From assembly GCF_021474425.1 (NCBI RefSeq), contig NZ_JAKEIP010000016.1:1-64000 (forward strand): DNA of 64,000 nt, given 5' to 3'. The position numbers and the translations under genes were made by a program. Of this stretch, positions 1 through 64,000 are shown piece after piece. The first letter of the stretch is position 1, and each line of letters starts with the position of its first letter. The notes under the pieces were generated by a model, which was not told the DNA's origin, made no database searches, and saw nothing but the letters and a program-made list of their open reading frames with translations. Origin of the DNA: Streptomyces muensis. Lineage in GTDB: Bacteria; Actinomycetota; Actinomycetes; Streptomycetales; Streptomycetaceae.

Positions 1-96
1 GATCGTGGGGGGTGGGGTGGGGTCGCATCCGGTGCCCACGCCTGTGCTGACTCCTCGGGGGTCCACTGCGCCGCCGTCTCGTTGAGCGCCGTTGGT

Positions 97-178
97 GGCT
101 GCGGGTGCGTTGTGGCTGGTCGCGCCCACGCGGCGGAGCCGCACATCGATACAGCCCCGCGCCCCTATCGGGGCGCTC
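97..178 (-). repeat. Dispersed Streptomyces intergenic repeat, single copy
   Basis: Non-coding sequence of the first 323 bases. Its reverse complement contains the blocks GGGGCGCGGGGCTGT, TGCGGCTCCGCCGCGTGGGC and GCGACCA, which recur with few changes in the tandem repeats at 22650-22880. It includes two small hairpins: GCGGC/GCCGC at 130-142 and GCGCCCC/GGGGCGC at 159-176. Bases 1-96 show no gene I can support. Confidence 0.75.
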
Positions 179-260
179 CAGCACCGTCGGCTCTGATGTG
201 ACGTTCGCCGCTCCCGCCCCCAGGACTGTGCAGCCACGTTACTCGTAAGTAGCATGGGCC

Positions 261-274
261 TGAGCGCGCGCTCA
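261..274. promoter_or_regulatory. Palindromic operator candidate upstream of fadAB
   Basis: TGAGCGCGCGCTCA is a perfect 14-bp inverted repeat centred about 56 bases before the thiolase start. Its form is like TetR-family operators, and TetR-type acyl-CoA sensors often control beta-oxidation genes. The regulator itself is not in the window, so the assignment is inference. Confidence 0.45.
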
Positions 275-323
275 GCGCTTGCGCAGTGCAGCAGTGCCAT
301 CCCGCATCTGGAGGAGAGCCATC

Positions 324-1550
324 GTGCCTCGTACCGTCAGGGACGTCGTCTTCGTCGACGGCGTCCGCACCCCGTTCGGCAAGGCGGGCCCGAAGGGCAT
401 CTACCACGAGACCCGTGCCGACGACCTCGTCGTGAAGGCGATCCGGGAGCTGCTGCGCCGCAACCCGGGTCTGGACCCGAAGCAGATCGACGAGGTCGCC
501 ATCGCCGCGACCACGCAGATCGGTGACCAGGGCCTGACCATCGGCCGTACCGCCGGCATCCTCGCGGGGCTGCCGCAGTCCGTGCCGGGCTACTCCATCG
601 ACCGTATGTGCGCCGGCGCCCTGACCGCCGTCACCACGGTCGCCGGTTCCATCGCCTTCGGCGCGTACGACGCCGTCATCGCCGGTGGTGTCGAGCACAT
701 GGGCCGCCACCCGATGGGCGAGGGCGTGGACCCCAACCCGCGGTTCGTGAGCGAGAAGCTGGTCGACGAGTCCGCGCTGTTCATGGGCATGACCGCGGAG
801 AACCTGCACGACCGCTACCCCACCATCACCAAGCAGCGCGCCGACGAGTACGCGGTGCGCTCGCAGGAGAAGGCCGCGAAGGCGTACGCCAACGGCAAGA
901 TCCAGCAGGACCTGGTGCCGATCTCCGTACGCCGGACCAACGCCGAGGCGGGCGAGACGGGCTGGGGCCTGGTCACCGCCGACGAGCCGATGCGCCCGGG
1001 CACGACCCTGGAGAGCCTCGCCGGTCTCAAGACGCCGTTCCGCGTCCACGGCCGCGTCACGGCCGGTAACGCGGCGGGTCTGAACGACGGCGCCACCGCC
1101 TCGATCATCGCGTCCGAGGACTTCGCCCGCGAGAACAACCTGCCGGTCAAGATGCGTCTCGTCTCGTACGCCTTCGCGGGCGTCGAGCCGGAGGTCATGG
1201 GCTACGGCCCGATCCCGGCCACCGAGAAGGCCCTCGCCAAGGCCGGTCTGTCGATCGAGGACATCAACCTCTTCGAGATCAACGAGGCCTTCGCGGTCCA
1301 GGTGCTCGCCTTCCTGGAGCACTACGGCATCGCCGACGACGACGCGCGCGTCAACCAGTACGGCGGCGCCATCGCGTACGGCCACCCGCTCGCCTCGTCG
1401 GGTGTGCGTCTGATGACGCAGCTGGCCCGTCAGTTCGAGGAGCAGCCGGAGGTCCGTTACGGCCTCACCACCATGTGTGTCGGCTTCGGCATGGGCGCCA
1501 CGGTGATCTGGGAGAACCCGAACCACAAGGACGCCGGAGGCGACAAGTGA
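324..1550 (+). CDS. fadA: Acetyl-CoA acyltransferase (thiolase), FadA-type
   Basis: Thiolase of 408 residues that cleaves 3-ketoacyl-CoA with CoA in the last step of fatty-acid beta-oxidation; cytosolic. The acyl-accepting Cys lies in DRMCAGALTAV, the NEAFA motif supplies an active-site Asn/His environment, YGGAIAYGHPLASSG carries the catalytic His, and TTMCVGFGMGA carries the second Cys. I chose GTG 324 because GGAGGAGAG lies 7 bases upstream; an ATG at 279 would add 15 residues without a better ribosome site. The stop overlaps the GTG of the next gene (GTGA), so the two are translationally coupled and probably form the alpha/beta complex of a trifunctional enzyme. A 14-bp palindrome lies just upstream. 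Confidence 0.95.
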   Translation: MPRTVRDVVFVDGVRTPFGKAGPKGIYHETRADDLVVKAIRELLRRNPGLDPKQIDEVAIAATTQIGDQGLTIGRTAGILAGLPQSVPGYSIDRMCAGALTAVTTVAGSIAFGAYDAVIAGGVEHMGRHPMGEGVDPNPRFVSEKLVDESALFMGMTAENLHDRYPTITKQRADEYAVRSQEKAAKAYANGKIQQDLVPISVRRTNAEAGETGWGLVTADEPMRPGTTLESLAGLKTPFRVHGRVTAGNAAGLNDGATASIIASEDFARENNLPVKMRLVSYAFAGVEPEVMGYGPIPATEKALAKAGLSIEDINLFEINEAFAVQVLAFLEHYGIADDDARVNQYGGAIAYGHPLASSGVRLMTQLARQFEEQPEVRYGLTTMCVGFGMGATVIWENPNHKDAGGDK

Positions 1551-3676
1551 GCACCACCGCTGAGCTTCTGAAGGGCGCAGCCGAGCTGTTTCCCGACGAG
1601 GTAGTGACGTCCGCGCACGTACGTCACCTCGACCTGCCGTTCGGCGCCGGGCGCTTCGCCCTGATCACGCTGGACAACGGCTTCGACCACACCAAGCCGA
1701 CCACCTTCGGCCCGGCCTCGCTGGCGAACCTGAACGCCGCCATCGACCAGGTCGAGAAGGAGGCCGCGGACGGCGGCATCGTCGGCGTCGGCATCACCGG
1801 CAAGCCGTTCATCTTCGCCGTCGGCGCCGACCTCAAGGGCGTCGAGCTGCTGAAGGAGCACAAGGACGCGCTGGCCATCGGCAAGGGCGGCCACGAGGTC
1901 TTCAAGCGCCTCGCGGGCCTCGCCGTGCCGACCTTCGCGTACTACAACGGCGCCGCCATGGGCGGTGGCGTCGAGGTCGGTCTGCACTGCAAGTACCGGA
2001 CCGTCAGCAAGGCGCTCCCGGCCTTCTCGCTCCCCGAGGTCTTCCTCGGCCTGGTGCCCGGCTGGGGCGGCTGCACGATCCTGCCGAACCTGATCGGCGC
2101 CGACAAGGCCGTCTCGGTGATCATCGAGAACAGCCTCAACCAGAACAAGCAGCTCAAGGGCCAGCAGGTCTTCGATCTGGGCATCGCCGACGCCATCTTC
2201 GAGGGCGCCGACTTCCTGGAGCAGTCGCTGATCTGGACCGCCCAGGTGGTCAAGGGCGACGTCGAGGTCGACCGTCCGGTGATCGACCGCGGTGAGGCCT
2301 GGGACCAGGCCGTCGCCAAGGGCCGCTTCATCGCGGACAGCAAGGTGCACGGCGCCGCTCCGGCCGCCTACCGTGCCCTCGACATCATCGCCGCCGCCAA
2401 GAACGGTGACCTCCAGCAGGGTTACGACGCCGAGGACAAGGCGCTCGCCGACCTGATCATGGGTGGTGAACTGCGCTCCGGCATCTACGCCTTCAACCTG
2501 GTGCAGAAGCGCGGCAAGCGTCCGGCCGGGGCGCCGGACAAGAACCTGGCGCGTCCGGTCACCAAGGTCGGTGTCGTCGGCGCCGGTCTGATGGCCTCCC
2601 AGCTCGCGCTGCTCTTCCTGCGCCGCCTGGAGGTGCCGGTCGTGCTGACCGACATCGACCAGGAGCGCGTCGACAAGGGTGTGGGCTACGTCCACGCCGA
2701 GATCGACAAGCTGCTCGGCAAGGGCCGTATCAACCAGGACAAGGCCAACCGCCTCAAGGCGCTGGTGAGCGGTGTCCTGGACAAGGCCGAGGGCTTCTCC
2801 GACGCGGACTTCGTCATCGAGGCCGTCTTCGAGGAGATCGGCGTCAAGCAGCAGGTGTTCGCGGAGGTCGAGGCGGTCGCCCCGGCGCACGCCATCTTCG
2901 CCACCAACACCTCCTCGCTGTCGGTCTCCGAGATGGCGTCGAAGCTGAAGCACCCCGAGCGGGTCGTGGGCTTCCACTTCTTCAACCCGGTGGCCGTGCT
3001 CCCGCTGCTGGAGATCGTCCGCGGCGAGCAGACGGACGACGCCTCCCTGGCGACCGCCTTCGCCGTCGCCAAGAAGCTGAAGAAGACCGCGGTGCTGACG
3101 AAGGACGCCCCGGCGTTCGTCGTGAACCGCATCCTCACCCGCTTCATGGGCGAGATCCAGAACGTCATCGACGAGGGCACGCCGGTCGAGGTCGCGGAGA
3201 AGGCGGTGGAGCCCCTGGGCCTGCCGATGTCTCCTCTCGTCCTGCTGGAGCTGGTCGGTCCCGCGATCGGTCTGCACGTCTCGGAGACCCTCAACCGGGC
3301 CTTCCCGGACCGCTTCACCGTCTCCCCGAACCTCGCGGCCGTCGTCAAGGCGGGCAAGCGCGGCTTCTACGTCTACGACTCCGGGAAGCCGGAGCTGGAC
3401 CCGGAGGTCGCCGCGCTGCTGAAGCAGGGCGACTCCGTCCTGACCGAGGAGCAGGTGCGTGACCGCGTCCTCGACGCCGTCGCCCAGGAGATCGGGCTCA
3501 TGCTCGACGAGGGCGTCGTCGCCGAGGCCCAGGACATCGACCTCTGCCTGATCACGGGCGCCGGCTGGCCCTTCCACCTGGGCGGCATCACGCCGTACCT
3601 GGACCGCGAGGGTGTCTCCGAGCGCGTGAACGGCAAGAAGTTCCTGGCACCGGGCGTGGCGAGCGTCCCGGCGTAA
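1547..3676 (+). CDS. fadB: 3-hydroxyacyl-CoA dehydrogenase / enoyl-CoA hydratase, FadB-type
   Basis: Bifunctional beta-oxidation enzyme of 709 residues. The N-terminal part (about 1-290) is a crotonase fold with the oxyanion-hole segments FAVGADLKG and GAAMGGGVEVGLHC. It is followed by an NAD-binding Rossmann domain starting at VGVVGAGLMA (about residue 343), the HFFNP motif of hydroxyacyl-CoA dehydrogenases, and two C-terminal helical 3HCDH domains. It hydrates trans-enoyl-CoA and oxidises the 3-hydroxyacyl-CoA, passing 3-ketoacyl-CoA to the thiolase encoded directly upstream. Start GTG 1547 overlaps the fadA stop by two bases and has GGAGG at 1536-1540. A strong hairpin follows the stop. 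Confidence 0.95.
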   Translation: MSTTAELLKGAAELFPDEVVTSAHVRHLDLPFGAGRFALITLDNGFDHTKPTTFGPASLANLNAAIDQVEKEAADGGIVGVGITGKPFIFAVGADLKGVELLKEHKDALAIGKGGHEVFKRLAGLAVPTFAYYNGAAMGGGVEVGLHCKYRTVSKALPAFSLPEVFLGLVPGWGGCTILPNLIGADKAVSVIIENSLNQNKQLKGQQVFDLGIADAIFEGADFLEQSLIWTAQVVKGDVEVDRPVIDRGEAWDQAVAKGRFIADSKVHGAAPAAYRALDIIAAAKNGDLQQGYDAEDKALADLIMGGELRSGIYAFNLVQKRGKRPAGAPDKNLARPVTKVGVVGAGLMASQLALLFLRRLEVPVVLTDIDQERVDKGVGYVHAEIDKLLGKGRINQDKANRLKALVSGVLDKAEGFSDADFVIEAVFEEIGVKQQVFAEVEAVAPAHAIFATNTSSLSVSEMASKLKHPERVVGFHFFNPVAVLPLLEIVRGEQTDDASLATAFAVAKKLKKTAVLTKDAPAFVVNRILTRFMGEIQNVIDEGTPVEVAEKAVEPLGLPMSPLVLLELVGPAIGLHVSETLNRAFPDRFTVSPNLAAVVKAGKRGFYVYDSGKPELDPEVAALLKQGDSVLTEEQVRDRVLDAVAQEIGLMLDEGVVAEAQDIDLCLITGAGWPFHLGGITPYLDREGVSERVNGKKFLAPGVASVPA

Positions 3677-3689
3677 CGCTCCGCTGTGC

Positions 3690-3734
3690 ACGCCGGTGCC
3701 CCGCACGCCGAGTTGGTGTGCGGGGCACCGGCGT
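3690..3734. terminator. Convergent terminator hairpin after fadB
   Basis: A perfect 17-bp stem (3690-3706 with 3718-3734) and an 11-base loop lie between the converging fadB gene and the minus-strand gene at 3781. There is no T-tract, as is common in Streptomyces. It could stop transcription from both sides. Confidence 0.75.
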
Positions 3735-3780
3735 TGTCGGTAGGCAGGGCTGAAATACCGGGACCGGGATTTCAGGCGCC

Positions 3781-4863
3781 TCAGACCTCCCGCCAAGCCT
3801 CCAGCGCCAGCCCCGGCTCGTCCTTGCGCCGGGTGATCAGCAGCTGGCCCGTCGACGGGGACACCGAAGCCGCCACCACGCGCTCGTCCTCGTCCACCGC
3901 CAGCGCCACCACCGCGTCGGCGGGCAACTGCGGGCCGGATTCGGTCCACCACGCCCCGGCCGACTCCTGCTCCGTCGGATACGCGGCGAAGGCGACGCGG
4001 CCGCTCGCCGAACGCTGGGCGAGCAACGTGCAGTCGTGGCCGTCGAGTTCGCAGCGGATCGCGGAGACCGGGCCGGGGCCCGCGGAGGCCAGCAGGGTCA
4101 CCGGCTTGGTGCCGGGGCGCCAGGCGCGCAGGTCGCCGGAGTCGTCGGCGAAGAAGAGGGTGGTGTGCTCGGCGGAGGTGGCCAGGGCGTGCAGGGTGCC
4201 CGGGCGGACCGGGGTCTCCATCGCCTCCTCCAGGACCGGGACGGCGCCCGGCTTCTCCTGCTGCCAGTGCAGCAGGGCTCCGGGGACGGCCGCGTACAGC
4301 TCCACGAGCCCGGACTCGCCGGTCACGGCGGCCAAGTGGTCCTGTACGGAACGGCCCTTGAGGTCACGCCAGGGGCCCCAGCCGCCGGCCTCCTTCTGGC
4401 CGCGCATGCTCACGCCGCCGCCCTTGTTCCGGACGAAGACATGGGCGCGTCCCTGCGCGTCGACCGTGACGGCGGGGGTGCCGGTGCGGTCGCCGGTCTG
4501 GTTCGGGTGGCCGATGGGGATCCAGTCCAGGGCGGCCAGGCGCGGGCGGAAGTGCGTGGAGTGGACGAGGCCCGCCTCGCCGGCCTTGGTGGGGCGCCAG
4601 GCGGCCAGATGGGCGTAGGCGTCGGCGCCCTGTCCGACTGCGGGGCCGGGGCGCAGCTTCTGGTCGCCGCCGACCGTGCGCGCGGGTTCCCAGGGGCCGC
4701 CGGGTCCGAGTTCCGCCCGGCACAGGACGGCCTCGTCGGTCGGCAGATAGACGCTGAGGCGGCCGTCACGGCCGCGGATGAGCCAGTCGCCGTTCACCGG
4801 ATCACCATATGCGGGGCGGGCCTGTGGTCGGGTGGCGCCCCCCGGCTTCCGAGCGCACGGCAT
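3781..4863 (-). CDS. Protein of unknown function, beta-propeller-like
   Basis: I do not recognise a named family. The 338-360 residue product is rich in short beta-strand repeats with Trp/Gly turns (for example WIPIGHPNQTG, GRAHVFVRNKGGG, GPWRDLKG) and resembles tachylectin or PLL-like propeller proteins that read out as repeated blades. No convincing signal peptide or membrane segment is visible, so it is probably cytosolic. Two starts are possible. ATG 4863 has AAGGAG about 15 bases upstream, which is a long spacing. GTG 4797 gives a more natural N-terminus (MNGDWLIRGRDGRLSVYL) but no clear ribosome site. It converges on fadB, with the hairpin at 3690-3734 between them. Confidence 0.7.
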   Translation of the reverse strand: MPCARKPGGATRPQARPAYGDPVNGDWLIRGRDGRLSVYLPTDEAVLCRAELGPGGPWEPARTVGGDQKLRPGPAVGQGADAYAHLAAWRPTKAGEAGLVHSTHFRPRLAALDWIPIGHPNQTGDRTGTPAVTVDAQGRAHVFVRNKGGGVSMRGQKEAGGWGPWRDLKGRSVQDHLAAVTGESGLVELYAAVPGALLHWQQEKPGAVPVLEEAMETPVRPGTLHALATSAEHTTLFFADDSGDLRAWRPGTKPVTLLASAGPGPVSAIRCELDGHDCTLLAQRSASGRVAFAAYPTEQESAGAWWTESGPQLPADAVVALAVDEDERVVAASVSPSTGQLLITRRKDEPGLALEAWREV

Positions 4864-4882
4864 TCCGGCCCCGGGTCTCTCC

Positions 4883-5408
4883 TTACGGGCTGTCAGCGCC
4901 GAGGTACGTCATGGCGCCGATTCCGCCGCGGTACGCCCAATGGAAGTCACCCGGCTTTCGAACGCGCACCACCAACTCGGGATCGTCCCCGCGGACGTTC
5001 AGATGGTGCCCGGTATCGAATGCGACGCGCAGCCCACCGGAGGTGAATGCCACCGCCGACACCACGGTGGCACCCACCAGTTCTTCCCATTGCTCGGCAG
5101 GGACCGATAGCGCACCGGGAGCGGATGCCGGCCCGTGCGTCAGATCCGCCGTTCCGTCGAATGTCAGCTCCGCGCCGTGGCGGATCCGCTGTCTGCCGGA
5201 CCGCGGTGACCAGAAGGCCTCGCAGCGCCAGGATCCACGAGGACGGGTCGGGCCGGAACTCCTGGCTCAGGGCGTCGAGGGCCTCTCTCACCTCCTCCTC
5301 GCGACAACCGCTCCGCAAGTACAACTCCCTGGACCTCAGGAACGCGCAGACGGCATCGAGCGTTCGGCGCCACTTCGCCGCGTCACCGCTTCCAGAAACC
5401 AGGTGCAT
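4883..5408 (-). pseudogene. Frameshifted immunity-like gene (DUF6188-like)
   Basis: Two overlapping minus-strand frames read as one protein. From ATG 5408 one frame gives MHLVSGSGDAAKWRR and continues to SSWILALRGLLVTAV. The next frame then carries GAELTFDGTADLTHGP, WEELVGATVVSAVAF, LRVAFDTGHHLNV and the end at 4883. The second part has the layout of the small DUF6188-type domain found in putative immunity proteins beside Rhs toxins. A one-base loss (or two-base gain) around 5170-5230 would explain the split. The first frame alone stays open to 4947 but becomes Arg-rich and unlike a protein. It lies downstream of the toxin/immunity terminator, so it needs its own promoter. A sequencing error is the main alternative. 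Confidence 0.55.
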
Positions 5409-5456
5409 ACAGTCATCGCCATCCGTAGTCTCCCCGGAATTGTCAGTACTGGAAAA

Positions 5457-5495
5457 GCGGCCCCCTGCTCCCGAGTACGGGGAGCAGGGGGCCGC
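5457..5495 (-). terminator. Terminator of the LamG-Rhs-immunity operon
   Basis: A perfect 16-bp stem (5457-5472 with 5480-5495), a 7-base loop, and on the minus strand TTTTCC directly after the stem. It lies 19 bases past the stop of the immunity candidate and is the most canonical intrinsic terminator in the window. Confidence 0.9.
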
Positions 5496-5514
5496 GTGGC
5501 GATGCCGGACCGCG

Positions 5515-5973
5515 TCAGATGGTCTCCGGCGGGAATCCGTGGTGGGCTCCACCACGGACGAAAGCCCGCCAGGCCTCGAAGTTCCCCGAGCAGTCGGGGA
5601 ACACCTCGAGCCGGAAGCCCTGCTCCCAGGCCACGGTGAGCTCGCCCGCCGCGCCGACGGTCACACCGTCGACGGAGGGACGGAGCTGTCCGAGAATCTT
5701 GTTGATCTTCGTGGCGCGAGCGTCGTAGACCATGCGAAATTCATCGAAGGCCTGCTCTCCCGCGCCCTTTTGCGGGTACCGCATGTCCGCGGATCCCAGG
5801 ATGATCTTCGCGTCGTGCACGATCCGGAACGGGCACTGCATGTGGACCATGACCTCCTCGCCGTCGGGGCCGCGGAACTCGACGATGCCCATGTCCACGG
5901 CCCTGCCGACGGAGTGGGCGACGGCGCCCGTCAGGATTCGGGTGATCTCGTCCACCCGCAGCTCAGCAGCCAC
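5515..5973 (-). CDS. Candidate immunity protein for the Rhs toxin
   Basis: Cytosolic-looking protein of 152 residues with no signal peptide and a mixed alpha/beta pattern (start MAAELRVDEITRILTGAV; later HMQCPFRIVHDAKIILGSAD and GVTVGAAGELTVAWEQG). I do not recognise a named family, although the second half resembles the small beta-rich domain seen in DUF6188-type neighbours of toxins. The ATG at 5973 overlaps the last 11 bases of the Rhs gene, so the two are translationally coupled, as is usual for a polymorphic toxin and its cognate antidote. A strong terminator follows. The immunity role rests on position, size and coupling. Confidence 0.8.
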   Translation of the reverse strand: MAAELRVDEITRILTGAVAHSVGRAVDMGIVEFRGPDGEEVMVHMQCPFRIVHDAKIILGSADMRYPQKGAGEQAFDEFRMVYDARATKINKILGQLRPSVDGVTVGAAGELTVAWEQGFRLEVFPDCSGNFEAWRAFVRGGAHHGFPPETI

Positions 5974-8900
5974 CGAACAGCCCCCTGCCTTCCTCGACGA
6001 TGCGATGGTAGCCGTAGCCCTGGCCGGTGATCCGGTCGTGCAGCATGCGGCGCTCCGCGGGGGTGACGTCGCGTCCGAGTTCGCCCTCGATCTTCTTCAG
6101 CGCGTCCCTGAACTCCTTGTTCTCCGCCTGGTTGCCACGCGGGGAGTGCTTGCCGTCGTCGTCCAGATCACCGCCGTCCCAGGTCTCCTTGATTTCCGCC
6201 AGGCCCTTTTCCCAGTCGAACCCACCGTCGTCGTTGTGGACGAGGAGCGGGGTCGCACCGGCGACGACGTAGTACGTGTGGATGTCGTCGATGGTGAGGT
6301 CGTGCGTGCGCTGGAGCTTGTGGTACTCGCGGGTCTTCTCGACCCGGACCGTGCCGCCGTCGACGGTGCGCAGCGTCATACCCGGTACGAGGTGACCGGC
6401 GTCGACCCAGGTGCCCTCGGAGGGCGACCAGAACGGGTGCGTCGTCGTGGACGTCAGTGACTGTGCGCCCCGGACACCCTCGCGGGAGACCGTGAGGTCG
6501 ATGAAGTGCTTGTCGTCCTTGGTGATGATGGTGGCGACGACGGTCCGCGTCGTGGTCAGTCCGCTCTCCGGGTCGGTGACCACGATCTTGTCGCCGAGCC
6601 TGACGTCCTCGATCGGCTTGCTGGACCCGTCGGACATCAGCACGTGCGTGCCCGGCGTGAAGCTGTGCCGGCCGCCTCCGACGAGGCACTGGATGGGTAC
6701 GGAGTCCGTCTTCTTCAGGGCCGCCTTGAAGCCCTTGAAGACGACCTTGGCGCCCTTGCCCAGCAGTCCGGTGCCCACCGCGATGCCTGCGTCGATCGCC
6801 GCGGCCTTGCAGGCGCTGCCTGAGCCCCTGATGCAGCCGATGTAGTCGTCGACGCCCAGGACCTCCAGGATCCCCGGCCCGTTCTGGTCGCCGAACCAGC
6901 CGAGCTTGCCCACCGCGGAGCAGAACTCCGAGCCCATGTTGTTCAGGCCTGTGCAGCGGGCTCGCGCCCAGTTCTGGAGGTTGTGCTGGTAGTCCAGGCG
7001 CTCGTGGTAGTACGGGAAGTGCTCGGCGAGTTCCGCCTGGGTCGGGATGTAGACGCCCTGGATGGTGATCGAGTCACCCTTGGGCGCGATGACGATCGGC
7101 TTCTTGCCGTAGGTGCCGTTCCTCCTCGCCTCCTCCGACATCTTGACCGCGGTGTCGTAGCAGGACTGCGTCCGCTGACAGTTGTTGGAGGTGCCGTCGA
7201 TGACGCCGTCGGTGTCGCCTTCGACGCCCGCGCAGATTCCGTCCGCTCCGCCGCCCGGCGCACCGTGGATGCAGCCGAGGCCGTCGGGGTCGCTGAAGGT
7301 GAGCGGGCTGTTGTTGCTGTAGGCGTAGGCGTTCAGTGCCTGCGGGTCGCCCGGGGTGAGCAGCGGGTCGACCGAGAGGAACCGGCCGGTCGCCGGGTCG
7401 TACTCACGGGCGCCGAGGTGCTGCAATCCGGTGGACTCGGTGTCGTCCACGCCGCCGACGAAGCCCTGGACACCGGGCCAGTTGCTCGGCTCGGTGCCGC
7501 GGGCACCGCCGAAGGGCAGCATGCGACGCTGCGTCAGCTGCTGGCTTCCCGCGTCGACCGCCAGCTGTCCCGTGCCGAGGTGGTCGGCGATGGTGAACGA
7601 GACGGAGCCGTCGTTGTCGATCACGGCCTGGTGCCCACTGCCGAGGTCCAGGGTGCGGGTGGCCTCGGCGGTGGTGCCGCCCTTGGCCACGGTGATCCGG
7701 GTGGCGCCGAGGTAGAGCGTGTTCTCCTTCGAGGTGCGGGCGATGAGCCGGTTGCCGGCCGCGTCGTAGACGTACTCGGTGATGTCGTCCGGCTTGCCCT
7801 CGACCGGCTTGGTCACCTTGACCAGATGGCCTTCGGCGTCCCAGTCGAGGTCCTGGGTGGTGCCCGCGAGGGTGCGGGTGTCGGTGTTGCCGACGACGTC
7901 GTAGCCGTAGGAGTCCTGCGCGGTGCCGCCGGGACCGGTCTGGGTGACCGTGTTCACGGCGTGCGGACGCGGCTTGCCCGGGTCCGGGTAGTCGTAGGTG
8001 CGCACGGTGTTCTTCGCCGTGTCACCGGTGACGTCGTGCAGGGTCTCGGTCTCCCGGTTGCCCACCTTGTCGTAGGTGTAGGAGTGCCAGTACGGCGCGG
8101 GGCCGCCGACCGTCTGCCCGCTCGGTGCCGTGGCGCAGGTGGTCGTGGACTGGGTCCAGGCCGTGGTCATGCGGCGCAGGTGGTCGTAGTCGAAGCACTG
8201 CGTGTCCGTGCCGGAACGGGAGACGTCCGAGACGGACAGGACGTTGCCCATCTGGTCGTAGCCGTAGGTGTTGTGACGGTCGACGCCCGCCACGTCCTGA
8301 CGGTCCACCCGGGAGGTGGCCAGACGCTCGGTGCCCCACTCGTAGGTGTTGGTCACCCAGGTCTTCTTGCCGCCGTTGTTCGACAGTTCGAACTGGAGCG
8401 GCCTGCCGGTGAGGCTGTAGCTGGTGGCGAAGTCGATGCCCTGGCTGCCGCTGAGCGCGATCGGCCGCTGGGTCTGGTCCTCGTAGGTGAACGCCACCGT
8501 GGTGGCGGGCAGGGCGCCGGCCGCCGGGGAGCCGGTCGTGCGGACGGAGCCGTCCACGTTGTACGCGGTGGCCGACAGATAGGTACCGGCGAGCGCTCCC
8601 TCGCTCGCGGGGATCGTCACGGTCGAGCGCAGCGGTCGGTAGAGCCGGTCGTAGGCGACGACCTTGTTGGTGTACGCCTCGGAGCCGACGTAGCGGGTGG
8701 ACTCGGCCAGGTGGCCCTTCGCGCCGCTGATGGTGTCGTAGACCCACTTGGCCCGCAGCTGGCCCGTGGCGCTGTTCTCCCGCAGCTCGGTCTGCCGGCC
8801 GAGCCCGTCGCGGACGTAGTACAGGTCGGTGGACCGGTCGTCGGAGATGGACAGGACCTGGCCACGGTCGTCGTACTCGGTGGAGCTGGGGCCCCGGTCG

Positions 8901-11900
8901 GGGTCGACGGTCGTCTTGAGGTTGCCGAGCAGGTCGTAGGTGTAACTCCAGACGTTGCCCGCCGGATCGGTCAGCTTCTCCAGTTCGCCGCGCGGGGTGT
9001 AGGTGTAGCGGGTGGTGTCGAACGCGGCTTGCTCGGAGCGGGTGTGGTGCTGGCGCAGCTCCGTGGTCCGCCCGCGGGCGTCGGTGACGGTCGTGGTCGC
9101 GGTGCCGCCCACCGGCGGGACGACCGTGGTGCGGTCGCCGCCGTAGCTCGTGCGGGTCGTGCCGAGCACCGTGCCGCCGTCGCCGTTGCCCGCGATCTGC
9201 TCGCTCACGGTCGGCCGGCCCATACCGTCGAACGTGGTGCGGGTCTGGGTCTCGACCGAGAGCGCGTCCGCGGGCTTGAACAGGGTCCGTGAGGGCGCCC
9301 CGGTGGCGTAGTAGGTGTCGAAGGTCTTGGCTGTCAGCCCGCGTTCGTCGTAGAAGGCGTCGGAGAGCAGCCGCCCGCCGTCCGGGCCAGGCTTCTGCGT
9401 CTGGCGCTGGCGCAGGAACCCGTCGTACAGGCTGTACGCGGTGACCTGGCTGCCGTTGGTGCCCAGCGCCTTGGTGGAGACCGCGACCGGCTGGCCGTCG
9501 CTGACCAGGTAGTCGAACTCGTACGTCGGGGTCAGCGTCGTCTGCCGGTCGGCCAGCCACACCTTCGAGGATCTGCCGAGCGCGTCGTAGGTGAAGGTCG
9601 TGACCTTGCCGTTGGCGTCGGTCTGGGTCAGCGGCAGGCCGCGGCGGAGGTCATGGGTGGCATAGCTGACCAGGGCCGTGGTGGCGTCCCCGGCCTTCGC
9701 CGGCGGTGTGGTCGTGGTCGTCTTCGTGACGAACCCGGTGCTCGGCGTGCGGTCGGTGGTGGTGGTACGGCCGTCCGTGCGCGCGGTGCGCACGGGGGCG
9801 CCCGTGCCGGTCACCGTGACGTTCGCGGTGAGGTCGGTGCTGGTGAGGACCCGTCCGTAGGAGTCGAAGGTCGCCCCGGACTCCAGGTAGCTGGCCGTGG
9901 TGCCGTCGTGCTTCTTCAGCAGGGCCGTGGCCGTGACGTCGCCCTTGGTCGGGGCCGCGCCGTAGGCGCCGCCGTCGTAGGCCGTGCGGACGTCGGAGAT
10001 GACCTCCTTGGAGCGGTCGACGGGGTCGGCGCAGGACTTCGCGACGGTCTCGACGCGGTCGGGCAGGCCGAGGATGTTGTCGGAGCTGTTGGTGGCGTAG
10101 GTGGTGCGGGTGCAGCGGTTGTCCGCGGCGGTGGTGTTGTCGCCGAAGTCGTCGACCTGGGTGACCCGTCCGGCCACGGTGTCGTACGAGGTGGCGGTGG
10201 AGGTGGTCCGCCAGGACGCGCCCGCCCCGTCGTCCAGGGAGGTCCAGGTCTTGGTGTGGGCGACGCCGGTGAAGTTGGCGGTGACCGTGCCCCAGTCGCG
10301 GGTCTTCTTCGCGGTCTGGTGGTACCAGGGGCGGTTCACGGTCTTGGTGAGGGCCTTGCCGCCGTTGCCGGAGTAGCCGACCGTCTTGTAGGTGGTGCCG
10401 GCGAGCGCCTCGTGGTCGGTGATGGGGTCGCCCTCGCCTTCGCCGAGGGTGACGCTGACGTTCTTGGTGCCGCCGGTCGGGGACTCGCGGTCGCCGTCCA
10501 TGCCGCGCAGGAAGTAGGAGTCGGACTGCGACTTCATCGCCGTGTCGCCGCCCTGACCGCCGGTCTTGACGCGGACGTGTCCGTAGCCGCGCCACTGGGA
10601 CCAGGTCTTGGACTTCTCCTTGGTCAGACCGTCGTCATCGTCGTAGTGCCAGGCGGCTCCGCCCAGGTACTCGTACCGGGTGACCTGGTCGGGCGCTCCA
10701 CCGGTGCGGTCGGTGCCGGTCACGGAGGTGACGACGTACTTGTTGAACCAGTGCCGCTCGGGGTCCTCCGTGGAGCTGCCGCCGATGTACTGCGGGAAGC
10801 AGCGCGTGGTGTTGGTCTGCGGGGTGGGCAGGGCGGCCCAGTCGCAGGCCGGTGCCGAGTAGTTGACGTCGATCTGGCCGCCGTACTCGTCGGCGATCGT
10901 CGACAGGCGTGACTTGATGAACGGGGCGAAGCCGTCACCGGTCTTGTCGAGCCGGTTCTCCAGCTGGGTGTAGCTGAAGGTGGTCTTCGGCAGGGTGACC
11001 GTGGGGGTGGCGGTGTGGCCAGTGTGCTGGATGGAGTCGAGCAGCAGCTGGTAGTCGATGTCGGCCATGCCCCAGCGGTGGGCCAGCTTCCAGGAGTCGA
11101 CCTTCTGGTAGGCGCCGGCGGCGTCGATGACCTGCGTGGTCACCTCGCTGAGGCGCTTGCGCGTCCAGAACGTGGGCGACAGGCGCCCGTCGTCGCAGTC
11201 CTTGCCCTCGTCGCAGTTGAGGTCCCAGGGCGTGTCGTACCAGTACGCCGAGTCGGTGGAGATGGACGAGCAGGTGGTCTGCGCGTCCGGCAGGCAGCGT
11301 TCGGCGTTGGTGAAGGTGACCTTCGCGAGCGCCGGAGTGCCGTACATCGAGGACGACTTGAGGCCGTACTGGATCTCGTCGAGGTGGCCGCCACGGGTGT
11401 AGCGGGTGTCGTCGGTGGCCTTCAGGTTGCGGCCGTAGGAGTTCTTCTCCTGGGTGTAGTAGTACGCGATGGCGTTGCCGCGCGGGTCGACGACGTAGTC
11501 GAGGTTCCAGCGCCAGGCCTGCTGGCACCAGGAGTCGGCGAAGGCGGCGGCGTGGCAGGCCTCGCCCGTGTCGTCGCCGAAGACGGGCGCGGTCCACGTG
11601 GAGTTCGTGGTCTTCTTGCCGTCGGCCCAGCCGGGCAGCCGGTGGTAGCCGAAGTAGTAGCGCACCCCGTCGGGGTCGGTGAGCCGCCAGTACTCGCCGT
11701 TGTCGTCGCCGTTGCCGCGGTTGGTGGACGTCAGCCGGGCGATCCGGGTGCCGTCGTCCTGGCGGAGCTTGAACTCGCCGTCGGTACCGGTGGGGACGAG
11801 CTCGCCGCCCTTGCCGTTGAAGCTGATGAAGGCGTTGTCGTAGCCCCAGCACAGGTCGCCGGGCTTCATGCCGTCGCTGTTCTCGACGCCGTCCTCGGCG

Positions 11901-12928
11901 CACGGCTTGTAGCGGCGCTCTATATAGCCCGGCCACATGTCGAAGCCGCTGCCGATCCAGGAGGACTGGTTGTTGGTCTCGGTGGTGCGGCCGTCGACGG
12001 AGCCGGAGGAGTAGCCGATTCCGATGCTGGGCTTCAGTCCGCCGGGCACCTCGGGGACGCCCATGTCGTAGGACCAGGCGAAGTCACCGGTGTTGAGGTT
12101 GGTCTGCCAGGTCGCGGACGGGGCGAGGGTGGTCGCCTTGTAGTCACCGGTGGCCGCGCTGTCGTCCGCGACGGCCGCGAGCACGGTCGGCTGTGCGGAG
12201 GCGATCCGCACGGACGGGGCGGTGAGCGCGCCGGCCTCCGTGTCGTTCACGGTCTCGACGGGCTTCTGGGTACGGCACTTGGCCCGCTCCGGCGTCTTCA
12301 GGACACAGGCGGGCAGCTGGACCAGGCGGAGCCGGGCGCCGTAGCCGCCGCCGTAGGCCTGTGCGAGGTCGCGGTAGTCGACGCGTACCTGGGCGGCGCC
12401 GTCGGTGAAGCCGGTGCGCTCGGGGGCGAGCGTCACGAGCAGGCCGTCGATCGCGGCCTTCTTGGTCTGCCCACGCCCGGCGAGCTCGACCCGCACGGCA
12501 CCGGCGGCACCACGTGCCTTAGCGGCGCCGACGGAGACCGGCAGCTTGCCGGCCTTCACCGGAGCCTGGGCGGCGCCGCCCTTCGCGCCCTTCGCGCTCG
12601 CCGAGCCCTTCGCGCCCTTCTGACCCGCCGGGGTCCCGGTGAGGGTCACCCGGCCCGAACCCGCCCCGGGCCACTCGGCCTTGGGCGCGGTCCGCGGGGT
12701 GCGCGGGCCGCGCTCCACCGTGCGGGGCTTGGTCTTGGCCGCGGCGCCGGCCACGGGCCGCTCCGCCTTCGGCAGGGCCGGCCGGCCCCGCCCGTCGTCC
12801 GCCACGGCTCCCGCGCCCGCCGGGGCGGTGACGCCTTGGAGCACCGTGGCGATCATGACTATTCCGGAAGCCAGCGCGGTCTTCCGTCTCCATCGGGCCG
12901 CGCGGCCCGGTTGTCCCGTATCCCTCAT
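5963..12928 (-). CDS. Rhs/YD-repeat polymorphic toxin with HINT domain
   Basis: Secreted protein of 2321 residues. Residues 1-43 form an Arg-rich signal peptide ending near AGAGAVA. A low-complexity Ala/Lys/Gly segment follows, then a long YD-repeat shell and the Rhs core end motif (YDPATGRFLSVDPL, about residue 1845). A HINT domain at about 2089-2230 begins HSFTPGTHVLMSDG and ends TPLLVHN, and the last 90 residues form a separate toxin-like tip (PRGNQAENKEF, LHDRITGQGYGY). The expected HINT nucleophile Cys is replaced by Ser or His, while the terminal His-Asn is kept, so self-cleavage is possible but unproven. Start ATG 12928 has AAGGGGAA upstream; an earlier in-frame ATG only adds Arg/Pro-rich sequence. 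It follows the LamG gene by 115 bases and overlaps the immunity candidate. Confidence 0.93.
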   Translation of the reverse strand: MRDTGQPGRAARWRRKTALASGIVMIATVLQGVTAPAGAGAVADDGRGRPALPKAERPVAGAAAKTKPRTVERGPRTPRTAPKAEWPGAGSGRVTLTGTPAGQKGAKGSASAKGAKGGAAQAPVKAGKLPVSVGAAKARGAAGAVRVELAGRGQTKKAAIDGLLVTLAPERTGFTDGAAQVRVDYRDLAQAYGGGYGARLRLVQLPACVLKTPERAKCRTQKPVETVNDTEAGALTAPSVRIASAQPTVLAAVADDSAATGDYKATTLAPSATWQTNLNTGDFAWSYDMGVPEVPGGLKPSIGIGYSSGSVDGRTTETNNQSSWIGSGFDMWPGYIERRYKPCAEDGVENSDGMKPGDLCWGYDNAFISFNGKGGELVPTGTDGEFKLRQDDGTRIARLTSTNRGNGDDNGEYWRLTDPDGVRYYFGYHRLPGWADGKKTTNSTWTAPVFGDDTGEACHAAAFADSWCQQAWRWNLDYVVDPRGNAIAYYYTQEKNSYGRNLKATDDTRYTRGGHLDEIQYGLKSSSMYGTPALAKVTFTNAERCLPDAQTTCSSISTDSAYWYDTPWDLNCDEGKDCDDGRLSPTFWTRKRLSEVTTQVIDAAGAYQKVDSWKLAHRWGMADIDYQLLLDSIQHTGHTATPTVTLPKTTFSYTQLENRLDKTGDGFAPFIKSRLSTIADEYGGQIDVNYSAPACDWAALPTPQTNTTRCFPQYIGGSSTEDPERHWFNKYVVTSVTGTDRTGGAPDQVTRYEYLGGAAWHYDDDDGLTKEKSKTWSQWRGYGHVRVKTGGQGGDTAMKSQSDSYFLRGMDGDRESPTGGTKNVSVTLGEGEGDPITDHEALAGTTYKTVGYSGNGGKALTKTVNRPWYHQTAKKTRDWGTVTANFTGVAHTKTWTSLDDGAGASWRTTSTATSYDTVAGRVTQVDDFGDNTTAADNRCTRTTYATNSSDNILGLPDRVETVAKSCADPVDRSKEVISDVRTAYDGGAYGAAPTKGDVTATALLKKHDGTTASYLESGATFDSYGRVLTSTDLTANVTVTGTGAPVRTARTDGRTTTTDRTPSTGFVTKTTTTTPPAKAGDATTALVSYATHDLRRGLPLTQTDANGKVTTFTYDALGRSSKVWLADRQTTLTPTYEFDYLVSDGQPVAVSTKALGTNGSQVTAYSLYDGFLRQRQTQKPGPDGGRLLSDAFYDERGLTAKTFDTYYATGAPSRTLFKPADALSVETQTRTTFDGMGRPTVSEQIAGNGDGGTVLGTTRTSYGGDRTTVVPPVGGTATTTVTDARGRTTELRQHHTRSEQAAFDTTRYTYTPRGELEKLTDPAGNVWSYTYDLLGNLKTTVDPDRGPSSTEYDDRGQVLSISDDRSTDLYYVRDGLGRQTELRENSATGQLRAKWVYDTISGAKGHLAESTRYVGSEAYTNKVVAYDRLYRPLRSTVTIPASEGALAGTYLSATAYNVDGSVRTTGSPAAGALPATTVAFTYEDQTQRPIALSGSQGIDFATSYSLTGRPLQFELSNNGGKKTWVTNTYEWGTERLATSRVDRQDVAGVDRHNTYGYDQMGNVLSVSDVSRSGTDTQCFDYDHLRRMTTAWTQSTTTCATAPSGQTVGGPAPYWHSYTYDKVGNRETETLHDVTGDTAKNTVRTYDYPDPGKPRPHAVNTVTQTGPGGTAQDSYGYDVVGNTDTRTLAGTTQDLDWDAEGHLVKVTKPVEGKPDDITEYVYDAAGNRLIARTSKENTLYLGATRITVAKGGTTAEATRTLDLGSGHQAVIDNDGSVSFTIADHLGTGQLAVDAGSQQLTQRRMLPFGGARGTEPSNWPGVQGFVGGVDDTESTGLQHLGAREYDPATGRFLSVDPLLTPGDPQALNAYAYSNNSPLTFSDPDGLGCIHGAPGGGADGICAGVEGDTDGVIDGTSNNCQRTQSCYDTAVKMSEEARRNGTYGKKPIVIAPKGDSITIQGVYIPTQAELAEHFPYYHERLDYQHNLQNWARARCTGLNNMGSEFCSAVGKLGWFGDQNGPGILEVLGVDDYIGCIRGSGSACKAAAIDAGIAVGTGLLGKGAKVVFKGFKAALKKTDSVPIQCLVGGGRHSFTPGTHVLMSDGSSKPIEDVRLGDKIVVTDPESGLTTTRTVVATIITKDDKHFIDLTVSREGVRGAQSLTSTTTHPFWSPSEGTWVDAGHLVPGMTLRTVDGGTVRVEKTREYHKLQRTHDLTIDDIHTYYVVAGATPLLVHNDDGGFDWEKGLAEIKETWDGGDLDDDGKHSPRGNQAENKEFRDALKKIEGELGRDVTPAERRMLHDRITGQGYGYHRIVEEGRGLFGGC

Positions 12929-13043
12929 CGTTCCCCTTGATGTGTGACAGCTCGTGTGCGGCCGGTGGCGGCCCGGGCCGGACCCGGGCGGCAGCGCGGT
13001 GCCGGCCCGTACGCGCGGGGCGACGGGCCGGCACCGCCTCCGG

Positions 13044-16000
13044 TCAGTCCGTGCCGGGTACCTCGGTGGCGACGCCCGGCATGCCCAGCGACAGATGGGC
13101 GATCTGGGAGTCGCTGAGCGCGCCCTGGAAGGCCCAGACGTCGTCGATGGCGCCGGGCCAGTACTCGCCCCACGCCCCCGCCGTGCGGGCGCGGCCGATC
13201 TGGAGTCCGCCCGTGGCCTTGTACGACAGGACGTTCTCGGACCACGACAGGCGGTCGGCGCAGGCGGTGTCGTCGGACTCGCCGTCACCGTCGTCGTCCG
13301 CGCAGGCGACCTCCTCCAGCTGCCCGTTCACATAGAGCCGGGCCTCCTTGGCGAAGCCGTCGTAGACGAGCGCCAGGTGGTTCCAGTCCCGTGCGTCGTA
13401 GAACTGCTGGTTCTCGGTGCGTACGACGGTGGCGTCCGCGGCGTCGGAGTCCGGCATCGAGATCTGCCAGCGCCCGGCGCCCGCCTCGCCCTCGGCGGCC
13501 GGTACGTGCCGGACCGCGAAGGCGCTGTTGGACGTGCCGGGTGCGCTGAGGACCGCTGCGCTGCGGGTCGGGGCACCGGCCGAGGTGGCCCAGCCCATCA
13601 CCGTGAAGCTGGCCGTCGTGTCGACGACGGGTGTCGCGGTCGCGGCGTGGTCGTCGACGCCGTCCAGCTGGAGGGCGCCGTCGTCGACCCAGGAGGCCCC
13701 GACCTGCGCGCCGCCGCCCACGGTCAGCGTCCGGTTCTCGGCGGAGGCGTCCGGGCTGGTGGCCGGGGTGCCGGTGGCCACCGTGTCCAGCAGCCAGCGG
13801 CCCTTGACCAGCGGCCGCTGCCGGAACATCTGCCGGACCTCGTCGGCGGAGAGGGGCCGGTCGAACAGGTTCACCTCGTCGATCTGCCCGGCGAAGAACG
13901 ATCCGGGCGTGCCGTCGTAGGAGCCGGCGCCGATCTGCACCGCGCCGCCCGCGTACCAGCCGGCCTGGAGATCCGTCTCCCCCGCCTTGACGCCGTTGAC
14001 GTACAGGGTGAGCTTGTTCGCGACGGTGTCGTGCACGCCCACCAGGTGGGTCCAGGTGTCGCCGAACGCGGTCTGCCCGTCGGCCTGCATCGCCCGGATC
14101 GGGGTGGCGGTCGAGGTGTCCGACGAGTACTGGTTGACCGCCCAACGGTCGTACGTCTTGGAGTAGTAGAGCTCCAGACCCGGCCGGTGGGTGCCCGTCT
14201 GGGTCACGATGACGGCGGCGTGGTCGGGCTTGGTTTTGGGCAGCTTCGCCCAGGCCGAGACCGCGAAGCTGCGCTGGTTGTTCAGCAGCGGCCGCCCGGT
14301 GGAGGCGTAGTCGTCGGTGCCGTCGAGGGTCAGGGCCTTGCCCGCGATGCCGGGCTGCCCTGACGTGAGGCCTCCGGAGAACGTCGCGGACGCGACCTCC
14401 GCGGCACCGGTCAGGACGGTCGTCGGGTTGCCGGCGCTGTCCGTGGGCTGCTCGTCCAGCGGGAACACGGCGCGTGCGCTGCGGCCCGAGATGAGCGAGT
14501 CCTTGCCGTAGAGCCGGGTCACCTCGCCGGACGACACCGGCTTGTCGAAGATCTGCAGCTCGTCGATGGCACCGGGGAAGAACGACCCCGGCTGTCCGCT
14601 GTAGGAGCCGGCGCCGATCTGGAGCCCGCGCCGCGCGTCCCACGGCGAGTCGTACGTCGTGGTCCCGGCCAGCTGGCCGTTGACGTACAGGTTCATCTCG
14701 TTGTAGGTCGCGCTGTAGGAGCCCACCAGATGGGTCCATTCACCGGCCTTGACTCCGCCCGGCGCCGCCTGCATGGCCCGTACGATGCCGGCGCTCGCGC
14801 TGTCGGACGTGTACTGATTGAACGCCCAGCGGTCGTAGCTCTTCGAGTAGTACAGCTCGAAGCCCGGGGAGTGGTTGCCGGGCTGCGCCGCGATGATCGC
14901 CGCGTGGTCCGGCATCGCCGACAGCTTCGCCCATGCCGAGACGGCGAACCCGGTGGAGGTGTCCACGGTGGGGATGTCGGTGACCGCGTAGTCGTCGACG
15001 CCGTCGAACGACGCCGCGTTCCCCTTGGCCCCGGCCACGCCGAGGGTGACACCGCCGCGCAGTTCGGCGGTGCGTGGCGGCGCCGAGCCCTTGGCCGTGC
15101 TCGCGCCGGCGCCCTCGTCCAGCTGCCAGGTCGCCCGCTCCGGCTGCCCGGCCTTGACCCGGAACTGGTAGGTGCGGATCTCGCTGTCGTTCCCCGCCGA
15201 GTCGAACGCCTGGGCGGTGATGAAGTTCAGCCCGGGCTTGGCGGGCAGCAGGGGTGCCGTCTTCAGCGCACCGGAGGACGTGGTCAAGGTGTTCTTCGAA
15301 GTCGGGTCGCCGTTGATGCCGAACCAGTACTTCGTCACGTCGGTCTCGGGCGAGTCGATGTCGAAGAAGCCGTACTTGCCGACGCCGTCGTACCAGGGGT
15401 CCTCGGGGTTCTCCGGGTCGGAGGCCGGGTACTCGCCGGATGTGATCGTCGGGGCCTTGGGCACCTTGGTGTCGTAGACGAAGTAACAGCCCGTGGGGTC
15501 ACCGGTGTACGACCACGGCGAGTACTGGGCGCCGTCGTAGGAGCGCGCGTACCAGTGGACCGTCTTGTTCGCGGTGACCGAGGGCAGCGCGATGGAGAAG
15601 CTGGACCCGGACTTCTTGTACGAGGTCAGCGCCGGCTTCCAGCGGGCGATGAGGCCCTTGCCGTCACCGGAGTCCCACTTGGCCTGGAACTGGACGGCGA
15701 TGTTGTCGCCGTCGGGGTCGGTGACGTTGTTCGCGTAGACCTTGCCCAGGGTGCGCACGCGGGCCGGAGCGGAGGGCTTCTTGCAGGTGCCGCCGTACTC
15801 CATCGTCAGCTGGGACGTCTTGATCTGGGACGGCGGGCGGTTGTACTTGACCCGCAGGAACGCGTCGTCCGAGAAGCGCTTCCAGGCGTATTCGTCCGTC
15901 TCGCTGGACGCCCGCAGACCGAAGGTCATCGTCGACCACTTGCCGTTCGCGGCCTGCTGGACGGCGGAGCGCACGTCGAACTCCGCGTCCTTGGCGGCGC

Positions 16001-17366
16001 AGCCGTCATAGCCGTAGGCGAAGCTCTCCGTCTTGAGGTGGTCGATCCAGAAGTCCGAGTTGTCCTGGGAGTTCCAGGTGGTCGACGAGCTGATGCCCTT
16101 GGTGCGCCACAGCTGCACCCCGCGGTCCGAGCACGACGCCGACCAGGTGTTGCGCACGACGAACTCGGCGGACAGGATGCTCCGGCCCGCGAACTTGGAG
16201 ACGGGGATGCGGTAGAAGAGCCGCTTGGTGTCGTACGGCTGGCAGTAGTGCCAGCCGCAGTAGCCCATGCCGGCGGTGGACTCGCCGTTGAACTTCCACT
16301 GCGGCGACGACGCCCAGTACTTGGACACCATCGTCCACGCGGACCGCTTGGGCGAGTACCACTGCGGGTCGATGTAGACGGGGTACTCGGTGTCCGGGCC
16401 CTTCAGCACGTCCGCGTCCGGCTTGAGCACCAGCTCGCGTCCGGTGGCGGGCAGTTCCACGCCTACGGGTGCGAGCTTCCCGGACTCGGCGGCGTCGGTC
16501 CCGTCGCCGTTTCCGCCCGGCGGGGCGGCCTTGGCGTCCCCGGAGGCGACCGTGGCCCTGGCACGCTCCACGCCGCCGGCCGACTTGGCCGTGGCGGTCG
16601 CGCTCTTGCCGGGGCTGGAGTCCCACATGACGGGCCGCGGCGCCTCGAACACCGCGCTGCCGGCGCCCTCGTCGACGGCTTCCAGACCGCCCGAGGGCGT
16701 CTCGCGTACGTCCAGGTCCTGAGCGGACAGCTTCAGCCGCAGCTCCTTCAGCGCCGGACTGGCCGCCGCCTCGGCGGACTTGACGACGAGCAGCTGGGTG
16801 AAGCCGTCCTCCTGCGCGCCCATGCGCAGGTCCACGTCCGGAAGAACGTTCCGGTAGGTCGCGGTCTCCCCGTCGAGTTCCGGCGCCGGGAGTTTCGTCG
16901 GCCAGGACAGGGCGAGCTCACGTCCGGCGCGCTCCATGCGCACCAGGGGCTGGTCGCCGCCGCCGGAGAACTCCAGCCGTACCGTGGTCGCCCCGGGGGC
17001 GACCGTGCCGTCGGCTCGCTTGGCGAGGCCGGTGTCGATCGGCTTCCACGCGCCGTCGACCCGGGCGCGTACGGGGCGCAGGTGCTCCCGCGCCTCGAGT
17101 TTGCCGTCCGGTGTCGCGTACACCTCGCTGCTCTCGGCGCGCAGCGACACGATCTCCACGGCCGTGCCGGTCCGCTTGGCCTTGGCCAGCGCCTCTGCCT
17201 CGGACAACGTCTCGGTGTCCGTGCTCTGTCCGGCCGTCTGCCGCGGTGCCGCCGCCGATGCGGCCGTGGTCACCGCCGGTGGCAGTGCGACCACCAGGCC
17301 CAGCCCGAGTGCCACGGACAGCGCGCCGCCCAGGACGCGTCTTCGTGACTTCCCTTCGGTGCTCAC
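13044..17366 (-). CDS. Secreted LamG-domain protein, partner of the Rhs toxin
   Basis: Exported protein of 1440 residues. It has a signal peptide (about 1-42, positive start then VLGGALSVALGLGLVVAL) and a long N-terminal region typical of actinobacterial Rhs neighbours (YRNVLPDVDLRM and following). Three concanavalin/LamG jelly-roll domains begin near residues 744, 964 and 1187, each with the signature FDGVDDYA, LDGTDDYA or LDGVDDHA. LamG folds bind glycans or proteins, so it may display or dock the toxin at the cell surface; that is inference. The chosen GTG 17366 is preceded by GGGGGGTGAGG. It is the first gene of the toxin operon and is divergent from the dehydrogenase gene. Confidence 0.9.
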   Translation of the reverse strand: MSTEGKSRRRVLGGALSVALGLGLVVALPPAVTTAASAAAPRQTAGQSTDTETLSEAEALAKAKRTGTAVEIVSLRAESSEVYATPDGKLEAREHLRPVRARVDGAWKPIDTGLAKRADGTVAPGATTVRLEFSGGGDQPLVRMERAGRELALSWPTKLPAPELDGETATYRNVLPDVDLRMGAQEDGFTQLLVVKSAEAAASPALKELRLKLSAQDLDVRETPSGGLEAVDEGAGSAVFEAPRPVMWDSSPGKSATATAKSAGGVERARATVASGDAKAAPPGGNGDGTDAAESGKLAPVGVELPATGRELVLKPDADVLKGPDTEYPVYIDPQWYSPKRSAWTMVSKYWASSPQWKFNGESTAGMGYCGWHYCQPYDTKRLFYRIPVSKFAGRSILSAEFVVRNTWSASCSDRGVQLWRTKGISSSTTWNSQDNSDFWIDHLKTESFAYGYDGCAAKDAEFDVRSAVQQAANGKWSTMTFGLRASSETDEYAWKRFSDDAFLRVKYNRPPSQIKTSQLTMEYGGTCKKPSAPARVRTLGKVYANNVTDPDGDNIAVQFQAKWDSGDGKGLIARWKPALTSYKKSGSSFSIALPSVTANKTVHWYARSYDGAQYSPWSYTGDPTGCYFVYDTKVPKAPTITSGEYPASDPENPEDPWYDGVGKYGFFDIDSPETDVTKYWFGINGDPTSKNTLTTSSGALKTAPLLPAKPGLNFITAQAFDSAGNDSEIRTYQFRVKAGQPERATWQLDEGAGASTAKGSAPPRTAELRGGVTLGVAGAKGNAASFDGVDDYAVTDIPTVDTSTGFAVSAWAKLSAMPDHAAIIAAQPGNHSPGFELYYSKSYDRWAFNQYTSDSASAGIVRAMQAAPGGVKAGEWTHLVGSYSATYNEMNLYVNGQLAGTTTYDSPWDARRGLQIGAGSYSGQPGSFFPGAIDELQIFDKPVSSGEVTRLYGKDSLISGRSARAVFPLDEQPTDSAGNPTTVLTGAAEVASATFSGGLTSGQPGIAGKALTLDGTDDYASTGRPLLNNQRSFAVSAWAKLPKTKPDHAAVIVTQTGTHRPGLELYYSKTYDRWAVNQYSSDTSTATPIRAMQADGQTAFGDTWTHLVGVHDTVANKLTLYVNGVKAGETDLQAGWYAGGAVQIGAGSYDGTPGSFFAGQIDEVNLFDRPLSADEVRQMFRQRPLVKGRWLLDTVATGTPATSPDASAENRTLTVGGGAQVGASWVDDGALQLDGVDDHAATATPVVDTTASFTVMGWATSAGAPTRSAAVLSAPGTSNSAFAVRHVPAAEGEAGAGRWQISMPDSDAADATVVRTENQQFYDARDWNHLALVYDGFAKEARLYVNGQLEEVACADDDGDGESDDTACADRLSWSENVLSYKATGGLQIGRARTAGAWGEYWPGAIDDVWAFQGALSDSQIAHLSLGMPGVATEVPGTD

Positions 17367-17479
17367 ACACCTCACCCCCCTGTATGAAGATTTGATGAGA
17401 ACAAGCTGACGGACTGTACTCCGGCGCCGACGCGGTGATCGAGAGGAGAATCTGGGCATACGGAAACGACCTCACGCGT

Positions 17480-17499
17480 GTGACCATGATCTTGGTCAC
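17480..17499. promoter_or_regulatory. Inverted repeat upstream of the hydroxyacid dehydrogenase
   Basis: GTGACCA and TGGTCAC are 7-bp perfect arms separated by six bases. The repeat lies 43 bases before the start at 17543 and about 114 bases before the divergent LamG gene. It looks like a dimeric-regulator operator; the regulator is unknown. Confidence 0.45.
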
Positions 17500-17542
17500 A
17501 GCACTGGTAGCAACGTCCGTACGAGAACAGGAAGTCGACGTC

Positions 17543-18451
17543 ATGACCGACAAGCTCACCGTGAGCGTCCTGGGCACCGGCATCATGGGCGCCGCGATGG
17601 CCCGCAACCTCGCGAGGGCCGGGCACACCGTCCGCGTCTGGAACCGCACCCGCGCCAAGGCCGAGCCCCTGGCCGCCGACGGCGCCCTCGTCTCCGGCAC
17701 CCCGGGCGAGGCGGTGCGGGGCGCCGACGTCGTCCTGACCATGCTGTACGACGGTCCCGCGACGCTGGACGTCATGCGCGAGGCGGCGCCCGCGCTGCGC
17801 CCGGGTGCCGCGTGGGTGCAGTCGACGACCGCGGGCATCGAGGGCATCGCCGACCTGGCCGGCTTCGCGCGCGAGCACGGTCTCGTCTTCTACGACGCCC
17901 CGATGCTCGGCACCCGTCAGCCCGCCGAGGCCGGTCAGCTCACCGTGCTGGCGGCGGGCCCCGTCGAGGGCCGGCCGACGGTGACGCCGGTGTTCGACGC
18001 GGTGGGCGCCCGTACGGTGTGGACCGGGGAGGACGGCGGGGCCGGCAGCGCGACCCGCCTGAAGCTGGTCGCCAACAGCTGGGTGCTGGCGGTGACGAAC
18101 GCGGCCGGTGAGGTGCTGGCGCTGTCCAAGGCCCTGGACGTGGACCCGCGGCGGTTCTTCGAGGTGATCGACGGCGGCCCGCTCGACATGGGGTATCTGC
18201 GCGCCAAGACCGGGCTGGTGCTGAACGACGGGCTGTCCCCGGCCGCGTTCGCGGTGCGTACGGCCGCGAAGGACGCGCGGCTGATCGTGGAGGCGGGTGA
18301 GCGGTACGGCGCCCGCCTGGACGTGGCCGCGGCGAGCGCGCAGCGGTTCGAACGGGCGGACGCGCAGGGCCACGGGGACGAGGACATGGCGGCGGCGTAC
18401 TTCGCCAGCTTCGAGGAGGGGGACGGCAAGGAGAAGGAAGAGGGGCAGTAG
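17543..18451 (+). CDS. NAD(P)-dependent beta-hydroxyacid dehydrogenase
   Basis: Oxidoreductase of 302 residues in the 3-hydroxyisobutyrate / glyoxylate-reductase family. It has an N-terminal Rossmann domain with VLGTGIMGAAMARNL, the substrate-binding stretch FYDAPMLGTRQPAEAG where the family has DAPVSGG, and a helical C-terminal domain with the catalytic Lys in RLKLVANSW (about residue 174). The substrate cannot be read from the sequence. Start ATG 17543 has AGGAAG about nine bases upstream; an in-frame start at 17435 would add 36 residues across the inverted repeat. The small gene 29 bases downstream is probably cotranscribed. The C-terminus ends in an acidic/Lys tail. Confidence 0.9.
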   Translation: MTDKLTVSVLGTGIMGAAMARNLARAGHTVRVWNRTRAKAEPLAADGALVSGTPGEAVRGADVVLTMLYDGPATLDVMREAAPALRPGAAWVQSTTAGIEGIADLAGFAREHGLVFYDAPMLGTRQPAEAGQLTVLAAGPVEGRPTVTPVFDAVGARTVWTGEDGGAGSATRLKLVANSWVLAVTNAAGEVLALSKALDVDPRRFFEVIDGGPLDMGYLRAKTGLVLNDGLSPAAFAVRTAAKDARLIVEAGERYGARLDVAAASAQRFERADAQGHGDEDMAAAYFASFEEGDGKEKEEGQ

Positions 18452-18480
18452 CCCCTGGCCGCCGTGCGACCCTTGCCCCC

Positions 18481-18876
18481 ATGAATGAGGACGCTCTTGC
18501 CCCCGTGACCGAGGACGCTCCCCTGCTCGTGATCGTCGACGCCGCGAATGTCGTCGGCTCGGTGCCGGACGGCTGGTGGCGGGATCGGCGGGGGGCCGCG
18601 GAGCGGCTGCGGGACCGGCTGGCGGCGGACGGGGTGCCGGGGCGTGCGGGGGCCGTGGAGATCGTGCTCGTGGTGGAGGGGGCGGCCCGGGGTGTGGAGT
18701 CGGTGCCGGGCGTGCGGGTGGAGTCCGCGGCCGGGAGCGGGGACGACCACATGGTCGAGCTGGTGGAGCGGGCGGCCGGGCGGGCCTGTCTGGTGGTGAC
18801 GGCGGATCGGGAACTGCGGCGCAGGGTGACGGAGTTGGGGGCGGACGTGGCGGGGCCGCGTACGGTTCGGCCGTAG
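18481..18876 (+). CDS. Small PIN/NYN-like protein (often labelled NTP pyrophosphohydrolase)
   Basis: A 131-residue protein with an acidic motif near the start (LLVIVDAANVVGS), a GDDHMVELV motif in the middle and VVTADRELRRRV near the end. These spaced acidic residues resemble the active site of YacP/NYN PIN-like nucleases. Streptomyces annotations often call such genes NTP pyrophosphohydrolase, but I see no MazG or NUDIX motif. ATG 18481 lacks a clear ribosome site; GTG 18505 is an alternative that would start just before the conserved core. It follows the dehydrogenase gene by 29 bases. Confidence 0.75.
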   Translation: MNEDALAPVTEDAPLLVIVDAANVVGSVPDGWWRDRRGAAERLRDRLAADGVPGRAGAVEIVLVVEGAARGVESVPGVRVESAAGSGDDHMVELVERAAGRACLVVTADRELRRRVTELGADVAGPRTVRP

Positions 18877-18915
18877 TCGGCTGCCGTACGCGGCCCCTGA
18901 GCGTCGGTTTTTCGG

Positions 18916-20439
18916 TTACGCGCTGTTCCCAGGCTCGCCCTTCTCCACCTCCGCGACGGTCGTCTCCTCGTGCCGTCCGAGGCGGCTGTGGGAGCGGCCG
19001 TAGAGGAAGTACACGACGAAGCCCGCGACCATCCAGATGGCGAACCGCACCCAGGTCTCGGCGGGCAGGTTGATCATCAGCCACAGCGAGGCGCACACCG
19101 ACAGGATCGGGATGACCGGCACCCAGGGGGTGCGGAAGGCCCGGTGCAGGTCGGGGCGGGTCTTGCGGAGGATGATCACGCCGATAGCGACGACCACGAA
19201 GGCGAACAGGGTGCCGATGTTCACCAGGGCGGCGAGTTCGGTGAGCGGGGTGAAACCGGCGAGGATCGCGATGATCACGCCGAGCAGGATGGTCGGGCGG
19301 TGCGGGGTCTTGAACCGCGGGTGGACGTGGGAGAAGAAGCGGGGCAGCAGTCCGTCGCGGCTCATCGCGAAGAAGACGCGGGTCTGGCCGAGGAGCAGGA
19401 TCATGCAGACCGTCGTCAGGCCGACCGCGGCCCCGAAGCTGATGAAGCCCGCGAACCAGGGGTGCCCGGTGGCCTTGAACGCGTCGGCGAGCGGGGCGTC
19501 CACGGACAGCCGGCTGTAGTGCTGCATGCCGGTGACGACGATGGACACGGCGACGTACAGGGTGGTGCAGATGATGAGGGAGCCGATGATGCCGCGTGGC
19601 ATGTCGCGCTGCGGGTTCTTGGTCTCCTCGGCGGCGGTGGCCACGACGTCGAAGCCGATGAAGGCGAAGAACACGACCGAGGCGGCGGTGAAGATGCCCA
19701 TCACGCCGAAGTTGGAGGGCGCCCAGCCGAACATCAGCTGGATCAGTGGCGCCTGGAGACTCTCCCCGGCTTCCACGGCCTTCTGCTTCGGGATGAAGGG
19801 GTCGTAGTTGTCGCCGTCGATCAGGAACGCGCCGGCGATGATCACGACCAGGACGACGGTCACCTTGATGGCGACGACCAGGGACGTGATCCGCGCGGAC
19901 AGCTTCATGCCGACCACGAGGATGCAGGTGAGGACCAGGACGAGCGCGGCGGCGAGGATGTCGAAGCCGAAGACGTCGGCGCCCTCCCGGCTGCCCAGGG
20001 CCGCCGGCATCTCCCAGCCGGCGTTGTCCATCAGCGACTGGATGTAGCCCGACCAGCCGACGGCTACCACCGCCGTCCCGAGCGCGAACTCCAGGACCAG
20101 GTCCCAGCCGATGATCCAGGCGGGCAGTTCACCGAGCGAGGCGTACGAGAAGGTGTACGCGGACCCGGCGACCGGGACCGTGGAGGCGAACTCCGCATAG
20201 CAGAGGGCGGCCAGCGCGCAGGCGACACCGGCCGCGACGAACGCCAGGGCCACCGCGGGCCCGGCGTTGTTCTTCGCGACGGTGCCGGTGAGCACGAAGA
20301 TGCCGGTGCCGATGATGACGCCGACGCCGAAGACGGTCAGATCCAGCGCGGACAGGGACTTCTTGAGCGCGTGCTCTGGCTCCTCGGTATCGAGGATGGA
20401 CTGCTCGACTCTCTTCGTCCGGAAGAGTGTGCTGCTCAC
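18916..20439 (-). CDS. APC-family amino acid permease
   Basis: Inner-membrane transporter of 507 residues with about twelve hydrophobic segments. The family signature GVGVIIGTGIFVLTG occurs in the first segment (about 35-50), and later segments include FFAFIGFDVVATAAEE and FFAMSRDGLLP. It resembles the cationic amino acid transporter branch (YfnA/CAT-like), which moves neutral or basic amino acids with cation exchange or symport; the substrate is not determinable. GTG 20439 was chosen for the GGGAGG eight bases upstream. It converges on the 18481 gene, and the dxs gene ends behind its promoter. Confidence 0.9.
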   Translation of the reverse strand: MSSTLFRTKRVEQSILDTEEPEHALKKSLSALDLTVFGVGVIIGTGIFVLTGTVAKNNAGPAVALAFVAAGVACALAALCYAEFASTVPVAGSAYTFSYASLGELPAWIIGWDLVLEFALGTAVVAVGWSGYIQSLMDNAGWEMPAALGSREGADVFGFDILAAALVLVLTCILVVGMKLSARITSLVVAIKVTVVLVVIIAGAFLIDGDNYDPFIPKQKAVEAGESLQAPLIQLMFGWAPSNFGVMGIFTAASVVFFAFIGFDVVATAAEETKNPQRDMPRGIIGSLIICTTLYVAVSIVVTGMQHYSRLSVDAPLADAFKATGHPWFAGFISFGAAVGLTTVCMILLLGQTRVFFAMSRDGLLPRFFSHVHPRFKTPHRPTILLGVIIAILAGFTPLTELAALVNIGTLFAFVVVAIGVIILRKTRPDLHRAFRTPWVPVIPILSVCASLWLMINLPAETWVRFAIWMVAGFVVYFLYGRSHSRLGRHEETTVAEVEKGEPGNSA

Positions 20440-20526
20440 GGGTCTTACCTCCCACGCTTGTCGTCCTCGACATGATCGAGAGGGGGCGTGGTACGCATGC
20501 CCCGACGCGGGCGGATTCACACAGAT

Positions 20527-20566
20527 GGGCCGGTTTCACCACCCTTCGCGGTGGTGAAACCGGCCC
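20527..20566. terminator. Terminator hairpin after dxs
   Basis: A perfect 17-bp stem (20527-20543 with 20550-20566) with loop CTTCGC. It lies 22 bases past the dxs stop on the minus strand and separates dxs from the permease promoter. Confidence 0.85.
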
Positions 20567-20587
20567 CTGCGGCCCTGTGAGCGGACG

Positions 20588-22516
20588 TCAGTCGCGCGCG
20601 GGCTCCACCGAGTCGACCTCGGCCGCCGTACGGTCGAACCGGCCGTCCAGTTTGGAGACGAGACCGGTGACCTGGCGGGCGATGTCCGGGGCGGTGAGGC
20701 CGATCTCCGCCATGACCTCGGCGCGGGAGGCGTGGTCGAGGAAGCGCGGCGGGATGCCGAAGTCGCGCAGCGGGAGGTCGACGCCCGCGTCGCGCAGGGC
20801 CTGGGCGACGGCCGAGCCGACGCCGCCGACCCGGGAGTTGTCCTCGACGGTGACGACCACGCGGTGCCGCTCGGCGAGCGGGGCCATGGCCTCGTCGACG
20901 GGCTTGACCCAGCGCGGGTCGACGACGGTGGTGGTGATGCCCTGCTTGTCGAGGAGCGAGGCGATCTCCAGGCACATGGGAGCCAGCGCGCCCACCGAGA
21001 CCAGCAGCACGTCGGGCGTGTCCGTCCCGGGCTCGCGCAGGACGTCCATGCCGCCGACGCGGCCCACGGCGGGCACGGCGGGGCCGACAGCGCCCTTGGA
21101 GAAGCGGACGACGGTCGGGGCGTCCTTCACCTGGACGGCCTCGCGCAGTTGGGCGCGCACCTGGTCGGCGTCGCGCGGGGCGGCGAGCCTGAGGCCGGGG
21201 ACGACCTGGAGGATCGACATGTCCCACATGCCGTTGTGGGAGGCGCCGTCGGTGCCGGTGACGCCGGCCCGGTCGAGCACGAAGGTGACACCGCACTTGT
21301 GCAGCGCCACGTCCATGAGGACCTGGTCGAAGGCGCGGTTGAGGAAGGTGGCGTAGACGGCGAAGACGGGGTGCAGTCCGCCGGTCGCGAGGCCGGCCGC
21401 GCTCACGGCGCCGTGCTGCTCGGCGATGCCGACGTCGTAGATCCGGTCCGGGAAGGTGTCGGCGAACTTCTTCAGGCCGACGGGCTGCAGCATCGCGGCC
21501 GTGATGGCGACGATGTCCTCGCGCTCCTTGCCGAGCTTGACCATCTCGTCGCCGAAGACGGAGGTCCAGTCGGCGCCGGAGGCCTTGATCGGCAGGCCGG
21601 TGTCGGGGTGGATGGGGCCGATGCCGTGGAAGCGGTCGGCCTCGTCCTGGAGGGCGGGCTGGTAGCCGCGGCCCTTCTCGGTGAGGCAGTGCACGATGAC
21701 CGGGCCGCCGAACCGCTTGGCCCGCGCGAGGGCCGACTCCAGCGCCTCGATGTCGTGCCCGTCGATCGGGCCGACGTACTTCAGGCCGAGGTCCTCGAAC
21801 ATGCCCTGCGGCGCGATGAAGTCCTTCAGGCCCTTCTTGGCCCCGTGCAGGGTCTCGTAGAGCGGCTTGCCGACGACGGGCGTGCGGTCGAGGATCTCCT
21901 TGGTCCGGGTGAGGAAGCGCTCGTACCCGTCGGTCGTCCGCAGCGTGGCCAGATGATTGGCCAGCCCGCCGATGGTGGGCGCGTACGACCGCTCGTTGTC
22001 GTTCACGACGATGACCAGCGGGCGGTCCTTGGCCTCGGCGATGTTGTTCAGCGCCTCCCAGGCCATACCGCCGGTCAGCGCGCCGTCACCGATGACGGCG
22101 ACGACATGGTCATCGCGTTTGCGCAGCTGGTTGGCTTTCGCAAGCCCGTCCGCCCACCCGAGGACGGTGGAGGCGTGGCTGTTCTCGATGACGTCGTGCT
22201 CGGACTCGGCCTGCGAGGGGTAGCCGGACAGGCCGCCCTTCATCTTCAGCTTGCTGAAGTCCTGGCGGCCGGTGAGCAGCTTGTGCACATAGGACTGGTG
22301 GCCGGTGTCCCAGAGCACCTTGTCCTTCGGCGACTCGAACACCCGGTGCAGGGCGATGGTCAACTCGACCACACCGAGGTTGGGGCCGAGGTGGCCGCCG
22401 GTCTTGGAAACCGCCTCGACGAGGAAGGTGCGGATCTCCTCTGCCAGCTGGTCCAGCTGCTCAGGGCTGAGCCGGTCCAGATCGCGCGGTCCCGTGATGC
22501 GGGTCAGCAGCGGCAC
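20588..22516 (-). CDS. dxs: 1-deoxy-D-xylulose-5-phosphate synthase
   Basis: Thiamine-diphosphate enzyme of 642 residues. It condenses pyruvate with glyceraldehyde 3-phosphate, the first committed step of the non-mevalonate isoprenoid pathway. [14 protein letters not shown] carries the conserved His, [10 protein letters not shown] follows, [16 protein letters not shown] binds ThDP/Mg, VGIAEQHG holds the ThDP-activating Glu of the pyrimidine domain, and the C-terminal transketolase domain is complete. GTG 22516 has AAGGAGG six bases upstream. A -10-like TAGACT lies at 22565-22570 on the minus strand, and the tandem repeats at 22650-22880 lie just upstream of that. Confidence 0.97.
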
Positions 22517-22649
22517 CCGTGCCTCCTTGCAGTAGAGCTTTTCGAGCTGTTGCCGGGCTCGTCGAGTCTAATGTTCCGCCCAGCCGGAAGGTTCCCGGCC
22601 CACCTGTGGCAGGTCACGCATTCGGCTCTACCCAGTAACGCCCCGTACT

Positions 22650-22880
22650 ACAACGCCGCAAAAAGGGGCGCGGGACTGTGTCTACATGCGGCTACCGCCG
22701 CGTGCGCGCGACCACAACGCCGCAAAGGGGCGCGGGACTGTGTCTACATGCGGCTACCGCCGCGTGGGCGCGACCACAACGCCGCAAAGGGGCGCGGGAC
22801 TGTGTCTACATGCGGCTACCGCCGCGTGCGCGCGACCACAACGCCGCAAAGGGGCGCGGGGAACTGCGCGACCAGCCCCA
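22650..22880 (+). repeat. Tandem 62-64-bp intergenic repeat, three full copies plus a partial
   Basis: Units start at 22650 (64 bp), 22714 (62 bp), 22776 (62 bp) and 22838 (partial). Each begins ACAACGCCGCAAA, continues GGGGCGCGGGACTGTGTC and TACATGCGGCTACCGCCGC, and ends GCGCGACC; copies differ at a few bases. The partial copy diverges after GGGGCGCGGG. This is a tandem amplification of the element found once at 97-178. It fills the gap between the xylH stop (22943) and the dxs promoter. Small GCGG/CCGC hairpins recur in every unit. The rest of 22517-22942 shows no gene. Confidence 0.9.
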
Positions 22881-22942
22881 ACGGACCGGCACCCGCAATC
22901 TCACCCACGCCCCTACGGCGCCACCGCGTTCCGCGCGGAGCG

Positions 22943-24238
22943 CTACGCGCGACCCGCGGTCTTCTGCGTCTTCCGAGTGATCGAGTCAATGACCACCGTG
23001 GTCAACAGCACACCCGCGGTGATCATGTACTTCACCGGCTCGGCGATCGACTCCAGCTGCAGCCCGTACTGGATCGACACGATCACCAGCACACCGAGCA
23101 GCGCGTTCCACGTACGCCCACGCCCACCGAACAGCGACGTACCACCGATGACAGCGGCCGCGATGGCGTTCATCAGCAGGTCACCGGTACCCGCGCTCTG
23201 GTTGGCCGACGCGATCTTCGAGGCCAGGAACAGACCACCGATCGCCGCGAACCCACCCGAGATCGCGAACACGGAGATCCGCACCGCGGTCACGTTGATA
23301 CCGGCACGACGCGAGGCCTCGACACTGCCACCGAGCGCGAAGATCTTGCGTCCGTACGACGTCCTGCGCAGCAGGAAGTCCGTGGCGAACAGGAACACCA
23401 GGAAGATCACCGTGGCCAGCGGCAGGCCCTTGTACTGGTTGTACATGATCGCCGCGGCGAAGGAGACCACGCCCAGCAGGACCGTCCGCAGGACCGTGTC
23501 GGTCAGCGGCCGGAACGGGATCCCCGCGGCCTCACGACGACGGTTGCTGAGGAAGGAGGTGACGAAGAACAGCGCGGTCACCACGGCCGCCAGACCGTAC
23601 GCGGCCGCCACGTCCGTGAAGAAGTACGTCGTGAGCTTGCCGATCAGCCCGTCGCTGTCGAGGTTGATCGTGCCGTTCTCGCCCAGCGTCTGGAGCATGA
23701 AGCCGAGCCAGAACAGCAGACCGGCCAGCGTCACCGCGAAGGCGGGGGCGCCCAGCACCGCGAAGAAGAACCCGTGCGCGGCGCCGATCACGGCACCGGC
23801 CGCGATGGCGAACAGCACGGCCGCCCACTCGGGCCAGCCCTGGTTCACCGCGAGGACGGCCGCGATGGCGCTGGACGCGCCACTGACCGAACCGACGGAC
23901 AGGTCGATCTCGCCGAGCAGCAGCACGAAGACGATGCCGACGGAGATCATGCCGGTGCCGACCATCGTGACGGTGATGTCACTGATGTTCTGCGCGGACA
24001 GGAACGCGGAGTTCAGGCTCTGGAAGATGACGCAGATGGCGACCAGGCCGAGGATGACCGGCAGGGAGCCGAGTTCACCGGCCTTGATCTTGCGCCGGAA
24101 CTCGGTCACATAGCCGGCCAGGCCCTGCTCCTGCACCAGCAGGCGGGGGTCGACCGCGGTCACCGCGGCCGCGGCGGCCTCGGTGTTGAGGACCTCGTGC
24201 TCGTCCTGCGGCGTCGTGGAGGTCTTGTCGATGCTCAC
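22943..24238 (-). CDS. xylH: Xylose/monosaccharide ABC transporter permease, XylH-type
   Basis: Integral membrane subunit of 431 residues with roughly ten or more hydrophobic helices (for example PVILGLVAICVIFQSLNS, ISVGIVFVLLLGEIDLSVG and the C-terminal MITAGVLLTTVVIDS). The GEIDLSVGSV segment is the hallmark of the ribose/xylose-type permease family (BPD_transp_2). The hydrophilic N-terminal 60 residues are cytosolic. Start GTG 24238 overlaps the ATPase stop as GTGA. With xylF and xylG it forms the transporter that in S. coelicolor is linked to xylose uptake and to the adjacent ROK regulator. Confidence 0.92.
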   Translation of the reverse strand: MSIDKTSTTPQDEHEVLNTEAAAAAVTAVDPRLLVQEQGLAGYVTEFRRKIKAGELGSLPVILGLVAICVIFQSLNSAFLSAQNISDITVTMVGTGMISVGIVFVLLLGEIDLSVGSVSGASSAIAAVLAVNQGWPEWAAVLFAIAAGAVIGAAHGFFFAVLGAPAFAVTLAGLLFWLGFMLQTLGENGTINLDSDGLIGKLTTYFFTDVAAAYGLAAVVTALFFVTSFLSNRRREAAGIPFRPLTDTVLRTVLLGVVSFAAAIMYNQYKGLPLATVIFLVFLFATDFLLRRTSYGRKIFALGGSVEASRRAGINVTAVRISVFAISGGFAAIGGLFLASKIASANQSAGTGDLLMNAIAAAVIGGTSLFGGRGRTWNALLGVLVIVSIQYGLQLESIAEPVKYMITAGVLLTTVVIDSITRKTQKTAGRA

Positions 24239-25017
24239 TTGGAAACCTCCCCGTTCGTGCGCGCCGCACGGCGGGTCACGGCGTTGTCGGTGGCGCCGGT
24301 GATGGCGGAGATGATCTCCTCCTGCGAGGTCGTCTTGACCTCGAAGACGCCGTTGTTCTGACCCAGGCGCAGTACGGCGACCTTGTCCGCCACGGCCTTG
24401 ACGTCGGCCATGTTGTGGCTGATGAGGATCACGGCGTGGCCCCGCTCGCGCAGCCGCTCGACCAGGTCGAGGACCTGGGCGGTCTGCTCGACGCCGAGGG
24501 CGGCGGTGGGCTCGTCGAGGATGACCAGCTTGGGCTCGCCGAGCATGGAGCGGGCGATGGCCACGGTCTGGCGCTGACCGCCGGAGAGCGAGGCGATCGG
24601 GATACGCACGCTGGGGATGCGGATCGACAGGGTCTGGAGCAGCTCGCGGGAGCGGCGCTCCATCTCGACCTCGTCGAGTACGCCCCACTTGCGGACCTCA
24701 CGGCCCAGGTACAGGTTGCCGACGACGTCGATGTTGTCGCACAGCGCGAGGTCCTGGTAGACCGTCGCGATGCCCAGGCTCTGGGCGTCGTGCGGCCGGT
24801 TGATCGAAACGGCCTTGCCCTCCCATTCGATGACGCCCTCATCGATGGGGTGCACGCCGGCGATCGTCTTGACCAGCGTGGACTTTCCGGCGCCGTTGTC
24901 GCCCACCAGGGCGACCACTTCACCGGCGTGGACCTCAAGCTCTACGTCGGTGAGCGCCTGGACGGCACCGAATCGCTTGGAGACCCCGCGCAACGCCAGC
25001 ACGGGCGTAGCGGACAC
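24235..25017 (-). CDS. xylG: Sugar ABC transporter ATP-binding protein, XylG-type
   Basis: Nucleotide-binding subunit of 260 residues that powers the xylose importer at the inner face of the membrane. It shows Walker A (GDNGAGKST), the signature LSGGQRQ, Walker B (LVILDEPTAALG) and the switch His (ISHNM). Only one ATPase domain is present, whereas E. coli XylG has two in tandem; two copies of this subunit presumably assemble. I prefer GTG 25017 because AAGGAG lies nine bases before it; the ATG at 25026 directly abuts that sequence. Two hairpins (25082-25133 and 25159-25188) separate it from xylF, so it probably receives only read-through transcripts. Confidence 0.92.
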   Translation of the reverse strand: MSATPVLALRGVSKRFGAVQALTDVELEVHAGEVVALVGDNGAGKSTLVKTIAGVHPIDEGVIEWEGKAVSINRPHDAQSLGIATVYQDLALCDNIDVVGNLYLGREVRKWGVLDEVEMERRSRELLQTLSIRIPSVRIPIASLSGGQRQTVAIARSMLGEPKLVILDEPTAALGVEQTAQVLDLVERLRERGHAVILISHNMADVKAVADKVAVLRLGQNNGVFEVKTTSQEEIISAITGATDNAVTRRAARTNGEVSK

Positions 25018-25081
25018 GTGAACCATCTCCTTCGCCGCCTGACCCGGCGGAAGGGTTGTGCAGAAGAGTTAAGGGGGTCCG

Positions 25082-25133
25082 TCCGGCGCCCCGCGCCGAG
25101 CTTGCGGGGCTGACGTATGCGCGGGGCGCCGGA
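25082..25133 (-). terminator. Intra-operon hairpin between xylF and xylG (distal)
   Basis: A 15-bp perfect stem (25082-25096 with 25119-25133) around a 22-base loop. With the second hairpin it may attenuate transcription from xylF into xylGH or protect the xylF mRNA end. Confidence 0.6.
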
Positions 25134-25158
25134 GGAGTCTTGGTGCAGTCATGTCCCC

Positions 25159-25188
25159 GTGCGGGAATTCAAGGACGAATTCCCGCAC
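25159..25188 (-). terminator. Intra-operon hairpin directly after xylF
   Basis: Stem GTGCGGGAATTC with GAATTCCCGCAC (12 bp) and loop AAGGAC, 22 bases past the xylF stop. Binding-protein genes are often followed by such a structure so that they are expressed above the membrane subunits. Confidence 0.7.
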
Positions 25189-25210
25189 CTGGAAAGGGAC
25201 TCGGTACTGC

Positions 25211-26320
25211 TTACTTGACGCCGAGCTTGTCGCAGGCGGCCTTGTACTTGCCGGTGCAGATCTCGGCGGCGGTGTAGACGCCGTCCTTGATGACGGTGTC
25301 GTTGATGTTGTCCTTCGTCAGCGAGGTGACGGGCACGAGCACGGACGGGACGCCCTTCTCGCTGCCGCTGTCGACCTTGTCCTTGGCGATGGAGTCGAGC
25401 GACTTGCCCTGGGCGAGCGCGACGGCCATCTCGGCGGCGGCGGTGGCCTCGGGGGCGTACGGCTTGTAGACGCTCATGTACTGCTCACCGGCGACGATGC
25501 GCTGCACGGCGGCGAGCTCCGCGTCCTGACCGGTGACCGGGACGTCGATGCCGGCGGCCTTCAGGGCGGTGATGATGCCGCCCGCCATGCCGTCGTTGGC
25601 GGAGTAGACGCCGACGATCTTGTCCTTGCCGAGGGCCGAGATCGCCGCCTCCATGTTGGCGTTGGCGTTCTCCGGCTTCCACTCCTTGGTGTCGTACTCC
25701 TTGCCGACCTTCACCTTGCCGTCGAGGGCGGAGTGCGCGCCCTCCTTGAACTGGGCGGCGTTCGGGTCGGTGACGGAGCCGTTCATCATGACGATCTGGC
25801 CGTCCTTGGCCTTGTCACCCAGGGCCGTCAGCAGGGCCTCGCCCTGGGTCTTGCCGACCGACACGTTGTCGAAGGACGTGTAGGCGCTGATCGGGCCCTC
25901 GGCCAGGCGGTCGTAGGCGACGACCTTGATGCCCTGGTCCACGGCCTTCTGGACGGAGTTCTTGATCGCCTTGGCGTCGACGGCGTCCAGGATGAGGACG
26001 TCCACCTTGTTGGTGATCATGGTGTCGACCTGCTGCGCCTGCAGGTTCGCGTCCTGCTTGGCGTTGTTGTAGTCGATCGTCGCCTTGCCGTTCGTCAGCT
26101 CCTTGATCTTCTCCTCGATCAACGGCCGGTCGAACTTCTCGTAGCGAGCGGTCTGGTTCTCCGGGAGCAGGAGACCGACCTTGATGTCGTCGCCCTTGGC
26201 GGCGGAAGCAGTGGAGTCATTGCCGCCGCCCGCTTCCTCGGCGCTGCCACAGGCAGCCAGCGAGATGGCCATCGCACCAGCGGCAACGGCGACAGCGGCA
26301 CGACGCATACGCGTGTTCAC
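25211..26320 (-). CDS. xylF: Xylose-binding lipoprotein, XylF-type
   Basis: Extracellular solute-binding lipoprotein of 369 residues. A short signal ends in the lipobox LAAC with Cys24. The mature part is a periplasmic-binding-protein fold of the ribose/xylose class: KVGLLLPENQTARYEKFD opens lobe one, DVLILDAVDAKAIK and VVAYDRLAEG follow, and VTGQDAELAAVQRI forms the sugar pocket. DNA-encoded neighbours are the ATPase and permease downstream and the ROK regulator upstream. GTG 26320 has GGGAGG eight bases before it. The xylose assignment follows from family and synteny with S. coelicolor xylFGH. Confidence 0.93.
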   Translation of the reverse strand: MNTRMRRAAVAVAAGAMAISLAACGSAEEAGGGNDSTASAAKGDDIKVGLLLPENQTARYEKFDRPLIEEKIKELTNGKATIDYNNAKQDANLQAQQVDTMITNKVDVLILDAVDAKAIKNSVQKAVDQGIKVVAYDRLAEGPISAYTSFDNVSVGKTQGEALLTALGDKAKDGQIVMMNGSVTDPNAAQFKEGAHSALDGKVKVGKEYDTKEWKPENANANMEAAISALGKDKIVGVYSANDGMAGGIITALKAAGIDVPVTGQDAELAAVQRIVAGEQYMSVYKPYAPEATAAAEMAVALAQGKSLDSIAKDKVDSGSEKGVPSVLVPVTSLTKDNINDTVIKDGVYTAAEICTGKYKAACDKLGVK

Positions 26321-26441
26321 TTCAGAAACCTCCCTGACGAGGCCGCGTCGTTGCGGCCGAGGTGGCTGGAAGTCAACTCGGCCACACGTGCGACGTCAAG
26401 AAGTAAATCCTTAACGGGTTGGCAACGGTGCCATCCGTTCT

Positions 26442-27641
26442 CTAAGTGAAGGCAGGCGCGGCCGCGTGCAGCGTGCTGTCCAAAAGGGTTGAATCGCCCA
26501 TCTCGCTGAGCGCGAGGGCGAGGGCGCCGAGCACCTCCGCACGACCGCCAAGTGCCCCGGGGAGAACGGACAGTTGGCGCGCCGCGCTGGGGATGGCGTA
26601 GCGGCCGACGGACTCCCGGATCGGCCCGAGGACCAGCTCACCGGCCTCGGCGAGATCACCGCCGAGGACCACGCGGCTCGGGTTCAGGAGATTGCAGAGA
26701 TTCGCGACTCCACTGCCGATGTGGCGGCCGACGTCGGCGATCACCCGACGACAGCCCGGGTCTCCGTCCCTGGCCAGCCGTACGACACCCTCCATGGTCA
26801 GATCCGTGCCGTGACTGGACTGGAGGAGCGGCAGCACATAGCGCGCGGCCGCGAAGGTCTCCAGGCAGCCCCGGTTTCCGCAGCGGCAGACCGGGCCGGA
26901 TTCATCAAGGGTAATATGACCGATTTCTCCGGCTGTGCCGCCGGGACCCCGGTAGATCTTGCCGCTGATCACCAGACCGGCGCCGACACCGCTGGCGACC
27001 TTGATGTACGCCAGGTCCCGCACGCCCCGCCCGCTGCCCCAGACCAGCTCGCCGAGGGCGCCGAGGTTGGCGTCGTTGTCCACGTGCACGGGCACGCCGA
27101 GCCGGCCGCGCAGCTCCTCGGCGGGCTTGGTGCCGATCCAGCCCGGGAGAATCGCGGAGGAGCCCAGGGTGCCGGACTCGACGTCGATCGGGCCGGGCAC
27201 ACCCAGACCCACCCCGGCGATCTTGGACCGGTCGACGCCGGTCGCCTCGATCAGCCGGTTGACCAGCTGTTCGGCCCGGTCGAAGCCCTGCGCCGAGGAG
27301 GCGTCCACGTCGAGTGGCTCGGACTCCTCGGCGAGCACCTGGTGGGCGAGGTTCCCGACCGCGACGCGCAAATGCGTATGGCCGAAGTCGACCCCTATGA
27401 CAATGCCGGCGTCCCCGCTCAGCGAGACGCTGCGGGCCCGGCGGCCGCCCGCGGATGTGGGCGTGACCTCGACCGTTCCGCCGTCCTTGAGCTCCCGGAC
27501 GATGTTGGAGACCGTCGCCGCGGACAGTCCCGTGGTCCTGGCGATCTCCGCCTGGGTGAGGGATCCGGCCAGCCGGACGGCCCGGACGACCCGCTCCAGG
27601 TTGGCTCGGTGCAGCGACGACTGCGACCCCGGAGTCTCCAC
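26442..27641 (-). CDS. rok7B7: ROK-family transcriptional regulator, Rok7B7-like
   Basis: Regulator of 399 residues. A winged helix-turn-helix occupies about 15-70 (LTQAEIARTTGLSAATVSNIV), followed by a ROK sugar-kinase-like domain with the phosphate loop IGVDFGHTHLRVAV and the zinc motif CRCGNRGCLE. The zinc site is intact. Its position between xylFGH and ngcEFG matches the S. coelicolor regulator ROK7B7, reported to control xylose transport and carbon control. GTG 27641 was chosen because AGGAGG lies five bases upstream; the longer frame adds an unlikely leader. It is transcribed in the same direction as xylF, 121 bases before it. Confidence 0.9.
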   Translation of the reverse strand: METPGSQSSLHRANLERVVRAVRLAGSLTQAEIARTTGLSAATVSNIVRELKDGGTVEVTPTSAGGRRARSVSLSGDAGIVIGVDFGHTHLRVAVGNLAHQVLAEESEPLDVDASSAQGFDRAEQLVNRLIEATGVDRSKIAGVGLGVPGPIDVESGTLGSSAILPGWIGTKPAEELRGRLGVPVHVDNDANLGALGELVWGSGRGVRDLAYIKVASGVGAGLVISGKIYRGPGGTAGEIGHITLDESGPVCRCGNRGCLETFAAARYVLPLLQSSHGTDLTMEGVVRLARDGDPGCRRVIADVGRHIGSGVANLCNLLNPSRVVLGGDLAEAGELVLGPIRESVGRYAIPSAARQLSVLPGALGGRAEVLGALALALSEMGDSTLLDSTLHAAAPAFT

Positions 27642-27768
27642 GACGACCTCCTGCGCGCGGGGCCGCTTCGGCGAGGCCCCGTTACGTGTCCAACTAGTGA
27701 ACTCTAAGCTGAGCCGTTCGGGTTGCCTCCCGTCAAGAGGTTGAACCGTATCCGGGGATGTGTGCGCG

Positions 27769-27805
27769 CACACGTGAGCCGCCCCGGTGCGGGGCGGCCC
27801 AGGTG
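27769..27805 (-). terminator. Terminator hairpin after ngcG
   Basis: GCCGCCCC pairs with GGGGCGGC (27778-27785 with 27791-27798), and the flanking CACAC/GTGTG extends the stem after a small internal loop. It lies about 50 bases past the ngcG stop and before the ROK promoter region. Confidence 0.65.
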
Positions 27806-27851
27806 TGACGTGGGGTGATGCGGCGCTCACCCTGGAGCGAACAGAGAGCGT

Positions 27852-28784
27852 TTACTTCAGCGCACCTGCCGTCAGGCCCGCCTGCACCTGCCGTTGGAAG
27901 ATGAAGTAGACGATCAGCACCGGCAGCATCGCGATCATCATGCCGGCCATCAGGGCGCCCCAGTCGTTCTCGTAGCCCTGCTGCAGGGCGATCATCGCCA
28001 GGCCCTGGGTGAGCACGTACTTGTCCTCGTTCTGGTTGAGGACCATCGGCAGCAGGTACTGGTTCCACTGCCCCAGGAAGTTGAAGATGCCGATGCTGAT
28101 CAGGCCCGGCTTGGCCATCGGCAGCATCACCTGGAAGAACGTTCGCGTGTGCGACGCGCCGTCGATCAGCGCCGCCTCCGCGACCGAGGTGGGCAGCGTG
28201 CGGAAGAAGGCGGTCATGAAGAAGACCGTGAACGGCAGCGAATAGGCGATGTAGACCAGGATCAGCCCCTGGTACGTCGCCAGCAGTGAGCTGCCGGGGA
28301 AGTCCCGCAGCACGAAGAACAGCGGGATGACCAGCATGAAGACCGGGAAGGACATGCCGGCCACGAACATGAAGTAGATGAACCGGTTGCCCGGGAAGGT
28401 GAACCGGGCCAGCACATAGGCGGCCATCGAGCCCAGCACCATGGTGCCGACCACCGAACCGCCCACCACGACCGCGGTGTTGAGGAAGTACTGGCCCATG
28501 TTCGCCTTGTTCCAGGCGTTGGCCCAGTTCTCGAAGTGCAGCGAGGTCGGCAGGCCCCACGGGTCGGAGAGGATGCCGTTGCTGGTCTTGAAGGAGCTCC
28601 ACAGCACCCACAGCAGCGGCACGCCCACCATCAGCGCCCACAGCACGAGCATGCCGTGCGAGAAGACGTGCAGGACGCCGCCCTCGGAGCTGCGGCCGTC
28701 GGTCGCGCCGAGCTTCCTGGTCAGGCTCGGCCGGTCCGGCTCGTCCGCCTTGGTGACGGTGCCGGTGTTCGTGTCGGTCGTCAT
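27852..28784 (-). CDS. ngcG: GlcNAc/chitobiose ABC transporter permease, NgcG-type
   Basis: Membrane permease of 310 residues (MalG class) with a hydrophilic N-terminus of about 40 residues and six predicted helices. The EAA loop that contacts the ATPase reads EAALIDGASHTRTFFQVMLP, and the protein ends in the family-typical GLTAGALK. It is the last gene of ngcEFG, 14 bases after ngcF. No ATPase gene is in the operon; such Streptomyces importers generally use the shared ATPase MsiK encoded elsewhere. Confidence 0.9.
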   Translation of the reverse strand: MTTDTNTGTVTKADEPDRPSLTRKLGATDGRSSEGGVLHVFSHGMLVLWALMVGVPLLWVLWSSFKTSNGILSDPWGLPTSLHFENWANAWNKANMGQYFLNTAVVVGGSVVGTMVLGSMAAYVLARFTFPGNRFIYFMFVAGMSFPVFMLVIPLFFVLRDFPGSSLLATYQGLILVYIAYSLPFTVFFMTAFFRTLPTSVAEAALIDGASHTRTFFQVMLPMAKPGLISIGIFNFLGQWNQYLLPMVLNQNEDKYVLTQGLAMIALQQGYENDWGALMAGMMIAMLPVLIVYFIFQRQVQAGLTAGALK

Positions 28785-28798
28785 GTCGCCCCGTACCC

Positions 28799-29722
28799 CT
28801 AGAACTCGATCCGTTCACGCCGCGCGAAGCGCAGGGTGAGCACTGCGAACGTCATGGTGACGATGAGCATCGCGACGCCCATCGCGGACGCGTAGCCGAA
28901 CTGGCTGTCGCGGAACGCCGTCAGATACAGCCGCAGTGGCATGACGTCCGTGGCGCCGTCGGGGCCGCCCATGTTGACCGACATGATCTGCACCAGGGCG
29001 AAGCCGTCCAGGGCGATGATGCCCATGTACACCCAGCCGGTCTGCACGGTGTCCCACAGCAGCGGCAGGGTGATGCGGAAGAAGGTGTGGAAGCGGCCCG
29101 CGCCGTCCAGCAGGGCCGCCTCGTAGATGTCCCGCGGGATGGACGCCATGGCCGCCGAGAACAGCACGACGTAGAAGCCGACGTGGGACCAGATCATCAC
29201 CGCCATGATGCACAGCAGGGCGAGGCTCTTCTCGCCCAGCCAGGCGTTCTGCCAGCCGTCCAGTCCGACCGTGCCCAGCAGGGAGTTGAGCATGCCGTCC
29301 TGCGGGTCCGGGTTGTAGATGTTGAACCAGATGACGGCGATGATCGTGATGGAGATGACCTGCGGGAAGAAGAAGACGAAACGGTAGAACTTCGAACCCG
29401 CGACACCGGTGATGACCTCGTTCTTGCGTCGCTTTCCGCCGACATTGAGCATGAAGGCGAAGAACAGACCGAGTCCCAGCGTCACGATCGGCACCGCGAT
29501 CAGCATGTAGACGTTGTGCCACAGCGCGTTCCAGAAGTCCTCGTTGTGCCACAGCCTTTCGAAGTTCTCGAATCCGACGAACTTCGCCGTGCCGACGAGC
29601 CCCGACCAGTCGGTCATCGAGATCTGGAACGCCTGGACGAACGGCGAGATCACGAAGACCGCGTAGACGATGACGGGCAGGGCCAGGAAGCCCACGATGA
29701 ATCGGTATTTGCCGTGTTGCAT
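28799..29722 (-). CDS. ngcF: GlcNAc/chitobiose ABC transporter permease, NgcF-type
   Basis: Membrane permease of 307 residues (MalF class, six helices) with the EAA loop YEAALLDGAGRFHTFFRITL at about residues 200-220. Transport is for N-acetylglucosamine or N,N'-diacetylchitobiose by analogy with NgcF of S. olivaceoviridis. The gene lies 50 bases after ngcE and 14 before ngcG in one transcription unit. Start ATG 29722 follows an AAGGG-rich stretch. Confidence 0.9.
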   Translation of the reverse strand: MQHGKYRFIVGFLALPVIVYAVFVISPFVQAFQISMTDWSGLVGTAKFVGFENFERLWHNEDFWNALWHNVYMLIAVPIVTLGLGLFFAFMLNVGGKRRKNEVITGVAGSKFYRFVFFFPQVISITIIAVIWFNIYNPDPQDGMLNSLLGTVGLDGWQNAWLGEKSLALLCIMAVMIWSHVGFYVVLFSAAMASIPRDIYEAALLDGAGRFHTFFRITLPLLWDTVQTGWVYMGIIALDGFALVQIMSVNMGGPDGATDVMPLRLYLTAFRDSQFGYASAMGVAMLIVTMTFAVLTLRFARRERIEF

Positions 29723-29772
29723 GGTGCTTCCCGGCCCTTCCCCTTTGAGTGCCGTTGTACCGGACCGGACTC

Positions 29773-31239
29773 TCAGCTCTCGCGCTTGAACTTCTTCACC
29801 GAGTCGTCCTTGGCCACGGCGTCGGCGTATTGCTGCGTCTTCTTGATCCAGTCGGCCGCGCTCATCTCACCGGTGAGCAGCTGCCCGGTCAGACCGCCGA
29901 TCTTCTCGTCGGTGAGCGAGGGGTACCACTCCTGGAGCTGGAGGCTGATGATGTTGTCCCCGGCGTCCTTGAACGCCTTGCTCGCCGACGCCAGGCCCGG
30001 CGAGAGAGTCATGCCCTCGGTGGCGTCGACCACACAGGTGAGCGACTTGACCTTGGTGGCGAAGTTCTGCGCGTGCTTCTTGGAGAGCATGATGCGCAGC
30101 AGCTCCATGCCGCCGGCCGGGTTCTTGCCCTTGGCGGACACGATGTACGGCTCGCTGGGCTCGGCGCGCAGGGTGCCGTGCGGCAGCTTGTCGCCGCTGG
30201 AGCCGTCGAAGAGGGCGCCGACGGACATCGCGAAGTCCTTGGGCGTGGTCGGGGCGGCCTCGTTCTCCACCCAGGAGCCGTTGGGGATGAAGACGGCTTT
30301 GCCCTTGTTCCAGGCGGTCTGCGACTGAATGTGCGTCAGACCCTGGCTGCCCGCGAGGAAGTACTTCTTGGCGGCCAGCTCCTCGTAGTGCTCGACGACC
30401 TGCTTGACGGCGTCGTTGCCGGTCCAGGCGTTCGGCTCCAGGTTGTCGATGGCGATCCAGCCGTCCATGCCGCCGATCTTGGCGATCTGGGCGAACAGGT
30501 TGAAGTGGACGTAGTACGGATACTTTCCGGCGTACGTCCAGGGCGCGATGCCCTTCTTCTTGATCTCGCCGCAGAGCTTGACCATGTCGTCCAGGCTCTT
30601 GGGGTATTCCCAGCCGTTGTCGTCGAGGGCCTTCTGCGAGTACCAGGTGCCGTAGATGGTGAAGGCGTAGTAGAGCACGTCGAAGGTGTCGCCGTGCTTG
30701 CCCTTCTCGATGGTGCTCGGGTGGATGACGTCCGAGATCTTCTTGCTCGCGTCGTCCAGCGAGGGCGCGTCCAGCAGCGCCTTGAGGTCCTGGAGCTGCC
30801 CCTGGGTGGACAGCTTGTTCATGTCCAGGTGGTCGGCGCCGGAGTTGTCGATGACGTCCGGCGGGTTGCCGCCGGCGAAGCGCGGGGTGAGCTTCGGGCC
30901 GACCTGCTGGGTGCCGGTGTGCTTGACCTCGGCCTTGTACTTGGCCTTGTAGTCGGCCTCGGCGTCCTTGGCGTACTGGTCGCCCAGACCGCCCTTGAAG
31001 ATGAACGCCTCCAGCGCGGTGCCTTCCTTGACCCCGAGCGGGTTGGTGGCGGACTTCGCGCCACCGGGCGCCTTGCTCTCCTCGTCGCTGCCGCCGCCAC
31101 CGCCGGTGGCACACGCCGACAGGAAGGCCATGGTCGGAACGGAGATCAGACCGAGCGCGGCGGACCGCTTGATCAGATCGCGGCGCCCCACACCTGCGGA
31201 GCCGTTGTTCTCAGGGTTCTCGGCGGAAGTGGATCCCAT
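29773..31239 (-). CDS. ngcE: GlcNAc/chitobiose-binding lipoprotein, NgcE-type
   Basis: Extracellular binding lipoprotein of 488 residues. A twin-arginine signal (GRRDLIKRSAALGL) leads to the lipobox LSAC with Cys43, so export is probably by the Tat route before lipid anchoring. The mature domain is a type-1 extracellular sugar-binding fold (FAGGNPPDVIDNSGADHLD; NGSWVENEAA). Length and sequence match NgcE-type proteins. I chose ATG 31239 for the GAGG about nine bases upstream; a TTG two codons earlier is less likely. The promoter is unusually clear: TTGATC, 18 bases, TATACC, with a DasR-like site overlapping the -10. Confidence 0.9.
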   Translation of the reverse strand: MGSTSAENPENNGSAGVGRRDLIKRSAALGLISVPTMAFLSACATGGGGGSDEESKAPGGAKSATNPLGVKEGTALEAFIFKGGLGDQYAKDAEADYKAKYKAEVKHTGTQQVGPKLTPRFAGGNPPDVIDNSGADHLDMNKLSTQGQLQDLKALLDAPSLDDASKKISDVIHPSTIEKGKHGDTFDVLYYAFTIYGTWYSQKALDDNGWEYPKSLDDMVKLCGEIKKKGIAPWTYAGKYPYYVHFNLFAQIAKIGGMDGWIAIDNLEPNAWTGNDAVKQVVEHYEELAAKKYFLAGSQGLTHIQSQTAWNKGKAVFIPNGSWVENEAAPTTPKDFAMSVGALFDGSSGDKLPHGTLRAEPSEPYIVSAKGKNPAGGMELLRIMLSKKHAQNFATKVKSLTCVVDATEGMTLSPGLASASKAFKDAGDNIISLQLQEWYPSLTDEKIGGLTGQLLTGEMSAADWIKKTQQYADAVAKDDSVKKFKRES

Positions 31240-31360
31240 GCTCAAGTCCTCGCCTTCTCCAGGACTCAGGCGGTGAACCGGATCCTCCCGGCACCGCGGT
31301 CGGGTCGAGCTGGTCGTGCAGGCTGGGTCGTGCAGGAAGTGCGAATCGTGTGAATCGCCG

Positions 31361-31376
31361 ACAGGTATAGTCCACT
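31361..31376. promoter_or_regulatory. DasR-responsive element candidate (dre)
   Basis: ACAGGTATAGTCCACT matches 13 of 16 positions of the dre consensus A(C/G)TGGTCTAGACCA(C/G)T. It overlaps the -10 box of the ngcE promoter, an ideal place for repression by DasR, the GntR-type GlcNAc regulator. It fits a GlcNAc/chitobiose transporter. Confidence 0.65.
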
Positions 31377-31393
31377 TCCCGCCAACGGATCAA
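31364..31393 (-). promoter_or_regulatory. ngcEFG promoter
   Basis: On the minus strand, TTGATC (31388-31393) is followed after 18 bases by TATACC (31364-31369). This resembles an HrdB-type promoter about 125 bases before the ngcE start. The 364-base gap between ngcE and the GH92 gene holds this promoter and the divergent GH92 promoter, and no gene. Confidence 0.55.
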
Positions 31394-31566
31394 GATCGAA
31401 TGCAAGGTTGGCCGGTGGTCTTTTCCGAGTTGAGACCTGCCGGAAATATGAGCGGCCTGTGTGTTCCTTGGCGGAAAAATCCCCGTCATTGCCCTCGAAT
31501 GCCACACCCAACACCCTTGACACGACAGAGCACTTGAGCCACAACTGTTCCTTGCGCAGCGATGTT

Positions 31567-31578
31567 GACAACGTTGTC
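31567..31578. promoter_or_regulatory. LacI-type operator before the GH92 gene
   Basis: GACAACGTTGTC is a perfect 12-bp palindrome with the central CG typical of LacI-family operators. It lies 25 bases before the GH92 start. TTGACA at 31517-31522 is a possible -35, with only a weak -10 downstream. No LacI gene is in the window. Confidence 0.6.
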
Positions 31579-31603
31579 CCGTGCGCAGGGAGGGTACCCG
31601 CTT

Positions 31604-34600
31604 ATGCAGCAGAGAGCTCGGCACAGATGGGGTGGACCGGCGGTCGTGTCGGCGGCCGCCTTCGCATTGACCGTGGGCTCGCAGGGCGCGGCGGTCGCCC
31701 TGCCCACCGCCCCCGCGGCGGCCGACCGGAGTTTCACGTCCTCCTTCGAGGCTGACGATCCGGCACCCGACTGGCTCAACACCGTCGACACCGAACCGGA
31801 CGGCACCAAGCGCGCCTCGGGCGTCGACGGCGGCTACACCAGTGGCATTCCGGGCAATGTGACCGACCATGTCACGGACGTCCGGGCGAGCGGCGAGAAC
31901 ACCGGCGGCGGCGAGGTGAAGGAGAACCTCACCGACGGCGAGTCGAGCAGCAAGTGGCTGGTCTTCGAGCCCACGGGGTGGGCGGAGTTCGACCTCGACA
32001 AACCGGTACGTATCGCGAAATACGCGCTCACCTCGGCCAATGACTACGCCGAACGCGACCCCCGCGACTGGACCCTGAAGGGCTCGACGGACGGCAAGGA
32101 CTGGAAGACCCTCGACACCCGCTCGGGTGAGACGTTCGCCGAACGGTTCCAGACAAAGACCTACGACCTCGCGGAACCGGCCGAGTACCAGCACTTCCGG
32201 CTGGAAGTCACCAGGAACAACGGCGCCGACGGCATCCTGCAGCTCGCCGACGTCCAGTTCTCCACGGGCGGCGGCGACGGCCCGGTCCCGCAGGACATGC
32301 TCTCCCTCGTGGACCGCGGCCCGAGCGGCTCCCCGACCGCGAAGGCGGGCGCCGGCTTCACCGGCAAGCGGGCGCTGCGCTACGCCGGGCGGCACACGGC
32401 GGACGGGCGGGCGTACTCGTACAACAAGGTCTACGACGTGAACGTGGCCGTCGGCCGCGACACCCGCCTCTCCTACCGGATCTTCCCGTCGATGGCGGAC
32501 GGCGACCGCGACTACGACGCCACGAACGTCTCCGTCGACCTGGCCTTCACCGACGGCACCCACCTCAGCGACCTCGGCGCCACCGACCAGCACGGCTTCC
32601 CGCTGTCGCCGCGCGGACAGGGCGCGGCGAAGGTCCTGTACGTCAACCAGTGGAACAACGTCGCCTCGCGGATCGGCTCGGTCGCGGCCGGCAAGACCGT
32701 GGACCGGATACTCGTGGCGTACGACTCCCCCAAGGGCCCGGCGAAGTTCCGGGGCTGGCTGGACGACATCGCGCTGAAGGCCGTAGCGCCCGAGAAGCCG
32801 AAGGCGCACCCGTCCGACTACGCGCTCACCACGCGCGGGACCCTGTCCAGCGGCGGTTTCTCGCGCGGCAACAACTTCCCGGCGACGGCCGTGCCGCACG
32901 GCTTCAACTTCTGGACGCCGGTGACGAACGCGGGCTCGCTGAGCTGGCTGTACGACTACGCCCGCGCCAACAACGACGACAACCTGCCGACGATCCAGGC
33001 GTTCAGCGCCAGCCACGAGCCGAGCCCCTGGATGGGTGACCGGCAGACCTTCCAGGTGATGCCGTCGGCCGCCTCGGGCACCCCGGACACCGGGCGTGAG
33101 GCGCGCGAGCTGGCCTTCCGGCACGAGAACGAGACCGCGCGGCCGTACTACTACGGGGTGCGGTTCGAGAACGGGCTGAAGGCGGAGATGGCGCCCACCG
33201 ACCACGCGGCGGTGCTGCGCTTCACCTACCCGGGTGACGACGCGAGCGTGATCTTCGACAACGTGACGGACCAGGCGGGGCTGACCCTCGACAAGGACAA
33301 CGGGGTCGTCACCGGCTACTCGGACGTGAAGTCCGGCCTCTCGACGGGCGCGACCCGGCTGTTCGTGTACGGCACCTTCGACAAGCCGGTGACCGAGGGT
33401 TCCGCCAGCGGCGTGAAGGGACACCTCCGCTTCGACGCCGGAGGCGACCGGACCGTCACGCTCCGCCTCGCCACCTCCCTCATCAGCGTCGACCAGGCGA
33501 AGGACAACCTGCGCCAGGAGGTCGACGATGCCTCCTTCGAGACGGTGAAGTCGCGCGCCCAGCGCCAGTGGGACAAGCTCCTCGGCAAGGTCGAGGTGGA
33601 GGGCGCGACGCCGGACCAGCTGACCACGCTGTACTCCAGCCTGTACCGGCTGTACCTGTACCCGAACTCGGGCTTCGAGAAGGTCGACGGGAAGTACCGG
33701 TACGCGTCCCCGTTCTCGCCGATGCCCGGTCCGGACACGCCGACGCACACCGGCGCGAAGATCGTGGACGGCAAGGTGTACGTCAACAACGGCTTCTGGG
33801 ACACGTATCGGACGACGTGGCCGGCGTACTCGCTCCTCACGCCGAGCCAGGCGGGCGAGATGGTCGACGGCTTCGTCCAGCAGTACAAGGACGGCGGCTG
33901 GACCTCCCGCTGGTCCTCTCCCGGCTACGCCGACCTGATGACCGGCACCTCCTCGGACGTCGCCTTCGCGGACGCCTACGTCAAGGGCGTCGGCTTCGAC
34001 GCGAAGTCGGCGTACGACGCGGCCGTGAAGAACGCGACGGTGGTGCCCCCGTCGTCCGGTGTGGGCCGCAAGGGCATGGAGACCTCGCCCTTCCTCGGCT
34101 ACACCAGCACCGAGACGCACGAGGGCCTGTCGTGGGCGTTGGAGGGCTACCTCAACGACTACGGCATCGCGAAGATGGGCCAGGCGCTGTACAAGAAGAC
34201 GGGTGACAGGCGGTACAAGGAGGAGTCGGCCTACTTCCTCAACCGCGCCCAGGACTACGTCAACCTCTTCGACTCGAAGGCCGGCTTCTTCCAGGGCCGC
34301 GACGCGAAGGGCGACTGGCGCGTCGAGTCCTCGAAGTACGACCCGAGGGTGTGGGGCTACGACTACACCGAGACGAACGGGTGGGGCTACGCCTTCACGG
34401 CCCCCCAGGACAGCCGGGGCCTCGCGAACCTGTACGGCGGCCGCAGTGGCCTCGCCGACAAGCTCGACGAGTACTTCGCCACCCCGGAGACGGCCTCGCC
34501 CGACTTCGTCGGCTCCTACGGCGGTGTCATCCACGAGATGACGGAGGCACGGGACGTCCGGATGGGCATGTACGGCCACTCCAACCAGGTCGCCCACCAC

Positions 34601-35413
34601 GCGAACTACATGTACAACGCCGCCGGGCAGCCCTGGAAGGCGCAGAAGAACGTCCGTGAGGTGCTGTCGCGGCTGTACGTCGGCAGCGAGATCGGGCAGG
34701 GCTACCACGGCGACGAGGACAACGGCGAGCAGTCGGCCTGGTTCCTGTTCTCCGCTCTGGGCTTCTATCCGCTGGTGATGGGGAGCGGCGAGTACGCCAT
34801 CGGCTCGCCCCTGTTCACCAAGGCGACGGTCCAGCTGGAGAACGGCCGCGAGCTGGTCGTCAAGGCGCCGAAGAACAGCGCCCGGAACGTGTACGTCCAG
34901 GGCCTGAAGGTCAACGGCGTTCCCTGGAAGTCGACTTCACTCCCCCACTCGCTGATCGCGAAGGGTGGGGTCCTGGAGTTCGACATGGGGTCGAAGCCCT
35001 CGTCCTGGGGCACCGGCAAGCACGCGGCGCCCGTGTCCATCACCCAGGACGACGAGGTGCCGACGCCCCGGGCGGATGTGCTGAAGGGTGACGGGGCGCT
35101 GTTCGACAACACCTCGGGTACGGAGGCGAGCGTCACCTCGGTGGAGCTGCCGCTGTCCGAGGGCGGCGCCAAGGCCGTGCAGTACACGCTGACGTCGCCG
35201 TCGGACCGGACGAAGGCGCCGACCGGCTGGAAGCTCCAGGGGTCGAAGGACGACGGGACGACGTGGCGGACCCTCGACGAACGCTCCGGACAGTCCTTCG
35301 CATGGGACCGGCAGACACGGGCGTTCTCCGTGGGATCACCGGGTACGTACGGGAAGTACCGTCTGGTGCTCGACGGCGAGGCGGTGGTGGCGGAAGTCGA
35401 ACTGCTCGGGTGA
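31604..35413 (+). CDS. Secreted alpha-mannosidase, glycoside hydrolase family 92
   Basis: Exported enzyme of 1269 residues. A signal peptide of about 47 residues ends near APAAA. An N-terminal F5/8-type C (discoidin-like) domain covers about 60-215 (ARDWTLKGSTDGKDW-like pattern). The GH92 beta-sandwich and (alpha/alpha)6 catalytic unit cover about 380-1125 (NNGFWDTYRTTWPAYSLL, GYHGDEDNGEQSAWF near residue 1036), and a second discoidin-like domain is C-terminal. GH92 enzymes are calcium-dependent exo-alpha-mannosidases acting on N-glycan or yeast-mannan linkages. ATG 31604 has GGGAGGG upstream. It shares an operon with the GH67 gene 19 bases later and carries a LacI-type operator at its promoter. 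Confidence 0.93.
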   Translation: MQQRARHRWGGPAVVSAAAFALTVGSQGAAVALPTAPAAADRSFTSSFEADDPAPDWLNTVDTEPDGTKRASGVDGGYTSGIPGNVTDHVTDVRASGENTGGGEVKENLTDGESSSKWLVFEPTGWAEFDLDKPVRIAKYALTSANDYAERDPRDWTLKGSTDGKDWKTLDTRSGETFAERFQTKTYDLAEPAEYQHFRLEVTRNNGADGILQLADVQFSTGGGDGPVPQDMLSLVDRGPSGSPTAKAGAGFTGKRALRYAGRHTADGRAYSYNKVYDVNVAVGRDTRLSYRIFPSMADGDRDYDATNVSVDLAFTDGTHLSDLGATDQHGFPLSPRGQGAAKVLYVNQWNNVASRIGSVAAGKTVDRILVAYDSPKGPAKFRGWLDDIALKAVAPEKPKAHPSDYALTTRGTLSSGGFSRGNNFPATAVPHGFNFWTPVTNAGSLSWLYDYARANNDDNLPTIQAFSASHEPSPWMGDRQTFQVMPSAASGTPDTGREARELAFRHENETARPYYYGVRFENGLKAEMAPTDHAAVLRFTYPGDDASVIFDNVTDQAGLTLDKDNGVVTGYSDVKSGLSTGATRLFVYGTFDKPVTEGSASGVKGHLRFDAGGDRTVTLRLATSLISVDQAKDNLRQEVDDASFETVKSRAQRQWDKLLGKVEVEGATPDQLTTLYSSLYRLYLYPNSGFEKVDGKYRYASPFSPMPGPDTPTHTGAKIVDGKVYVNNGFWDTYRTTWPAYSLLTPSQAGEMVDGFVQQYKDGGWTSRWSSPGYADLMTGTSSDVAFADAYVKGVGFDAKSAYDAAVKNATVVPPSSGVGRKGMETSPFLGYTSTETHEGLSWALEGYLNDYGIAKMGQALYKKTGDRRYKEESAYFLNRAQDYVNLFDSKAGFFQGRDAKGDWRVESSKYDPRVWGYDYTETNGWGYAFTAPQDSRGLANLYGGRSGLADKLDEYFATPETASPDFVGSYGGVIHEMTEARDVRMGMYGHSNQVAHHANYMYNAAGQPWKAQKNVREVLSRLYVGSEIGQGYHGDEDNGEQSAWFLFSALGFYPLVMGSGEYAIGSPLFTKATVQLENGRELVVKAPKNSARNVYVQGLKVNGVPWKSTSLPHSLIAKGGVLEFDMGSKPSSWGTGKHAAPVSITQDDEVPTPRADVLKGDGALFDNTSGTEASVTSVELPLSEGGAKAVQYTLTSPSDRTKAPTGWKLQGSKDDGTTWRTLDERSGQSFAWDRQTRAFSVGSPGTYGKYRLVLDGEAVVAEVELLG

Positions 35414-35432
35414 GCCAGGGAGTTGAGGTCTC

Positions 35433-37418
35433 ATGCAGGGTGTCGATCCGGTACGGGATGTCGATCCGGCCTGGCTGCCGGACGAAGCGTTCCGACCCAT
35501 CGGCACCCGGCGGACACTGATCCGTGGCGCGGGTCCGCTGGTGGACACCGTGCACGGCGAAGTGGCAGGGGCCTGTGAGCGGTTCGGGGGCCGCGTCGAG
35601 CGCGACGCGGCCCCCGGGCCGTTCGACCTCGTCCTGGAGCTGGCCGGCGAGGACTCCCCGGAGGCCTTCACCTGCGAACGGAACGGCGGCTGCACGACGG
35701 TCACCGCGTCCGGCCAACGTGGGCTGCTGTACGGCCTGTTCCATGTCGTACGGCTCGGCGAGTCCGCGTTCCTCGGGCAGCGACAGCGGGAACGTCACGC
35801 ACCGGCGCTGGACCTGCGGATGCTGGATCACTGGGACAACGTGGCCGTGCACCCGGTCATGGGCCAGGTGGAACGGGGTTACGCCGGCGGGTCGCTGTTC
35901 TGGGAGGACGGCCGGGCGCGCGGTGAGCTGCTGGGGCGGGTGCGGGCCTACGGCAGGCTGCTCGCGGCGTGCGGGATCAACGCCGTCACGGTGAACAACG
36001 TCAACGTGCACAAGACCGAAGCCCATCTGCTCACGGACCGGATCGACGAAGTCGCCGACATCTCACGTGAGTTGGGACGGTACGGGATCCGCACGCATCT
36101 GTCGGTCACCTTCGCCGCTCCGATGGTGCTCGGCGGGCTGCCGACCGCCGATCCGCTGGACGAGGCGGTGCAGGCGTGGTGGTCCGAGGCGACCTCGCGG
36201 GTGTACGAAGCGATACCCGGCTTCGGGGGATATGTGGTGAAGGCCGACTCGGAGGGGCAGCCGGGACCGTTCGCGTACGGCCGCAGTCACGCGGACGGCG
36301 CGAACCTGCTGGCCGGCGCACTCACCCCGTACAACGGCACCGTGCACTGGCGGGCGTTCGTCTACGACCACCGTCAGGACTGGCGGGACCGTACGACGGA
36401 CCGGGCGCGTGCCGCGTACGACCATTTCGTGCCGCTGGACGGACAGTTCGCTCCGAACGTGATCCTCCAGGTCAAGCACGGCCCGATGGACTTCCAGGTC
36501 CGCGAGCCGGTGTCCCCGCTGATCGGCGCGATGCCGCGCACCAGGCTCGCGGTGGAGACGCAGGCCACGCAGGAGTACACCGGGCAGCAGCGGCATGTGT
36601 GCTGGCTGGGCCCGATGTGGAGCGAGGTGCTGCGGTTCCGGCCCGAGGAGGGAGCTCCCGTGGGCGAGTTGGCGCGCGGCGGTCTCGTCGCCGTGTCCAA
36701 CGTCGGTGACGACCCGTTCTGGACCGGGCATCCGCTGGCCCAGGCGAACCTGTACACCTTCGGGCGGCTGGCCTGGCAGCCGGACGCGAATCCCTACCGG
36801 CTTCTGGACGAGTGGATCAGGCTGACCTTCACTCCCCGGAGGTCCGAGGAGAGCGCGCGGCTGGAGGCGGGCGTTTACGCGGTGCTGGCCCACTCGTGGC
36901 GGACGTACGAGAAGTACACCGCGCCGCTCGGCGTGGGCTGGATGGTACAGCCCGACCACCATTACGGGCCTAGCGTGGACGGCTACGAGTACAGCCCCTG
37001 GGGCACCTACCACTTCGCCGACCGCGACGGCATCGGGGTGGACCGGAGCGTGGCGACCGGTACCGGGTACGCGGGGCAGTACGCCAAGCCGTGGGCCGAG
37101 GTGTACGAATCACCCACCACCTGCCCCGACGAGCTGTTGCTGTTCTTCCACCACGTGTCGTACGACCACGTACTCCGCAGCGGGAAGACGGTGATCCAGC
37201 ACATGTACGACACCCACTTCGAGGGTGTGGAAGAGGTGGAGGCGGCCCAGCGGGTGTGGCAGGGGCTGTCGGACCTCGTGGACCCGGCGCGCCACGCGCG
37301 GGTGGCGGAGCGGTTCGAGGAGCAGCTCCGCAGTGCCCGCGAGTGGCGCGATCAGATCAACAGCTACTTCTTCCGTAAGTCGGGTGTGGCCGACGCACAT
37401 GGGCGGCGCATCTACTGA
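35433..37418 (+). CDS. aguA: Alpha-glucuronidase, glycoside hydrolase family 67
   Basis: Cytosolic enzyme of 661 residues with no signal peptide. It removes 4-O-methyl-glucuronic acid from the end of imported xylo-oligosaccharides. The acid residue is in KADSEGQPGP (about 273). The paired carboxylates of the family lie in VPLDGQFAPNV and FQVREPVSP. The TIM barrel is followed by the usual helical C-terminal domain. It is 19 bases behind the GH92 gene, an unusual pairing of mannan and xylan functions in one transcript. Its TGA overlaps the stop of the convergent GH42 gene by seven bases, so transcripts from the two operons must cross or meet there. Confidence 0.93.
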   Translation: MQGVDPVRDVDPAWLPDEAFRPIGTRRTLIRGAGPLVDTVHGEVAGACERFGGRVERDAAPGPFDLVLELAGEDSPEAFTCERNGGCTTVTASGQRGLLYGLFHVVRLGESAFLGQRQRERHAPALDLRMLDHWDNVAVHPVMGQVERGYAGGSLFWEDGRARGELLGRVRAYGRLLAACGINAVTVNNVNVHKTEAHLLTDRIDEVADISRELGRYGIRTHLSVTFAAPMVLGGLPTADPLDEAVQAWWSEATSRVYEAIPGFGGYVVKADSEGQPGPFAYGRSHADGANLLAGALTPYNGTVHWRAFVYDHRQDWRDRTTDRARAAYDHFVPLDGQFAPNVILQVKHGPMDFQVREPVSPLIGAMPRTRLAVETQATQEYTGQQRHVCWLGPMWSEVLRFRPEEGAPVGELARGGLVAVSNVGDDPFWTGHPLAQANLYTFGRLAWQPDANPYRLLDEWIRLTFTPRRSEESARLEAGVYAVLAHSWRTYEKYTAPLGVGWMVQPDHHYGPSVDGYEYSPWGTYHFADRDGIGVDRSVATGTGYAGQYAKPWAEVYESPTTCPDELLLFFHHVSYDHVLRSGKTVIQHMYDTHFEGVEEVEAAQRVWQGLSDLVDPARHARVAERFEEQLRSAREWRDQINSYFFRKSGVADAHGRRIY

Positions 37419-39433
37419 CTGCGGAGGATCAGTGTGCCCAACGGGTCGAGGGTCAGTGGCTCGCCCTCCTCGAACCGCTTGCCGGTCAGCAGGTCCGTGG
37501 CGGTGGTGTGGGCGCAGAGGTGGGCCGGTTCGGGGGCGTGGTTGAGGAGGAAGAGGAGGCGGGTGCCGTCGGGGGCGACCCGGGTGGCGGTCTCCAGCGC
37601 CGGGTGGCCGCTGTAGGGGCCGAGCAGGTCATGGCGGGCGAGGATCCGGCGGACGACCCGGTCGACTCCGGGTTGGTCGAGGGCGGTGCCGACGTACCAG
37701 CCCTCGCCCTTGCCGTAGGCGTGCCGGGTCACGGCCGGGGTGCCGGCGTAGAAGTCCGTGCCGTAGGTGCCGACCGGCTCGGTGGCGCCTTGTGGCAGCA
37801 CGATCTCGAAGAGCAGACGGGCCTCGCAGGTGAGGTCGCCCAGCTGGACGGTCTGGACGAAGTCACGTGGCCGGGAGTCCCACTCGTCGACGCGGACGCC
37901 CATGAGGGACGCGAGCGGTCCGGGCACATCGGCCAGGAACGCCCGGTCGTGTGCGTCGACGCGGCCGGACAGGAAGGTCGTCAGGACGGTTCCGCCACGT
38001 GCGGCCACGGCTTCCAGGCGCCGTGCCAAGCCCCCTTTGACCATGTGCAGGACCGGCGCGAGCACCACGTCGTACGCCGTGAGGTCGGCCGTGACCGGGA
38101 CGACGTCCACGTCCGCGCCGGCCTCGCGCGCGGCCCGGTAGTAGGCGTGGACCACCTCCTGGTACTTGACCAACCGGGACGGACCGTCGGAGATCTCCAG
38201 CGCCCACCAGCTGTCCCAGTCGAAGAGCAGGGCGGTGCGGGCCGGGGTGCGGGCGCCGAGGGTGGCGTCGCCGAGAGCCTCCAACTCACCTCCCAGTTCG
38301 GCCACTTCACGGAAGACCCGGGTGTCGTCCCGGCCCGCGTGGCCGATCACCGCGCCGTGGTACTTCTCGCAGGCGCCGCGTGAGGCGCGCATCTGGAAGT
38401 AGAGGGCGGCGTCGGCGCCGTGGGCGACGGCCTGGAAGGTGACGAGCCTCAACTCACCAGGTCTGCGCAGGGGGTTGACGTCACGGCAGGCAGTCGTGGA
38501 CGGGGTCTGCTCCATCAGCCAGAAGGGGGCGCCGTCCTTCAGGCCGCGCATCAGGTCGTGGGCGAGGGCGGGCCAGGTCGGCGGGGCGTCCAGGGGCGGG
38601 TAGCTGTCCCAGGAGGCGAAGTCGAGATGGGGTGCCCAGCGGTGGTAGTCGAGGGGGCGAAACATGCCCATGAAGTTGGTGGTGACGGGCGTTGTCCGGT
38701 CATGGGCGCGGATCACCTCCTTCTCGGCGAGGAAGCAGCCGAGGAGGGCGTCGGTGGTGAAGCGGAGGTAGTCGAGGGTGATGCCCTGGAAGGCGGTGTG
38801 GTCGGGACCGCGCCAGTGCTCGGTGAGGGCGCTCGGGGGTTCGATCTCGCCGAAGTCGGTGTAGCGGTGGGACCAGAAGGTCGCCCACCAGGCGTCGTTG
38901 AGGGCGTCGAGGGTACCGTACCTGTCTTCCAGCCATGCCCGGAAGGCCTCGGCGCACAGGTCGCAGTAGCAGGCGCCGCCGTACTCGTTGTTGATGTGCC
39001 AGGCCAGGAGCGCCGGGTGGTCCGCGTAGCGTTCGGCGAGGCGGGCCGCCATGGCCGTGGCGTGGTCGCGGTACGCCGGTGAGCTGGGGCAGAAGTTGTG
39101 GCGCTGGCCGTAGCGGTGGCGGCGGCCCTCGAAGTCGGTGCGGTTGACCTCCGGGTGCCGTTTCGCGAGCCAGGGCGGGAGCGCGGCGGTGCCGGTGGCC
39201 AGGCAGACCTGGCGGTGCTCGGCGGCGGCGCGGTCCAGGACGCGGTCGAGGAACGTGAAGTCGTAGGTGTCGGGGGCGGGTTGGGTGAGGGACCAGGAGA
39301 AGACGCCGACCGTCAGGGTGTCGATGCCGGCCTGTGTGAAGAGGCGGTGGTCGTCGTCCCAGACCGGCTCGGGCCACTGCTCGGGGTTGTAGTCGCCGCC
39401 GTACGGGATCTTCGGGGTGCGCGGCGCTGTCAT
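37412..39433 (-). CDS. Beta-galactosidase, glycoside hydrolase family 42
   Basis: Cytosolic enzyme of 673 residues with the three GH42 domains: TIM barrel, trimerisation domain and C-terminal beta domain. HINNEYGG (about residue 150) carries the acid/base Glu and WLMEQTPS (about 307) the nucleophile. The cysteines in CYCDLC are part of the metal-binding site of the family. Start ATG 39433 overlaps the stop of the YesL-like gene (ATGA). Lying last in an importer operon, it probably acts on a galactoside, or possibly an arabino-oligosaccharide, brought in by that importer. B. subtilis YesZ beside YesL and YesOPQ has the same arrangement. Confidence 0.93.
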   Translation of the reverse strand: MTAPRTPKIPYGGDYNPEQWPEPVWDDDHRLFTQAGIDTLTVGVFSWSLTQPAPDTYDFTFLDRVLDRAAAEHRQVCLATGTAALPPWLAKRHPEVNRTDFEGRRHRYGQRHNFCPSSPAYRDHATAMAARLAERYADHPALLAWHINNEYGGACYCDLCAEAFRAWLEDRYGTLDALNDAWWATFWSHRYTDFGEIEPPSALTEHWRGPDHTAFQGITLDYLRFTTDALLGCFLAEKEVIRAHDRTTPVTTNFMGMFRPLDYHRWAPHLDFASWDSYPPLDAPPTWPALAHDLMRGLKDGAPFWLMEQTPSTTACRDVNPLRRPGELRLVTFQAVAHGADAALYFQMRASRGACEKYHGAVIGHAGRDDTRVFREVAELGGELEALGDATLGARTPARTALLFDWDSWWALEISDGPSRLVKYQEVVHAYYRAAREAGADVDVVPVTADLTAYDVVLAPVLHMVKGGLARRLEAVAARGGTVLTTFLSGRVDAHDRAFLADVPGPLASLMGVRVDEWDSRPRDFVQTVQLGDLTCEARLLFEIVLPQGATEPVGTYGTDFYAGTPAVTRHAYGKGEGWYVGTALDQPGVDRVVRRILARHDLLGPYSGHPALETATRVAPDGTRLLFLLNHAPEPAHLCAHTTATDLLTGKRFEEGEPLTLDPLGTLILRSQ

Positions 39434-40116
39434 GCCGTGAAGTCCTCCTCGGTCTCGGCGATCACCGGGCGGCCGCTGTGCAGCAGGGAGAGCAGCAGCG
39501 GGGCGGCCAGCAGGGCGGGCAGGGCCTCGGTCAGCAGGGCGGTCGAAGCGGCCACGAGGACGAGCAGGGAGGCGGCGCCGAGGGTGGCGCGGGCGTGCCG
39601 GAAGAGGAAGTACCCGGCGAGGCGGGCGGTGTCGCGGGCACGGAAGGTGAAGAGGGAGGTGAGAAGCAACATGTGCGCGCCCCACAGGAGGGAGGCGCAA
39701 CCTATGGCCGCGAGCAACACGGCCCACCAGCCGGGCAGGCCGGTCGCGGAGAAGTGGGTCAGGGTGAAGGCGATGACCGTCAGCCAGGCGAGGAGGGGCG
39801 CCCAGAGCTTCAGGGCCGGGAGGGCGTTGAGCCGCCAGCCGCGTGCGAACGCCCGCGCCGGGTGCAGTTCGGTGAGGTCGCGGCTGCGGTGGTGCAGGGC
39901 GTACAGGGCGGCGGACAGGGCCGGGCCGAGCGGGAGCAGGCATACGGCGGCCAGGGGCAGGTTGGCCGGGTCGGGGCCGAGGAGGAGCAGGCCGACGAGT
40001 CCGGGTGCGGCGGCCAGGAGCAGCAGGGCCTCGACGGCGACCAGGGTGTGGATCAGGGCGGCGGCCCGGGAGAGGGCTCCGGTGCCGAAGTCGGCCGCGG
40101 GGGCGTCGCCGCTCAC
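39430..40116 (-). CDS. YesL-family membrane protein (DUF624)
   Basis: Protein of 228 residues with about five hydrophobic helices (VEALLLLAAAPGLVGLLLLG, WWAVLLAAIGCASLLWG and others) and the conserved start pattern of the YesL family. The function is unknown; the family accompanies oligosaccharide importers and GH genes in Firmicutes and actinobacteria. The GTG start overlaps the binding-protein stop, and its own stop overlaps the GH42 start, so it is translationally coupled on both sides. Confidence 0.85.
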   Translation of the reverse strand: MSGDAPAADFGTGALSRAAALIHTLVAVEALLLLAAAPGLVGLLLLGPDPANLPLAAVCLLPLGPALSAALYALHHRSRDLTELHPARAFARGWRLNALPALKLWAPLLAWLTVIAFTLTHFSATGLPGWWAVLLAAIGCASLLWGAHMLLLTSLFTFRARDTARLAGYFLFRHARATLGAASLLVLVAASTALLTEALPALLAAPLLLSLLHSGRPVIAETEEDFTA

Positions 40117-41768
40117 CCGTTCTCCTTCTTGAAGCGTTCGTACGCCGTGTTGTGCAGGTCGACGAACTTCTGCATGTTCTTCGCCTTCAGCTCGGCGAGG
40201 TACGCGTCCCATTCGGACATGGGGCGTTTGCCGAGGACGAACTTGAGGGTGTTCTGGGTGACGTGGTCCCTGAGCGGCGTCTCCCACAGGGACGCCTGTT
40301 CCTGCTCGAAGGACTGCAGCGGGTGGGCCGGGGCGATGGGCGTCTGTTCGCGCTGGGACATGGCGTCCTGGAACTTCTTCTCGTCGGGGCTGAACATGGA
40401 GGAGACGAGTTCCCAGCTGCCGCCGTAGGCGAAGACGCCGTTGTAGAAGCCGTAGTCCTTCTGCATGTCCTTCGGGGCGTCCGGGTCGGAGCCCATGAGG
40501 CTGATGCCGGGCTCGGCCTTGTACTGGCCCCCGGAGCGGGTGTAGGTGACGCCCTCGACGCCCCAGCGTGCGAACCGCTGGCCCTCGTCCGAGTACCACA
40601 GCCAGTCCACGAACTGCATCATCGCGACGAAGCCGTCGCTCTTGAGGGCCTCGCTGGAGATCATGACGCCGTTCTCCAGCCGGACGCCGCCCAGCACCAC
40701 GGGACCGGCGGGGCCGAGCGGCACCGGGATCATCTCGATCTTCGCGCCCTTGACCTGCTTCTGAAGGTTGTACCGGTATTCCTGCACCAGTACCTGCGGG
40801 TTGGCGCTGATCGCGAAGGACTTCTCACCGAGCAGCTTCTGCGCGGCCTCGTCGTCGGTCTGGGTGAAGCTCTCCGGGTCCACCAGCTTCTCGGCGACAA
40901 GCTTGCGCACGTACTCGATCATCTGCCGGAAGGCGTCGGTCGCCCCGGTGAAGACGAACTTCCGCGTGTTCGCGTCCCAGCTGATGTTGTCGTACGTCCA
41001 TCCGGCCCGGACACCGTAGGCCTGGCCGAGGTAGCTGAAGAGGGCGGCGGCCGGGTAGGGCGTGTTCTTGCTCCAGCGGTCGGAGAACGGGTAGCGGTCC
41101 GGGTACTCCTCCTTCACCGCCTTGAAGACGTCGTACACCTCGTCCCAGGTGGTGGGCGCGCTCAGTCCGAGCCGTTCGAGGACGTCGGTGCGCAGCGCCA
41201 GCGAGTAGCCGGATCTGGGCTTCTCGTGCAGGCCGGGCAGCAGATAGAACTTGCCGTCGGACTGCCGGATCGAGTCGAGTTCCGGCTCCAGCTTCCAGCG
41301 CTTGACCTTGTCCTGGAAGTTGGGCATGAGGTGCGTGTAGTCGCTGACCGGGAGGATCGCGCCCGACGAGACGAACGCGACCTCGGAGGGGTGGTACGTC
41401 TTGGGGATCAGGAACGGGGCGTCGCCCGAGCCGATGAGGACGCTGCGCTTCTTCTCGTAGTCGACCAGGGGGACGGCGACGGGTTCGAAGGTGACGCCGG
41501 TGCGCTTGGTGAGCTCCTTCCAGAACAGCCAGTTCTTCTTCATCGGGTAGACCGGGTTGTCGTTGTGCAGCACCGAGAAGGAGAGCGCCTTGGTCGCCTT
41601 GAACTGCTGGCCGGCGCGGTACTCCTTCATGGCGCCGTCCCTCTTCTTCGACAGGTCCTTGGAGTCGGCGCCGTCGTCACCGCTGCCGCAGCCGGTGAGG
41701 GTGGCGAGGCCGATGAAACCGGCGGCGGCGAGGATCTGACGCCGTGACAGCTGTCCTGTGTTCTTCAC
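40113..41768 (-). CDS. Extracellular oligosaccharide-binding lipoprotein, LplA-like
   Basis: Large binding lipoprotein of 551 residues. A twin-arginine signal (SRRQILAAAGFIGLATL) is followed by lipobox LTGC with Cys27. The mature protein follows the LplA/YtcQ/YesO pattern of long sugar-binding proteins (FWKELTKRTGVTFEPV; FVDWLWYSDEGQRFARWGVEG). It delivers an oligosaccharide to the two permeases encoded upstream. GTG 41768 has AAAGGAG six bases upstream. The gap to the upstream permease is 15 bases, and its stop overlaps the YesL-like start. Confidence 0.9.
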   Translation of the reverse strand: MKNTGQLSRRQILAAAGFIGLATLTGCGSGDDGADSKDLSKKRDGAMKEYRAGQQFKATKALSFSVLHNDNPVYPMKKNWLFWKELTKRTGVTFEPVAVPLVDYEKKRSVLIGSGDAPFLIPKTYHPSEVAFVSSGAILPVSDYTHLMPNFQDKVKRWKLEPELDSIRQSDGKFYLLPGLHEKPRSGYSLALRTDVLERLGLSAPTTWDEVYDVFKAVKEEYPDRYPFSDRWSKNTPYPAAALFSYLGQAYGVRAGWTYDNISWDANTRKFVFTGATDAFRQMIEYVRKLVAEKLVDPESFTQTDDEAAQKLLGEKSFAISANPQVLVQEYRYNLQKQVKGAKIEMIPVPLGPAGPVVLGGVRLENGVMISSEALKSDGFVAMMQFVDWLWYSDEGQRFARWGVEGVTYTRSGGQYKAEPGISLMGSDPDAPKDMQKDYGFYNGVFAYGGSWELVSSMFSPDEKKFQDAMSQREQTPIAPAHPLQSFEQEQASLWETPLRDHVTQNTLKFVLGKRPMSEWDAYLAELKAKNMQKFVDLHNTAYERFKKENG

Positions 41769-41783
41769 AGTTGCTCCTTTGGG

Positions 41784-42653
41784 TTAGCCCTTGACGGCGC
41801 CGAGCATCACGCCCGAGACGAAGTAGCGCTGGACGAACGGATAGACACAGAGGATGGGCAGCGAGGTCAGCACGATGGTGACCGCCTGGATGTTCGCCCC
41901 GACCTGGCTGAGCTGGGCGTCGGCGGCGCCCGCGTTGCCGCCCGTGGTGGCGCCGGAGATGAGGTTGCGCAGATAGACCGTGACCGGCATCAGCTCGGAC
42001 TTGTCCATGTAGAGGAAGGCGCTGAACCAGGAGTTCCAGAACGACACCGAGTAGAACAGCACCATGGTCGCGACGACCGCCTTGGACAGCGGCAGCACGA
42101 TCCGCAGCAGGATCCCGTACGTGCTGAGCCCGTCGATCTGGGCGGCCTCCTCCAGTTCGGTCGGCAGGCTCTCGAAGAAGGCCTTCATCACCAGCAGGTT
42201 GAAGACGCTGATGGCGTTGGGGAGCGCTATGGCCCAGACGCTGTTCTTCAGGCCGAGGCTGGTGACCAGGACGTAGTTGGGGATCAGGCCGCCGGTGAAG
42301 AACATGGTGAAGACGGCGACCCCGACCAGGACGCCGCGTCCCTTGAGGTGCTTCTTCGACAGGACGTAGGCGTAACAGGTGGTCAGGACCATGGCGACGG
42401 CGGTCGCGACGACCGTGTACAGCACGGTGTTGCCGTAGTTCCGCCAGAACATGGAGTCCTGGAACACGATCTTGTACGTGGTGAGGTTGAACCCCTCGGG
42501 CCACAGCGTGACCTCACCGGCCCGGATCTGCCGTTCCGCGCTGAACGAGCGGGCGACGATGTTGGCGAACGGGTACAGGGTGACGATCACGACGAGGGTG
42601 AGGACGACGCCGTTGACGCCCTGGAATACGCGGTAGGAGCGGCTCGGCTTCAC
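41784..42653 (-). CDS. Oligosaccharide ABC transporter permease, LplC-like
   Basis: Membrane permease of 289 residues with six helices (YRVFQGVNGVVLTLVVIVTL first) and the EAA loop EEAAQIDGLSTYGILLRIVL. It ends in the typical MLGAVKG. Start GTG 42653 overlaps the stop of the first permease gene (GTGA); a GTG one codon earlier is possible. No ATPase gene is nearby, so a shared MsiK-type ATPase is likely. Confidence 0.9.
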   Translation of the reverse strand: MKPSRSYRVFQGVNGVVLTLVVIVTLYPFANIVARSFSAERQIRAGEVTLWPEGFNLTTYKIVFQDSMFWRNYGNTVLYTVVATAVAMVLTTCYAYVLSKKHLKGRGVLVGVAVFTMFFTGGLIPNYVLVTSLGLKNSVWAIALPNAISVFNLLVMKAFFESLPTELEEAAQIDGLSTYGILLRIVLPLSKAVVATMVLFYSVSFWNSWFSAFLYMDKSELMPVTVYLRNLISGATTGGNAGAADAQLSQVGANIQAVTIVLTSLPILCVYPFVQRYFVSGVMLGAVKG

Positions 42654-43642
42654 CACAGGCTGGTCCCCACTGTGCGGCGCGAGAGCTGGTTGGCGGACGT
42701 GATCAGCACCAGCCCGATGATCGCTTCGAAGAGACCGATGGCGGCGGCGTAGCTGAAGCTGTTGGACTCGACGCCCGCGCGGTAGAGGTAGGTCGAGATC
42801 ACGTCGGCCTTCGGGTAGGTCAGCGGGTTGTAGAGCAGCAGGACCTTCTCGAAGCCGACGGCCAGGAAGGTGCCGACGTTGAGGATCAGCAGCGTGATCA
42901 TGGTGGGGCGGATGCCGGGCAGCGTGACGTGCCAGATCTGCTGCCAGCGGTTGGCGCCGTCGATGCGGGCGGCCTCGTAGAGGTCCTCGTCGATGGTGGT
43001 GAGCGCGGCGAGGTAGAGGATCGTGCCCCAGCCGGCGGTCTGCCAGATCTCCGAACCGACGTAGATGGTCCGGAACCACTCGGGTTCCTGGATGAACCGG
43101 ATCGGGTCCTGCCCGAACCAGCCGAGGACGTGGTTGACCGGGCCGTCGGTGGCGAGCATCTGCATCGTGATACCGGCGACGATCACGATGGACAGGAAGT
43201 GCGGCAGATACGACACCGACTGCACGAACCGTTTCAGCGAACGTCTGCGCACCTCGTTCAGCAGCAGGGCGAGCACGATCGGGATCGGGAAGCAGAAGAC
43301 GAGCGTGAGTCCGCCGAGCCACAGGGTGTTGCGGAACACCTGCCAGAAGGTGGGGTCGCTGAGGAACATCTCGACATAGCGCAGGCCCACCCACTGCTCG
43401 CCGAAGATCGAGCCGCCCGGTTCGAAGCGGCGGAAGGCGATGACGTTGCCGATCATCGGCAGATAGCGGAAGACCAGGAAGAACAGCAGCGGCAGCACGG
43501 CGAGCGAGTACAACTGCCAGTCCCGGCGCAGCGCCCGGCGCCAGCCGATGCGCGTCGCGCGCCGCCCGCGGCGGGGTGGGGCCTTGGTCGGCGGCGGCTC
43601 CTTTGTGCCGGGCGGTGGAGCCGAGGTGGTGGAGGTGCTCAT
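42650..43642 (-). CDS. Oligosaccharide ABC transporter permease, LplB-like
   Basis: First gene of the five-gene operon, 330 residues. A Pro/Arg-rich cytosolic tail of about 50 residues precedes six helices (YSLAVLPLLFFLVFRYLPMI first) and the EAA loop YEAARIDGANRWQQIWHVTL. ATG 43642 has GGGAGG eight bases upstream. A xylan-type palindrome lies 22 bases before the start codon, so repression there would close the whole operon. Confidence 0.9.
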   Translation of the reverse strand: MSTSTTSAPPPGTKEPPPTKAPPRRGRRATRIGWRRALRRDWQLYSLAVLPLLFFLVFRYLPMIGNVIAFRRFEPGGSIFGEQWVGLRYVEMFLSDPTFWQVFRNTLWLGGLTLVFCFPIPIVLALLLNEVRRRSLKRFVQSVSYLPHFLSIVIVAGITMQMLATDGPVNHVLGWFGQDPIRFIQEPEWFRTIYVGSEIWQTAGWGTILYLAALTTIDEDLYEAARIDGANRWQQIWHVTLPGIRPTMITLLILNVGTFLAVGFEKVLLLYNPLTYPKADVISTYLYRAGVESNSFSYAAAIGLFEAIIGLVLITSANQLSRRTVGTSLW

Positions 43643-43663
43643 GCAGGTGGCCTCCCGGTGGCA

Positions 43664-43676
43664 CCGAAAGTTTCGG
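43664..43676. promoter_or_regulatory. CGAAACTTTCG-type operator for the GH42 transporter operon
   Basis: On the minus strand it reads CCGAAACTTTCGG, an inverted repeat CCGAAA/TTTCGG with one central base. From memory, this is the operator described for LacI-type regulators of xylan and xylobiose genes in Streptomyces (XlnR/BxlR, CGAA-N-TTCG forms). It lies 22 bases before the first permease start. Confidence 0.65.
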
Positions 43677-43786
43677 AGTCGTACCGGCAACTTTGCGGCG
43701 AGGTTAGGGGCGGGTGTAATGGCTGTCAATGGGACTGACAGGAAGGTCAGTTGAGGAGGCCGCGACCCGGAGGAGTCAGGGACAAG

Positions 43787-43798
43787 CGAAACATTCTG
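43787..43798. promoter_or_regulatory. Weak second CGAAAC-type site before the esterase gene
   Basis: CGAAACATTCTG matches CGAAACTTTCGG at 10 of 12 positions and lies 26 bases before the esterase start. It may let the same regulator control the divergent gene; it could also be chance. Confidence 0.3.
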
Positions 43799-43824
43799 AT
43801 GTTATGCCGCAACAATCGGAGGTC

Positions 43825-44832
43825 ATGTTGCCCGCGTTCGACCTGCCCTTGACGGACCTGGAGCGCTACCGCCCGGACCTCCAGGAGCCCGCCGACTTCG
43901 ACGAGTTCTGGCACGACACCCTCAAGGAGGCGGACGAGTACGAGGTGTTGGTGGCGTGCGAGCCGGTCGAGACGGGCCTGCGGCTCATCGAGACCTGGGA
44001 CGTGACCTTCCGGGGATTCGCCGGCGACCCGGTGCGGGCCTGGTTCAGCAGACCGGCCGGGGCGGGCGAGCCACTGCCCGCCGTGGTCGAGTACGCCGGC
44101 TACGGGCGTGGCCGCGGCCTTCCGCACGAGCGGCTGACCTGGGCGAACGCCGGCTACGCGCATCTGCTGATGGACAACAGGGGCCAGGGCGACCAGTACG
44201 GCAACGGCGGCGCCACCCCGGACCCGCACGCCACGGCACCGGGCGGCCCGGGTCCGGCGGTACGCGGTCTGCTCTCACCCCGGGACCACCACTACCGGCG
44301 TCTGATCACGGACGCGGTACGCGCGGTCGAGGCGGTGCGCGCGCTTCCCGGCGTGGACGGCGCCCGGATCGCGGCGGTCGGCAACAGCCAGGGCGGCGGG
44401 CTCGCCCTGGCCGTCGCGGGACTCGTCCCCGGCCTCGCCGCGCTCCTGGTCACCGCCCCGTTCCTGTGCAGCATCCGGCGCGCACTCGACCTCACCGACG
44501 CCGCGCCCTACGGCGAGATCACCGCGTACCTCTCCGTGCACCGGGGCGCCGAGCGGGCCGCCTACGACACGCTCGCCCACATGGAGGGGATCTCCTTCGC
44601 CCGGCGCGCCCATGCCCCGGCCCACTTCGGGATCGGCCTGCGCGACACGGTGTGCCCACCGAGCGGGGCGTACGGCGCCTTCAACCGCTACGCGGAACTG
44701 TCGGGCGCCGGCCCACGCAAGGAGATCCACCCCTACCCGTTCAACGGCCACGAGGGCGGCGACGCGGTGCACGTACGCCGCCAACTGGACTGGGCGGCCG
44801 AGGTGTTGGGGATCGACCGACCGTCGGTGTGA
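43825..44832 (+). CDS. Acetyl xylan esterase / cephalosporin C deacetylase family (CE7)
   Basis: Cytosolic alpha/beta-hydrolase of 335 residues with no signal peptide. The nucleophile Ser is in GNSQGGG (about 188), the Asp in RDTVCPP (about 274) and the His in NGHEGG (about 309). The family deacetylates acetylated xylo-oligosaccharides and other small acetyl esters. It is divergent from the transporter-GH42 operon and could process oligosaccharides entering through it. Start choice is uncertain: ATG 43825 is only two bases after GGAGG, TTG 43828 has better spacing, and ATG 43804 lacks a ribosome site. Confidence 0.9.
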   Translation: MLPAFDLPLTDLERYRPDLQEPADFDEFWHDTLKEADEYEVLVACEPVETGLRLIETWDVTFRGFAGDPVRAWFSRPAGAGEPLPAVVEYAGYGRGRGLPHERLTWANAGYAHLLMDNRGQGDQYGNGGATPDPHATAPGGPGPAVRGLLSPRDHHYRRLITDAVRAVEAVRALPGVDGARIAAVGNSQGGGLALAVAGLVPGLAALLVTAPFLCSIRRALDLTDAAPYGEITAYLSVHRGAERAAYDTLAHMEGISFARRAHAPAHFGIGLRDTVCPPSGAYGAFNRYAELSGAGPRKEIHPYPFNGHEGGDAVHVRRQLDWAAEVLGIDRPSV

Positions 44833-44883
44833 ACACGCGTCGTCTGCCGGCGGCGCCTCGGAGCGCAGTGCTGATCCGAGCCC

Positions 44884-45864
44884 TCAGCCCGAACCGGCGA
44901 CCAGCGCCTCGCCGAGCGGGGTCCGGCGGTAGAGCACCGACCGTCCGGACCGGGCGCGGACGAGCAGCCCCGCGCCTCGCAGGATGGCGAGGTGGTCTCC
45001 CACCGCGCCGGGTGCCATGGCGAGGCTTCGGGCGAGGTGGCTGGTACTGGCCGGGGCGTCCAGCGCCAACAGCAGCCGGGCTCGGGCCCGGCCGACCAGA
45101 GCGGTCAGTGCGTCGTGCTGGGGGACGGTCGCCTGTTCGCCCCACAGGGCGGCGGTGCCGCGGGCACGATAGACCAAGGTCCTGGGCCAGGGGGTTTCCA
45201 GGTGGGCGGCGATGTTCGCGACGAAGACCGACGGGATCAGCAGGAGCCCGTCGCCGGCGAGGGGGACGTTTCCGACCGGAGGGAAGAAGCCGATCTCGAT
45301 ATCGCCGGCGCGCCAGGCGATGCTCGGGTGCAGACTCTCGATGGCCGTGGCCCATCCCTGTTCGCCGATCACACCCACCCGGTGCACGACATCGCGCTCA
45401 CAGATCGCGCGCAGTTGCGGCCAGTCCGCGGCCAGCAGCTCGTGCCACGCCTGGTCCATCGCCTCGGCGATCCTGGAGACGGCGTCCGTGGAGTCCAGCA
45501 CCGCGCGTACGCGGCGGTCATGGGCGGACGGGCCGGTCGCGGTGGTGGCGAAATCGCGGCGGGCCGCCTCCAGCGGTGTGGCCCGGATCATGGCCAGGTC
45601 GTCCGCCCAGGTCTGGTTGAGGCCGCGCGGGGGCGGGGCGACGAAGTCCGGCCCGGATCGCGGGGTCTGCAGGGCGAGGGCGGCGTCCAGTTCGGTCTCG
45701 CGGCGAAGCCGTTCAAAGACCGGCAGGAGCCGGGCGGACCAGGCTCGCGGCAGCGGCCGGTCGTGGCCGGCGAGCGAGCGCAGCAGTAGGCAGAGGTCCA
45801 GCGCGGGCGACAGTGCGAAGCGGCTGCGCAGCAGGTCCTCGACGGAGACTTCGAAGCGGAGCAC
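44884..45864 (-). CDS. ArsR-type transcriptional regulator with DUF5937-like N-terminus
   Basis: Protein of 326 residues. The first 240 residues form an all-purpose regulator-like domain of the DUF5937 type (start MLRFEVSVEDLLRSRFALSPALD). The last 80 form a winged helix of ArsR type (DALTALVGRARARLLLALD; TSHLARSLAMAPGAVGDHLAILR). No metal-binding Cys pair is present in the recognition helix region. It is divergent from an MFS exporter gene 89 bases away, so it probably regulates that gene. It starts at GTG 45864. Confidence 0.82.
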   Translation of the reverse strand: MLRFEVSVEDLLRSRFALSPALDLCLLLRSLAGHDRPLPRAWSARLLPVFERLRRETELDAALALQTPRSGPDFVAPPPRGLNQTWADDLAMIRATPLEAARRDFATTATGPSAHDRRVRAVLDSTDAVSRIAEAMDQAWHELLAADWPQLRAICERDVVHRVGVIGEQGWATAIESLHPSIAWRAGDIEIGFFPPVGNVPLAGDGLLLIPSVFVANIAAHLETPWPRTLVYRARGTAALWGEQATVPQHDALTALVGRARARLLLALDAPASTSHLARSLAMAPGAVGDHLAILRGAGLLVRARSGRSVLYRRTPLGEALVAGSG

Positions 45865-45953
45865 CCTGCGATGCTAACGCCGGACGTCTGATCAGATTCG
45901 TCCAGCGACGAATCATTGGTGGGTGGCCTCGGCGCACGGTGAGGCTGGGCGTC

Positions 45954-47204
45954 ATGATCCCCACCGTCGAACCCGCGCACGGCAACCAGCGTGCCACCTA
46001 CCGGGAGGTGCTGGCCGAGCCGCGGTTCCGGCTGCTCTTCTCGACCCGCGCCGTCGCGATCACCGCGGGCTCGCTGCGGATCACCACGTTCTCGGTGCTG
46101 GTCTTCGCGACCACCGGCTCCGCGCTGCTCAGCGCACTGGCCTTCGGCATCGGCTTTCTCCCGCAGTTGTTCGGCTCGCTGCTGCTGGGCTCACTGGCCG
46201 ACCGACTGCCGCCCCGCGCTCTCATCGTCGGCGGCTACGCCTTGGAGTGCGCCGCCGCCCTGCTGCTCGCCCTGGTGCGGATGCCGATCGCGGCAAGCCT
46301 CGGTGTCGTGGCGCTGGTCGCCCTCGCCACACCGGTGTTCGGCGGCGCGTCGAGTCGGCTGGTCGCACACTGGCTGAAGGGCGACGCCTACGTACTGGGC
46401 TGTTCCCTGAACAACCTCGCCTCCTCCGGCGCGCAGTTGTTCGGTCTGGCGCTGGGAGGTGCGGTCGTCGCGGCACTCGGCCCGCACAAGGCGCTCGCGG
46501 TGAGCGCCGCCCTCTACCTCGGCTGCGCGCTCGCCATCCGCATCCGGCTACCCCGGCTGGAGCCGGGAGAGTCCGGCGGCACACCCGGCGGCGCTCGGGA
46601 CGACGGCGGCGCCGTCCGGGCAAGCCTGCACGGTGCCGGCCTGCTGCTGCGCGGACCCACGGTACGACGACTGATGCTGGCCCAGTGGCTGCCGCCCGCG
46701 TTCGTAGCGGGCGCGGAAGGCCTGATCGTCGCCTACGCGGGAGGACACCACTTCGCACCGGGCTGGTACGCGGTGCTGATGGGCTGTCTGCCGGTCGGCA
46801 TGCTTGTCGGCGACCTGCTGGTGGGTCGACTGCTACGGCCACCCACCCGGGAGCGACTGGTCGTGCCGTTGATCGCGCTGACGGGACTGCCGCTGGTCGG
46901 CTTCGCCACCGAACCCGGAGTGGGCGTCTCGTCCTGTCTGCTGCTGCTCTGCGGCTTCGGACTGGCCTACGGTCTCGGCCTGCAACGGCCGTTCCTGGAC
47001 GCCCTGCCGAAGGATGGCCAGGGCCAGGCCTTCGGTCTGCTCGGCTCCGGCAGCATGACGCTGCAGGGCGTCGGGCCGGCCTGCTTCGGCTCGGTGGCCG
47101 CAGGCATCGGAACGGGCGGCGCCATCGCCCTGGCAGGCGGCGCGGCGCTGCTCACCGCCGGCTGGATTCTCACCTGGCGTCGCGGACCGCATACGGGATC
47201 TTGA
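45954..47204 (+). CDS. MFS transporter
   Basis: Membrane transporter of 416 residues with about twelve helices and the loop 2-3 motif GSLLLGSLADRLPPRALIVGG, typical of drug-exporter MFS proteins. The substrate is unknown. ATG 45954 was chosen with GTGAGG about ten bases upstream; an in-frame extension to 45813 would overlap the divergent regulator gene. It is probably controlled by the adjacent ArsR-type regulator and may be cotranscribed with the DinB-like gene 33 bases later. Confidence 0.88.
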   Translation: MIPTVEPAHGNQRATYREVLAEPRFRLLFSTRAVAITAGSLRITTFSVLVFATTGSALLSALAFGIGFLPQLFGSLLLGSLADRLPPRALIVGGYALECAAALLLALVRMPIAASLGVVALVALATPVFGGASSRLVAHWLKGDAYVLGCSLNNLASSGAQLFGLALGGAVVAALGPHKALAVSAALYLGCALAIRIRLPRLEPGESGGTPGGARDDGGAVRASLHGAGLLLRGPTVRRLMLAQWLPPAFVAGAEGLIVAYAGGHHFAPGWYAVLMGCLPVGMLVGDLLVGRLLRPPTRERLVVPLIALTGLPLVGFATEPGVGVSSCLLLLCGFGLAYGLGLQRPFLDALPKDGQGQAFGLLGSGSMTLQGVGPACFGSVAAGIGTGGAIALAGGAALLTAGWILTWRRGPHTGS

Positions 47205-47237
47205 GACCACGAACAGCCCATGGAAGGTACCTGCCGC

Positions 47238-47837
47238 ATGATCGATGAATTCGCGAAAGACAACCTGCGCGGGAGACTGCGGCGGGACCGCGAGGCACTG
47301 CTCTGGAAACTCGACGGCTTGTCCGAATACGACGCCCGCCGGCCTCTGACAGCGACCGGGACCAACCTCCTCGGTCTGGTCAAGCACATGGCCACCGTCG
47401 AGGCCAGGTACTTCGGCGAGGTCTTCGACCGCCCTTCCCCGGAACCGCTGTGCCGGTGGCAGGACCACGACGGCAGCGATCAGTGGGCGGCCGAGGACGA
47501 GACCCGCGATCAGATCATCGGGTTCTACCGGCGCACGTGGCACCACTCGGACGCGACGATCAACGAGCTTCCCCTCGACGCGCCCGGCCACGTGCCGTGG
47601 TGGCCGGAGCCTTGTCCCAACACGAACCTGTTCGCCGTCATGGTCCATGTCCTCGGCGAGTCCAACCGGCATGCCGGGCACGCCGACATCCTGCGCGAGG
47701 GCCTCGACGGCCGCACCGGGGTGCGCGCCGAACACGAGAGGCGGATCGACGAGGAGGCCCGTGCGGCCTACCGCGCGAAGGTCGAGCAGGCCGCCAGGTC
47801 GGCCGCACCGATCCGGGCTTGGCGACCTCAGGGCTGA
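47238..47837 (+). CDS. DinB-like protein (DUF664)
   Basis: Protein of 199 residues with the four-helix-bundle pattern of the DUF664/DinB family. The ALLWKLDGLSEYDARRPL motif follows the first helix, and spaced His residues (LVKHMATVEARYFGE; HVLGESNRHAGHADILRE) could bind a metal. The family includes thiol-dependent enzymes such as mycothiol or bacillithiol transferases, but most members are uncharacterised. ATG 47238 starts the conserved helix; ATG 47220 adds six residues. It lies 33 bases after the MFS gene. Confidence 0.85.
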   Translation: MIDEFAKDNLRGRLRRDREALLWKLDGLSEYDARRPLTATGTNLLGLVKHMATVEARYFGEVFDRPSPEPLCRWQDHDGSDQWAAEDETRDQIIGFYRRTWHHSDATINELPLDAPGHVPWWPEPCPNTNLFAVMVHVLGESNRHAGHADILREGLDGRTGVRAEHERRIDEEARAAYRAKVEQAARSAAPIRAWRPQG

Positions 47838-47865
47838 GGCGGGTCGGCCGCCGTCACGACGGGTA

Positions 47866-47896
47866 CCCGGTGGCCGGCTGACGGCCTGCCACCGGG
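47866..47896. terminator. Convergent terminator hairpin
   Basis: CCCGGTGGC pairs with GCCACCGGG around a 13-base loop between the converging DinB-like and LPMO genes. Confidence 0.6.
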
Positions 47897-47914
47897 GCCC
47901 ATCTCAGGGGGTGT

Positions 47915-49012
47915 TCAGCCGACCCGACAGGGCAGCGTCGTCGTACTGTCCCCGCCCGAGCCGGACACCACATAGCCGAACGTCGTGCTCTCCCCCGGAT
48001 CGAGGGAGCCGTTCCAGTCGACGTTGTGGACCATCACATCCTGGCCGGTGTAGGTCGCGTTGCCGCTCCACAGGCTTTCGACCTTCTGCCCCGTGGGGAG
48101 CGTCCAGTCGACCATCCAGCCGAGCATCGGGACGTCGCCGGAGTTGGTGACGGTGACCTCCGACTGGTAGCCGCCCGACCAGGTGCCGGTCGTGCGACGG
48201 GTGGCGGAGCACTCGCCGGGCACCGGGTCGGTCGGGTTGCCGGGCTCCTTGATGCCGGTGACCTCGCCGTTGCCGCCGTCGAAGACGATGTCGGAGCAGG
48301 AGTAGAAGGTCTCCGCGCTGTCCGAGCGCTGCCAGACCATGTAGATGATGTGGCGGCCCGACTTGTTCGCCGGAAGCTGCCCGGACCAGGAGTAGTTGGC
48401 CTCGACCGTGCCCGGGGAGCCGTTGAGCGGCGGGTGGTCGACCGAGAGGAAGGGCCGTTCCTCCATGTCGTCCCAGGTGAGGGTCTGCTTGGGGTCGAAG
48501 CCGTCCTTGGTGATGAAGACGTAGAACCAACCGGGGTGCGCGGCCCAGGCGTTGTAGGAGAAGTCGACGGTCGCGCCCGAGGTGAGATGGGTGAGCGGCC
48601 AGTCGTCGCGCGGGGCGTTGAAGCCGGTGAAGTTGGTGTTGCCGCCGCTGCAGAGCTCGCCGTCGGGCACGAAGCCGCGGGTGCGGCCGGCGCCGTCGGA
48701 GCGGAGCACCGAGAACCAGTTGTAGAACGGCGTGGTGCCGCTGACCTGTTGGGCCGCCCTGCAGGCCGGGTTGACGGGCTTGATCTCACCGGTGTCGGTG
48801 AGGCCGTCCTGCCAGCACAGGAAGGTGCGGCTGCCGGGCTTCATGGGGGTGCCGTGGGCCTCCGCCTCGCCGCCGGTGCTCATGACGAGGGCGACGGCGG
48901 GGATGGTCGCGAGCAGGGAGACCAGGACGAGGAAGAGGGCTCTGGCGCGGGTGGGGAGGGTTAATCGGCGGGGCGGGGTGGTCCCGGTCGCCCCTTGTTT
49001 TGTCAGGATCAT
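47915..49012 (-). CDS. Lytic polysaccharide monooxygenase (AA10) with C-terminal CBM2
   Basis: Secreted copper enzyme of 365 residues that oxidatively cleaves crystalline polysaccharide. The signal peptide ends AEA before His53, which becomes the N-terminal copper ligand (HGTPMKPGSRTFLC). The second His is in NAWAAHPGWF. The C-terminal 100 residues are a CBM2 cellulose-binding module (GYQSEVTVTNSGDVPMLGW; ends in Cys). The catalytic part is close to the CelS2-type, cellulose-active C1 oxidisers of Streptomyces. ATG 49012 was chosen because it gives a sensible signal peptide; its ribosome site is weak. A perfect CebR box lies 112 bases upstream, linking it to cellobiose induction. Confidence 0.93.
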   Translation of the reverse strand: MILTKQGATGTTPPRRLTLPTRARALFLVLVSLLATIPAVALVMSTGGEAEAHGTPMKPGSRTFLCWQDGLTDTGEIKPVNPACRAAQQVSGTTPFYNWFSVLRSDGAGRTRGFVPDGELCSGGNTNFTGFNAPRDDWPLTHLTSGATVDFSYNAWAAHPGWFYVFITKDGFDPKQTLTWDDMEERPFLSVDHPPLNGSPGTVEANYSWSGQLPANKSGRHIIYMVWQRSDSAETFYSCSDIVFDGGNGEVTGIKEPGNPTDPVPGECSATRRTTGTWSGGYQSEVTVTNSGDVPMLGWMVDWTLPTGQKVESLWSGNATYTGQDVMVHNVDWNGSLDPGESTTFGYVVSGSGGDSTTTLPCRVG

Positions 49013-49123
49013 GACAGTCCAGTCCGTTCCGTCAGGCACGGGCCGTGCGGGCCTTTGTGTGGGTGTGCGTGCGGATGCGCGGGGCGGGAACGGTCCGGGG
49101 CGACGGGTTCCGGTCCACCGCTA

Positions 49124-49137
49124 TGGGAGCGCTCCCA
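49124..49137. promoter_or_regulatory. CebR operator (cellulose regulon)
   Basis: TGGGAGCGCTCCCA is an exact, perfectly palindromic CebR box, the operator of the cellobiose-responsive LacI-family repressor that controls Streptomyces cellulase genes. It lies 112 bases before the LPMO start. Confidence 0.93.
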
Positions 49138-49243
49138 CCCCGTCTGCTGCGGAAGGTAGCGCCGGGGAGCGTGGTTGTAAACGCCTGTCGCACAAGGGCT
49201 CGCGGGAGGAGCGGGTGGTGGCCGTCGCCGGCGGCAGCTCGGC

Positions 49244-49753
49244 TCAGGAGAAGAAGTGGGCGACCGCCGCCCGAACGGCCGTGGCCGTCTCGTCGGGCCG
49301 GGGGGCCTTGGTGGGCAGCTGCCGTTCCCGTTGACCGACCAGACGCCACAGGTCGGTCAGGGAACGGTCCGGGGGGACGTCCAGGAACCAGGTGAAGCCA
49401 CGCGGTCGCGGAGGGATCCCGGCCTCGGTGAGGAAGGCGTTGACGTCCTCCTCGATGAGATCCTGGTCGGCCTCGGTGCGTTCGGAGAACTGCACGACGG
49501 GCTCGCCGGCGTCGGCCCCGGTGGCCGCGAAGGTGGTGCGCACCGAGTGCCAGCCGGGTTCGTCGGGGACCCGCACGACATGCTCAGGACCGGCGAACCA
49601 GCAGATCGCCATGTGCCAGCCGGAGTCGCCCACGCGCCGGTGGACACGGCCGTCGTGACGGAGTTCCACGGGGTCCCGCCGGGTGGCGAGTCCACGGGGG
49701 TCGGATGGACGCGCGACGGGGAAGTCCGCCCAGGTGTGGGGGGTGCGCGACAC
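49244..49753 (-). CDS. Protein of unknown function
   Basis: A 169-residue acidic protein that I do not recognise. No signal peptide or membrane segment is seen. Notable segments are SGWHMAICWFAGPEHVVRVP and RGFTWFLDVPPDRSLTDLWRLVG, suggesting a compact alpha/beta fold. GTG 49753 has AGGAG nine to ten bases upstream. It lies behind a strong hairpin that ends the neighbouring secreted-protein gene, so it is probably transcribed alone. Confidence 0.7.
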   Translation of the reverse strand: MSRTPHTWADFPVARPSDPRGLATRRDPVELRHDGRVHRRVGDSGWHMAICWFAGPEHVVRVPDEPGWHSVRTTFAATGADAGEPVVQFSERTEADQDLIEEDVNAFLTEAGIPPRPRGFTWFLDVPPDRSLTDLWRLVGQRERQLPTKAPRPDETATAVRAAVAHFFS

Positions 49754-49782
49754 GGCTGAGGCTCCTCTCGTCGACCGCCCGC

Positions 49783-49824
49783 GGCGTCGCGGACGGACCC
49801 CGGCCGGTGCCCGTCCGCGACGCC
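49783..49824 (-). terminator. Terminator hairpin after the secreted protein gene
   Basis: A perfect 14-bp stem (49783-49796 with 49811-49824) and a 14-base loop, 43 bases past the stop at 49867. Confidence 0.75.
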
Positions 49825-49866
49825 CTAGCTGTGCGACGGTCTCTGCTGTCTGCTCCTACTGTGCCC

Positions 49867-50619
49867 TCACTCGGTGAAGTAGCAGGGGTCCGCGCCCCAG
49901 CAGTAGAAGTACGGGGTCTCGAAGAGCCTGCCCGACAACGGGGCGTAGCCCGTCGGGACCCAGCCGGCGTCCAGCGCGTGGTAGTACTCGTTGGAGTTCT
50001 CCAGCCGGTCCCCGTAGCGCAGGCCACTGTTCCAGCGGGAGCCCTCGGTGGTGAGGTAGGCGCCGCCCATGGTGTCGGTGCCGCAGGTGTCGTCCGGCCA
50101 CAGGGTGTGCTCTTCGTAGCAGGTCGTGGTGATGGTCGGGAAGTACAGCGGCGGCCCGTCGTCGAGGATCAGGGTCGTGGTGAGGCGGGGCTGCCTGCCG
50201 TTCAGGTTGTTCCGCAGGACGGCGTCGTAGGAGCCGACGGTCTGGTCGCCGTAGCCGTACCAGATGTTGGCCTTCGTCTCCCGGATGTAGTCGCTGACCA
50301 GCCGGGTGCACAGGCCGGTCGTCTCGCACCAGCCGTCCTCGTCGTCGGGCGCGTAGGCCGAGACGGTCGGCCGCTGTTCCTGTGGGCCGAGCTGCTCGAC
50401 CTTGCCGTTCGCGAGGAGTTCGGAGCCGACGCAGGCCCAGGACGCGAGGTCGCGACTCTCGGCGGTCTCCACGCACTTCTTCGCCGGACCGTCCGGTACG
50501 GCGGCGGTCAGATCCCGCGCGCCGGTGCCGTTCTCCGCGGACTGGGCCGGGGCCATGGCGCCCAGGCTCAGCAGGACCGCGGTCAGCGCCGCGATCGTCG
50601 ATGTGATCACTCTGCGCAT
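49867..50619 (-). CDS. Secreted protein of unknown function
   Basis: Protein of 250 residues with a clear signal peptide (VITSTIAALTAVLLSLGAM, cleavage near AQSA). The mature part has eight Cys, probably paired as disulfides, and many Tyr/Trp residues (WYGYGDQTVGSYDAVLRNN; PYFYCWGADPCYF at the end). I recognise no catalytic motif. ATG 50619 follows AGGGATGGA. It is monocistronic, with a hairpin after it and a 362-base gap before it. Confidence 0.75.
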   Translation of the reverse strand: MRRVITSTIAALTAVLLSLGAMAPAQSAENGTGARDLTAAVPDGPAKKCVETAESRDLASWACVGSELLANGKVEQLGPQEQRPTVSAYAPDDEDGWCETTGLCTRLVSDYIRETKANIWYGYGDQTVGSYDAVLRNNLNGRQPRLTTTLILDDGPPLYFPTITTTCYEEHTLWPDDTCGTDTMGGAYLTTEGSRWNSGLRYGDRLENSNEYYHALDAGWVPTGYAPLSGRLFETPYFYCWGADPCYFTE

Positions 50620-50981
50620 GCTTTTCCATCCCTGACATGCCGTGGTGGATCAGGTCGAAAGGGACGCTACAAACGGGCAAAGGGGGCCGGACAGAGGGGT
50701 TTTCGGTGAACCGGCGAGGCTGGGGGAACCGGGTCTGCCGGTTGTGGTCGGCGGGTGCCCGCGTGCCTCGCCGGACCGGCGTGGGCGTGCGGGGAACTCG
50801 CCGACGGGTGCGGCCGGGGTCGCTCGGCGGTCACATGTGCGACCCGGGGGGCACCGCATTCCTACGTCGCGGTCACGGAGGCGTGACCGCGAACCGGGGG
50901 TAACCGTCGTGGCGGGCCCGCGATTTGTCCGAAAGCGCCGGGCGTGGGCAGCGGTTCGTGGGGCACGTGGCGCGTGGCCGG
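50620..50981. other. Intergenic stretch without a supported gene
   Basis: The 362-base gap between the secreted protein gene and the sensor kinase. It contains the hairpin at 50868-50891 and presumably the promoter of the secreted protein gene, for which I see no clear -10/-35 pair. No reading frame here looks like protein. Confidence 0.6.
50868..50891 (-). terminator. Terminator hairpin after the sensor kinase gene
   Basis: CGCGGTCACG pairs perfectly with CGTGACCGCG around the loop GAGG, 91 bases past the kinase stop. Confidence 0.6.
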
Positions 50982-52514
50982 TCAGGGGTTGTGGGCGAAC
51001 GTCCGGATGGACGACCGCGTGGGCTCACGCCGGGGCTCCCCCGTCGACGGCGGCGGAGGTTCGGCGCCCACGGGAGGCAGTTCGACGGTGAACTCCGTAC
51101 GGCCCCGCTCGCTCTCGACGTGGATACGGCCGCCGTGCGCGGACACGATCGCCGCCGCGACGGCGAGGCCGAGACCGGAGCCTCCGTCGTGCGGGCCGCC
51201 GCGGGCCCGGGAGGCGTCGGCGCGGGTGAAGGGGGCGAAGACCTGTGGGAGGAGACCGGGCGGGATGCCGGGGCCGTCGTCCCGTACCCGGATCACGCGG
51301 TGGCCGGCGTCGGCCTCGACGGAGGCGACCACGGTGGTGCCCGGCGGGGTGTGGACCTGGGCGTTGGCCAGCAGGTTGGCCACCACCTGACGCAGCCGGG
51401 CCGCGTCGCCGAGGACCAACGGCGGGGCGTCCAGGCGGAGTTCGAGCCGCCACTCGCGCCCGTCCCCGGCGGCACGCGCGTCCCACACCGCCTCCGCGAC
51501 CAGCGCCGCGAGGTCGACCTCGGCGGAGTACAGCGGGCGTCCCTCGTCGAGGCGGGCCAGCAGGAGCAGGTCCTCCACCAGGCTCGTCATCCGGGCCGAC
51601 TCGGCATGGACGCGGCGCCAGGCGAGCACGGGCTCGATCCGGCCGGTGTCGCGGTTCATGAGTTCGGCGTAACCGGAGATCGAGGCGAGCGGGGTGCGCA
51701 GTTCGTGGCTGACGTCGGCGAGGAAGCGGCGCATGCGTTCCTCGGTGTGCCGGCGGGCGGTGCGGGAGGACTCGACGTGGTCGATCATGCGGTTGAGGGC
51801 GGCGCCGACCTGTCCGGCCTCGCTGGCGGGGTCGGTGTCCCCGGCCGGGATCCGGGTCAGGGCGCCGGCCTCGCCTCGGTCGAGCGGTGCGCGGGAGACC
51901 TCGGCGGCGGTGGCGGCGACCCGGTCCAGGGGGCGCAGTTGGCGTCGTACGACCACCGCGCACACGCCCCCGGCGACCAGCAGCCCCGCGCCCGCGACGA
52001 CCGCCTCGCCCAGCACCAGGCCGCTGACCATGCGCTGGACGTCGTCCATGGGGAGCCCGGTGAGGACCCGGACGCCGTCGTTCTCGATGGCGGTGACCCG
52101 GTAGGTGCCGAGGCCCGGGACGTTCCGGGTGTGCGGGGAGCCGTCGGCGGCGAGGCCGGCCAGGGCGGCGCGCTGGGCGGCCGTGAGGTTCCGGGGCGGG
52201 GTGCCCTCGGCGACCGTCGCGGCGGAGACGATGTGTCCGTCGGCGTCCGGGCGGGCGGCGAGCAGGCCGGTGGGACGGCCCTGCTCGGTGAGGAAGGACA
52301 GGTCGTCCTTGTCGTACGGACGCAGCCCGGCCCCGTCCAGGCTGCGCTCGGCGGCTTCGGTGACACGGTCGTCCAGGTCGGCCATGAGAGCGGCGCGTTG
52401 GAGCAGGGCGGTGGTGAGCGCCGTCGCGGCGCACACGGCGACGAGGGTGGCGCCGATGAACAGGAGCAGGCGGGTGCGCATGGAGTGCGTGCGCAGCCGC
52501 GGCAGGGCGGTCAT
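50982..52514 (-). CDS. Sensor histidine kinase (orphan)
   Basis: Membrane kinase of 510 residues. The first helix is at about 12-35 (MRTRLLLFIGATLVAVCAATAL), followed by an extracellular sensor region, a second helix near 165-190 (VVAGAGLLVAGGVCAVVV), a HAMP linker, HisKA with the phospho-acceptor His in DVSHELRTPLASISGYAEL (about 269), and HATPase_c with the N box NLLANAQVH and G boxes DDGPGIP and GGSGLGLA. All catalytic motifs are intact. No response-regulator gene is adjacent; the upstream neighbour is aconitase. The start at 52514 is ATG with an MRTR start 11 residues later as an alternative. Confidence 0.9.
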   Translation of the reverse strand: MTALPRLRTHSMRTRLLLFIGATLVAVCAATALTTALLQRAALMADLDDRVTEAAERSLDGAGLRPYDKDDLSFLTEQGRPTGLLAARPDADGHIVSAATVAEGTPPRNLTAAQRAALAGLAADGSPHTRNVPGLGTYRVTAIENDGVRVLTGLPMDDVQRMVSGLVLGEAVVAGAGLLVAGGVCAVVVRRQLRPLDRVAATAAEVSRAPLDRGEAGALTRIPAGDTDPASEAGQVGAALNRMIDHVESSRTARRHTEERMRRFLADVSHELRTPLASISGYAELMNRDTGRIEPVLAWRRVHAESARMTSLVEDLLLLARLDEGRPLYSAEVDLAALVAEAVWDARAAGDGREWRLELRLDAPPLVLGDAARLRQVVANLLANAQVHTPPGTTVVASVEADAGHRVIRVRDDGPGIPPGLLPQVFAPFTRADASRARGGPHDGGSGLGLAVAAAIVSAHGGRIHVESERGRTEFTVELPPVGAEPPPPSTGEPRREPTRSSIRTFAHNP

Positions 52515-52653
52515 CTCGCGTCCTCCGCCGGCCGGACGGCTCGGCCGGTGCGGGAACCGGAAGTGGCGGACATGTCCCGATCCTGTCCCGGTCCGCTGGG
52601 GGAATCCTGTGTTCAGCCTGAGCGGGGGCGATGACCTGGGCCGGACACGGCGA

Positions 52654-52687
52654 AGGGCCGCACCCCGGTCACCCGGGGCGCGGCCCT
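52654..52687 (-). terminator. Terminator hairpin after acnA
   Basis: AGGGCCGC pairs with GCGGCCCT and the inner CCCCGG with CCGGGG around TCAC, with one bulge on each side. It lies about 20 bases past the aconitase stop. Confidence 0.8.
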
Positions 52688-52707
52688 CGACTGCCCTGCC
52701 GTGCCGC

Positions 52708-55512
<2,805 letters not shown>

Positions 55513-55567
55513 GTAACCCTTACCGCCGGACTCGACGACGCGTGCGGCTGCGGTACGCCTCGGCAGA

Positions 55568-55585
55568 TATCTCGATGTCGAGATA
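55568..55585. promoter_or_regulatory. Palindrome between acnA and argG, TamR-like operator
   Basis: TATCTCGATGTCGAGATA has perfect 8-bp arms around TG. From memory it resembles the MarR-family TamR operator type reported upstream of the S. coelicolor aconitase gene. It lies 143 bases before acnA and 114 before argG. Confidence 0.55.
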
Positions 55586-55642
55586 ACTCTAGTACATGGG
55601 ACCGGGATGGTCATGTCCCGGGGCTTCGACATGCCTGCTTCT

Positions 55643-57153
<1,511 letters not shown>

Positions 57154-57174
57154 TCCGCCGGGACGAACCATCGG

Positions 57175-57214
57175 AAAGGCCGGTTCGACGCCACGAGCGT
57201 CGGGCCGGCCTTTT
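57175..57214 (+). terminator. Intrinsic terminator after argG
   Basis: AAAGGCCGG pairs with CCGGCCTTT, the inner CGACGC with GCGTCG, and TTTT closes the element. It lies 21 bases after the argG stop. Confidence 0.9.
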
Positions 57215-57271
57215 CAGGTCATCCCCCACCGTCCCCCACCTCCATCGGGCCCGCGCCACTAGGCTCACCGG

Positions 57272-57820
57272 ATGATCATCTGGCTGAACGGAACCTTCGG
57301 CGCGGGCAAGACGACCACGGCCGGTGAGTTGGTCGACCTGGTGCCGGACGCGACGGTCTTCGACGCCGAGTACGTCGGTTACATGCTGCAACACGTCCAG
57401 AAGCTCCCCCAGGTGACCGACTTCCAGCACTGGCCGCCGTGGCGCCATCTGGTGGTGGAGACGGCCACGCAGCTGCTCGGCTACCTCGGCGGGGCGCTCG
57501 TCGTACCGCAGACGGTTCTCGTCGAGCGGTACTGGACGGAGATCCGCGGCGGCCTGGAGAAGGCGGGCATCCCGGTCCACCACTTCGTGCTCCACTCCGA
57601 CCCGGAGACCCTCACCCGGCGGATCGAGACGGACGACGTGACCAACACCCAGTTCCCCAAGGCCCGCCAGTGGCGCCTCGACCATCGCGCCGCCTACCGC
57701 GACGCCCTGCCCTGGCTCAGCCGGGAGGCCGAGGTCGTCGACACCGCCCCGCTCTCCCCTCAGCAGGTCGCCCGGCTGATCGCCGACGCCGTTTCCGCGG
57801 AGTCCGCGGACTCCGTGTGA
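57272..57820 (+). CDS. TmrB-like P-loop ATPase
   Basis: Protein of 182 residues starting MIIWLNGTFGAGKTTTAGEL, a Walker A motif at the N-terminus. It then follows the layout of B. subtilis TmrB, the tunicamycin-resistance ATP-binding protein: the DAEYVGYML segment, FQHWPPWRHLVVET, VVPQTVLVERYWTEI and HHFVLHSDPETLTRRI all align in order by eye. TmrB is thought to bind tunicamycin at the membrane. A general small-molecule kinase role is the main alternative, since this family is broad in actinobacteria. No ribosome site is obvious before ATG 57272 (CTCACCGG). Confidence 0.82.
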   Translation: MIIWLNGTFGAGKTTTAGELVDLVPDATVFDAEYVGYMLQHVQKLPQVTDFQHWPPWRHLVVETATQLLGYLGGALVVPQTVLVERYWTEIRGGLEKAGIPVHHFVLHSDPETLTRRIETDDVTNTQFPKARQWRLDHRAAYRDALPWLSREAEVVDTAPLSPQQVARLIADAVSAESADSV

Positions 57821-57897
57821 CGAGCTGCCATCACTTCGGCGTGTCGGGGTAGCCGAGAGATACGTACCCGTACCCCGACCCTCGGAGGGAGGCATCC

Positions 57898-58095
57898 GTG
57901 CCCCTCACATTCCGCAAGAGCTTTCGGATCCTGCCCGGAGTGCGGCTGAACATCAACCGGCACTCCTGGTCCATCACCACCGGTGGCAGGCACGGGCCAC
58001 GACGCACGCACAGCAGTACCGGACGTCGTACGACATCGATGGATTTGCCCGGACCTTTCGGGTGGCGTCGTACCCGTACCGCCAGGCGGCGTTGA
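57898..58095 (+). CDS. DUF4236 micro-protein
   Basis: A 65-residue basic protein starting MPLTFRKSFRILPGVRLNIN, the signature of DUF4236, with a Gly/Arg-rich tail (TTGGRHGPRRTHSSTGRR). The family function is unknown. GTG 57898 is supported by GGAGGGAGG seven bases upstream, one of the best ribosome sites in the window. It precedes the XRE-MurA fusion gene by 65 bases. Confidence 0.82.
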   Translation: MPLTFRKSFRILPGVRLNINRHSWSITTGGRHGPRRTHSSTGRRTTSMDLPGPFGWRRTRTARRR

Positions 58096-58132
58096 CGGCC
58101 CGTCACCCGAACGGCCCCCTCGGGAATGTGCC

Positions 58133-58150
58133 ATCTCATATCTGAGATAA
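58133..58150. promoter_or_regulatory. Palindrome at the XRE-MurA promoter
   Basis: ATCTCA-TATC-TGAGAT forms an inverted repeat ten bases before the start codon. On the minus strand it reads GTTATCTC, six bases, GAGAT, the same spacing as the palindrome between acnA and argG. It overlaps a -10-like GATAAC and could serve autoregulation by the HTH domain. Confidence 0.5.
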
Positions 58151-58160
58151 CCTCAACCTC

Positions 58161-59690
58161 ATGGCAGACGACTACCTCGTACGCATCGGCAAGCTCATCC
58201 GTGACGCCCGGCAACACCGTGGCTGGACACAGACGCAGCTGGCCGAGGCGCTCGGCACCTCCCAGAGCGCCGTCAACCGCATCGAGCGCGGCAACCAGAA
58301 CATCAGCCTTGAGATGATCGCCCGAATCGGTGAGGCCCTGGACAGCGAGATCGTGTCCCTCGGCTACGCCGGTCCGATGCATCTGCGGGTTGTCGGCGGA
58401 CGTCGGCTGTCCGGTTCCATCGATGTCAAGACCAGCAAGAACGCCTGCGTGGCCCTGCTGTGCGCCTCGCTGCTCAACAAGGGCCGCACGGTGCTGCGCC
58501 GGGTCGCCCGGATCGAGGAGGTGTACCGCCTGCTGGAGGTGCTCAACTCCATCGGCGTGCGCACCCGTTGGATCAACGACGGCGTCGACCTGGAGATCGT
58601 GCCGCCGGCCGAGCTCAACATGGCGGCGATCGACGCGGAGGCCGCCGTACGCACCCGCTCGATCATCATGTTCCTCGGCCCGCTGCTGCACCGCATGGAC
58701 CACTTCAAGCTGCCCTACGCCGGCGGCTGCGACCTCGGCACGCGGACCATCGAGCCGCACATGATCGCCCTGCGCCGCTTCGGACTGGACGTCGCGGCGA
58801 CGGAGGGCCAGTACCACGCCATGGTCGACCGGTCCGTCCGCCCCGACCGGCCGATCGTGCTGACCGAGCGCGGCGACACGGTCACCGAGAACGCGCTGCT
58901 GGCCGCCGCGCGGCACGACGGCGTCACCGTCATCCGCAACGCCTCCTCCAACTACATGGTCCAGGACCTCTGCTTCTTCCTGGAGGCGCTCGGCGTCCGG
59001 GTCGAGGGCATCGGCACGACGACGCTCACGGTCCACGGCGTGCCGACCATCGACGTGGACGTCGACTACTCCCCCTCCGAGGACCCGGTCGAGGCGATGA
59101 GCCTGCTGGCCGCCGCCGTGGTGACGGAGTCGGAGCTGACGGTGTGTCGCGTGCCCATCGAGTTCCTGGAGATCGAGCTGGCGGTCCTGGAGGAGATGGG
59201 CCTCGACCACGACCGCACGCCCGAGTACTTCGCGGACAACGGCCGCACCCGGCTGGTGGACCTGACGGTCCGTCCGTCCAAGCTCGAAGCCCCGATCGAC
59301 AAGATCCACCCCATGCCCTTCCCGGGCCTGAACATCGACAACGTCCCGTTCTTCGCGGCCATCGCGGCCGTCGCGTCCGGCAAGACCCTCATCCACGACT
59401 GGGTCTACGACAACCGCGCGATCTACCTGACCGACCTCAACCGCCTCGGCGGCCGCCTGCAGCTCCTCGACCCGCACCGCGTCCTCGTCGAGGGCCCGAC
59501 CCGCTGGCGCGCCGCCGAGATGATGTGCCCGCCCGCGCTGCGGCCCGCCGTGGTCGTCCTGCTCGCGATGATGGCGGCGGAGGGCACGTCCGTGCTGCGG
59601 AACGTGTACGTCATCAACCGGGGTTACGAGGACCTCGCCGAGCGGTTGAACTCCATCGGGGCACAGATCGAGATCTTCCGGGACATCTGA
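58161..59690 (+). CDS. XRE helix-turn-helix fused to MurA-like enolpyruvyl transferase
   Basis: Fusion protein of 509 residues. Residues 1-65 are a Cro/CI-type helix-turn-helix (WTQTQLAEALGTSQSAVNRIERG). From about 75 onward it is an EPSP/MurA fold. The catalytic machinery looks intact: Lys-Asn in KTSKNACVALL (about 92) and the loop Cys190 in AGGCDLGTRTIEPH, equivalent to the fosfomycin target Cys115. It may therefore make UDP-GlcNAc-enolpyruvate, use a related substrate, or sense a cell-wall precursor to regulate genes. It matches S. coelicolor SCO5998 by memory and position. No strong ribosome site precedes ATG 58161. A conserved hairpin begins seven bases after the stop. Confidence 0.92.
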   Translation: MADDYLVRIGKLIRDARQHRGWTQTQLAEALGTSQSAVNRIERGNQNISLEMIARIGEALDSEIVSLGYAGPMHLRVVGGRRLSGSIDVKTSKNACVALLCASLLNKGRTVLRRVARIEEVYRLLEVLNSIGVRTRWINDGVDLEIVPPAELNMAAIDAEAAVRTRSIIMFLGPLLHRMDHFKLPYAGGCDLGTRTIEPHMIALRRFGLDVAATEGQYHAMVDRSVRPDRPIVLTERGDTVTENALLAAARHDGVTVIRNASSNYMVQDLCFFLEALGVRVEGIGTTTLTVHGVPTIDVDVDYSPSEDPVEAMSLLAAAVVTESELTVCRVPIEFLEIELAVLEEMGLDHDRTPEYFADNGRTRLVDLTVRPSKLEAPIDKIHPMPFPGLNIDNVPFFAAIAAVASGKTLIHDWVYDNRAIYLTDLNRLGGRLQLLDPHRVLVEGPTRWRAAEMMCPPALRPAVVVLLAMMAAEGTSVLRNVYVINRGYEDLAERLNSIGAQIEIFRDI

Positions 59691-59696
59691 TACGCG

Positions 59697-59757
59697 GATG
59701 CCGCAGCACCCTGGCTGACCTGCATGAATGAGGGTCAGGACGGGGTGCTGCGGCGTC
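59697..59757 (+). terminator. Structured hairpin with conserved CTGACCTGCATGAAT core, copy 1
   Basis: The outer stem GCCGCAGCACCC/GGGTGCTGCGGC (59700-59711 with 59743-59754) is extended by GAT/GTC. After a small internal loop, the inner stem is CTGACC/GGTCAG, with a loop containing TGCATGAAT. It is placed as the terminator of the XRE-MurA gene. A second copy lies at 60885-60937. Confidence 0.8.
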
Positions 59758-60304
59758 TCTGGGGGGCCTGGACGGCGAGCGTCGGCTGCTGGAGGCCCGT
59801 GACGCGACGGCGTCGGCCGCGACCTGACACTTCGTCCGCGGGCGTCGTTCGCTTCACGCCCGACAGGTGACGCTGACTCATGAGGGCGTCGCGGTCTTTG
59901 CGCGCGGCTTCGGCAAGTCTCTCCGTGGCGGCTGTGCGTGCCCGCTACAGTTCCTGCTATGAGGCCCTGATCAGGGCAGATCCCGATGCCCGGGGTGGCC
60001 TCGTAGTGGTCGCGCGGCGCGTTGTCAATGCCCGACACGCGCGCAGAAGTGTGACGAGGGGTCAGACAGGTCCCCCGTACGGCCCAGCTCCGGGACCAAG
60101 TCGCCTCTGCCCTTCGTTTTTTGACGGTCCGTCACATGTGCCGATCTGGATTCCTGAACGCCCGATCGGCCCCTTACTGGCGTCCCTCATGGATTTCTGA
60201 AGTGGCGACAGAATTCGGCGTGAGTAGGTTCTTTCGTAGGCGGCCAGGTCGGCTGGCATCCCTGAGAGATGGAGAAACAAATGCCTGCGAGAGGGAGAAG
60301 CGGA
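59758..60304. other. Long intergenic stretch without a supported gene
   Basis: About 550 bases with lower and less regular GC than the neighbours. An open frame at 59880-60200 lacks a ribosome site and reads as Arg/Ser/Pro-rich sequence without a fold. I see no clear promoter pair. It may hold regulatory sequence or a decayed gene. Confidence 0.5.
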
Positions 60305-60826
60305 ATGCGTACGCGCACCGTGGTCGGGATCACATTGTCGGTGGGCCTCACCGTCATCGCCGCAACCACCGTGAACTATGCGTCGGCTTCGAGTTCCGTA
60401 CCGGAGTCCGCCGCATCGGCGCAGGAGGCCGCTGCCTCCTTGCCTCAGGGGGGAGACATGGGCGGAGACGGCCAGACGGGCGGGGACGGGCGGACAGGAG
60501 GGAACGGGCAGTCGAAGTGGGGCGGCGACGACAGGGACGACGACGATCGCGGACGGGTCTTCGTCAACGAGCGAACGTATTCGGTCGACGGGGGTGAGTG
60601 CATCGCTGTAATCAGCAGTCCGGCGACCAGCTTCAACGTCCGGAACGAATCCGACAAGAGAGTCGAATTCTTCACCGGAATTACCTGCGACAACGGTCCT
60701 GCAATTGCGACTGTCGGGCGCGGAGACTCCAGTAGTGGAATCCCCGGAACCGTGGTGTTCGACGGCAACGTGGTGCCCTTCGCGCTCGTCGGCAGCTTCC
60801 GGGCGGTCGACAGGAAGCACCACTGA
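60305..60826 (+). CDS. Small secreted protein of unknown function
   Basis: Exported protein of 173 residues. The signal peptide is TVVGITLSVGLTVIAATTV with cleavage near YASA. It is followed by a Gly/Asp/Gln-rich linker (GGDGRTGGNGQS; DDRDDDDRG) and a compact C-terminal beta-rich domain of about 80 residues with two Cys (GGECIAVIS; GITCDNGPAI) that probably form a disulfide. No known family is recognised. ATG 60305 has GAGGGAG eight bases upstream; ATG 60281 is an alternative. It is bracketed by the two related hairpins. Confidence 0.75.
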   Translation: MRTRTVVGITLSVGLTVIAATTVNYASASSSVPESAASAQEAAASLPQGGDMGGDGQTGGDGRTGGNGQSKWGGDDRDDDDRGRVFVNERTYSVDGGECIAVISSPATSFNVRNESDKRVEFFTGITCDNGPAIATVGRGDSSSGIPGTVVFDGNVVPFALVGSFRAVDRKHH

Positions 60827-60884
60827 CCCCCGTGCAGGCGGTCGGGCACTGATGGCGAACATAACCGGCGGCATCCAATTCGCA

Positions 60885-60937
60885 CTGCCGCATCCTCTCT
60901 GACCTGCATGAATTCAAGGTCGAGGAGGGTGCGGCAG
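60885..60937 (+). terminator. Structured hairpin with conserved CTGACCTGCATGAAT core, copy 2
   Basis: The outer stem CTGCCGCATCCTC pairs with GAGGGTGCGGCAG with one G-T pair; the inner stem is GACCT/AGGTC, and the loop contains GCATGAAT. The outer stem differs in sequence from copy 1 but keeps pairing. It lies 58 bases after the secreted protein gene. Confidence 0.75.
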
Positions 60938-61030
60938 CGTCTCGTCGACTCAGACCCGGGTCGCGTCCCGGTCGAGGACGGCCCACAACCGGTCGGCATC
61001 CGCCGGGGTGGCGGTGCCGCGTCCCGAATT

Positions 61031-61558
61031 TCAGGGCAGAAATTCCCAGAACGGGCCGCCAGGTGCACGGTCGCGCGCGCACAACGTCACATCCCTCCCC
61101 TTGAGATAAGCCAGCAGCCAATCGCTGAACGTCATCTCGTAGCGAGTCCAGGACGGGCTGTCGAACTCCTGGACCACGACACGCCAGGGCGACGAGGTGG
61201 CGTCGGGAACACACAGGAAAACCGCCTCGCCCGTCGTGGCCGTCGCCACCGGCACCAGTTCGCCGGGGTCCGCCCCTACCGGACTCGGCAGAAATTCCAC
61301 CATGTCGTCGTCACGCCAGAGGTCGAGATCCCCCCGGATCATCGTTCCCAGATCGTGAAGAAGGTGGCCGGCGGGATGCTTCAGGTACAACTGCCCATTG
61401 ATCTCGATCGAGCCGTAGGCGTCCACGATCTCGCGGAAGTCCGCAGGGAATTCGACACCGAGTTCCTGCTCCAGTTCGCCCCATGGCGTCGGATCGGACC
61501 AGTTGAACCGGGGTTCACCCAGCAGGGCTCGGATCTCTTCAAGCGTTGCCACCGCCAT
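61031..61558 (-). CDS. SMI1/KNR4 (SUKH) family protein, immunity-like
   Basis: Cytosolic protein of 175 residues with the SUKH pattern: LEEIRALLG at the start, the hallmark LEQELGVEFPADFREIVDAYG at about 29-49, and the later FSDWLLAYLKG. The family contains many immunity proteins against contact-dependent or Rhs-type toxins, and also housekeeping scaffold proteins. No toxin gene is adjacent, so it is an orphan here; the Rhs locus is 43 kb away. The ATG at 61558 is three bases after GGAAGG; the GTG two codons later has better spacing. Confidence 0.85.
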   Translation of the reverse strand: MAVATLEEIRALLGEPRFNWSDPTPWGELEQELGVEFPADFREIVDAYGSIEINGQLYLKHPAGHLLHDLGTMIRGDLDLWRDDDMVEFLPSPVGADPGELVPVATATTGEAVFLCVPDATSSPWRVVVQEFDSPSWTRYEMTFSDWLLAYLKGRDVTLCARDRAPGGPFWEFLP

Positions 61559-61664
61559 GCCCCTTCCGGCCCGTCGAACCGCTGCCGGTTCTGGACACCG
61601 CTCGCCGGGTTGCCGCAGGTGAGCGTAGCGGTCGGCGCCTCGCGCCGAAGCGGTAGAGGGCAGA

Positions 61665-61678
61665 GTGATCTACGTCAC
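61665..61678. promoter_or_regulatory. Crp-type site upstream of the amidase gene
   Basis: GTGATCTACGTCAC fits the S. coelicolor Crp consensus GTG-N6-GNCAC exactly. It lies 144 bases before the amidase start and 107 bases before the divergent SUKH gene. Confidence 0.55.
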
Positions 61679-61821
61679 CAAGATCTCGAACCGAGTGATG
61701 TTTTTCAGCCACGACTCGCTGGGTAAGGCAGGCCACCTGTGTGTCGGGTGTGCCTCAGGTGACTTTCTTCGTGGCCCTGCGCCTTCCGCGGCTCGGGGCC
61801 TTCTACTGGGGTGGGTTCGTG

Positions 61822-64000
61822 GTGAGTCGTCGTACGTCGCATGCGTACAGACCGTTGAGCTTGAAGCGTCGGGCGTGGCTGACGCTCGGTGCGGTGGTCC
61901 TGGGGGGAACGGGTGTGGTGACCTACGCGGTCGCCAGCCCGTCCGGCGATCCGGGCGCGGGAGGCCGGGCGAAGCGGCCGGTGCAGGTCTACGACCTCGC
62001 CCTGAAGGGGGCGACGGGCGGCAAGCGGGAGCTTCCGCGTACGGACACCGAGCAGTTCTCGCTGGTCGGCGTGTCCTGGGCGGGAGCGGTCAAGCGGCTC
62101 GACGGCACGGCGCAGGTGCGGACCCGCGACCTGGTCAGCGGCGCGTGGAGCGCCTGGCGTGACCTCGAGGTGAACATCGACCCGCCGGAGGAGCCGGAGG
62201 CCGGGATGCGCGGCGCGTCCGAGCCGCTGTGGGTCGGTCCCTCCGACGGCGTCCAGGTCCAGGTCGTCCACGAGGACGGCACCACGGGCGCGCTGCCCAA
62301 GGGGCTGCAGGTCAACCTGGTCGATCCGGGTGTGGTGACCGACGCCGAGGCCGCGGCCACCGAGCCGGCGGCGTTCGTCGCCGCGGAGAGCGACCCGGCG
62401 GCCACGCCCACCGACGCCACGACGCCCACGGACGGCACGACACCGACGGACGGTGCGACGCCGACGGACGGTCAGACCACAACGGCCCCGGCGCCCACCG
62501 AGACCACGGCCACCGCCACGGCCACGGCCACGTCGACGCCCACCGGCTCGGCGTCCGCGTCCCCCTCGACGTCGCCGACCCCGTCGGCCACGACGCCGTC
62601 CGCGCCGCCGTCCACCGTGCCCAAGCCGCCGATCACCTCGCGGGCCGGCTGGGGCGCCGACGAGTCGCTCAGCCCGGACCCGTCGGAGTACAACGCCGAC
62701 GTCAAGGCCGTCTTCGTCCACCACACCGACGGTGCCAACGACTACTCGTGCGCCGACTCCGCCTCGATCGTGCGCGGCATCTACGCGTACCACACGCAGG
62801 TCAACGGCTGGAACGACGTCGGCTACAACTTCCTCGTCGACAAGTGCGGCACCGTCTTCGAGGGCCGCAAGGGCGGCATGGACCTGCCGGTGCTCGGCGC
62901 CCACACCTACGGCTGGAACCGGGAGTCCGCCGGCATCGCGGTGCTCGGCGAGTACACCTCCACCCCCGCCTCCAGCGCCGCGCTGACCGCCATCGCCCGC
63001 GTGGCCGCCTGGAAGCTCGGCCAGTACGGAGCCGACCCGGCCGGAACCGTGCAGCTCACCTCGGGCGCCGGCCAGAAGAACTACTTCGGCACCAGCTTCA
63101 CCGCGGGCAGCAAGTACACCTTCAACCGGATCTCCGGCCACCGCGACGGCTACAACACCCAGTGCCCCGGCAACTCCCTCTACGCCCAGCTGCCGGCCAT
63201 CCGCACCTTGGCGGCCGGCCCGGTGCAGGGCCTGAAGGTCACCTCGCTCTCCGGCGCGGGCCTGTCCGGCTCGACGTACTACACCAAGGGCGCCGTCAGC
63301 GTGAAGTGGACGGCCACCACACCGTCCTCGCTGATCAAGAGCTTCCAGCTGCTGGTCGACGGCAAGACCGTCGCCACCACGTCCGGTACGGCCACCTCCG
63401 CCAGCACCACCCTGGCCCTGGGCAGCCACACGGTCGCGGTGCGGGCGGTGCACCAGTCCGGCAGGACCGTGACCACCACCGCGCTGAACGTCGTCGCGGA
63501 GACGACCGCACCGACCTTCACCACCGCACCGAAGCTCGCCCTGCGCACCGGCACCGTCAACACCGCCGCCGTTCCGGTCACCCTCGGCTGGAAGGCGACC
63601 GACAACGCCGCGCTGAGCTCCGTGAAGCTGCTGGCCCCGACCACGGCCACGTACGGCCCGACCACCACCAGCTCCGCGAAGACCGCCAAGTCCGGTACGG
63701 CCACCACCTGGTCGATGCGTGCCTACGACTACGCCGGCAACTACCGCACCTCCTCCCCCGCCTACACCCCGGTGATCCTTCAGGAGACCTCGGCGGTGAA
63801 GTCCGGCAGCTGGACGACCCGCTCCTCCACCAGCTACCTGGGCGGCAAGTCGTACTCCAGCGGCTCCAAGGGCGCGAGCCTCACCTGGACCTTCACCGGC
63901 CGCTCCGCCTCCTGGGTGGTCTCACGGGCCGCGAGCTCGGGTCAGGTCTACGTCTACGTCGACGGCGTCAAGGTCAGCACCGTCGACCTGAAGTCCTCCA
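61822..64000 (+). CDS. Secreted PGRP-type N-acetylmuramoyl-L-alanine amidase (cut by window end)
   Basis: At least 726 residues are encoded before the window ends. The signal region is RRAWLTLGAVVLGGTGVV, followed by an N-terminal domain of about 150 residues common to Streptomyces PGRP proteins. A Pro/Thr-rich linker comes next, with four PTDG-type repeats near 195-215 and then TATATATST-like sequence. The amidase_2/PGRP domain starts at RAGWGADESL (about 273); its zinc ligands are in VFVHHTDG, ISGHRDGYN and QCPGNS. Ig/beta-sandwich-like domains follow. It cleaves the lactam bond between muramic acid and the stem peptide outside the cell. GTG 61822 (MSRRTSHAYRPL) is preferred; the GTG one codon earlier is possible. 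Confidence 0.9.
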   Translation, partial: MSRRTSHAYRPLSLKRRAWLTLGAVVLGGTGVVTYAVASPSGDPGAGGRAKRPVQVYDLALKGATGGKRELPRTDTEQFSLVGVSWAGAVKRLDGTAQVRTRDLVSGAWSAWRDLEVNIDPPEEPEAGMRGASEPLWVGPSDGVQVQVVHEDGTTGALPKGLQVNLVDPGVVTDAEAAATEPAAFVAAESDPAATPTDATTPTDGTTPTDGATPTDGQTTTAPAPTETTATATATATSTPTGSASASPSTSPTPSATTPSAPPSTVPKPPITSRAGWGADESLSPDPSEYNADVKAVFVHHTDGANDYSCADSASIVRGIYAYHTQVNGWNDVGYNFLVDKCGTVFEGRKGGMDLPVLGAHTYGWNRESAGIAVLGEYTSTPASSAALTAIARVAAWKLGQYGADPAGTVQLTSGAGQKNYFGTSFTAGSKYTFNRISGHRDGYNTQCPGNSLYAQLPAIRTLAAGPVQGLKVTSLSGAGLSGSTYYTKGAVSVKWTATTPSSLIKSFQLLVDGKTVATTSGTATSASTTLALGSHTVAVRAVHQSGRTVTTTALNVVAETTAPTFTTAPKLALRTGTVNTAAVPVTLGWKATDNAALSSVKLLAPTTATYGPTTTSSAKTAKSGTATTWSMRAYDYAGNYRTSSPAYTPVILQETSAVKSGSWTTRSSTSYLGGKSYSSGSKGASLTWTFTGRSASWVVSRAASSGQVYVYVDGVKVSTVDLKSS

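What the first reader, a model, noticed from the sequence alone, without database searches (positions are those of the whole stretch)
5515..17366. Self-contained LamG-Rhs-immunity toxin operon with a terminator
Seen: a three-LamG secreted protein, a 2321-residue Rhs protein, an 11-base overlapping small gene and a canonical terminator, all on one strand. Known: Rhs/YD proteins with HINT and variable tips are polymorphic toxins. Inference: the LamG protein is a dedicated surface partner, making a two-component secreted delivery system independent of type VI or VII machinery. The block separates genes that I recall as neighbours in S. coelicolor, so it is probably an acquired island.
Basis: partly seen in the sequence, partly recalled or inferred. 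Interest (0 to 1): 0.75.

Follow-up and report, generated by a model that had tools for sequence, protein, structure and literature searches.

The report
Two-gene Rhs toxin with lectin partner
A Streptomyces operon encodes a secreted Rhs-shell toxin with a swappable toxic tip, a putative immunity gene and a separate sugar-binding protein that usually sits beside this kind of toxin gene in related bacteria, which suggests a weapon whose aiming part and warhead part can be exchanged independently.

Summary
In detail: on the minus strand lie a secreted three-LamG protein, a 2321-residue Rhs/HINT protein, an 11-nt-overlapping small gene and a strong terminator. What pairs with Rhs is not LamG but a ~490-residue N-terminal module (an unassigned beta domain plus a CBM96/DNRLRE domain); LamG is one of several C-terminal ends. 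Pairs are tandem or divergent; some single polypeptides hold both parts. Partner and Rhs co-vary beyond within-genome shuffles. Tips are highly polymorphic. This tip matches no family library searched but lies beside its putative immunity gene in 6 of 7 genus genomes that have it. The block fills a slot that is 1.3-1.9 kb long in 7 of 8 comparable relatives. Best reading: a WapA-like toxin split into two secreted proteins. Contact, secretion and killing are untested.

The parts
13044..17366 (-). Partner (LamG) protein, 1440 aa from GTG 17366 (1471 from ATG 17459): signal peptide (by eye), N-module, two FnIII/PKD-like domains, three LamG
16605..17249 (-). Partner domain 1 (P0001 residues 71-285): confident beta-rich model, no clear PDB match; candidate Rhs-docking domain (inference)
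15837..16352 (-). Partner DNRLRE/CBM96 domain (about residues 370-541); fold match to chondroitin-sulfate- and alginate-binding CBMs
   Evidence: 8wab Z 17.9, rmsd 2.5, 161 aligned; 7vbo Z 14.7, rmsd 2.9, 154 aligned
15147..15839 (-). Two FnIII/PKD-like domains of the partner (about residues 541-771); modest fold matches
   Evidence: Z about 9-10
14520..15005 (-). LamG domain 1
13836..14324 (-). LamG domain 2
13098..13664 (-). LamG domain 3 (matched in two pieces)
5963..12928 (-). Rhs polymorphic toxin, 2321 aa: signal peptide (by eye), Rhs shell, core motif DP...DPDG, PT-HINT, tip
7277..7516 (-). Rhs_assc_core (TIGR03696)
6233..6688 (-). Pretoxin HINT with Cys 2201, TTTH and C-terminal HN (catalytic roles recalled)
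5966..6232 (-). Toxin tip, about 89 aa; no match in Pfam, NCBIfam, PADLOC or PDB; two weak PHROG matches (E 0.2, 0.28) taken as chance
5515..5973 (-). Putative immunity protein, 152 aa (DUF6188 at E 0.0029, below cut-off), overlaps the Rhs stop by 11 nt
5453..5495 (-). Intrinsic terminator: 16-bp stem, 7-nt loop, T tract
1475..3676 (+). Left flank: 3-hydroxyacyl-CoA dehydrogenase family gene
17543..18451 (+). Right flank: 3-hydroxyisobutyrate-dehydrogenase-like gene, divergent from the operon

Best explanation
A secreted polymorphic toxin of the Rhs kind, made of two exported proteins instead of one. The Rhs protein folds outside the producer into a shell that holds its C-terminal tip, which the HINT domain and the Rhs-core protease cut free. 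The partner does in trans what the N-terminal wall-binding fragment does in WapA: its constant N-module (domain 1 plus a CBM96 domain) belongs with the Rhs shell, probably by docking on it, and its exchangeable lectin-like end (here three LamG) binds envelope glycans, so the particle is held at, or aimed to, a cell surface. The tip enters a competitor; the overlapping small gene protects the producer. Shown by sequence: gene content, domains, pairing, co-variation of the pair, tip polymorphism, tip-immunity linkage, single-chain versions. Inferred: export, docking, glycan target, processing, entry and killing.
For: Own genome: 3 of 3 Rhs-core loci have the partner beside them. 41 genomes: 64 of 88 Rhs-subfamily places have the N-module within 12 kb: 25 tandem partner-first, 37 divergent, 1 tandem Rhs-first, 1 convergent. 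Named genomes: 77 of 80. From the partner's side, of 103 loci 63 have a separate Rhs neighbour and 15 carry N-module and an Rhs-like match in one frame (strong in 2, L098 and L101; E 3e-7 to 1e-23 in 13). Single chains: L101, 3056 aa with CBM96, DUF6531, LamG, 14 RHS stretches and an endonuclease tip; also L098, L100, L095. Partner-Rhs distance correlation 0.836 for 59 pairs; within-genome shuffles mean 0.37, maximum 0.65, 0 of 2000 reach it; within genome and orientation class mean 0.56, maximum 0.78, 0 of 2000. 42 tip clusters on 1 shell cluster in 72 Rhs ORFs; known toxins in up to 11 of 55 ends scanned. Tip followed directly by the immunity homologue in 6 of 7 genus genomes with the tip, and on a Caballeronia plasmid. 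The single-chain analogue is described for S. suis WapA-CT1 (PMC12704120; passages and the Discussion read).
Against: No interaction, secretion or killing data. Linked genes can co-vary by being inherited together without touching. 24 of 88 Rhs-subfamily places have no module within 12 kb: seven begin at a contig end; of seven subfamily loci among the 20 read, two have a LamG neighbour without detectable module (L162, L165), two are cut (L150, L166) and three show no partner (L149, L163, L164). Among the 44 listed Rhs frames of 1990 aa or more of any subfamily only 18 have the module near. 13 of 103 module loci show no Rhs and the small-gene family occurs without the tip in 6 of 12 genomes. 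Across the phylum the module is in 10 of 149 genomes. Tip and small gene have no known biochemical family.
Confidence: 0.66

Rival explanations
1. The Rhs toxin works alone, like WapA; the partner is an independent adhesin or matrix protein that is merely co-inherited on the same acquired block.
For: Co-inheritance alone would give adjacency and co-variation; 13 of 103 module loci show no Rhs; three subfamily Rhs loci show no partner (L149, L163, L164).
Against: The pair is kept in tandem and divergent layouts and as single chains. The Rhs protein here has no recognised wall-binding domain of its own. Rhs frames of 1000-1990 aa rarely have the module near (2 of 96 listed).
Confidence: 0.17
2. 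The complex is a surface or developmental structure of the hypha (adhesion, matrix, spore) and the tips are remnants rather than weapons.
For: Recognised partner domains are adhesive; 25 of 72 Rhs have no HINT by my search, and some Nonomuraea ends look low-complexity.
Against: 42 tip clusters on one shell cluster, nucleases, a deaminase and Fic among the ends, and a tip-immunity pair that recurs on different scaffolds and in another phylum.
Confidence: 0.08
3. The toxin acts on eukaryotes (amoebae, insects, plants), the lectins binding eukaryotic glycans; fold relatives of the CBM bind chondroitin sulfate and alginate.
For: CBM fold matches; Tc-type Rhs shells act on animals (established).
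Against: A co-encoded immunity candidate is what anti-bacterial toxins need and strictly anti-eukaryotic ones usually lack (established reasoning). The genomic surroundings were not searched for host-association genes.
Confidence: 0.07

Closest known systems
WapA / Gram-positive Rhs toxins (B. subtilis; S. suis WapA-CT1, PMC12704120)
   Same: Signal peptide, DNRLRE domain, Rhs shell, variable CT with downstream immunity candidate; in S. suis the N-terminal wall-binding fragment is reported to be separated from the shell by cleavage
   Different: Here the wall-binding/lectin part is a separate gene with its own signal peptide; LamG or other ends instead of LysM; no SecF-like or SrtB gene among the three genes of the block
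Streptomyces umbrella toxins UmbA/UmbB/UmbC (PMC11062931)
   Same: Secreted multi-protein polymorphic toxin of Streptomyces with a constant domain plus variable lectins on a separate protein; the best PDB sequence match of P0002 is 8w20, an entry of that paper, over the HINT region (E 3.9e-35)
   Different: Scaffold is an Rhs shell, not ALF repeats; no UmbA trypsin-like or UmbB-like protein in the block
Polymorphic toxins with N-terminal laminin-G (Zhang et al. 2012, PMC3482391)
   Same: The paper notes laminin-G domains usually at the N-termini of complete T2SS toxins and proposes anchoring to the producer's wall (passage seen)
   Different: There the domain is in the same chain; the two-gene form is not described in the passages seen
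Tc toxins TcB-TcC and T6SS Rhs effectors
   Same: Rhs shell with enclosed C-terminal toxin (PDB sequence matches 6l7i TccC2, 8qjc, 8h8b)
   Different: No TcA-like injector in the block, no PAAR; own signal peptide

Membership tests
Polymorphic toxin system | Conserved delivery part with highly variable C-terminal toxin domain | tested here: met
   1 shell cluster versus 42 tip clusters in 72 complete Rhs ORFs of L169-L248; at least one tip (L177, 6 residues) is a truncated end
Polymorphic toxin system | Downstream cognate immunity gene | tested here: met
   Tip and immunity homologue adjacent in 6 of 7 genus genomes with the tip, of 246 searched; pair also in Caballeronia. Neutralisation not tested
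Rhs proteins | RHS/YD repeats and Rhs core domain | tested here: met
   RHS_repeat 1.5e-13, Rhs_assc_core 1.4e-15; PDB Rhs shells matched
WapA | Wall-binding N-terminal region on the same polypeptide as the Rhs shell | tested here: not met
   No such domain reported in P0002; the DNRLRE-containing module is in the separate partner
WapA | Sec signal peptide | tested here: inconclusive
   Reads as a signal peptide by eye in both proteins, and in partner and Rhs of the 12 loci printed (12 of the 80); no predictor
Umbrella toxin | ALF repeats on the toxin protein | tested here: not met
   No ALF family in P0002 at E up to 1 (that Pfam holds an ALF model is recalled)
Type VI Rhs effector | PAAR or similar N-terminal T6SS domain | tested here: not met
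   None reported in P0001-P0003
Type VII (LXG/WXG) toxin | N-terminal LXG/WXG/LDXD domain | tested here: not met
   None reported in P0001-P0003
Tc toxin | TcA-like injector subunit and TcB-like SpvB domain over cut-off | tested here: not met
   SpvB only 17.8 bits, cut-off 22; no such gene among the three of the block
CBM96 | CBM96/DNRLRE domain | tested here: met
   NF033679 over cut-off; fold matches 8wab Z 17.9 and 7vbo Z 14.7. Pfam CBM96 itself is not reported for P0001 but is for L101, L075 and L032

The most novel reading that the evidence does not exclude
A widespread actinobacterial class of secreted two-protein Rhs toxin particles, polymorphic at both ends: a constant Rhs shell with swappable warheads and a constant docking module with swappable lectins, an umbrella-toxin-like division of labour reached independently on an Rhs scaffold. 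The unassigned, best conserved partner domain 1 would be a docking domain for Rhs shells.
Probability: 0.45. Interest if true: 0.82.

Novelty: new variant of a known kind. Interest (0 to 1): 0.64.

Why it matters
How Gram-positive Rhs toxins of over 300 kDa pass the cell wall is not identified (so stated in PMC12704120, passage seen). A natural two-gene split separates the shell from the binding part, so each can be deleted, tagged or swapped on its own; this makes docking, wall passage and target choice directly testable. It would also add a second class of secreted protein toxin to Streptomyces beside umbrella particles, and give a working hypothesis for at least 589 encoded relatives of the partner.

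Tried and rejected
Toxin tip: Pfam, NCBIfam, PADLOC, PHROGs and PDB gave no usable match; its biochemical activity stays unassigned. Domain 1 alone: best Z 5.2 among Foldseek's candidates, below what unrelated models typically give, so no fold is claimed; a missing match does not show a new fold. The plain Foldseek list for residues 71-800 has only low TM-scores normalised by the model and was not used beyond the CBM. LamG as pairing determinant: rejected. A count of downstream ORFs of 80 aa or more (44 of 45) is not used: no control was made and high-GC DNA is full of such frames. Foreign base composition or a tRNA in the window: not seen. The 10.3-kb stretch in the same slot of G007 is unresolved. 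Paper searches for the two-gene form found no description; the library holds open-licence papers only, and of the hits I opened four (PMC3482391, PMC11062931, PMC12704120 by passages, the last also its Discussion; PMC13018210, bacterial teneurins, by outline, abstract and passages).

Limits of the counts. The 88/64 count holds one likely duplicate (G019 C2 and C3, same coordinates). The Rhs list was cut at 150 rows; its bins are 0 of 10 (under 1000 aa), 2 of 96 (1000-1990) and 18 of 44 (1990 or more). The 80 named loci are the best of at least 589 and so favour close, tandem relatives. In one search, 62 pairs were given and 3 dropped as short (L051, L057, L081); L029 was not given. Searches used 33 divergent and 22 tandem partners chosen for complete frames; LamG counts there come from a narrow profile and are lower bounds (it misses the LamG that Pfam finds in L101 and L032). 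One search scanned the window and 54 of the 72 ends. In the match list lower rows were cut, so flank neighbours could be missed.
Full report
OBSERVATION. The finding is real. On the minus strand the window carries a protein with a DNRLRE domain and three LamG domains (17366-13044), a 2321-residue Rhs protein with RHS repeats, Rhs core and pretoxin HINT (12928-5963), a small gene that overlaps the Rhs stop by 11 nt (5973-5515), and a 16-bp terminator hairpin. Both large proteins start with what reads as a signal peptide; this is by eye.

PAIRING TEST. In the window's own genome all 3 Rhs-core loci have, directly next to them, a LamG protein that shares the window protein's N-terminal 36-560 region; in the stretches read around the eight other LamG loci neither that region nor an Rhs was found. 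In 41 related genomes the N-terminal module is found in 34 genomes and the Rhs subfamily (query: P0002 about 390-670) at 88 places in 30 genomes. Of these 88, 64 have the module within 12 kb: 25 tandem with the partner first, 37 divergent, 1 tandem with Rhs first, 1 convergent; 24 have none. With 104 module places in about 364 Mb (sizes), about 0.6 of 88 would be expected by chance. Of the 24, seven begin at a contig end. I read 20 loci of large Rhs without a module nearby: 7 belong to this subfamily over its full length, of which two (L162, L165) have a divergent LamG protein whose module my profile misses, two (L150, L166) are cut and three (L149, L163, L164) show no partner; the other 13 match only in part (12) or not at all (L168). 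Among the 150 Rhs rows listed, of any subfamily, the module is near in 0 of 10 frames under 1000 aa, 2 of 96 of 1000-1990 aa and 18 of 44 of 1990 aa or more. In an independent set of named genomes (best 80 of at least 589 relatives; Streptomyces, Nonomuraea, Actinomadura, Micromonospora, Streptosporangium and others) 77 of 80 have the Rhs beside the partner, 75 of them tandem with the partner first; of the 3 others two are cut by the contig end and one, Nonomuraea cavernae L247, shows none. In a phylum-wide sample the module (E up to 1e-20) is in 10 of 149 genomes.

FROM THE PARTNER'S SIDE. Of 103 loci examined, 63 have a separate Rhs gene near the module; 15 have the module and an Rhs-like match in one reading frame (strong in L098 and L101; E 3e-7 to 1e-23 in the other 13); 5 are giant Rhs frames in which the module was seen only weakly; 7 are cut by contig ends; 13 show no Rhs (three of these, L066, L077 and L083, on a short contig or at a contig start). 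Some of the 13 end in other domains, such as DUF6973 (L075), so the module also serves in single-gene proteins.

SINGLE-CHAIN VERSIONS. A 3056-residue protein (L101) carries CBM96, DUF6531, LamG, 14 RHS stretches and an endonuclease tip in one chain. L098 has DUF6531, LamG, RHS repeats and an endonuclease; L100 has DUF6531, LamG and RHS repeats (its end is not in the stretch); L095 has disaggregatase-type repeats, RHS repeats and an endonuclease. Others are less clear: L073 shows only one RHS stretch and L092 no RHS repeat by Pfam. Thus parts that are two genes in the window are one chain elsewhere. A similar order is described for S. suis WapA-CT1: an unknown N-terminal domain, DNRLRE, LysM, DUF6531, Rhs and CT, with cleavage into a wall-binding fragment, Rhs fragments and toxin (PMC12704120; passages and the Discussion read).

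CO-VARIATION. For 59 partner-Rhs pairs the distance matrices correlate at 0.836. Shuffling among pairs of the same genome gives mean 0.37 and maximum 0.65 (0 of 2000 reach 0.836); shuffling only within genome and orientation class gives mean 0.56 and maximum 0.78 (0 of 2000). Each partner goes with its own Rhs. This shows a unit of inheritance; contact is an inference.

ANATOMY OF THE PARTNER. A model of residues 71-800 is confident (pLDDT 85.4, 51 rows). The DNRLRE part, residues about 370-541, matches a chondroitin-sulfate-binding CBM (8wab, Z 17.9, rmsd 2.5, 161 aligned) and an alginate-binding CBM (7vbo, Z 14.7, rmsd 2.9, 154 aligned); two FnIII/PKD-like domains follow, with modest matches (Z about 9-10). 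Domain 1, modelled alone (pLDDT 88.0), has no clear match (best Z 5.2). Mean column identity in 51 rows is 53% for domain 1 against 44% for residues 71-800. The C-terminal end varies: 55 partners (33 divergent, 22 tandem) form 1 cluster by module but 9 by their last 250 residues, the largest with 32. Of 7 LamG-poor divergent partners scanned, one has ricin-B lectin plus LamG, three FG-GAP repeats, one a B_lectin match below cut-off, two nothing.

ANATOMY OF THE TOXIN. The Rhs shell matches solved Rhs, TccC2 and teneurin chains by sequence, and the HINT region is closest to 8w20 of the umbrella-toxin paper (E 3.9e-35). The HINT carries Cys 2201, TTTH and a C-terminal HN, and the core motif DP...DPDG starts at 1974; their catalytic roles are recalled. 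In 72 complete Rhs ORFs the shells form 1 cluster and the last 110 residues 42 clusters, at least one being a truncated end; HINT was found in 47 of 72. Among 55 ends scanned (window and 54 of the 72), 41 show PT-HINT and up to 11 a known toxin: Ntox21 (3), Ntox24 (2), and one each of HNH-EHHH, DddA-like, ribonuclease, HNH, Fic and GIY-YIG. Such toxins act inside cells (established), so the tip would have to enter the target.

THE WINDOW'S TIP AND ITS IMMUNITY. The tip occurs in 7 of 246 genus genomes and the small-gene family in 12 of 246; in 6 of the 7 the two are adjacent (G099 with a weak tip match, E 1.3e-4), in G245 no small gene was found, and in 6 of the 12 the small gene stands without the tip. 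G223 and G069 have the whole operon (L129, L130); in G099 the tip relative ends another kind of Rhs; in G120 and G242 the Rhs frames are in pieces. A tip relative with an immunity relative directly after it lies on a Caballeronia plasmid (the final E-values there include these sequences in training; they had entered at E below 1e-3). No library family explains the tip.

ISLAND. The two flank genes lie within 15 kb of each other in 8 of 80 other genus genomes. In 7 of them the distance is 1252-1908 bases (G083, G077, G022, G079, G065, G001, G011), in G007 10326, in the window 13867. The difference to the seven matches the operon's length. In G069 the operon lies on another contig than the best matches of both flanks. 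So insertion in this lineage is likely; composition (67-75% GC, like its surroundings) and the absence of a tRNA in the window give no further sign.

MECHANISM. Best reading: a WapA-like toxin divided into two exported proteins. Shown: domains, pairing, co-variation, tip polymorphism, tip-immunity linkage, single-chain equivalents. Inferred: export, docking of the N-module on the shell, glycan binding by LamG and CBM96, release of the tip, entry, killing. Zhang et al. (PMC3482391, passages) propose that N-terminal laminin-G domains anchor toxins to the producer wall; the umbrella toxins (PMC11062931, passages) carry lectins thought to engage the target. The present data do not decide between the two. 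The variety of partner ends is what target choice would produce, but this is an inference.

NOVELTY. Rhs polymorphic toxins and fused LamG toxins are known. The conserved two-gene form, with a constant module and exchangeable ends on both proteins, was not found in the paper searches named under Tried and rejected.

Noticed in passing
G000 contigs C141 and C227 (L012, L013): The same genome carries two further partner-Rhs tandem pairs; the window's tip does not match them.
   Followed up: partly
window 3677-5450: Stretch between the left flank gene and the terminator; the three ORFs tested there have no Pfam match at E up to 0.001; about 1.3-1.9 kb also lies between the flanks in relatives.
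   Followed up: no
G007:C1:7403001-7413327: Another genome has about 10.3 kb between the same two flank genes; none of the module or Rhs places listed falls in it, so it may be a different insert at the same place.
   Followed up: no
L101, L098, L100, L095: Giant single-chain Rhs proteins with DUF6531 and LamG or DNRLRE-type domains; three (L101, L098, L095) carry an NS_2-type endonuclease near the end.
   Followed up: partly
L163:7747-15483: Rhs of this subfamily without a recognised partner but with a LamG-like stretch inside the Rhs chain itself (residues about 1534-1694).
   Followed up: no
L092:3778-10428: Single-chain module-DUF6531 protein ending in a prokaryotic phospholipase A2 domain.
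   Followed up: no
L075, L077, L079, L083, L085: Short (895-1044 aa) module proteins without Rhs seen; two were scanned: L075 ends in DUF6973, L077 has a weak DUF7910 match. Possibly single-gene secreted effectors using the same module.
   Followed up: no
L249:4485-5644 (Caballeronia sp. NK8 plasmid pNK81): Tip relative at the end of a 227-aa ORF with the immunity relative directly after it, far outside actinobacteria.
   Followed up: partly
L247 (Nonomuraea cavernae): Partner with LamG but no Rhs in the 21 kb held.
   Followed up: no
L183, L207, L219, L240: Partner or Rhs frames broken into pieces in these assemblies; decay or sequencing error not distinguished.
   Followed up: no
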